From a virus: a stretch of 27,647 nucleotides of DNA. Every line of letters begins with the position of its first letter. The first letter of the stretch is position 1. The notes under the pieces are model-generated. The model had not been told where the DNA came from, made no database searches, and saw nothing but the letters and a program-made list of their open reading frames with translations. The DNA lies in the IMG/VR virus record IMGVR_UViG_3300031784_000165, positions 1-27,647 of that record; one strand, 5' to 3'. The position numbers were made by a program, and so were the translations under genes. Below are positions 1 to 27,647 of this stretch, one piece after another.

Positions 1-504
1 AGAGCTCTTGTTAAAACAAGCAATTCAAAATACCTAACATACGATCTTGATAAAATCTTAGAATGGATGGAGCGACCAATTGAAGTTACTCCAGAAGAAA
101 AGATTGCCATTAGTAAAATATCAACCTTATTTGGAATCACGCAAACTGATTTTACTCGACCCGTAACTATTTTTGAAGGTCCACTTGACCGAATGTTTAT
201 GAGTAATTCAATTGCTCTTTCTTCGGTAGGACGCGATACAACGGAACTTGATGAGGTTCCAACAATTCGTTATATGTTTGATAATGATAAAGCTGGTAAA
301 ACAAAGATGCTTGAAAAGCTAAAAGCTGGTAAATCAATCTTCTTGTGGACCAAATTTCTTAAAGAAACTAAAATGAATACATATAATGAAGAAATAAAAG
401 ATTTAAATGATTTAGTAATTGCTGCATATCGAAACAAAAGTGACTGTCTCTCTAAAATAAACAATTACTTTAGTAACTCGATGTTAGATGCATACTATCT
501 ATAA
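1..504 (+). CDS. TOPRIM-domain DNA primase (gp61-like), C-terminal part, cut by window edge
   Basis: The reading frame is open from base 1, so only about the last 167 residues are visible. They show a TOPRIM-like layout: VTIFEGP-D (the conserved Glu of the first motif) followed by the acidic motif YMFDNDKAGK, then IFLW and KDLNDLVIAA near the end. In T4-type phages this order of motifs belongs to the gp61 primase, which makes RNA primers for the lagging strand with the gp41 helicase; I infer that identity from the motifs and from the uvsY/uvsW neighbours. The zinc-binding N-terminus, which would confirm it, lies outside the window. Another TOPRIM protein (a topoisomerase-primase-type accessory) is possible. 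The next gene may overlap its 3' end by 17 nt. Confidence 0.6.
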   Translation, partial: RALVKTSNSKYLTYDLDKILEWMERPIEVTPEEKIAISKISTLFGITQTDFTRPVTIFEGPLDRMFMSNSIALSSVGRDTTELDEVPTIRYMFDNDKAGKTKMLEKLKAGKSIFLWTKFLKETKMNTYNEEIKDLNDLVIAAYRNKSDCLSKINNYFSNSMLDAYYL

Positions 505-718
505 AAATAGCTTTATCGAAATGATCGATAACGAATTTGAAGATTTTGAAAGACAAAAAGATCAGTTTAAGGGTTTAAAAACTCTTGTTGATTTTGAGGC
601 ATCAAAATATGAATATGAAGGAACTAAAATAAGTACTGAAATTAAACCTAAATTTAAACAAAAGGTGAAAACCAGTATTTATATAAAACCCGATAAAAAC
701 AGCAATAGCTTATTTTAA
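488..718 (+). CDS. small protein of unknown function with C-terminal SLF tail
   Basis: This 76-residue, charged, probably soluble protein lies between the primase and uvsY genes. I do not recognise a family. The first ATG (488) overlaps the primase end by 17 nt; an in-frame ATG at 521 would leave a 16-nt gap and is equally plausible, giving 65 residues. The protein has an acidic N-terminal half (EFEDFERQKDQFKG), a basic middle (KPKFKQKVKTS) and ends exactly in SNSLF. That ending resembles the C-terminal tail of the phage polymerase half at 26216 (STSLF) and might be a sliding-clamp-binding peptide. In T4 the small late-transcription coactivator gp33 also binds the clamp through its C-terminus, but similarity to gp33 cannot be shown here. 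Confidence 0.6.
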   Translation: MHTIYKNSFIEMIDNEFEDFERQKDQFKGLKTLVDFEASKYEYEGTKISTEIKPKFKQKVKTSIYIKPDKNSNSLF

Positions 719-729
719 AATAATTAATA

Positions 730-1164
730 ATGGAAGTTGAAACTAAACCAAATAAAATACAGCAACTAGATGAGTATTTAGCAGCTCAAAGAGCTGAATG
801 GACTAAGAAAATCAGAGAAGTTGCAGATGAATTAAAGGCTGGAGTTAATCTTCCCGAAACATCTTCATATACTCTTAGCTATCGACAAATTTTAGTTGAT
901 ATGATGGCATCTATTAGCTCTAAGATCAGAGCACAAAAAGCAAAACTAGATAGAGAATATAAGACCGCTTGGATTGGTTATTACAACTATGATTATAAAC
1001 TTTCAGATGGACAGCGCGTAAGATTTATTGAGGCTGATTTATCTGAGGACTATCAAATACTAGAATTGTTAGAGAATCAAAAAGATTTCTTTACAAATTC
1101 TGTTAAAACGCTTGATAATATTGGATTTGCAATTAAGAATCGAATTGATATGAAGCAACTTTAA
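730..1164 (+). CDS. uvsY: UvsY-like recombination mediator
   Basis: The 144-residue product has the size of T4 UvsY (137 residues), which loads the UvsX recombinase onto gp32-covered single-stranded DNA. Its C-terminus, LDNIGFAIKNRIDMKQL, closely parallels the T4 UvsY ending as I recall it (IKSRGFAIKHIQDMRAF). The middle also fits: a helical segment rich in K/R (SSKIRAQKAKLDREY) followed by an acidic stretch. The gene lies directly before uvsW, as the two are neighbours in T4, which strengthens the call. ATG at 730 follows an A/T-rich tract with no Shine-Dalgarno sequence. It would act with UvsX, whose gene begins at 26577. Confidence 0.85.
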   Translation: MEVETKPNKIQQLDEYLAAQRAEWTKKIREVADELKAGVNLPETSSYTLSYRQILVDMMASISSKIRAQKAKLDREYKTAWIGYYNYDYKLSDGQRVRFIEADLSEDYQILELLENQKDFFTNSVKTLDNIGFAIKNRIDMKQL

Positions 1165-1181
1165 AAATACAAAGATGAGTT

Positions 1182-2690
1182 TTGGTAATTACACTAACAG
1201 ATGATAATAGGTTTTTACGAATTGATGAAGCTGATGAACTTGAACTCGAACAATTAAATTTAAGTCTCACCAAGCGAATTGATGGCTGGAGGTTTAATCC
1301 TCTAGTCAAAAGGGGTGTTTGGGACGGGTACATTTCATACATTAAAGATAATAAATGGATTCCTGCAGGTCTATGGAAATATGTCATGGAGGTTTGCAAA
1401 GAATACAACTTTGATTTAAAAATTAATGGAATTACTCGCATATTTGATCGAAATATCACAGCAGAAGGATTTGAAAAATGGGCATATGATTTTTTCAATG
1501 GCTATAAATTAACACCGCATGATTATCAAATTGATGCAGCTTTTAATATTCTTAAATTTAAAAGATGCTTAGCAGAATTAGCAACATCAGCTGGAAAGAC
1601 AATGATTTCCTTTATGACAGTTGCCTATATGCTAGAAAAACAAAAAGCACAAAAAATTCTTTTTATCGTACCAAATGTTTCTCTTGTCGTTCAGGCAAGT
1701 GAGGACTTTATTGACTATAATTGGAAAAACCAAGTTAAGATTAGAATTCAACAAATCTACTCTGGTCAAAAGGTTAAACCGAATGCAAATGTGGTTATTG
1801 GTACATATCAATCCCTAATTAAAAAAGAGAAAGAATACTTCGATGAATTTGATTGTGTAATCGTCGATGAAACACACAAAGCCAAATCACAATCAATTAA
1901 AGATATTTTAGCAAAATGCAGAAATGCACACTATCGATTTGGTCTATCCGGAACAATTCCAAAGGATGGATCAATAGATAAGCTAACACTGATGTCTCAA
2001 ACAGGTCCTGTAATTACTGAAGTAAAAGCAGCATATTTACAGCAAGAAGGCCACATTGCACAGTGTCGTGTAAAAGTAATAGAAATGGATTATGCACCAG
2101 AAGCAACAAAGAAAGCTTTCCAAGAACTTGCTCAGAACAGATACGAAAATAAAGATGTCTTCCAACTCGAGCAAAACTACATCATCAACAATGATGCACG
2201 TCTTGACTTCATTGTCAACGTTATTTCCAGAGTACCAAGGAATTCTTTGGTTCTTTTTCACCGAATCGAGCATGGTAAAAGGTTATACGATGCATTACGC
2301 CAAAGAAGTCAAAAAAAGGTTTTCTATGTTGACGGTGGAACAGATTCAGATATTAGAGAAGAGTATAAAAAGAAGATGGAACACGGGGACGAAGTTGTCA
2401 TTGTTGCATCTTACGGAACTTTTTCAACGGGAATCTCGATTAAAAAGATTCACAGCGTCTTCTTCACGGAATCATTTAAATCAGAAGTTATCATTAGACA
2501 ATCAATTGGTCGAGGACTTAGACAGCACGAGTCAAAAAAAGAAGTAATAATTGTAGATTTTGTTGATAATTTGTCAACGGCTGATTGGGATTGCTATCTT
2601 TATAGGCATGGACAAGAACGACAAAGAATCTATAATCAAGAAAAATTTAAATTCGACGTTAAGAAGGTTACATTTGACGGTTCGGCATAA
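1182..2690 (+). CDS. uvsW: UvsW-like ATP-dependent DNA/RNA helicase (superfamily 2)
   Basis: This 502-residue SF2 helicase is the size of T4 UvsW, which unwinds R-loops and branched recombination intermediates and helps switch from origin- to recombination-dependent replication. Visible motifs are Walker A ATSAGKT (about 134-140), DETH box (229-232), SGT (256-258) and motif VI QSIGRGLRQ (440-448). The N-terminal segment GWRFNPLVKRGVWDGYI (35-51) matches the small UvsW N-terminal domain, so coding must begin near 1182. The start is odd: a TGA lies in frame at 1176-1178 and no ATG occurs in frame before residue 69, so TTG at 1182 is the most likely start. An ATG at 1175 is out of frame. The gene follows uvsY with a 17-nt gap. 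Confidence 0.9.
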   Translation: MVITLTDDNRFLRIDEADELELEQLNLSLTKRIDGWRFNPLVKRGVWDGYISYIKDNKWIPAGLWKYVMEVCKEYNFDLKINGITRIFDRNITAEGFEKWAYDFFNGYKLTPHDYQIDAAFNILKFKRCLAELATSAGKTMISFMTVAYMLEKQKAQKILFIVPNVSLVVQASEDFIDYNWKNQVKIRIQQIYSGQKVKPNANVVIGTYQSLIKKEKEYFDEFDCVIVDETHKAKSQSIKDILAKCRNAHYRFGLSGTIPKDGSIDKLTLMSQTGPVITEVKAAYLQQEGHIAQCRVKVIEMDYAPEATKKAFQELAQNRYENKDVFQLEQNYIINNDARLDFIVNVISRVPRNSLVLFHRIEHGKRLYDALRQRSQKKVFYVDGGTDSDIREEYKKKMEHGDEVVIVASYGTFSTGISIKKIHSVFFTESFKSEVIIRQSIGRGLRQHESKKEVIIVDFVDNLSTADWDCYLYRHGQERQRIYNQEKFKFDVKKVTFDGSA

Positions 2691-2739
2691 GTAAACTTTA
2701 GTAAATTCAAATGAATATATAAGATAAGATTAAAAAAAT

Positions 2740-5532
2740 ATGAATAAAATGGAACTAAACAGAATTTCATCATTTAAATCTTTTTCAGAAATGAAAAAAC
2801 AGCAGGATGCTGTAAAGACTGAACAAGATAATAAAAGTAAAAGAGTTAAATCTCTTGAGAAAATTTCAGCTATCTTAGATGAGTTAGAAATTTCAGACAT
2901 GTCAGAACTTGACGAAGAAAAGAAAAGAGCACTAGTTGCAAAAATTTTTAATGAAGACCGCGCTGAAGAAATCGAAAAAGAAATTATGGCGATGGGTAAA
3001 GAAAAAGATGCAGTTGAAGATGTTCTTAAAAAAGTTGAAGAAGACCGCGCTGAAGAAATCGAAGGTAAAATCAAAGATTTAGGAGAGCCTGAAAAAGAAG
3101 ATGCTGATGATGCTGAAGAAGTTCAAGCAGATTTATATGAAGCTACAGTTACTCTAGATGCTATTGAGCCTAATGAAAAAGGTCTAGTTGATTTTTGTAA
3201 GAAAAAGGGTATTAAGTGGAAAATCGTAAATATGAATGGTCCTGCAGCCAACTATCCAGAAGTTGAATATGTTGGTAAAAAGAAGGATCTTGAAAAAATG
3301 ATTCAAGATTTCTGGGGAAAAGATAGTGGTCTAGAAGAATTCATCGAAGAAGCATATATTTTTGAAGCTCGTTCAATTAATAAAATTCAAAATGATTGGA
3401 GCAAAATTACTGCTGAAATGGCAGCTAAAGCTCAAGAATGGAAAGCAGCCGAAGGCGATGCTAAAGCAGCTTTATTAGATGAATTAAAAGCAATGACTGC
3501 TAAGAAAAAAGCTTTAGAAGCTGAATTAAACGATGCAGTTGCTGGTAAAGATAAAGATCTTGAATTAGCAGTTTCTGAAGGAAATGCATTTACTGGAGCT
3601 CTTTTTGCCGCAAGAAATAAAGGTCAAAAAACTTTTGAATTTAACGGAAAAACATACAAAGTACATGGTGCTAAGACCGTTAATGAAGATGATGAAGAAG
3701 TTCAAGAAGGAAATGCTTTTGGAGATGCGGTTAGAAAGGCAAAAGAAGAAGGTAAAGACGAATTCGAATTTCAAGGTAAAACTTATAAAGTAGAAGAAGC
3801 CGAGGAACTTGAAGAGGGAAATGCTTTTGGAGATGCGGTTAGAAAGGCAAAAGAAGAAGGTAAAGACGAATTCGAATTTCAAGGTAAAACTTATAAAGTA
3901 GAAGAATCTAAAATTACTGAAGGAGTAGTTTCTATTAAAGGTGGCAGAATTATTGCACATAAAGTTCTTAATAAATTAGTCGACATGGATTTGCTTTCAG
4001 TTAGAAAGAAAACTGAAGATTTATTAGAAACTATCGCAGAAGTAATTGCAAATGCTAAAATGGAATCAGTTGAAGTCAACGAAGGTTCACATGGCATGGC
4101 TAAGAGATTACTTAACGATATTATTAAAGGAAATACTTCAAGAGCCGAAGGTATTAAAATGTCAAAAGAACTAGCTGAATATTATTTAGATTGGATTGAA
4201 AGATCTGAATTCGGTAAAAGAAATTCTGGCTTACCTTTGTTTATGATTGTTAAAGCAAGTTTTAATTGGAATACATTCACAAATAATATACCAAAAGAAT
4301 TAAAAGACGAAGTAAAAGATCTTCAAGATTATGTAAAGAAAAACGAATCTTTAGAAGTTAATGAAGGTGCTGTAAAGCAATTTGAAATGGACTATGCCGA
4401 TATGGAGAAATCTATTAAAAGAGGTATCGGTTGGATTGATCCAGATTACGTAGCTACAACATGGGAAAATTCATCAGACTCTTTTCCATTTGAGTTAGTT
4501 GCATCTGAAATCTATGGAAGATTAATTAAAGCAGGACTTTTATGGTATGCTGACGAAGAAACTGGAGAAGATAAAGGCGAGCAAGTTAAATCTTTAAAAG
4601 AGCTTGGTATTAAAGAATCAGCAGAAGTTAATGAAGCAAAAGCTAAAGGTTTAGATTGGATTATTTCTCAATTAGGAGATAATCCAGAATGTATGGATGT
4701 TGCTTCATTCGTATATGATAATTATGATAAAGTAACTGGTCTTAGAAAATCAATGAGAAATGACGAAATGGATTTTCCAGATGAAATCATGGAAGTTGTT
4801 GACCATTACGGTTTAGATATTGATGAATTTACAGACTGTTATGGTATGGCTGCTGAATCAGTTGTTACTGAAGGTAAACATTGGCATGTTTTAAGTGGTA
4901 ATAAATGGTACACTGGTAGCGATTTTTCTACAAATCCAGCTGATGCTATGAAATACGATGATATTATGTCAGCGACTAAAGTATCTAAAAAAGTAGGCGG
5001 AATGGTTCATGTTATGACTGATGACGAAATGGATAAAGCCATTAAAAAGTTTAGCAAAAATGAATCATTGATTTCTGAAGAAGAAATTCAAACAGATGAT
5101 GAATTTAAAGAATACGCATTTAATGTTTTACAAAAAGCATTTGGTGAAGAATTTGATGCTGAAAAAGCTCAAGAAGTTGTAGATGGTATTCTTAAGAAAT
5201 GTGGAGATGATTATGGTGCATGCGTTGGAACTCTAACAAGTTCTCTTGGAGAATCAGTTTCTAATGAAGGAATCGATGTAAAGTATTGGGCAGATTATCA
5301 CGATCATATAGACAGACAAGGAAATTCAAAATATTATGAAAAAAGTCGTGATTTTGATACAATTTGGAAAATTGCAGTTAAATCATGGGATGAAGAAGCC
5401 GCTGACGAAGAGAATAAATTACCTTCTAACCAAGAGCCTAAAATTAAAAAATTAGCAAAAGAATTTTTTGATAAAGCTAAATGGATCTCAGTAAACGTTT
5501 GCCACGCAATGATTAATCAGGAAATGGTATAA
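2740..5532 (+). CDS. 930-residue acidic mosaic protein, candidate head-internal polyprotein
   Basis: I do not recognise a single family. The protein is acidic and mostly helical, with a coiled-coil-like Lys/Glu/Ala N-terminal third. It then breaks into modules of about 60-95 residues, whose boundaries carry a recurring motif: MESVEVNEG (441-449), NESLEVNEG (535-543), KESAEVNEA (625-633), AESVVTEG (705-712), NESLISEE (774-781) and GESVSNEG (837-844). Most contain [I/L/V]xE followed by G or A, the cleavage rule of the T4 prohead protease gp21. Three GNAF modules (from 281, 324 and 360), each ending near GKTYKV, also follow such a site. I infer a protein packed in the prohead and cut into pieces. 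The N-terminus (SFKSFSEMKK) is a weak match to the tag on later genes. A strong terminator follows. Confidence 0.8.
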   Translation: MNKMELNRISSFKSFSEMKKQQDAVKTEQDNKSKRVKSLEKISAILDELEISDMSELDEEKKRALVAKIFNEDRAEEIEKEIMAMGKEKDAVEDVLKKVEEDRAEEIEGKIKDLGEPEKEDADDAEEVQADLYEATVTLDAIEPNEKGLVDFCKKKGIKWKIVNMNGPAANYPEVEYVGKKKDLEKMIQDFWGKDSGLEEFIEEAYIFEARSINKIQNDWSKITAEMAAKAQEWKAAEGDAKAALLDELKAMTAKKKALEAELNDAVAGKDKDLELAVSEGNAFTGALFAARNKGQKTFEFNGKTYKVHGAKTVNEDDEEVQEGNAFGDAVRKAKEEGKDEFEFQGKTYKVEEAEELEEGNAFGDAVRKAKEEGKDEFEFQGKTYKVEESKITEGVVSIKGGRIIAHKVLNKLVDMDLLSVRKKTEDLLETIAEVIANAKMESVEVNEGSHGMAKRLLNDIIKGNTSRAEGIKMSKELAEYYLDWIERSEFGKRNSGLPLFMIVKASFNWNTFTNNIPKELKDEVKDLQDYVKKNESLEVNEGAVKQFEMDYADMEKSIKRGIGWIDPDYVATTWENSSDSFPFELVASEIYGRLIKAGLLWYADEETGEDKGEQVKSLKELGIKESAEVNEAKAKGLDWIISQLGDNPECMDVASFVYDNYDKVTGLRKSMRNDEMDFPDEIMEVVDHYGLDIDEFTDCYGMAAESVVTEGKHWHVLSGNKWYTGSDFSTNPADAMKYDDIMSATKVSKKVGGMVHVMTDDEMDKAIKKFSKNESLISEEEIQTDDEFKEYAFNVLQKAFGEEFDAEKAQEVVDGILKKCGDDYGACVGTLTSSLGESVSNEGIDVKYWADYHDHIDRQGNSKYYEKSRDFDTIWKIAVKSWDEEAADEENKLPSNQEPKIKKLAKEFFDKAKWISVNVCHAMINQEMV
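2953..3063 (+). repeat. 24-nt direct repeat encoding EDRAEEIE
   Basis: The 24 bases at 2953-2976 recur exactly at 3040-3063, an offset of 87 nt (29 codons). Both copies encode EDRAEEIE in the coiled-coil-like N-terminal part of the 930-residue protein. It suggests short in-frame duplication in this gene, like the larger repeat further downstream. Confidence 0.85.
3709..3906 (+). repeat. exact 90-nt direct repeat, 108-nt period (GNAF modules)
   Basis: Bases 3709-3798 are identical to 3817-3906, with 18 diverged bases between them, so the unit is 108 nt (36 codons). Each copy encodes a module running from GNAFGDAVRKAKEEG to GKTYKVEE. A third, diverged copy lies upstream (protein residues 281-308: GNAFTGALFAARNKG, then FEFNGKTYKV). 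Identity at silent positions in the two later copies indicates a recent duplication or ongoing conversion. Confidence 0.97.
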
Positions 5533-5550
5533 TTTAAAAAGATAAATATT

Positions 5551-5582
5551 AGACCTGAGTATAGAACACTCAGGTCTTTTTT
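5551..5582 (+). terminator. intrinsic terminator after the 930-residue protein gene
   Basis: A perfect 10-bp stem (AGACCTGAGT with ACTCAGGTCT, 7-nt loop) is followed directly by a run of Ts. It lies 18 nt after the stop codon at 5532. The next ATG is only 4 nt beyond the T run, so no promoter fits between them and the downstream gene must rely on read-through or on a promoter inside the upstream gene. Confidence 0.93.
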
Positions 5583-5586
5583 GATT

Positions 5587-6867
5587 ATGAAAAAACTACA
5601 TACATTTAACAGCTTTTTACTAGAACAATGGAATAGCAAATATCCAGAATTAGTAATGGAAGGTGGTGCAGCCGGGCATATGATGCATCCTTTTGACGAT
5701 CATGATTTAACATTTGGCGATTTACGCCATTTAGTTGATTCTGCGCTTCAAGGTAATTTAAGTTTTGAAGAGGCACCGACTGAAAAAACAGATGGACAGA
5801 ATCTATTCGTTACGGTAAAAGATGGTAGAGTTTTGTTTGCTAGAAATAAAGGTCAAATGGCGAATCCAATTGATTTAAAGGGAATCACAGATATGTTTAA
5901 GGATCACCCTTCAGCTGGAGTAAGAGATACATTCACTTATGCCGCATCAGACCTAGCAAGTGCACTTGGTTCATTAAAGGGTGCTGATTTAGAGGACTTT
6001 AATAATGGAACTTCATTTATGAATATGGAGTTAATTTATTCAGGTAACTCAAATGTAATTAATTATGATCGCGATGTAATTCAATTCCATGGAATTGTCC
6101 ATACTGATGGTAATGGTAATCAAATTGGATCTGATTCTAGTGTTGCTAGAAAAGTTCAAGCAGCTCTTAATAAAGTTACAGCAGATGTTCAAAAAACATT
6201 TCAAATTATTCCTCCGCAAGATTTGCAAATTGGTAAAAATGTTAATTTTGAAGAGAAAAAGTCTTATTTCATGAAGCAAATTGAAGATCTTCAAAAAAGA
6301 TATAGTTTGGCAGATACTGATGAGGTTTCTAAGTATCATGAAATGTGGTGGAGAGAATTAATTGCTTCAACATTTCCAACTTTAGATGACATTACTAAAG
6401 AAGGTTTGGTTAAACGTTGGGCATTTGATGACAAGAAAACTCTCAATATGCGCGATGTTAGTAAACAAATTGGAGCTAGTGAATATAAAAAACTACAAGA
6501 GTTCGAAAAAACTGATGCTAAAAAGAAGTATAAAGAGAACATCATGCCGTTTGAAAACATTTTCCTTGAATTAGGATCTGTTGTTTTAAAGAACGTTTCA
6601 AACTTATTAGCGGCAAATCCAGACCAAGAAATGCAGAGACTTCATAATCAAATTAAAACTGAAGCTGATAAAATTAAAAAAAATGGTGACCTTTCTCAAA
6701 TTTCTAAAGTAGAAGCTGAATTAGCTCGTTTAGAAAGAATTGGAGGCATCGAATCAATTGTTCCATCAGAAGGTTTGGTATTTAAATATAAAGGAAAACT
6801 ATATAAATTAACTGGTACATTTGCTGCAATAAATCAGCTAATGGGTATTATTAAATACGGAAGATAA
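5587..6867 (+). CDS. ligase-type covalent nucleotidyltransferase with capsid-targeting-like leader
   Basis: This 426-residue protein has the motif set of the DNA/RNA ligase and capping-enzyme superfamily: motif I EKTDGQNLF with K67 as the predicted adenylylated lysine, ARNKGQ (85-90), motif III-like MNMELIYSG (145-153), motif IV SEGLVFKY (394-401) and motif V KLYKLTG (404-410). About 240 residues, partly helical and charged, separate motifs III and IV. The N-terminus MKKLHTFNSFLLE has the form of the T4 internal-protein capsid-targeting leader (MKTYQEFIAE), and VME-G follows at residues 23-26. ATG at 5587 is chosen because it preserves this leader; a TTG six bases earlier lies in the terminator T run. 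One base separates it from the next gene, which is also ligase-like. Whether it joins RNA or DNA, or uses ATP, is not shown. Confidence 0.75.
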   Translation: MKKLHTFNSFLLEQWNSKYPELVMEGGAAGHMMHPFDDHDLTFGDLRHLVDSALQGNLSFEEAPTEKTDGQNLFVTVKDGRVLFARNKGQMANPIDLKGITDMFKDHPSAGVRDTFTYAASDLASALGSLKGADLEDFNNGTSFMNMELIYSGNSNVINYDRDVIQFHGIVHTDGNGNQIGSDSSVARKVQAALNKVTADVQKTFQIIPPQDLQIGKNVNFEEKKSYFMKQIEDLQKRYSLADTDEVSKYHEMWWRELIASTFPTLDDITKEGLVKRWAFDDKKTLNMRDVSKQIGASEYKKLQEFEKTDAKKKYKENIMPFENIFLELGSVVLKNVSNLLAANPDQEMQRLHNQIKTEADKIKKNGDLSQISKVEAELARLERIGGIESIVPSEGLVFKYKGKLYKLTGTFAAINQLMGIIKYGR

Positions 6868-6868
6868 A

Positions 6869-8725
6869 ATGGCATTACAAAAATTAAGAGATCTATACCA
6901 ATCGGTAAATATTAATGAATTCAACTCAATGTTGAATGATAAAATTGTTGTCTCTGAAAAGATCGCAGCCCCTTCTTTATATGTTAGAAGAAGTTTAAAT
7001 GGATTTGAGTTCTATAAAAACGGATCAAGTGAAGAGCTTTCTCCAATCGATAGAACCATGGTTTCTTTATATGAAACTGCCATTAAATATTTTCAATCAA
7101 TTTCACCTGAAGTTAAGCAAAATATGCCAATTGATTGGAAATTTGGATTTGAATATCTTCCAGATGTCGAAGCTTCTCCATATCAATATGATACTTTACC
7201 CACAAACTATTTAATATTAACACACATTCAAGTTTTAGGTGAGAATAGAAAACCTAGAAAAGTTATTAATGATACTGCTATTCTTAATAAATGGGCAGGA
7301 ATGTTTGGTGTACAAAAGCCACCCGTTATTTTTGAAGGTATATTACACACAGAACAAAAAGATCGTTTAATTAAATTACTTTCAATGAATGAAGGCGAAT
7401 TTAATAAGCGATATAATAAAGATACGTTTACAAGAGAAGCGTATCATATTTTTAATCAATCTTTAACTAAAAGTACATTAAATGAAAATTTAGATAAAGA
7501 AATTGATGGTTTAATAGTTTCTTTTATTGATGGAACTAAAGTAAAATCCTATAAATTAGAATCATTCGATAGACTTAATGAATCAAATGACGATAGAGAG
7601 TCTTCTCATATGTACCAGATCACCATCGTTGATTTATTAGAATATATGAATAGTTTTAATTTAGACGAAATTGAATTAACCGAAACAAACCCGGATTTAC
7701 GATATATTGAGTTAACTTCAGCAATTTACAATCAATATCTTTCTAAGAATGCATTTAAATATGTTGGTGCTAATTTTGATTCTGCTAATTTTGCAACAAT
7801 TGAGTCATTTAAGTTGAATACAACATATATTAAAAATGAAACTACGCTAGATTATATTTCAAATCCAGTTCTTGCTGAATTGTATAAAATAGTTTTAGGT
7901 AGTTTTAGAAAGAAAAGAACCAAGGAATCAACTATTATTTCAGGGTTGGTTTTAAATCAAATTAATGAAATCGTGGATAAAATTGAACAAAAGATCTATG
8001 TTGAACCAACTGAAGAAAATGCAGTATTCGACTTTCATAATTTTATAATGCATCATAAAGTTGCAAATAGCCAAAAAATTACTGAAGCATTAAAGATCGA
8101 TTATCCAGAACAAGGTCGCGAAAAAGTAAATATTTTTGTTGGTAGATTTCAACCATTTACACTAGGTCACGTTAAAGTATTAGAAACACTTAATAAGCAA
8201 AATGGATATCCAGTTATTGTATTCTTAGTTAAGGCAAAAACTGCTAAGAAAGAGGATGCTATTAAAAGACCTTATGATGTAGAAACTCAAATTCAAATGT
8301 TTAATAATGTACAGAGCGAATACAGATTCTTAAAAGAAGTTATTGTTGTTCCTTCTGCTGCAATCGATGTTATGTTTAATGAACTTAGACCTAATTATGA
8401 GCCTGTTTTATGGGGCACTGGAACTGACCGTATGAAAGCTTATGGATATATGGTTAACAATGATAAATATCGTCAAGAACTTGGAGTACTTCCTGAATTT
8501 GGCTTATATGAAATCCAAAGAGGAGACGATGATATTTCAGCTACCAAAGTTAGACAAGCACTTAGCGATGGTAATGTAAAAGAGTTTAATAAAATGACTC
8601 CACGTTCTCTACACGGAATGTTTAATGATTTAAAAGAGAAATTAGATGCTTCTTTTGCAGCTATGGAATCTATTCAAGTTGAAGAAGATATTTTAACATT
8701 TGAACAATTTATAAATAAGATATAA
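6869..8725 (+). CDS. fusion of ligase-like nucleotidyltransferase and NMN-adenylyltransferase-like domain
   Basis: The 618-residue protein has two enzymatic parts. Residues 1-235 look like an RNA-ligase-type domain: motif I VVSEKIAAPSLY with K31 as candidate nucleophile, FGFEYL (92-97), motif IV EIDGLIVSF (211-219) and motif V KSYKLES (226-232). Residues 420-590 form a cytidylyltransferase-fold domain like NadM/NadR-type NMN adenylyltransferases: GRFQPFTLGH (425-434, the (H/T)xGH motif) and ISATKVR (556-562). These families join nucleic-acid ends through an AMP-enzyme intermediate and make NAD+ from NMN and ATP, respectively. A helical linker of about 180 residues connects them. The C-terminus ends in LTFEQFINKI, a tag-like sequence resembling leaders on neighbouring genes. 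Its last base overlaps the next ATG. Confidence 0.78.
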   Translation: MALQKLRDLYQSVNINEFNSMLNDKIVVSEKIAAPSLYVRRSLNGFEFYKNGSSEELSPIDRTMVSLYETAIKYFQSISPEVKQNMPIDWKFGFEYLPDVEASPYQYDTLPTNYLILTHIQVLGENRKPRKVINDTAILNKWAGMFGVQKPPVIFEGILHTEQKDRLIKLLSMNEGEFNKRYNKDTFTREAYHIFNQSLTKSTLNENLDKEIDGLIVSFIDGTKVKSYKLESFDRLNESNDDRESSHMYQITIVDLLEYMNSFNLDEIELTETNPDLRYIELTSAIYNQYLSKNAFKYVGANFDSANFATIESFKLNTTYIKNETTLDYISNPVLAELYKIVLGSFRKKRTKESTIISGLVLNQINEIVDKIEQKIYVEPTEENAVFDFHNFIMHHKVANSQKITEALKIDYPEQGREKVNIFVGRFQPFTLGHVKVLETLNKQNGYPVIVFLVKAKTAKKEDAIKRPYDVETQIQMFNNVQSEYRFLKEVIVVPSAAIDVMFNELRPNYEPVLWGTGTDRMKAYGYMVNNDKYRQELGVLPEFGLYEIQRGDDDISATKVRQALSDGNVKEFNKMTPRSLHGMFNDLKEKLDASFAAMESIQVEEDILTFEQFINKI

Positions 8726-10170
8726 TGGGACAAACTTACGGAGATATTAGAGCAAGATTTCAACTTGCATTAAATGAAGCAGCAAGATCGATTGAAGGAA
8801 CAGTACTTCCGGCAATGCAGAAATTATTAGGACCCGGTAGAATTAATACAAAGAATGGTGGAAAAGATTTAAGATTTGATTTAGGTGGAGATTCTAAAAG
8901 CGCACTAAAATCAATCAGTGATGCTCTTAATAAATTAGGAGCATCAAAATTCGATATCGTAACTGCTGGACCTGGAGAATATTCAAATGGTTCTAATTCA
9001 GGTAAATTTACAACTTTCATCGTAACATTCGGTGAAGATGTAAAAGATTTAAAAGTTTCAATCGGAGATGTTATTAAATTTGTTGATAATAATCCACCAA
9101 GAGGATCTATTAAATCTAAAGAACTTACTCCAACTTCTCTTAATTTACCACAAGACACTGATATGAATTCTACAGTTTTATCAAACAGTGTTAAAAGCGC
9201 AATTAACAGTAAGTATAGCTCTAATCTCTTTATGCAAAGTTTTTTAATCGAACTTTATGATTTAATATCAATGCATAAACCTTCAACATATTTTAAAGAT
9301 CCATTATCAATTTCAGCGTTTTCTGAAACTATCGGATATGATGAAAATGTTAGAGAAGCAATTGATGCTCTTGGTGTAACAGATCTAAACACAATCGGTA
9401 AAGATTTTGGTGAAGTTCTAGGAGCTGCATTACTATTAAATATGGTAACAACTCAACATGGAATATCATTTCCTTCTGGAAATAATCCACTAGTAGATTT
9501 TTATATTGATGGATATGGTATATCTTCAAAATATAAATCTGGAGCAGCCCCAACCCTATCAAATATTATTAAAAATCTAAAAGCTGAAAATTTTACTGAA
9601 ACTTCAGAAGTTCAGTTGTATGATTTATTTAAAATTATAGAAAACAATTCAGTAATCGATGGTTATATTAAAGGCGCTGAATTTATGAATACGCCATCAA
9701 TTTCTGTGTTAAAGGGATTGATTGGAAATGTTCCATTAGATGAAAAATCTCTAGAAAGTTTTATACAAGCTAAAATGACTGAGCTTGGTAGAGAAGAATT
9801 CTTTACAACTTACGTTCAACCATTGGTTAAATCCTCTGGTAGAGGAGTTGACAAATTTGACAAAGTTCAATGGGACAAACTAGATAAAGGTAAAAAGTAT
9901 ATTGGCTTATTTAGTTACTCATTAAGCTTAGAACTTATTGATGTTTTAAATGGTAAACTTGGTGCTGGAGATACTTATATTAACACACTAAGAACCATCG
10001 TTGCTAAATTAGATGTTAAACAATTATATATGGATGTGGATCTTAAAAGAGACCAGATTCATTTTTATTTAAAAGGATTTAGCGATGCTAATGCAAAACT
10101 TTCATTCGAAGCACCGAACGTATCATCAACCAACCCAGGTAATGGTAAGCTAGGTTTCAAAATGAAATAA
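8725..10170 (+). CDS. unknown protein with possible nuclease-like core
   Basis: No family is recognised with confidence for this 481-residue protein. Its first 18 residues end in LALNE followed by A, again the prohead-protease type of site, although the upstream part (MGQTYGDIRARFQ) is not a clear targeting leader. In the middle, FGEVLGAA (228-235), NPLVDFYIDGYG (254-265) and ISSKYKSGAAPT (266-277) are arranged like the helix-Glu, strand-Asp and xxK strand of PD-(D/E)xK nucleases, with Ser where Glu or Asp is usual. This is a weak structural guess. The gene overlaps the ligase/NMNAT fusion gene by one base, so the two are probably translated together. A 32-nt A/T-rich gap follows. Confidence 0.6.
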   Translation: MGQTYGDIRARFQLALNEAARSIEGTVLPAMQKLLGPGRINTKNGGKDLRFDLGGDSKSALKSISDALNKLGASKFDIVTAGPGEYSNGSNSGKFTTFIVTFGEDVKDLKVSIGDVIKFVDNNPPRGSIKSKELTPTSLNLPQDTDMNSTVLSNSVKSAINSKYSSNLFMQSFLIELYDLISMHKPSTYFKDPLSISAFSETIGYDENVREAIDALGVTDLNTIGKDFGEVLGAALLLNMVTTQHGISFPSGNNPLVDFYIDGYGISSKYKSGAAPTLSNIIKNLKAENFTETSEVQLYDLFKIIENNSVIDGYIKGAEFMNTPSISVLKGLIGNVPLDEKSLESFIQAKMTELGREEFFTTYVQPLVKSSGRGVDKFDKVQWDKLDKGKKYIGLFSYSLSLELIDVLNGKLGAGDTYINTLRTIVAKLDVKQLYMDVDLKRDQIHFYLKGFSDANAKLSFEAPNVSSTNPGNGKLGFKMK

Positions 10171-10202
10171 TGATATATAGTTTATAAAAAATACTAAAGA
10201 TT

Positions 10203-11531
10203 ATGAATTTTGAAGAGTTTTTAAATGAATCCAGAATTACTATTAAAAGACAGTATACTGAGAATCATCCAGCTAAGACAGTTGGAAAACATGCTACTAT
10301 TCGAAATACTGTAATTGAAGCTGTAAAAGATGGTAAGATTTCTAAAGAAGATTTCAATGCTATTCTTTCTAAAGTTTCAGAAGACCAAAAAAGATGGCTA
10401 AAGAGAAACGCTGGATTTTTCAACGTTTCCGAAGATGGTATATCTTTAAGCAAAGATGGTCTTAAAATTTATAACCAGATTAAACAAGAAAAAGAAAATC
10501 AAAATAAACCTCGTTTCGAAATGAAAAGATTAGTTGAATCATTCTCAGAATTTGTTGAGAACTTAAATGAAGGTACTATAAATGAAGCATTTGCATCAGC
10601 AAAACTTGCTAGTATTTTACTTGGTGCCGCAAAAATGCCAAAAGATCTTCCAAAAGCATTCTATGCAATGTCTAAAATTGCACTTGATAAAGTTCAAGAT
10701 ATTGATATTATTGAAATGGATCCAGAAACTGCTAAAAAAGAAAAAAGAGCAAGCGCTGTATATTTCTATTTTACAACTAATGAAAAAGAGAATCCATATT
10801 CTCAAGACGATTGGTCAACTAGAACGATTCCAGCAAACTGTTTATTAGCTATCACTGATGGTCAAAATGAATGGATGAATGTTGAATGGCAAAGTAGATA
10901 TAGCGCCAGAAATAACAATAGAATTTTAAAGACAACCAAAAGAGATGATTCAGCGGGTATTGCAAAATCTTCTGCTAGTTCTGCATACGGTTCTAGAATT
11001 TCAAGCTTAAAACAAGTTGTTGAGCTTGCAGATAGAGCATATTGTCTAGACCTAGAAATTCTTAGAGCAAGATATTCTACAGCAGCTATACAATCCGAAA
11101 GAGCAGCTGCAAAAAAAGGAGCAATCGCATTCCAAAATGACAAAGATTTCAAAGCTGAAAACTTGAAAAGATATAATGAAATTTTAGCTACTAAAGCTGC
11201 TGAATTACCATTAGATTCTCTTGTATCTAAAGCAATTGAAACTATCGCAGATCAAATCAAAGATGGTTTAGCTAGAGGTTTAAAGGGAAGATATGATGAA
11301 CCTATTATCGGAACAGATCCAAAAGGAAGAGAAGTTAGAATGAGTGATGCTGCAAACTTAATGAGAAACATTCTAGATGAGTATGGCAGATATTGTGGCG
11401 ATGTTACTAACGCAGAGAGAGAAAAAGCAGCTGGTTATACCGGATCTTACTATGAAGGTAGTATGAAACAACATGCTAAAAATCTTCAAGATTACATTAA
11501 GAAAATTGACAACTTAAATTACGCTTGGTAA
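10203..11531 (+). CDS. putative head-internal protein with two targeting-leader-like segments
   Basis: This 442-residue protein of unknown function begins MNFEEFLNES, which fits the FxxF[I/L/V]xE tag, and contains a second similar segment at 107-129 (MKRLVESFSEFVENLNEG, then TINEA). Both LNE-G (121-124) and INE-A (126-129) match the prohead-protease rule. Residues 16-100 form a small basic, helical segment; the main domain starts after residue 129 (ASAKLASILLGAAKMPKDL) and is helical with many K, R and E residues in its last 170 residues. It looks like two tagged cargo proteins joined end to end. No enzymatic motif was found. ATG at 10203 follows a 32-nt A/T-rich gap with no Shine-Dalgarno sequence. 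Confidence 0.72.
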   Translation: MNFEEFLNESRITIKRQYTENHPAKTVGKHATIRNTVIEAVKDGKISKEDFNAILSKVSEDQKRWLKRNAGFFNVSEDGISLSKDGLKIYNQIKQEKENQNKPRFEMKRLVESFSEFVENLNEGTINEAFASAKLASILLGAAKMPKDLPKAFYAMSKIALDKVQDIDIIEMDPETAKKEKRASAVYFYFTTNEKENPYSQDDWSTRTIPANCLLAITDGQNEWMNVEWQSRYSARNNNRILKTTKRDDSAGIAKSSASSAYGSRISSLKQVVELADRAYCLDLEILRARYSTAAIQSERAAAKKGAIAFQNDKDFKAENLKRYNEILATKAAELPLDSLVSKAIETIADQIKDGLARGLKGRYDEPIIGTDPKGREVRMSDAANLMRNILDEYGRYCGDVTNAEREKAAGYTGSYYEGSMKQHAKNLQDYIKKIDNLNYAW

Positions 11532-11533
11532 AT

Positions 11534-12379
11534 ATGAAATACGTAAAACTATTTGAAAGTTTCATTCTTGAAGCTAAAGTTAATGAGGGATATTATTCTT
11601 CATCTGACATTAAGAAATTAAAAGAATTTGCAGAAGAAACTTCTGAAGAAATTAAATGGGTGTATGCTGGCTACAGAAAATTTAAATCGCGTGAGTTTTC
11701 TGCTAAAAAAATGCTTGATTATATTTTAGCATGGGGTGAAATGAAAGATTTAACGGCAGACGAAGTTATATCTACATTTGATTATACTTCAAAAGACTTG
11801 GAACGTGATTTGGGTTTAGCGGGTTTGGATGAGTCAAAAGTTAATGAAGCTAGGAAACAATATAAAGTACTTGATGTTACTGTTGACGGAAATCCAGTTA
11901 TTGAATTTCAAAATGGAACATCATGCTCAAAATGGATCAAAGACAATAAAGAATCTGTTATTGGTGATGTGAAAATGGGAGCATTAGATACTGATCAAAA
12001 TAGAATTGTTGGTACTAGCAGAGGCCCATATTGGGTTATTGTTAAACCAGATTTTGCTAATGAAAACTTTATTAATGAAGCTTCTAAGCCAGAAAAACCA
12101 GCAATTTTAGTAAAATTGTTTAAAGAATTATCTAAGGCTAAAAACGTAGAATCATTATCTTGGGGATATGATGCAGATGAAGAGTTTCCACATGTTGTGA
12201 AATTTGAAAATGGATTAGAAGCGCAATCACCTAGACATGATGGAGAACTAGAGCAATTTTCATTCTATTTAAATGACGATGGCAAAACTATTCTCGGAAT
12301 TTACGATTTAAGTGGATATGACCAAGAACTAAAAACAGTTAAAGATGCCGTTGAATGGTGTCGTGCCAACGAATATTAA
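11534..12379 (+). CDS. putative head-internal protein with leader and three processing-like sites
   Basis: The 281-residue product starts MKYVKLFESFILEAKVNEG: an FxxFILE tag followed by A, then VNE-G nine nucleotides' worth of codons later. Two more sites occur further on, DESKVNEA and ENFINEA, each at a boundary between apparent small domains. Cutting at all of them would release a short leader and three pieces of roughly 80-100 residues, the last containing an acidic C-terminal domain (ESLSWGYDADEEFPHVVKF). No known enzyme motif is visible. ATG at 11534 is preferred over an in-frame TTG at 11525, because it starts the leader and avoids overlap with the previous gene, which ends at 11531. 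The next gene begins 6 nt downstream. Confidence 0.72.
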   Translation: MKYVKLFESFILEAKVNEGYYSSSDIKKLKEFAEETSEEIKWVYAGYRKFKSREFSAKKMLDYILAWGEMKDLTADEVISTFDYTSKDLERDLGLAGLDESKVNEARKQYKVLDVTVDGNPVIEFQNGTSCSKWIKDNKESVIGDVKMGALDTDQNRIVGTSRGPYWVIVKPDFANENFINEASKPEKPAILVKLFKELSKAKNVESLSWGYDADEEFPHVVKFENGLEAQSPRHDGELEQFSFYLNDDGKTILGIYDLSGYDQELKTVKDAVEWCRANEY

Positions 12380-12385
12380 TAAGAT

Positions 12386-12931
12386 ATGAAACACATTAAG
12401 CTATACGAAAACTTTATTGCTGAAAAAGCATACCAGTTAACTGGAATCTACGGAGCTAAAGGTATTATTGGAAAAGTTCTATTTGCCTTTAAGAAAGAAG
12501 TAGAAAAGATTAAATATGAAGGTGATGCTGATGCAACTTTAGCTGAACTAAATGAAATTTGGTCATACTGGGCAGATCGCGATGGTTCTAAAATCATTGA
12601 ACAAGAAGTAATGAAAGTTGTAAAAGATAAAGAAGCTATAGTTTATATTACAGCAACTTTATCAAATTCACAATGGATTGCTGATGTTGTTAATAGATTA
12701 AATACACCAACAGGTACAGAACTTTTTGTTAGTTTAAAAAGTGATTTTGTAATTAATATTGGTTTTGCTGATGATGTTGACGCTAGCAAATTTGATCGTA
12801 AGCTTGGTGGAATGACAAACACTGCACTCTTCGTATCAGCTACTACAATCGTCGGTGATCAGGACGAGCAAGTTGGTTATAATAATATTGAAATTAGAAA
12901 CAGCGTTTTCTTATCAATAGATGCTAAATAA
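12386..12931 (+). CDS. putative head-internal protein with T4-like capsid-targeting leader
   Basis: The 181-residue protein begins MKHIKLYENFIAEKAYQLTG. Its YENFIAE segment is the closest match in the window to the T4 internal-protein leader MKTYQEFIAE, with the same Y-x-x-F-I-A-E spacing, although Lys rather than Ala follows the Glu. The remainder is a compact domain of unknown function with an apparently alternating strand pattern (IVYITATLS, LFVSLKSDFVINIGF, ALFVSATTIVG). It would be packed in the capsid if the leader works as in T4. It sits 6 nt after the previous tagged gene and 5 nt before the next, so all three are probably co-transcribed. Confidence 0.72.
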   Translation: MKHIKLYENFIAEKAYQLTGIYGAKGIIGKVLFAFKKEVEKIKYEGDADATLAELNEIWSYWADRDGSKIIEQEVMKVVKDKEAIVYITATLSNSQWIADVVNRLNTPTGTELFVSLKSDFVINIGFADDVDASKFDRKLGGMTNTALFVSATTIVGDQDEQVGYNNIEIRNSVFLSIDAK

Positions 12932-12936
12932 TTTTT

Positions 12937-13392
12937 ATGCCGAGCACAAGTAAAACACAACAAAGACTAATGGGAGTAGCGTATGCTGTTAAAGCCGGTC
13001 ATATGCTAATCTCTGATGTTTCAAAAGAATACCAAGACAAAGTTAAAGATTTAATCAATGGAATGACATTGAAACAACTTAAAGACTTTGCATCAACGCC
13101 ACATGAGGATCTTCCAGAAAAAGTTAAAGAAGCACTAGGTTTTGCTACTAATATTGGAGGACCTCAAAGCGTATTCATGCCAGGAGCTGGTATGGGGGCA
13201 GTTAAATTACCAAACTTAGGAACTGGCGCAAATGGATCTGGAGATGTTCCAAAGGGAGCAGGTTGGGCAGAAGATGAATACGAAGAAGAGAAGAAAAAGC
13301 GTAAGAAAAGAGAGGCTGAAGCCGAAAAGAATGAAAAACCGGTAAAAACATTCGAGCAGTTTGTTTTTGAAAAATTAAACAAACAAAAGTAA
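12937..13392 (+). CDS. DUF3008-like small protein with C-terminal tag
   Basis: The N-terminus (MPSTSKTQQRLMGVAYAVKAG, here named by its ends MPSTSK to VKAG) and the following LKQLKDFASTPHEDLPEKV resemble the DUF3008 family of small phage and bacterial proteins, whose function is unknown as far as I know. A Gly/Pro-rich middle (about 73-108) leads to a highly charged helical tail with EEEKKKRKKREAEAEK. The last residues, KTFEQFVFEKLNKQK, contain TFEQFVFE, the same tag pattern seen at the N-termini of neighbouring genes, here at the C-terminus. The gene preceding the PD-(D/E)xK candidate has a similar C-terminal TFEQFINK. The product is 151 residues. The family call is moderate and is based on pattern memory only. 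Confidence 0.68.
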   Translation: MPSTSKTQQRLMGVAYAVKAGHMLISDVSKEYQDKVKDLINGMTLKQLKDFASTPHEDLPEKVKEALGFATNIGGPQSVFMPGAGMGAVKLPNLGTGANGSGDVPKGAGWAEDEYEEEKKKRKKREAEAEKNEKPVKTFEQFVFEKLNKQK

Positions 13393-13406
13393 ATCTATAA
13401 AATATT

Positions 13407-13712
13407 ATGATGGAATTACTTTTATTAGGATCTAACCGAGGTAAAAATTGGGAAGTTATGGCAATCGAAAAGATTATTAAATCAATCGATTCATGCCAGA
13501 CTTTAAAGCAATTAAGAACTTGCAAAGCTCTAGTAAATAATTTCATGTTTGCATCAATTATGACCGGAAAAGACGAAAATGATGCAGTTCTACAATTAGT
13601 ATCTTCGCAATTATTTTTATTACTTAAAATTAAAGAGACATCTCTAATCACTAGTCTCTTAGATGAAATTGATTCAATGGATTTAGAATCAATTAGTTTA
13701 CAAACTCTATAA
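13407..13712 (+). CDS. small helical protein of unknown function
   Basis: A 101-residue protein that I do not recognise. It appears mostly helical, with Leu-rich C-terminal segments (QLVSSQLFLLLKI, SLLDEIDSMDLES) and Cys at two positions near the middle. ATG codons at 13407 and 13410 are adjacent and either may be used. The start is preceded by TATAAAATA at 13396, an A/T-rich element seen before several starts. It is the last gene before the GAAAC-N17-TATAA promoter-like motif at 13720, so it probably ends the preceding transcription unit, although no hairpin terminator is visible. Confidence 0.6.
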   Translation: MMELLLLGSNRGKNWEVMAIEKIIKSIDSCQTLKQLRTCKALVNNFMFASIMTGKDENDAVLQLVSSQLFLLLKIKETSLITSLLDEIDSMDLESISLQTL

Positions 13713-13719
13713 TTTTTTC

Positions 13720-13747
13720 GAAACTTTTTTGTAGTTTTAGATATAAG
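13720..13747 (+). promoter_or_regulatory. promoter-like motif GAAAC-N17-TATAAG
   Basis: GAAAC at 13720-13724 and TATAAG at 13742-13747 are exactly 17 nt apart. The same two elements with the same spacing occur at 15406 and 24205, always just upstream of a gene. The -10-like box lies 22 nt before the ATG at 13764. The motif is directly visible; its promoter function is inferred. Confidence 0.6.
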
Positions 13748-13763
13748 TTCTAAAGCAGCAAAT

Positions 13764-14045
13764 ATGAGTATTTTAGAAGAAGCAGACAAGATTGTCAACA
13801 ATCGTTCAGAAGAAGCAGATCGCCAATATGGTCCATTTTCAGAAGGCATGGATCGAGCAGCAATGATTTTTAATGGTATGACCGGACTTAATGTTACGGG
13901 TCGTGAAATGTTTATGGCGCTAGTAGCGCTTAAATTCTCGCGTGAAAGTTATAATCACAAACGAGATAATTTGCTTGATGCAGTTGCGTATATTCAAGGT
14001 TTAGAAAATTATATTAATGAAAAGAACGAAGGAACAAAGAAGTAA
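13764..14045 (+). CDS. DUF6378-like protein
   Basis: The 93-residue protein has the pattern of DUF6378-type phage proteins: an N-terminal ILEEADKIVNNRSEEADRQYG, then FMALVALKFSRES and a C-terminal DNLLDAVAYIQGLENY. The combination of an Arg/Tyr-Gly segment and a late D-x-x-D-A motif in helices recalls all-alpha nucleotide pyrophosphohydrolases, but a catalytic function cannot be shown. The gene follows the promoter-like motif at 13720 and appears to open a short unit with the overlapping membrane-protein gene (start 14017) and the SGNH-like gene (start 14358). Confidence 0.68.
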   Translation: MSILEEADKIVNNRSEEADRQYGPFSEGMDRAAMIFNGMTGLNVTGREMFMALVALKFSRESYNHKRDNLLDAVAYIQGLENYINEKNEGTKK

Positions 14046-14361
14046 AGACGTTTTAGAAGTGATCCATTTTCCAATGTGGATTCTTAAAGATTTAGCGTGG
14101 ATGATGGGATTTGGTGTTTTAAGTTTAACACTTGCAATTCCAACAATCATAATCTCGGTTCTATTAATTAAATGGAGTGATAGATTTTTCGAAAAGATGG
14201 AAAATATATCAATACTTTGTTGGTTAACAGCAAACACTCTATGGATGTCGCATGAACAATTTAATGCTCAGACTAAAGAGTTAGCCGTAATAATGTTTAG
14301 TTTTGGCATTATTATTTCATTTACATATTTACCATCTCTTATTAAAAAGCTTTTAAAATGA
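14017..14361 (+). CDS. small membrane protein, about three transmembrane helices
   Basis: The 114-residue product has a basic N-terminus (MKRTKEQRSK) followed by three hydrophobic stretches: GFGVLSLTLAIPTIIISVLL, ISILCWLTANTLW and LAVIMFSFGIIISFTYL. It is therefore probably an inner-membrane protein of the infected cell. No family is recognised; small phage membrane proteins of this kind include holin-like, superinfection-exclusion and unknown types. The start at 14017 overlaps the upstream gene by 29 nt; the next in-frame ATG is at residue 20 and would remove the positive N-terminus. The stop overlaps the next start (ATGA), suggesting coupled translation. Confidence 0.62.
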   Translation: MKRTKEQRSKDVLEVIHFPMWILKDLAWMMGFGVLSLTLAIPTIIISVLLIKWSDRFFEKMENISILCWLTANTLWMSHEQFNAQTKELAVIMFSFGIIISFTYLPSLIKKLLK

Positions 14362-15407
14362 TAAGCATCTACGATATAAAAGATTCTTTACTTGGTAAAA
14401 AAGTTGCAATAGATGATGTGGTTACTACTTATAGTTCAAAACCAGAATCTCATAAATCAGCATGGACATATTTATTAATGTCACAATTAAAGAGTCTAGG
14501 TATTGATGCTACCGTTTTAACCAAAGATGCAAATGTTCATAACTATGACGTTTGGTTAGTAGCTTTACCAATGGAATTTCAAGGAAGTTACAATTTATTT
14601 GGCGGTGCTAATGATGAAACTGCAATTAGAATGCAAAGGCTAATAGATTTTAAAGGATCTGTGTATTGTCTAAATAGACAAATGCCAGACATTGGAGCAT
14701 TTGCTAAAAGCAGAATGAATGCATGTACTGAGATTTGGAAAAATCTTGATGTTGAAACTTTAAGTACAAAATCAGTAGAAACTCAGACAATAGATACAAC
14801 TCTAAAGTCTGATATATTTGTGTTAGGTGATAGCCATTCGGTTTCAGTTTATGTACCAGGCTCAAATATCAGTCGAAATGATGGTAAAACATTATTTGGA
14901 GTTATTAAAGAAGGTATGACAACCTATATTCCAGAAGGAACTAAACACCTAATTACGTATTTTGGTAATATTGATATTCGACACCATTTATGCCGACAAC
15001 CAGATCCGGTTAAAGCAACTGAAGATTTGGTTAAGAATTATGTTGAACATTTAAAATCTTTAAACATTCCAAAGATTAGTGTAGTCAAATTATTACCAAT
15101 CGATCATGAAGAACGCAGAATTCCAAAAACTGGATTCTACAAAGGAACACCTTTTTATGGATCTTTAGAAAAAAGATTAGAAATTTGTCGAATTTTTAAT
15201 CAAAAGCTGAGTATATATCTAAGTGAGGCCGGATACGAATTAATCGAATGGCCAATCGAATGGTATCAACTTAGCCCTAAAGACTATGCGGATATGTATA
15301 TGGAAAAACCCGGATCGGTGCACCTTTCAAGGAAATATTATCAATATGACTTTGAAACCGGAAAAAAGAATCCAGAACTTAAACCAAAAGTTACTAGCCT
15401 ATTTTGA
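14358..15407 (+). CDS. SGNH/GDSL-type hydrolase-like protein
   Basis: The 349-residue protein has an N-terminal domain of about 145 residues of unknown role and then a domain with SGNH-like blocks: FVLGDSHSVSVY (GDSHS at 157-161, candidate catalytic Ser), ITYFGNIDIRHHL (199-211) and PGSVHLS with H322. Such folds hydrolyse or transfer esters, often acetyl groups on sugars, and the FGxxDxR block is common in proteins near glycan genes. Specificity is unknown. It ends KPKVTSLF, sharing an SLF terminus with the polymerase C-terminal half. The stop codon at 15405-15407 overlaps the GAAAC element of the next promoter-like motif by two bases. Confidence 0.55.
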   Translation: MISIYDIKDSLLGKKVAIDDVVTTYSSKPESHKSAWTYLLMSQLKSLGIDATVLTKDANVHNYDVWLVALPMEFQGSYNLFGGANDETAIRMQRLIDFKGSVYCLNRQMPDIGAFAKSRMNACTEIWKNLDVETLSTKSVETQTIDTTLKSDIFVLGDSHSVSVYVPGSNISRNDGKTLFGVIKEGMTTYIPEGTKHLITYFGNIDIRHHLCRQPDPVKATEDLVKNYVEHLKSLNIPKISVVKLLPIDHEERRIPKTGFYKGTPFYGSLEKRLEICRIFNQKLSIYLSEAGYELIEWPIEWYQLSPKDYADMYMEKPGSVHLSRKYYQYDFETGKKNPELKPKVTSLF

Positions 15408-15433
15408 AACCTTTTATAAATTATAAGTATAAC
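15406..15433 (+). promoter_or_regulatory. promoter-like motif GAAAC-N17-TATAAC
   Basis: GAAAC at 15406-15410 and TATAAC at 15428-15433 are 17 nt apart, as in the motifs at 13720 and 24205. The -10-like box begins 28 nt before the ATG of the inositol-phosphate synthase gene, and it occupies most of the 48-nt gap between genes. Confidence 0.6.
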
Positions 15434-15455
15434 TTAAAACAAATTACTAAAAATC

Positions 15456-16634
15456 ATGAGTAAAATTAAAGTTGCAATTATTGGTACAGGAAATTGTGCC
15501 AAGTCTCTAGTAGAAGGAGTACAATTCTACACCGAAAATGAAGCAAACATCGACGGTATGATGCGTAGCGACATTGGTGGATATGGTGCAAAAGATATTG
15601 AATTCGTTTGTGCTTTTGATATTGATGAACGTAAAGTAAATCAACCATTAGGTGTTGCATTGAAGCAGCGTCCAAACTCTGCATGGGACATTGTTCCAAC
15701 TATCGATTCTACTGCTCCAGTATATGAAGCACCAGTTATTGATGGTTACGCATTGTTAATGGATGCATATCCAGAAACAAATCGTTTCTTGGTTTCTGAA
15801 GAGTTGAGAAATTCAACTGAAACTAATCGTACTGAATGGACTGATAAAAAAGACAGACAGTGGAAAGACAAAATCATCTCTCAATTAAAAGAACATGAAG
15901 TTGAGGTATTGATTAACTACTTACCAGTAGGTTCTCAAGCAGCAACAGAATTTTGGGCAGAAATTTGTCTAGAAACTGGAATCTCTTTTGTTAACTGTAT
16001 TCCAGTATTTATTGCATCTGATCCAGCATGGGAGAAACGTTTTATCGACGCAGGAATTCCATTGATCGGTGATGATATGCGTTCTCAATTTGGTGCATCT
16101 ATCTTGTCTCAAATGTTACAAGAACTTGCATTCGAAAGAGGCCACGTAGTAAGAGCACATATTCAACGTAATGTTGGTGGTAATACTGACTTCTTGAATA
16201 TGGAAGATAAATCTCGTTTGAAATCTAAAAAGATTTCTAAAGAGAATGTAATTCGTGCTCAGAATGATATTCGTGGAATCTCAACCGAAGGTTCATTCTT
16301 ACATGCTGGTCCTTCTGAATATATCTCTTACTATGGAGATAATAAAGTTGCAAACTTCCGTTTAGAACTTGAAGGATTTGGTGGAGCACCGGTTATTTTT
16401 GATGCTCAACTATCTGTACAAGATAGTCCAAACTCCGCAGGAGTTGTAATTGACGCTCTACGTTATGTTAGAGTTGCAAGAGAAATGGGAATTGTTGGTG
16501 CTCTTCGTGGACCATCTGCATTTACTCAAAAGACACCGCCTCAACAAATGATGTTTGTTGACGCTGTTCAAGAATGCGAAGCTTTAGCAAATCGTAAACT
16601 TACTAAAGTTACAGAGAAACAAGTTAAGGCTTAA
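15456..16634 (+). CDS. ino1: myo-inositol-1-phosphate synthase (bacterial/archaeal type)
   Basis: The 392-residue product matches the family that converts glucose 6-phosphate to 1L-myo-inositol 1-phosphate with bound NAD+. Signature stretches are the Rossmann loop IIGTGNCAKSLVEG (8-21), INYLPVGSQ (153-161), NCIPVFIASDP (180-190), NVGGNTDFLNM (239-249), LKSKKISKENV (255-265, active-site Lys region) and DSPNSAGVVIDALR (323-336). These closely parallel the mycobacterial enzyme as I recall it; length is near the prokaryotic form and far below the eukaryotic one. It is unexpected in a phage. Arg is encoded mainly by CGT (about 15 of 21) and Leu often by TTG, unlike neighbours that prefer AGA and TTA/CTT. 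It has its own promoter-like motif and terminator, so it may be a single-gene unit. Confidence 0.93.
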   Translation: MSKIKVAIIGTGNCAKSLVEGVQFYTENEANIDGMMRSDIGGYGAKDIEFVCAFDIDERKVNQPLGVALKQRPNSAWDIVPTIDSTAPVYEAPVIDGYALLMDAYPETNRFLVSEELRNSTETNRTEWTDKKDRQWKDKIISQLKEHEVEVLINYLPVGSQAATEFWAEICLETGISFVNCIPVFIASDPAWEKRFIDAGIPLIGDDMRSQFGASILSQMLQELAFERGHVVRAHIQRNVGGNTDFLNMEDKSRLKSKKISKENVIRAQNDIRGISTEGSFLHAGPSEYISYYGDNKVANFRLELEGFGGAPVIFDAQLSVQDSPNSAGVVIDALRYVRVAREMGIVGALRGPSAFTQKTPPQQMMFVDAVQECEALANRKLTKVTEKQVKA

Positions 16635-16645
16635 TTAATCCAAAT

Positions 16646-16676
16646 AGATGGAGAGTTTTGCTCTCCATCTTTTTTT
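16646..16676 (+). terminator. intrinsic terminator after the inositol-phosphate synthase gene
   Basis: A perfect 10-bp stem (AGATGGAGAG with CTCTCCATCT, loop TTTTG) is followed by a run of seven Ts. It begins 12 nt after the stop at 16634. The next start codon (16690) is 14 nt beyond the T run and no promoter-like motif is seen in that gap. Confidence 0.94.
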
Positions 16677-16689
16677 AAAAAAGAAAGAA

Positions 16690-17058
16690 ATGAAAATATT
16701 TGCATACGATTTTGATGGTGTAGTATCAATTGGTGTTTGTCCTAGATATAGTGACGATGTTATTATTACTGGTCGTTGTCAAGAAGAAGCACCCTATGTT
16801 TTTGAAAAACTATCTGAAATGGGAATCTCAACCAATGTATATTTTAATCAAATGACATTGGCTGAAAGAGGAAATCATAGTGTTGAAGCTAGAGTATTCT
16901 CTGGAAAACATAAAGCAAAAACAATTAGAGAATTGGCAGAACAGGGAATTATTGTTGAGCGTTTTTTCGATGATGATGAAGTTCAAATTGCTGTGATTAA
17001 ACAAGAACATCCAGATCTTGACATAGTCCATATTGTATCAAATTTAGTAGAAAAATAA
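16690..17058 (+). CDS. HAD-like phosphatase
   Basis: The 122-residue protein shows the HAD order of motifs: FAYDFDGVVS with D7 and D9 (nucleophile and acid/base), ITGR at 26-29 (motif II position), SGKHKAK (71-77) with a candidate motif III Lys, and RFFDDDEVQI (91-100, motif IV acidic cluster). HAD enzymes remove phosphate from small molecules or from nucleic-acid ends; the substrate is not evident. Being next to inositol-phosphate synthase, a role in dephosphorylating inositol phosphate is conceivable but untested; a nucleotide or polynucleotide 3'-phosphatase is equally possible. A longer frame starting at 16648 lies inside the terminator and is not used. It is followed 8 nt later by the FkbM gene. 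Confidence 0.68.
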   Translation: MKIFAYDFDGVVSIGVCPRYSDDVIITGRCQEEAPYVFEKLSEMGISTNVYFNQMTLAERGNHSVEARVFSGKHKAKTIRELAEQGIIVERFFDDDEVQIAVIKQEHPDLDIVHIVSNLVEK

Positions 17059-17066
17059 TATAAAAT

Positions 17067-17738
17067 ATGTTAAATGATTTCCAAAAAGGATTAAAGAAAC
17101 ATTACCTTAGGTACCTAAATGCAACTGAACGCGTCGATAATAACATGATTACCGATTGCATTATACATTACATAAAACCAGAAATTGATTATACTGGTAA
17201 AGTATGTTTAGATTTAGGTGGTAATATTGGAGGGTTTACAAAGATTGCAATTGATGGTGGAGCTCAAGCTGTTTATACGGTTGAATGCGATTCTAGAAAC
17301 TATGAAAAAATGATGAATAGTTTTAGAAATGAGCCAAAGGCAAACATCATACACGGTGCAGTTTCTGGACAAACATGCCCAACTCTTAGAATCTATAAAG
17401 GTAAAAGTAAACAAGCGCATTGTTCTACTTCAATTATGAAACGTAGTCAATTTTCAGATTATGATGAAGTAAACAATTTTAATATTCAGGAGTTATTAGA
17501 CAAATATAGACCAGACATTATTAAAATCGATATTGAAGGAGCTGAATACGAAATTTTACAAGCTGTTGAAGCCTATCATCCAGAAGTTTTATTTGTTGAA
17601 CTTCATATGGGTAAAGTAAAACGATTTGCTGAACCTGCAATTGAAAGATTGGTTGAATTATATCCAAACCATAATCATGTACATGCATTTACAGTTTTTA
17701 ATAAAACTGCTGGATATGATTGTTGGTTTAAAAAATAA
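17067..17738 (+). CDS. FkbM-family SAM-dependent methyltransferase
   Basis: The 223-residue protein has a SAM-binding loop CLDLGGNIGGFTKIA (47-61), the acidic end of strand 2 at YTVECD (70-75) and the FkbM signature IIKIDIEGAEYEIL (151-164), followed by VLFVELH (174-180). FkbM enzymes usually O-methylate sugars or other small molecules, so the target may be a glycan, a lipid-linked sugar or a modified metabolite. It sits between the HAD-like gene (8-nt gap) and the putative base-modification gene (9-nt gap), so the three are probably one operon. It could therefore also take part in DNA or RNA modification. TATAAAATA directly precedes its ATG. Confidence 0.85.
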   Translation: MLNDFQKGLKKHYLRYLNATERVDNNMITDCIIHYIKPEIDYTGKVCLDLGGNIGGFTKIAIDGGAQAVYTVECDSRNYEKMMNSFRNEPKANIIHGAVSGQTCPTLRIYKGKSKQAHCSTSIMKRSQFSDYDEVNNFNIQELLDKYRPDIIKIDIEGAEYEILQAVEAYHPEVLFVELHMGKVKRFAEPAIERLVELYPNHNHVHAFTVFNKTAGYDCWFKK

Positions 17739-17747
17739 AATAATATT

Positions 17748-18797
17748 ATGAGTAATATAATTGAACAAGTCAATATGGACGTTGTAAAAGACGTTGGACG
17801 ATTCTTTAATAAAGTAAATGAAAGAGCACTCTATAATATGGGTGTTCTTGAAAGTTACGACAGTGGTGGAGACGATGCTCTTGGAGAAACAGTTGAATAT
17901 TTCCATCCTCAAATTACTCTAGACGATCGTATGAGATATATCATGGAGAACATCGTGTATGCTCCAATCTCAATGGATAATATTATTTGCAACACAATTA
18001 TTTCTCACTTCTATGGAGCTCGTGGAATTCACCAAGTATTAACAAGAGACCCGAATCCTAAAACAGCTTTAGTTGATTTTGAAAGACTTTTAGTTGATAG
18101 AGAATATGAAGATAAAATCCGTAAAAATTTAGAAGATGCCGTTTCTTTAGGTTTACCAATCTATGGAAGTACGGAATTACGTACAAGTCTTTTTGGTGCT
18201 GCGAATAATTATGTTGCTCAGTTAAGAAATCAACCAAGAGATGCTCATAAAATCAATATTCTATTATGGGTAGCATCTTTTATACCTCGAGGAATCACAG
18301 GTAGAATGGCCCAAGTAAAATCTTTAAGTGAGATGTATGATATTATCTCCTCGCTTGAAGGTGTGGGACAATACTACGGATATCACTGTTCAACGTCTAA
18401 TTCTGTAAATCCAAGAATTCCAATTAACCATGACGAAAGATTCTGTGTTCCTGGTCCTGGTGCTAGATATACATTAGATCTTATGTTTGGCGAAGGATGT
18501 GATATTCCTTATGGCGATAGAGTTATTTGGTTCCGAGAAAACTACAAAGATCTAATTGGAGACATTCCATTACATGAATCCACGCATAATGTTTACGTTG
18601 ATGGTAAGAAAATTTTCCAAGAAGAACAAAACGATCTTAAAACTTATGGCTGCGAAGTTGGTCTTTGTCAGTATGGAGTTTATTACCGACTAAGAAACAA
18701 TCCGCATTTAATTAGCCGTCGAAAAGTAGCCAGAACCGATGATTCAGTTATGGAGTACTTTTTTAATAATAATTTTGAACAAAACGCGCTTTTCTAA
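17748..18797 (+). CDS. putative DNA base-hypermodification protein (HhH-like helical domain)
   Basis: In this 349-residue protein the segment from 195 to 245 reads like a helix-hairpin-helix domain: SSLEGVGQYYGYHC (201-214), then NPRIPINHDERFCVPGPGAR (221-240) and TLDLMF. The order glycine-rich hairpin, conserved Asp, F-x-x-PGPGAR recalls the helical domain of the alpha-glutamyl/putrescinyl-thymine pyrophosphorylase and hydroxymethyl-dU kinase group found in phages with hypermodified thymine. That assignment is from memory of the pattern and is tentative. The N-terminal 190 residues are helical, with GARGIHQVLTRDPN at 90-103. The protein ends NNNFEQNALF, a variant of the SLF tail. A role in DNA base modification would explain why it sits near the dUTPase and polymerase genes. 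Confidence 0.5.
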   Translation: MSNIIEQVNMDVVKDVGRFFNKVNERALYNMGVLESYDSGGDDALGETVEYFHPQITLDDRMRYIMENIVYAPISMDNIICNTIISHFYGARGIHQVLTRDPNPKTALVDFERLLVDREYEDKIRKNLEDAVSLGLPIYGSTELRTSLFGAANNYVAQLRNQPRDAHKINILLWVASFIPRGITGRMAQVKSLSEMYDIISSLEGVGQYYGYHCSTSNSVNPRIPINHDERFCVPGPGARYTLDLMFGEGCDIPYGDRVIWFRENYKDLIGDIPLHESTHNVYVDGKKIFQEEQNDLKTYGCEVGLCQYGVYYRLRNNPHLISRRKVARTDDSVMEYFFNNNFEQNALF

Positions 18798-18807
18798 TAT
18801 AACTATT

Positions 18808-19236
18808 ATGAAAGCAAGTAATATCAAAAATTTATTCTTAGACGATTTTAGGCATCCATACGATTGTATTGCATATATGCCTGCTCGTATTGGACTTGCG
18901 GCTGCTGATTATACCCAAAAACAGTGGGATATTGTTAAAGATTACAATCAATTCGTAAAATGGATTGTAACTAATGGAGTTCCTGAATTAGTATCTTTTG
19001 ACCATGATTTAGCAGATGAACATTATTCTCCAGCAATGTGTGGAGATGGCGCTGATTATCCGCAAGAATTTGAAGAAAAAACAGGTTTGGACTGTGCTAA
19101 ATTTTTGGTAGAGTATTGTATTGACAATAAGTTAAAATTTCCAGAATTTCATGTACATTCAATGAATCCTGTCGGATCTGAAAGAATCAGAAATTATATT
19201 CACGATTATATTAAATTCGTAAACAATAATAAATAA
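18808..19236 (+). CDS. cyclic-phosphate-processing receiver-like protein (cREC family)
   Basis: The 142-residue protein follows the pattern of the stand-alone receiver-like family predicted to process cyclic phosphates (Pfam cREC): NLFLDDFRHP (8-17), VSFDHDLAD (62-70), TGLDCAKFLVEY (92-103) and HVHSMNPVGSERI (115-127). The acidic LDD and FDHD pairs and the His-Ser-x-Asn motif are the expected active-site residues. The family is predicted from its genome context to act on 2',3'-cyclic phosphate ends in RNA repair; direct biochemical proof is limited as far as I know. The start at 18808 is chosen because a longer frame from 18739 would overlap the previous gene by 59 nt and add residues with no family match. 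It precedes the dUTPase gene by 16 nt. Confidence 0.82.
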   Translation: MKASNIKNLFLDDFRHPYDCIAYMPARIGLAAADYTQKQWDIVKDYNQFVKWIVTNGVPELVSFDHDLADEHYSPAMCGDGADYPQEFEEKTGLDCAKFLVEYCIDNKLKFPEFHVHSMNPVGSERIRNYIHDYIKFVNNNK

Positions 19237-19252
19237 AACTATAAAATAGTAT

Positions 19253-19720
19253 ATGGCAAATATTGATAATGAATGTAAAGATTTAGAAGTAAATGACTTC
19301 TATGATAAATCTACAACACACTTGGCGGATATAATGAACCACCAAAAAGAAATGCAAGAAAAAACTTATGGCTTTGATTTTGATAACATGACAATCAGAG
19401 ATATTATGAATTTCTGGCATGTTAACACTCACGCAGTGCTTGATGAAATTCATGAAATGACCGATGCACTTGGTGGCATTAAAGATGGAGATGGTAATGC
19501 AGTATGGAAGTATTGGAAAACAGCTCATACAAAGTATGAAAACCTGAAAATTTCCGATCTTTCAGAAAACGATCGCAAAGAGCTTTATATGGAATGGGTA
19601 GATATTCTACACTTCTTTATAAATTATGCAGCATCTATTGGATTAGATGCAAAAACAGCATACAATTACTACTTTGCAAAAGCAGAAGAGAATAAGCAAC
19701 GCCAAAAACGAGGATATTAA
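19253..19720 (+). CDS. dUTPase, all-alpha (dimeric) type
   Basis: The 155-residue all-helical protein has the metal-binding motifs of dimeric dUTPases and related NTP pyrophosphohydrolases: DEIHE (64-68, ExxE) and EWVDILHFF (114-122, ExxD), with FWHVNTHAVLDE (54-65) and WKYWK (85-89) in helices around the active site. The likely reaction is dUTP to dUMP plus pyrophosphate, which keeps uracil out of phage DNA and supplies dUMP for thymidylate synthesis. A MazG-like pyrophosphatase with another substrate is the alternative. The stop codon overlaps the ATG of the polymerase N-terminal half by one base (TAATG), suggesting translational coupling. TATAAAATA lies 13 nt before its ATG. Confidence 0.82.
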   Translation: MANIDNECKDLEVNDFYDKSTTHLADIMNHQKEMQEKTYGFDFDNMTIRDIMNFWHVNTHAVLDEIHEMTDALGGIKDGDGNAVWKYWKTAHTKYENLKISDLSENDRKELYMEWVDILHFFINYAASIGLDAKTAYNYYFAKAEENKQRQKRGY

Positions 19721-21129
19721 TGTTATTAGATATTGAGCAAAGAGATAAAGAGGTAATGATCTCTTTTTACAATAAAGAAGGTGAAGTTGCATTTAAGAGA
19801 TACCCAATTAATCAGTATCAAAACTGGTTTGTTTGTGACCAAAAAGAGCGCGAAGCAAGCCAAAAATTTAAAAACTGGGACGGCAGAGCAATTAAGTTGC
19901 AGCCGTCCCGTCAGTTTAATAAGTTTTCGCTAGTATATTTCATGGACAGTCTTTCTGAAAAAGACAAAGAAGAAATTTACGCATACAATATGCCAAAAAC
20001 TTATTTTGTCGACATTGAAACTGAGATTGTTGACGGTTTTCCAAGAGCTGAAGAAGCAAAATCAAGAATCCTTACTTTTTCAATTATTACTCCAAATAAA
20101 AAGGCAATCGTATTAGGTTTAGAAGATTTAAGTTCAGAACAAATCGCTCAAATTGAAAAAGATACTAATGAATATTTTAAATCATTAGACACTGATTGGA
20201 CTTTTCAATATATTAAGTTTAAAACCGAGTATGACATGGTTTATACATTTTTGTATAAATTTATGCCTAAGTTTCCAATGATGACCGGCTGGAATTTTAT
20301 TAATTATGACTGGCAATATATTGTAAATCGTTGTAAGCATTTACAAATTGACATTGCTGAATCTGCAATTACAAAAGCAGTTGATCCAACCGATTCAAGA
20401 CCATTACACATGGGTATTCTTGACTACATGCAACTTTATGATAAGTATGATAAATCTGTAAAAGTTAAAGAATCAAATTCACTTGATTATGTTTCTGGCC
20501 AAGTATTAAATTTAAATAAAATTAAATACAATGGAGGCTTACAAGATTTATATCGAGACGATTTTAAAAAGTATGTTTATTATAACGTAGTTGACTCCGT
20601 TCTAGTATATTATATTGATAAAAAGTTAAAATCAATGGAAGTACTTTTAACTCTTGCTAATATTACTAGAATGCCAATTTATAAAGCTGCTTCTCCAGTT
20701 GCTGTAACTGAAGCATTAATTGCTCGTAAGATGGCAGAATCTGGATTTAGAATCGGTTCAGAACAACGTGAAGATGGTAAAAAAGAAACACAATATGCCG
20801 GAGCTTTTGTTAAAGAACCTAAAGTTGGTTTCTATGCTGGAGTAAGTGCATTTGACTTTGCATCTCTATATCCATCAATCATGCGACAGTTTAATATTTC
20901 TCCAGATGCCTTTATTGAAAAGGTACCTGCTTCGAAAATTGAAGAGCGTCGAAAAGATAAAAATGTTATTGTTTGCGAGAATGGTGTTGTTTATAATAAA
21001 GAAGATTCAATGTTAAAAATGATTCTTTCTGATTTATATTCAAAACGTAAACAATACAAATCAACATCATACCAGTTATACGAAAAAGCAGATTACTATA
21101 AAAAGTTATTAGCTAAGAAAAAAGATTAA
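19720..21129 (+). CDS. 43A: DNA polymerase family B (gp43-like), N-terminal half: exonuclease and palm motif A
   Basis: The 469-residue protein covers the first half of a T4 gp43-type replicative polymerase. It has the proofreading motifs Exo I FVDIETEI (D98, E100), Exo II GWNFINYDWQ (N192, D197) and Exo III YYNVVDS (Y288, D292), and the polymerase motif A FDFASLYPSIMRQFNISP (D379). After the first fingers helix (LYSKRKQYK, 440-447) it stops at KKKD instead of continuing to motif B. The missing part is encoded at 25020-26216. Together the two halves have 867 residues, close to T4 gp43 (898). Splits of gene 43 are known in other T4-like phages. It cannot polymerise alone, because motif C is absent. 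A GC-rich hairpin lies within the gene at 19877. Confidence 0.93.
   Translation: MLLDIEQRDKEVMISFYNKEGEVAFKRYPINQYQNWFVCDQKEREASQKFKNWDGRAIKLQPSRQFNKFSLVYFMDSLSEKDKEEIYAYNMPKTYFVDIETEIVDGFPRAEEAKSRILTFSIITPNKKAIVLGLEDLSSEQIAQIEKDTNEYFKSLDTDWTFQYIKFKTEYDMVYTFLYKFMPKFPMMTGWNFINYDWQYIVNRCKHLQIDIAESAITKAVDPTDSRPLHMGILDYMQLYDKYDKSVKVKESNSLDYVSGQVLNLNKIKYNGGLQDLYRDDFKKYVYYNVVDSVLVYYIDKKLKSMEVLLTLANITRMPIYKAASPVAVTEALIARKMAESGFRIGSEQREDGKKETQYAGAFVKEPKVGFYAGVSAFDFASLYPSIMRQFNISPDAFIEKVPASKIEERRKDKNVIVCENGVVYNKEDSMLKMILSDLYSKRKQYKSTSYQLYEKADYYKKLLAKKKD
19877..19909 (+). other. GC-rich hairpin inside polymerase N-terminal half
   Basis: GGGACGGC (19877-19884) pairs perfectly with GCCGTCCC (19902-19909), and GCAA/TTGC form an inner 4-bp stem. 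The outer stem is GC-rich in an AT-rich genome and has no T run, so it is not a terminator. It may be a translational operator or chance; T4 gp43 is known to bind its own mRNA near its start, but this one is 157 nt into the gene. Confidence 0.6.
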
Positions 21130-21186
21130 TTCCCGGTATGAGTCTAGGAAGATGACTTTAATATATAAAGAAATCCCTACAACACT

Positions 21187-21216
21187 TGGCCTGGAATAAC
21201 TATCTAGGCCATTTTA
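21187..21216 (+). terminator. possible weak terminator between polymerase N-half and nrdB
   Basis: TGGCCTGG (21187-21194) can pair with CTAGGCCA (21204-21211), including one G-T pair, with a 9-nt loop, and TTTT follows. The short T run makes it a weak candidate. It lies in the 118-nt gap; the rest of that gap (21130-21186) has no recognisable element. Confidence 0.45.
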
Positions 21217-21247
21217 GTCTAAATTAAAAGCAAAAAAAATTAAAAAA

Positions 21248-22264
21248 ATGGAAAATTCAAAATCATCATTATTTGTTGAACGCGTAGAGTATAAACCCTT
21301 TGAATATCCAATGTACTATACTGAAGGATGGCTTCCAGTAATGCAAGCTCATTGGTTACATACTGAAATTTCAATGCAAGGCGATCTTAAAGATTGGAAT
21401 GAAAACTTAACACCATCTGAAAAGAATCTTGTTGGTAATATATTATTAGGATTTGCACAAACTGAATGTGCAGTTTCAGATTATTGGACTGGCATGGTTA
21501 CTAAATGGTTTCCAAAACATGAGATTAGACAAATGGCGATGGCTTTTGGTTCGAATGAAACAGTACATGCTGTTGCTTACTCATATTTAAATGAAACTTT
21601 AGGATTAGAAGATTTTGCTGCATTTCTTAAAGAACCATCAATTTCTCAAAAGTTTGAATTCTTATTAGAAACTAGTAATGATTATAATCATTTAGATTTA
21701 CAACACGATTCTTCTGCTAGAAAGGAAGTAGCCAGATCACTTGCGATCTTCTCTGCTTTTGCTGAAGGCGTTTCACTATATTCATCATTTGCAGTTTTAT
21801 ATTCATTCCAGATGCGCAACCTACTTAAAGGTATTGGTCAGCAAATGAAATGGTCAGTTAGAGATGAATCATTACACTCAAAAATGGGTTGTCAGTTATT
21901 TCGACACATGTGCGAAGAATATCCTGAACTAAAAGGTGCAGTTCAATCTCAAGTAGAAGAAGCTGCAAAATTAATGGTTGAAATGGAATTCCAATTCATT
22001 GATAAAATGTTTGAAATGGGAGACCTTGAAAACATGCAAGCAGCAGACCTTAAAGAATTTATTAAGAAAAGGGCAAACGAAAAACTTAATGAATTAGGAT
22101 ATGAAAGCATTTTCCATTATAGCGAAGCAATGGCTAGTCAATTAGATTGGTTCTATCACTTAACTGGAGGGCATACACACACTGACTTTTTTGCAATTCG
22201 ACCAACTGACTACTCAAAGGCAGGAGAAGATGAGAATTGGGACGCGGATGACATGTTTTCATAA
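21248..22264 (+). CDS. nrdB: class I ribonucleotide reductase small (radical) subunit
   Basis: The 338-residue ferritin-like protein has the metal-ligand set in the right order and spacing: E73 (QTECAVSDYW), E104 and H107 (NETVHAVAY), E173 (FAEGVSL) and E207/H210 (RDESLH). The radical Tyr is present at Y111, four residues after H107 as in the E. coli enzyme. At the first ligand position, 31 residues before E104, there is Glu where E. coli has Asp. Together with NrdA it reduces ribonucleotides to deoxyribonucleotides. It carries no ATP-cone domain. It is followed after 30 nt by nrdA and ends in DADDMFS. The two genes lie between the halves of the polymerase gene. Confidence 0.94.
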   Translation: MENSKSSLFVERVEYKPFEYPMYYTEGWLPVMQAHWLHTEISMQGDLKDWNENLTPSEKNLVGNILLGFAQTECAVSDYWTGMVTKWFPKHEIRQMAMAFGSNETVHAVAYSYLNETLGLEDFAAFLKEPSISQKFEFLLETSNDYNHLDLQHDSSARKEVARSLAIFSAFAEGVSLYSSFAVLYSFQMRNLLKGIGQQMKWSVRDESLHSKMGCQLFRHMCEEYPELKGAVQSQVEEAAKLMVEMEFQFIDKMFEMGDLENMQAADLKEFIKKRANEKLNELGYESIFHYSEAMASQLDWFYHLTGGHTHTDFFAIRPTDYSKAGEDENWDADDMFS

Positions 22265-22294
22265 GAATAAATAAACAATACAATTATATTTTAC

Positions 22295-24109
22295 ATGGAT
22301 CAAATTAATCACGGAGAACAACTGAACTGGGAACTAGGAGTAGATTTCCCAGTTTGGGGTAATACAGAAATTTATGTTAAAACAATATCAAAAGGATATT
22401 TGTTAAAGGGTGAAACACCTAAAGATGCTTATTGGAGAGTTTCAACTAGCGTTGCAAAAAGATTAGGAAAGCCAGAATTGGCAAGCAAATTCTTCGATTA
22501 TATTTGGAAAGGTTGGTTAAACTTAGCTACTCCAGTTTTATCAAATACTGGTACAGAAAGAGGATTGCCAATTTCATGTTTTGGAATTGATGTAGCCGAC
22601 TCAATTCAAGATATTGGTTCTAAGAATTTAGAGATGATGCTACTTGCAAAACATGGAGGTGGAGTTGGAATTGGAGTAAATCAAATTCGTCCAGCAGGTT
22701 CTAGCATTTCTCAAAATGGTACATCAGATGGAGTAGTTCCATTTATTAAGATTTATGATTCTACTATTTTAGCAACCAACCAAGGGTCTGTTAGAAGAGG
22801 AGCAGCATCAGTTAACATCGATATTGAACATGGTGATTTTTGGGAATGGTTAGAAATTAGAGAACCAAAGGGAGATGTTAATCGTCAATCCTTAAATATG
22901 CACCAATGTGCTGTGGTTTCTGATAGTTTTATGGCTAAATTAGAAGCTGGAGACAAAGAGTCAAGAAAACGCTGGGCTGCGGTTCTTAGAAAACGTAAAG
23001 CAACTGGAGAGCCATATATTATGTACAAAGGAAATGTTAATAGAGCAAACCCTGAAGCATACAAACAAAATGGTTTAAAAGTTTATATGACCAACATTTG
23101 TTCAGAAATTACTTTACACACTGATGAGAATCACTCATTTGTTTGTTGTTTAAGCTCATTAAACCTTGCAAAATATGATGAATGGAAAGATACTGATTTA
23201 GTATATACGTCAACATATTTTCTAGATGGTGTTCTTTCTGAATTTATTAGTCGAGCAAAATACATGAGAGGATTTGAAAACTCAGTTCGTTCAGCTGAAA
23301 AAGGTAGAGCATTAGGACTTGGAGTTTTAGGATGGCACACTTATCTACAAGACAGAAATATTCCATTTGATTCGCTTATTGCGCAATTTGAAACTCGTAA
23401 GATTTTTAGTCAAATCAAAATAGAGTCTGAAAGAGCAAGTAGAGATATGGCAACAGAATTTGGAGAACCCTTATGGTGCGTTGGAACTGGAATGAGAAAC
23501 ACACATTTACGTGCAATTGCTCCAACAGTTTCTAACTCTAAATTATCTGGTAATGTTTCGGCTGGAGTAGAACCTTGGGCAGCAAACGTATTTACCGAAC
23601 AAACAGCTAAAGGAACTTTTATTCGTAAAAATCCAACCTTAGAAAAAGCTTTATCTTTTATCAAAAAGAATAACAAAGAAACTTGGGATCAAATTTTAGC
23701 CGATGGCGGATCAGTTCAAGGTTTAGATTGGATGGATGAATATTTTGTTCGTGTTGGTGAAAAATTAGATGAAAAAGCAGGCCGCCCAATCCATAAAGAT
23801 AAAATGAATGAATTAGAAAATGTTCATAAAGATGAATTTATTCCAATGAAAGATGCTTATAGAACTTTCAAAGAAATTAATCAAATGGAATTAGTTAAAC
23901 AGGCTGGAGTTAGACAACAATACGTTGACCAGGCAGTTTCTTTAAACTTAGCATTTCCAAATGAAGCAGAACCTAAATTTATCAATCAAGTACATTTAGA
24001 AGCCTATAATCAAGGTATCAAAACTCTTTATTATATGAGATCAGAATCAGTACTTAGAGGAGATATTGCACAAAGAGCAATGGTTGATTGTTTAAGTTGT
24101 GATGGATAA
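22295..24109 (+). CDS. nrdA: class I ribonucleotide reductase large (catalytic) subunit without ATP-cone
   Basis: The 604-residue protein starts directly in the catalytic barrel region (NWELGVDFPVWGNTEIY); the N-terminal ATP-cone that senses dATP in E. coli NrdA is missing. Catalytic residues are visible: C95 (LPISCFG), N267-C269-E271 (TNICSEI), C284 (FVCCLSSLNL), the radical-transfer Tyr pair Y579/Y580 (TLYYMRSES) and the C-terminal redox pair C599/C602 (CLSCDG). The protein therefore appears complete and active. It pairs with NrdB, encoded just upstream. Absence of the cone in both subunits suggests reduction is not shut off by dATP. A perfect 9-bp hairpin occurs near the 5' end of the gene (22325-22354). 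A terminator and then the clamp promoter-like motif follow. Confidence 0.95.
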   Translation: MDQINHGEQLNWELGVDFPVWGNTEIYVKTISKGYLLKGETPKDAYWRVSTSVAKRLGKPELASKFFDYIWKGWLNLATPVLSNTGTERGLPISCFGIDVADSIQDIGSKNLEMMLLAKHGGGVGIGVNQIRPAGSSISQNGTSDGVVPFIKIYDSTILATNQGSVRRGAASVNIDIEHGDFWEWLEIREPKGDVNRQSLNMHQCAVVSDSFMAKLEAGDKESRKRWAAVLRKRKATGEPYIMYKGNVNRANPEAYKQNGLKVYMTNICSEITLHTDENHSFVCCLSSLNLAKYDEWKDTDLVYTSTYFLDGVLSEFISRAKYMRGFENSVRSAEKGRALGLGVLGWHTYLQDRNIPFDSLIAQFETRKIFSQIKIESERASRDMATEFGEPLWCVGTGMRNTHLRAIAPTVSNSKLSGNVSAGVEPWAANVFTEQTAKGTFIRKNPTLEKALSFIKKNNKETWDQILADGGSVQGLDWMDEYFVRVGEKLDEKAGRPIHKDKMNELENVHKDEFIPMKDAYRTFKEINQMELVKQAGVRQQYVDQAVSLNLAFPNEAEPKFINQVHLEAYNQGIKTLYYMRSESVLRGDIAQRAMVDCLSCDG

Positions 24110-24169
24110 ATAATTTTTAAGGTGTGGTTTGAAGACCACTCTTAGGACCGGGACTAGTTCACGGATACT

Positions 24170-24200
24170 GGGCAGGAATTCGCTACTCCTGCCCTTTTTT
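24170..24200 (+). terminator. intrinsic terminator after nrdA
   Basis: GGGCAGGA (24170-24177) pairs perfectly with TCCTGCCC (24187-24194) over a 9-nt loop and is followed by six Ts. A separate smaller hairpin, GTGGT/ACCAC, lies upstream at 24124-24139. The promoter-like motif of the clamp gene starts four bases after the T run, so a transcription-unit boundary is well supported here. Confidence 0.92.
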
Positions 24201-24204
24201 ATGT

Positions 24205-24232
24205 GAAACAAAAGGTACATTATGAATATAAT
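24205..24232 (+). promoter_or_regulatory. promoter-like motif GAAAC-N17-TATAAT
   Basis: GAAAC at 24205-24209 and TATAAT at 24227-24232, again 17 nt apart. It is the best example of the motif because it lies directly after a strong terminator and 41 nt (box start) before the clamp ATG. Confidence 0.68.
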
Positions 24233-24267
24233 TATCAATAACAAATGTTTCTAAAAGTTTAAATCAC

Positions 24268-25020
24268 ATGAAATTAAAAATTGACAAAGTAGATCAAGCC
24301 AATTTTATTGGTTTTGTAAACAGGTTGAAATTGATTGATTCGTTCATCTATTTCAAAATTAAAGGAGATAACCTCCAGGTTGTATCTTCCGCGTATCTTC
24401 CGCAGAGAGATGCTGTTAAACATAACGCATTTCCAGCAAGTGAAATTTTCACAATCACAGAGGCTACGCCAGAAAAAGAAATGAAAGTTGCATTTTTTGA
24501 TGCTTCTAAATTAATTGAAGCTTTCAAACAATTCGACTACCAAACAATTCAAGGCGAAATTGAATTTGTTGAAAATGAAGAAGATTTAGTAGCATCTAGC
24601 TTTAAAATCTTTAATGAAGATTTGGAAATTACCTTATCTTGTTCAGAGCCATCATTGGGTTACAAAGACCTTACAGATGCTCAATTACAATCTATCTTTA
24701 ATGTAGAAGGTTCTGATTTTGTATTCGAATTAAGCAATGTAGAAGCAGGACGTATTAAATCATTGTTCAATCTTGATAAAGATGAAACGTTCACAATTAC
24801 AGCTGGCGATGGCGGTGTTAAAATGAGCGGTAAATCATACAACAAATTAGTAAGTGTTGATTATGAAGGTGAAGCTGGAAGTGTTACAGTTTACAAAAAG
24901 TACTTAAATCTCTTGGATAAAGAAGATTATAAAGCTTATGTATTTGGAAACCGTGTAGTACTTCGTTCAACTGAATCTGCCACTCTATTAACTATTGCAA
25001 CTTGCCAAACCGCTGATTAA
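24268..25020 (+). CDS. 45: sliding clamp (gp45-like processivity factor)
   Basis: The 250-residue product, slightly longer than T4 gp45 (228), has two halves of alternating strands and short helices as expected for a clamp monomer. The C-terminal part, YKAYVFGNRVVLRSTESAT, matches the final sheet region of T4-type clamps, and AFFDASKLIEAFKQFD (84-99) fits the first-domain helix. The identification rests on this general pattern and on context: the gene overlaps the polymerase C-terminal half by one base (TAATG). Clamps encircle DNA and tether the polymerase; in T4 the clamp also activates late transcription. The gene has its own promoter-like motif. An 11-nt tandem repeat (24382-24403) is embedded in it. 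Confidence 0.78.
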   Translation: MKLKIDKVDQANFIGFVNRLKLIDSFIYFKIKGDNLQVVSSAYLPQRDAVKHNAFPASEIFTITEATPEKEMKVAFFDASKLIEAFKQFDYQTIQGEIEFVENEEDLVASSFKIFNEDLEITLSCSEPSLGYKDLTDAQLQSIFNVEGSDFVFELSNVEAGRIKSLFNLDKDETFTITAGDGGVKMSGKSYNKLVSVDYEGEAGSVTVYKKYLNLLDKEDYKAYVFGNRVVLRSTESATLLTIATCQTAD

Positions 25021-26216
25021 TGACAATTGAGGAACTACTAAATAAACCTGAAGATCAACTTACTAGAAACGAGTTAGAAATCTTGGCCACTCATTTTAGC
25101 AATGAGTCGGCCAAGTTTACCGCGTATGAACAAGCAGTTAAAGTAACTCTAAACTCGATCTATGGAGCCTTTGGTAACAAGTGGTTTCACTTTTTCAACA
25201 TCGATATTGCAGAATCTATTACACTACAAGGCCAAAATGCAATTTTATATTCGGCTAAAATTCTAAACAAATATTTCCAAGAATTCTTTATTAAAGATAC
25301 GGAAGTTCATAAGAAATTAAATATTAAAGTAAAAAATAATATTTATAAAGAAGCTGTAATTTATATTGATACTGATTCAAATTATGTTCAATTTGAAGAA
25401 ATGTATGATTCTATTGAATGGCTTGGTGAAAAGATGGACATCGCAACTTTTATTTTAACAATTTATGATTTACGAATTAGAGATTATATTGTTAAAGCAT
25501 TAGATAAATATGCATCTTCTAAAAACACTGAAAGCTTCTTACAGTTTGAACTTGAATCAATAGCGTATTCAGGCATTTGGATGGCTAAGAAAAAGTATAT
25601 TCAAGATATTGCATGGGAAGATAAGCTAAAAACACATGAGCGATATCCTTCTTTGAAAAAGGTAAAAGTTATCGGATTTGATTCGATTCAATCTTCAACA
25701 CCAACTTTTATTCGTAAAAAATTAACTGAAGCATTACAAATTCTTTTTACAGAAAAGCCAACAACAGAAACACTAACAAAAATTGTTAACTTTCTAAAGA
25801 AAACTAAGAAAGAATTTAAAATGGCCGACATTGACGATATTTCTTTTAATAAAAGGACTAATAACATTGAGAAATATATTGTAGATGACCATATCGAATT
25901 TCAATATGGTTCTAAATGTCCACCAAATGTAAAAGCTGCTGGATTCTATAATTATCTACTAAACAATAATCAAAAATACAAGAATAAGTATAAGTTAATT
26001 GGTAACGGTGAAAAACTTAAATTGTATCATTGTAACCATAAAAATTGTGAAATGTTTGCATATTTCCCAGGAGACCATCCTTATGAAATTGCTCCTCCAA
26101 TCGATTATGAAGTGCAATTTGAAAAAAGTATGATTGATCCGTTAAATCGAGTATTAGATTCTATCGGTCTTCAAACATTAAATCGTAACTTAATTTATTC
26201 AACATCATTATTTTAA
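25020..26216 (+). CDS. 43B: DNA polymerase family B (gp43-like), C-terminal half: motifs B and C, thumb
   Basis: The 398-residue protein supplies what the half at 19720 lacks: motif B KVTLNSIYGAFGN (41-53), motif C IYIDTDSNYV with D117 and D119, and a thumb domain to the C-terminus. About 40 residues precede motif B, partly helical (ELLNKPEDQLTRNELEILA), which would complete the fingers. It lacks motif A and the exonuclease. The start overlaps the clamp stop codon by one base, so translation is probably coupled to the clamp. The C-terminus, YSTSLF, is a short hydrophobic tail as in T4-type polymerases, where it binds the clamp. I infer that the two halves assemble in trans to form active polymerase. 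Confidence 0.93.
   Translation: MTIEELLNKPEDQLTRNELEILATHFSNESAKFTAYEQAVKVTLNSIYGAFGNKWFHFFNIDIAESITLQGQNAILYSAKILNKYFQEFFIKDTEVHKKLNIKVKNNIYKEAVIYIDTDSNYVQFEEMYDSIEWLGEKMDIATFILTIYDLRIRDYIVKALDKYASSKNTESFLQFELESIAYSGIWMAKKKYIQDIAWEDKLKTHERYPSLKKVKVIGFDSIQSSTPTFIRKKLTEALQILFTEKPTTETLTKIVNFLKKTKKEFKMADIDDISFNKRTNNIEKYIVDDHIEFQYGSKCPPNVKAAGFYNYLLNNNQKYKNKYKLIGNGEKLKLYHCNHKNCEMFAYFPGDHPYEIAPPIDYEVQFEKSMIDPLNRVLDSIGLQTLNRNLIYSTSLF
25083..25114 (+). other. long hairpin near the 5' end of polymerase C-terminal half
   Basis: TTGGCC-ACTCATT (25083-25095) pairs with AATGAGT-C-GGCCAA (25101-25114): a 13-bp stem with a single bulged C and a 5-nt loop. It lies 63 nt into the gene, just before the coding region for motif B and so close to the point where the polymerase is split. 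No T run follows, so it is not a terminator. Confidence 0.7.
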
Positions 26217-26217
26217 T

Positions 26218-26373
26218 ATGGAACATTTAACAGTAATGCAGATTTTGGAAGCAATGGTTAAAAATCAACCAAATGATATGGAACTAGGCAAGGCCGTCCG
26301 TAAATTTATATTCCAAATTGAAAATGCAAAAATAAATTCTGAAAAAGAAAACAAAAAAGAAAAAGATGCTTGA
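26218..26373 (+). CDS. small protein of unknown function (51 residues)
   Basis: A short frame begins with ATG one base after the stop of the polymerase C-terminal half and runs to TGA at 26371-26373. The product begins MEHLTVMQILEAMVKN and ends with a highly charged Lys/Glu tail (SEKENKKEKDA). I do not recognise it. It overlaps the next frame by 8 nt, and the chain of small overlaps from the clamp gene through to uvsX suggests all are in one operon. It is accepted mainly because of this tight spacing, as it is too short for strong coding evidence. Confidence 0.6.
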   Translation: MEHLTVMQILEAMVKNQPNDMELGKAVRKFIFQIENAKINSEKENKKEKDA

Positions 26374-26584
26374 TATATCACAACTAAGTCCAGAACAAAT
26401 TGAAATTATACAAAAGTATAAAGATTTGTATTCTAGAGTAGGTTCATTAAAAATTCGCATGGAAATTCTTAAACAAGAATTATCTGAAGCAATAAAAGAA
26501 ATATCTGAACTTAGAGAAAAAGAGCATGAACTCTTTGACAATCTTGAACAAAATATTACAAAAAATACAGAAAACAATGGCTAA
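26366..26584 (+). CDS. small coiled-coil protein of unknown function
   Basis: The 72-residue product is predicted to be a coiled coil: hydrophobic residues recur with heptad-like spacing in IQKYKDLYSRVGSLKIR, then ILKQELSEAIKEISELREK. No family is recognised. It overlaps the preceding small gene by 8 nt and the uvsX start by 8 nt. The position next to uvsX and the polymerase suggests an accessory role in replication or recombination, but nothing in the sequence shows this. Confidence 0.65.
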   Translation: MLDISQLSPEQIEIIQKYKDLYSRVGSLKIRMEILKQELSEAIKEISELREKEHELFDNLEQNITKNTENNG

Positions 26585-27647
26585 AAAAATAACATCATTC
26601 ACGTTTGACGATATCAACGCTGAATTATCAGAATTAAATCCGCTAGGATCCATTATGGAAACTTCAGATTTCTCTGAAGTAACTGAATGGCTAGACACAG
26701 GAAACTATCATTTAAATGCATGTGTTTCTGGTAGCCTTTTTGGTGGATGGCCGAATAACCGATCTTGTTCAGTAGCTGGTCCTTCAGGAACCGGTAAAAC
26801 ATTCTTAATGTTGAATACTGTACGAGAAGCAATCAACATGGGTTATAGCGTGATCTATTATGATTCTGAAGCTGCAGTTGATAAAGATCTAATGAAGAAA
26901 TTTAACATTGATACGACTAAAGTTAGTTATCAACCTGTTAATACGGTACAAGAGTTTAGAACTTCGGTAACTTCAATTACTAAGAAAATGCAAGAGGCTA
27001 AAAGAGGCGGAGCAGAAATTCCAAAAATTATGATTGTCTTAGATTCTGCTGGTAACTTAGCTACTCAAAAAGAAATCGAAGATGCTGCAGCCGGATCAGA
27101 TAAAGCAGATATGACTAGATCAAAGGTTCTAAAATCAATCTTCCGTATCATTATGACACCACTGGCTGACTTAAAGATTCCGTTCTTATTTACTAATCAC
27201 ACATATCAATCACAATCCTTTATACCACAGCAGATTGCGGGTGGTGGAACTGGACCTGAATATGCAGCATCAATTGTACTTATGTTAAATAAGGCACAAT
27301 TAAAAGATGGAGCAGAAAAAGTTGGTATTATCGTAACTGCTAAACCTGCTAAGAATCGTTTTGCCAAACCAACTGCAATTAAATTCCATTTAGATTTTAC
27401 TAAAGGAATGAATAAATTTGTTGGACTAGAGCAATACGCTACTTGGGACATTTGTGGAGTAACGAGAGGAATTATCGATCCTAAAACCAAAGAAAAAATT
27501 AAGAAAGATACCGCTAAGACCTGGATTTGCGAGCACTTGGACGAAGTAGTTGCAAACAAAGATTTCTTTACCGAAAAAGTATTTAATCAGCAGGTATTAG
27601 AAAGAATTGAAAAACATATCCAACCATTATTTAATTATAATACAGCC
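26577..27647 (+). CDS. uvsX: UvsX-like RecA-family recombinase, cut by window edge
   Basis: The frame begins with ATG at 26577 and is still open at the right end, so 357 residues are visible; T4 UvsX has about 390. It shows RecA-core motifs: Walker A GPSGTGKT (68-75), YYDSEAAVD (94-102, with the catalytic Glu at E98 as in the RecA DAE-type motif), and Walker B IMIVLDSAGN (151-160). Further core elements are FTNHTY and GGGTGPEYAAS, the region corresponding to DNA-binding loop 2. The protein polymerises on single-stranded DNA and drives strand exchange for recombination-dependent replication, with UvsY as mediator. Walker A is the classical form rather than the altered one in T4. An 8-bp palindromic hairpin lies at 26661-26680. 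Confidence 0.93.
   Translation, partial: MAKKITSFTFDDINAELSELNPLGSIMETSDFSEVTEWLDTGNYHLNACVSGSLFGGWPNNRSCSVAGPSGTGKTFLMLNTVREAINMGYSVIYYDSEAAVDKDLMKKFNIDTTKVSYQPVNTVQEFRTSVTSITKKMQEAKRGGAEIPKIMIVLDSAGNLATQKEIEDAAAGSDKADMTRSKVLKSIFRIIMTPLADLKIPFLFTNHTYQSQSFIPQQIAGGGTGPEYAASIVLMLNKAQLKDGAEKVGIIVTAKPAKNRFAKPTAIKFHLDFTKGMNKFVGLEQYATWDICGVTRGIIDPKTKEKIKKDTAKTWICEHLDEVVANKDFFTEKVFNQQVLERIEKHIQPLFNYNTA

Follow-up and report, generated by a model that had tools for sequence, protein, structure and literature searches.

Detailed knowledge of injected phage proteins comes from only a few model phages. The window, i.e. the whole stretch of 27,647 nucleotides analysed here, contains a row of genes with similar short peptides at their ends, and the question is whether these peptides mark proteins that are loaded into the phage head. 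Five of the genes carry the motif [FY]xxF[ILV]xE at an end, four at the N-terminus and one at the C-terminus. All peptides quoted in an earlier note on this DNA were found, by coordinates, at the ends of window genes (here and below, a slash marks a joint or possible cleavage site):

2770-2790, plus strand: weak leader SFKSFSE, gene 2740
5587-5625, plus strand: leader MKKLHTFNSFLLE, gene 5587
8696-8719, plus strand: C-terminal TFEQFINK, gene 6869
8755-8790, plus strand: ALNE/A within RFQLALNEAARS, gene 8725
10203-10229, plus strand: leader MNFEEFLNE, gene 10203
11534-11572, plus strand: leader MKYVKLFESFILE, gene 11534 (alias 11525)
12386-12424, plus strand: leader MKHIKLYENFIAE, gene 12386
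13348-13371, plus strand: C-terminal TFEQFVFE, gene 12937

Distribution of the tag

Within the first 30 residues the strict motif was matched in 4 of the 28 ORFs of the window, while 200 shuffles of the N-termini gave a mean of 0.10 and a maximum of 2. The C-terminal tag of gene 12937 lies outside this count; the ORF caller dropped that gene in favour of a longer, overlapping ORF on the minus strand. The sole other called ORF with the motif is RNR beta, where it is internal (FAAFLKE). When the window and eight related records are considered together, the motif is found near the N-terminus of 4-21 genes in each, compared with 0.1-1.9 expected from shuffles; examples are G001 (21 matches, 0.57 expected) and LR756500 (20 matches, 1.91 expected).

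The strict pattern recovers ipII and ipIII of T4 and misses the third internal protein (IP) and Alt. In T4, KVP40 and P-SSM2 its counts (3, 3 and 4) do not surpass the maximum among 200 shuffles; it is therefore not very sensitive, and a match in a single gene is not conclusive. The same N-terminal search did not find the motif in T5, and no tag bank was found in Mel-JY01 or immuto (0 and 1 N-terminal matches). Mel-JY01 and immuto are near named relatives for single genes. A megablast search with positions 2000-20000 of the window gave no match among phages.

The distinct tagged mature sequences number 212 and form 66 sequence clusters, and a scan with a DNA pattern added 41 tagged clusters. 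The motif starts after six residues in 139 of the 212, and the P1' residue behind the leaders is often Lys or Arg (51 and 20 of 212), unlike the Ala or Gly at the module junctions described below. Sites resembling SD sequences precede only 26 of 109 tags. The tagged repertoire varies from record to record. As the earlier note had anticipated for replication genes, the tag is absent from clearly cytoplasmic core proteins: of 196 lineage proteins that have a T4 homolog (primase, helicase, UvsX, DNA polymerase, clamp loader, gp46 and gp47 among the homologs), none has a strict N-terminal tag, compared with 91 of the 1886 remaining proteins (nominal Fisher P 1.6e-4).

Module chains

Gene 2740 had been listed as carrying a weaker tag. 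The peptide SFKSFSE is present, but the gene does not encode a simple tagged protein; the view of its product as a chain of modules is new here. The junctions are mostly [VIL]xE/[AG], and the modules are shuffled among related contigs:

2740..5532, plus strand: gene 2740, 930-aa module chain, predicted cargo polyprotein
3142..3351, plus strand: module B, residues 135-204, after LYE/A; Glu at -1 in 13/13 placements, upstream sequence differing between contigs
3580..3921, plus strand: tandem GNAF-type modules D, E and F, about 35-43 aa each, each after xxE/G; Glu at -1 in 34/35
4084..4365, plus strand: module H, residues 449-542, after VNE/G; Glu at -1 in 6/6
4873..5079, plus strand: module K, about residues 712-780, missing from the near-identical G013 copy
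5080..5268, plus strand: module L, residues 781-843; Glu at -1 in 34/34
5269..5529, plus strand: module M, residues 844-930, after SNE/G

Apart from a single gap of 64 aa, comprising one site and the module behind it, the G013 copy is identical at 850 of 866 residues. Module L has the most widespread matches of any single family (75 proteins, some counted twice because loci and genomes overlap), and a relative of module M sits right behind an N-terminal tag in G001:194790-195371. Among non-redundant placements whose upstream sequences are unrelated, Glu directly precedes the module in 110 of 114, a merged count in which the homologous modules D, E and F are not multiply counted. The joint is [ILVMF]xE/[GAS] in 93 of the 114, with a mean identity of 9% in the preceding sequence; this test is not fully blind, because the motif first set the module boundaries in the window copy. 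When the sequences that directly follow tags were used as queries, 44 of 97 internal placements had Glu exactly at -1, compared with 63 of 585 in the untagged controls. Among the 60 matches listed, most of the misses were a few residues out of register, and many of the 60 come from the 10203 family. A tblastn search of 50,697 phage records with gene 2740 as the query (E 1e-3, low-complexity filter on) found no match, and there was no Pfam match over the cut-off.

Genes 10203 and 11534 look multi-module too, and genes 12386 and 12937 come after them:

10203..11531, plus strand: predicted cargo protein, apparently of two modules
10536-10592, plus strand: internal ESFSEFVENLNE/GTINE/AF, gene 10203
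11534..12379, plus strand: predicted three-module cargo protein
11828-11857 and 12059-12088, plus strand: junctions VNE/ARK and INE/ASK, gene 11534
12386..12931, plus strand: predicted cargo protein; most listed relatives keep the leader
12937..13392, plus strand: DUF3008 protein (Pfam PF11450)

The second module of gene 10203 is found behind a tag-like leader in L038:14686 and behind a strict tag in G005:82859. Modules 1 and 3 of gene 11534 follow strict tags in L039 and L003 respectively, module 1 also follows a degenerate tag in G005:96605, and the G013 copy lacks exactly the first module. The window and G013 thus differ by single-module losses in two genes (2740 and 11534). Two relatives of gene 12386 are fused behind xxE, in L009 and L017. 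Of the 31 distinct relatives of gene 12937, 9 have the strict C-terminal tag, and several of those without it are longer proteins.

Predicted functions of the tagged proteins

Pfam has no family for genes 5587, 8725, 10203, 11534 and 12386. Enzyme-like and other features were found in the following regions:

5587..6867, plus strand: RNA-ligase-like nucleotidyltransferase (KxDG motif, structural comparison)
5650-5667, plus strand: second possible cleavage site LVME/GG, gene 5587
6869..8725, plus strand: ligase-like N-domain and NMN-adenylyltransferase/cytidylyltransferase-like C-domain
about 8132-8557, plus strand: NMNAT-like C-domain of gene 6869 (PF01467, PHROG cytidyltransferase, PDB profiles)
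8725..10170, plus strand: conserved protein with the N-terminal variant leader RFQLALNE/A
9496-9531, plus strand: D(x3)DG..SxK motif of gene 8725, conserved in 9/9

The product of gene 5587 is predicted to be an RNA ligase. The KxDG nucleotide-binding motif (EKTDGQN) is present in 38/38 family members. A comparison with VIA-align placed RNA or tRNA ligases in its first 23 rows (Z 8.4 to 6.9, a level the tool calls common), the best match having 185 aligned residues at 4.2 A. Foldseek gave no ligase at E <= 0.001, and a PDB profile search gave no ligase, only weak unrelated matches. In this family the strict tag is kept in 31 of 38 members and is thus absent from 7, while [LIV]xE/GG is found in 37 of 38.

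The NMN-adenylyltransferase-like domain proposed for gene 6869 is borne out by PF01467 (32.2 bits, cut-off 21) and by the TxGH motif (GRFQPFTLGH), in which T, G and H are invariant in 36 members. PDB profile matches include 1f9a (E 2.4e-6, labelled hypothetical MJ0541) and the NMN adenylyltransferase/Nudix protein 2qjo (E 5.9e-4). The N-domain is called ligase-like on a motif-based guess. The tag claimed for the C-terminus of gene 6869 stands in part: among 36 aligned family members the core [FY][EKQ]xF is found in 24 at the C-terminus, but the Glu in none, and an N-terminal tag is also absent from all 36. The early ALNE/A noticed in gene 8725 fared better, the Glu before Ala or Ser being invariant in 9/9 aligned family members. 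The nuclease-like motif of this gene stays a guess because neither a PDB profile search (no match) nor Foldseek on a structure model (nothing credible) gave a credible match.

Pfam and PHROG scans covered representatives of 62 of the 66 tagged clusters, the four shortest being left out; the Pfam families among the matches listed are from the best 25 of 45 and the best 25 of 37. Relatives of Tad3 are tagged in G001 and G002 (PF25185, 69.3 and 79 bits, cut-off 27) and untagged in G005. A tagged G001 protein is putatively Acb1-like, with a marginal score (PF23474, 28.3 versus 27 bits). Other tagged proteins resemble acetyltransferases, kinases and polynucleotide kinase/phosphatases, and many tagged modules are short and unannotated.

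Prohead protease and virion proteins

A match to the S77 prohead protease was not found in the window, a 27.6-kb fragment; the protease is encoded in 11 of 13 related contigs, the near-identical G013 included. In 8/8 records its tail has 4-10 copies of a tag-shaped repeat, against a mean of about 0.1 in shuffles, and the copies are mostly 14 residues apart. Repeats were scored in the protease tails alone. The small gene preceding the protease is tagged in 6/8 records. The T4 protease gp21 cuts after L/I-x-E, and in the T4 leader targeting depends on residues 4 and 7 and processing on residues 8 and 10 (PMC9026906).

In the record of Synechococcus phage S-SCSM1, proteins related to the domains of genes 6869 and 12937 have virion labels. 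The NMNAT-like protein (ORF91), homologous to gene 6869, has been detected in purified virions by mass spectrometry (PMC9602691), and it has a strict N-terminal tag. A leader is found in 9/9 cyanophage NMNAT copies examined, six strict and three deviating at one motif position. ORF93 (DUF3008, virion label) has a tag-like C-terminus in which the Glu is absent at the corresponding place. ORF91 is the one strictly N-tagged ORF of 288 and nearly all virion-labelled proteins lack a tag; the association in S-SCSM1 is not significant (1/47 virion-labelled ORFs versus 0/241 others, P 0.16; ORF93 was missed by the ORF caller and is outside this count). The record labels 48 CDS as virion proteins, whereas the paper reports 45 (PMC9602691).

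Proposed mechanism and alternative explanations

The tag statistics, the repeats in the protease tail and the virion-labelled S-SCSM1 homologs support the proposal of the earlier note that the tag bank is capsid cargo. The cluster in the window is very probably phage-head protein cargo that is loaded by T4-type capsid-targeting sequences and would then be cut and injected, and the best reading is that T4-type capsid targeting has been widened into a modular cargo system. We infer packaging, cleavage and injection for this phage. The tag would mimic the repeat of the scaffold-like tail fused to the S77 protease, and tagged proteins would therefore co-assemble with the prohead core. The protease would cut after Glu, remove the leaders and dice the chains of genes 2740, 10203 and 11534 into small free proteins, as suggested by the gp21 specificity and the junction conservation. 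As in T4, the freed proteins might pass into the host together with the DNA and be active immediately. The predicted payload of the window consists of an RNA ligase, a fusion of a ligase with an NMN-adenylyltransferase, and around a dozen small modules; in the relatives it would also include anti-defence proteins resembling Tad3 and Acb1, and proteins similar to polynucleotide kinase/phosphatase. There is about an even chance that head loading is programmable, i.e. that any tagged protein is co-assembled and freed by the protease, that chains give effector sets in fixed ratios, and that finished Tad3- and Acb1-like anti-defence proteins, along with a kit for RNA repair/NAD (ligases, kinase/phosphatase, NMNAT), are delivered before phage gene expression.

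The tagged proteins might instead enter the prohead, be processed and act there, as scaffold filler or in DNA condensation or head size. The tagged small gene before the protease and the many short, unannotated modules would fit such a role, but Tad3-, Acb1-, ligase-, NMNAT-, acetyltransferase- and kinase-like proteins are ill-suited as core filler and the repertoire varies between records, which makes a pure head function rather improbable. It is also unlikely that the xxE/[GA] joints in genes 2740, 10203 and 11534 are linkers or recombination joints of uncleaved multidomain proteins. There are precedents: injection is predicted for polyvalent proteins, which have 2-15 domains, and the virion RNA polymerase of N4 is packaged unprocessed (PMC5512222). 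However, the joint is kept where the preceding sequence is unrelated, it fits the L/I-x-E specificity of gp21, and the same modules occur elsewhere directly behind N-terminal tags.

The strongly conserved position of the leader could also be explained by a signal for expression or localisation that has nothing to do with the head and is spread as a DNA cassette by recombination. Copying of a cassette was rejected because the codons of the tags in G001 are as diverse as the codon usage of the genome (0.652 versus 0.639), so that the tags are not recent copies. Since C-termini, internal joints and the protease tail also have the motif or its core, and T4 ipII and ipIII carry the motif, such a signal is very improbable. 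The pattern is short, and the counts in T4, KVP40 and P-SSM2 stay within their shuffles, yet the excess in the window, G001 and LR756500 refutes chance resemblance of N-termini for this lineage and leaves that explanation with a negligible probability.

Comparison with known systems

The predicted cargo resembles IPI-III of T4 in its short leader with aromatic/Phe spacing and an I/L-x-E end, and in the S77 protease of the related contigs. The mature parts of the T4 proteins are likewise without evident homology and have the leader alone in common (PMC9026906, PMC12373910). T4 has three IPs and at least 10 are reported for related phages (PMC12373910), compared with 4-21 strict N-terminal tags per record here. 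Multi-module chains, C-terminal tags, enzyme-like proteins and a protease fused to a repeat-bearing tail set the present lineage apart from the T4 IPs. S-SCSM1 ORF91 shares the homologous NMNAT-like domain and has its leader at the N-terminus, whereas the window has this domain in a fusion with a ligase-like one, followed by a C-terminal tag core without Glu. Polyvalent proteins are similar in having many shuffled domains and a predicted injection with the phage DNA, and often have a peptidase domain of their own (about 36% MPTase) (PMC5512222); the chains described here differ in their many small modules with a predicted head-protease cut at each joint. In phiKZ-like giants (201phi2-1, SPN3US) many head proteins are cut after Glu by the prohead protease and some are thought to be ejected, and the available text of PMC9026906 mentions no shared F/Y-spaced leader. 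No match to the S77 family was detected in phiKZ.

Among the literature matches listed, none joins capsid-targeting sequences to cyanophages, uncultured phages, Thoeris or CBASS. If the cargo reading is true, inhibitors of Thoeris and CBASS can be pre-loaded instead of made after infection, and tagged genes without an assigned function become candidates for immediate anti-defence functions. The tag would also explain the NMNAT in cyanophage virions, the delivery of which is left open by its discoverers (PMC9602691), and together with the scaffold repeat it would give a testable model of how T4-type leaders are recognised. Being recognisable, the tag would allow the predicted injected repertoire of uncultured phages to be read directly from sequence. 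In IMG/VR, the matches to one consensus tag pattern alone exceed those listed.

The capsid-targeting tag

The genes at 2740-13392 had been proposed in the earlier note to carry a T4-like capsid-targeting peptide, and each peptide quoted there was found at its position. The strict pattern [FY]xxF[ILV]xE occurs four times within the first 30 residues of the 28 called ORFs in the window (shuffle mean 0.10). One further strict tag is C-terminal in gene 12937, which lies outside this count because a longer antisense ORF overlaps the gene and it was missed by ORF calling. No S77 (gp21-family) prohead protease was found in the window record, which covers only 27.6 kb, and larger related records were therefore examined. 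A relative of gene 5587 is encoded by 220 IMG/VR stretches, of which 80 were kept.

N-terminal tag matches were found in 7 of the 90 called ORFs of G013, a 95-kb record with a 5587 protein 100% identical to that of the window, and in G001 (21/345), G002 (13/238), G008 (6/147), G009 (8/151), G005 (8/178), G004 (4/220) and the 462-kb uncultured phage LR756500 (20/685). Shuffled sequences of the larger lineage records average 0.18-1.91 matches, and the excess is weakest in G004, where the shuffle mean is 0.47 and the maximum 3. Match density in the lineage drops from 0.6-4.8 per 1000 over the first 30 positions to 0.05-0.21 in the interior of proteins. The controls have 3/272 in T4 (ipII, ipIII and gp61.1), 3/394 in KVP40, 4/329 in P-SSM2, 1/226 in immuto, 0/241 in Mel-JY01 and 0/187 in T5. 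The pattern is persuasive by bulk in this lineage and not for single genes, because the counts in T4, KVP40 and P-SSM2 stay within the range reached by 200 shuffles and the strict pattern misses both the third internal protein and Alt of T4. The T4 gp61.1 gene (AF158101:18966-19130) encodes a hypothetical protein of 54 amino acids with a strict capsid-targeting-like leader at its start.

A T4 homolog (E 1e-5) was found for 196 of the 2082 called proteins in nine lineage records. None of these 196 is tagged, versus 91 of the 1886 proteins without a T4 homolog (Fisher P 1.6e-4, a nominal value given the dependence among proteins from related phages). Homologs of primase, helicase, UvsX, DNA polymerase, clamp loader, gp46 and gp47 are among the 196, as are those of sheath, portal, protease and head protein. 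A tag equally common in cytoplasmic proteins was the criterion against packaging set in the earlier note, and the idea survives this comparison.

When the tag was removed, 212 distinct sequences formed 66 blastp clusters at E 0.01. At least 120 stretches were matched in a DNA-pattern scan of viral contigs, and the 80 loci fetched contain 109 tags (three with ORFs under 40 amino acids), giving 99 distinct proteins and 41 additional clusters; the separateness of clusters is no proof of separate origins. The codons of the tags resemble each other no more than expected from codon usage (0.652 vs 0.639 expected in G001, 0.668 vs 0.657 in G002 and 0.742 vs 0.774 in LR756500), which argues that the peptide is maintained by selection and not by recent copying.

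The protease tail and neighbouring genes

The S77 prohead protease family is present in 11 of 13 related contigs. It constitutes the front part of a 573-686 amino acid protein in the eight lineage records examined, unlike the proteases of T4, KVP40, P-SSM2, immuto and Mel-JY01, which have 193-220 amino acids. The long form is not unique to the lineage, since a PHROGs head maturation protease match spans residues 9-429 of the G013 protein; the gene that follows it in G013 matches a major head protein in PHROGs.

The tail contains 4-10 copies of [FYH]xx[FYH][ILV]xE in all eight records (shuffles about 0.1), spaced by 14 residues across most of the G004 array and by 14, 21 or 28 residues in much of the other records. 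No repeats were found in the short proteases of these five other phages, which lack a comparable tail; the search there covered the proteases and not the scaffold proteins encoded separately. The gene directly before the protease encodes 112-130 amino acids with a tag at its own N-terminus in six of the eight records, and a larger protein without a tag in G004 and LR756500. The gene after the protease begins ..LINE/AE in six records and LLNE/AE in G005, the slash marking the predicted cut after Glu; a short spurious ORF was reported in its place in G002. According to PMC9026906, gp21 of T4 cleaves after L/I-x-E. The tag may thus imitate the scaffold repeat and be cut at the same Glu. Sequence comparison establishes the tag and its modular nature, the lack of it in T4-homologous proteins and the protease-tail repeats.

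Chains of modules

Gene 2740 (930 amino acids) is built up by about a dozen small modules in a row, most of them behind a VNE/G-, VTE/G- or VSE/G-like site, and these modules reappear in other contigs in changed order. Junctions were counted once per distinct placement with unrelated upstream sequence, with the GNAF family merged and the window excluded, resulting in 114 placements in 63 proteins; the upstream sequences are on average 9% identical. Glu is found at -1 in 110 of the 114 placements (background 11%), I/L/V/M/F at -3 in 106 and A/G/S at +1 in 100, and all three positions fit in 93, a strong test yet not a blind one because it was the motif in the window copy that initially defined where modules end.

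Independent support for a modular chain comes from G013. Its 2740 protein is identical to that of the window in 850 of 866 residues and lacks module K as a single gap of 64 residues, which takes out a site together with the module that follows. In its gene 11525 exactly the first module is absent, so that the leader FESFINE joins ARKQYKV. Both the junction rule and the gain or loss of modules among closely related phages are likewise established by sequence comparison.

Relatives of individual modules also follow directly on a tag elsewhere. This applies to module M of 2740 in G001:194790, to the second 10203 module in G005:82859 and to two 11525 modules, the third in L003 and the first in L039; in G005:96605 the first follows a degenerate leader. 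As an additional check, sequences located just behind tags were sought inside other proteins; Glu precedes them in 44 of the 97 placements found, and in 63 of 585 for controls.

Virion-labelled proteins of cyanophages

Gene 12937 as a query pointed to the Synechococcus phage S-SCSM1, in which ORF93 is a DUF3008 homolog of 12937 (43% over 67 amino acids) and ORF91, an NMNAT, is homologous to the C-terminal domain of 6869 (26% over 198 amino acids, E 9e-13); both are labelled as virion proteins in the record. In the passages of PMC9602691 consulted, mass spectrometry of CsCl-purified S-SCSM1 virions is reported to give 45 proteins, of which the NMNAT is named and ORF93 is not; the NMNAT is considered there as either carried by the virion or left over in the suspension, and NMNAT-like proteins are stated to have been observed in other cyanophage virions too.

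ORF91 starts with MKSFLQFLKE/A and is the sole strictly N-tagged ORF among the 288 called, and ORF93 ends with RTFKEFLEYIE. The tag is thereby found in 1 of 47 virion-labelled ORFs versus 0 of 241 others (P 0.16), numbers too small for significance. A leader is present at the start of all nine cyanophage NMNAT-like proteins compared (S-SCSM1 and eight selected from 40 rows); six leaders are strict, and those of Bellamy, Sf-CH8 and P-TIM68 deviate at one motif position. A relative occurs in 535 phage records. The Bellamy and S-T4 records (L370 and L373) place the start of the NMNAT-like gene after the leader, so that the deposited proteins lack the tag.

Identity of the tagged proteins

Few members could be assigned when Pfam was run on 62 of the 66 cluster representatives and the 99 scan proteins. 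The assignments comprise Tad3 (Thoeris inhibitor), Acb1 (anti-CBASS), Zeta/AAA_33 kinase, PNK3P phosphatase, GNAT acetyltransferase, CHAP, a cytidylyltransferase-like protein and DUF2201 metallopeptidase, and singly scanned tagged members matched ATP-grasp and methyltransferase below the curated cut-offs. An HNH endonuclease-like tagged member (PHROG match E 1.7e-80, alignment A1) need not be an effector. Of 20 records searched, three contain Tad3, which carries the tag in G001 and G002 and has none in G005 (G005:139203-139799), and the family thus seems to exist in both forms within one lineage. Four of 17 records contain Acb1. The G001 copy is tagged and scores 28.3 bits (cut-off 27), the leader of the G002 copy (27.2 bits) is degenerate, and the G011 copy scores under the cut-off. 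The match in T4 is strong (202 bits), and this protein does not appear among the strict N-tag matches of T4.

The KTDG motif of gene 5587 is invariant (38/38). In its predicted structure (mean pLDDT 83.3), RNA or tRNA ligases occupy the first 23 rows with VIA-align (Z 8.4 to 6.9, values that are common according to the tool), and Foldseek alone gave no match with E below 0.001. Gene 6869 has a ligase-like stretch, recognised by motifs only, fused to an NMNAT-like domain. No fold was recognised for gene 8725 by sequence or predicted-structure comparison. Its relatives form the end of proteins of 930-1114 amino acids in four loci (L048, L062, L063 and L066) whose start resembles 6869, and this shared protein suggests that the two parts function jointly.

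Proposed mechanism and relation to earlier work

In T4, as described in PMC9026906, PMC12373910 and PMC9391042, capsid-targeting leaders load proteins into the prohead and are removed by gp21, and the internal proteins are injected and block restriction enzymes. In this lineage, the tagged proteins would co-assemble in the prohead by mimicry of the scaffold repeat, the module chains would be diced inside it, and RNA-repair, NAD-related and anti-defence functions might be delivered at the moment of infection.

Capsid-targeting sequences, internal proteins and virion NMNAT are already known. None of the open-licence literature matches listed brings together the scale, the predicted cutting of module chains, C-terminal forms of the tag, a repeat in the protease tail and leaders on Tad3- and Acb1-like proteins, and as far as these matches show the combination is new.

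Other observations

A Shine-Dalgarno-like stretch was seen upstream of only 26 of the 109 tagged genes in loci L240-L319, and the RNR beta of the window has its best isolate match in a Flavobacterium phage (53%). The scarcity of such stretches and this match hint at a Bacteroidota host, which is a guess.

The T4 gp43-type DNA polymerase of the window is divided into two ORFs (19720-21129 and 25020-26216) with other genes between them, including an RNR-like gene. Only the second half was found in G004, the polymerase of LR756500 is in three pieces, and the two halves are also present in G013, G001, G002, G008, G009 and G005.
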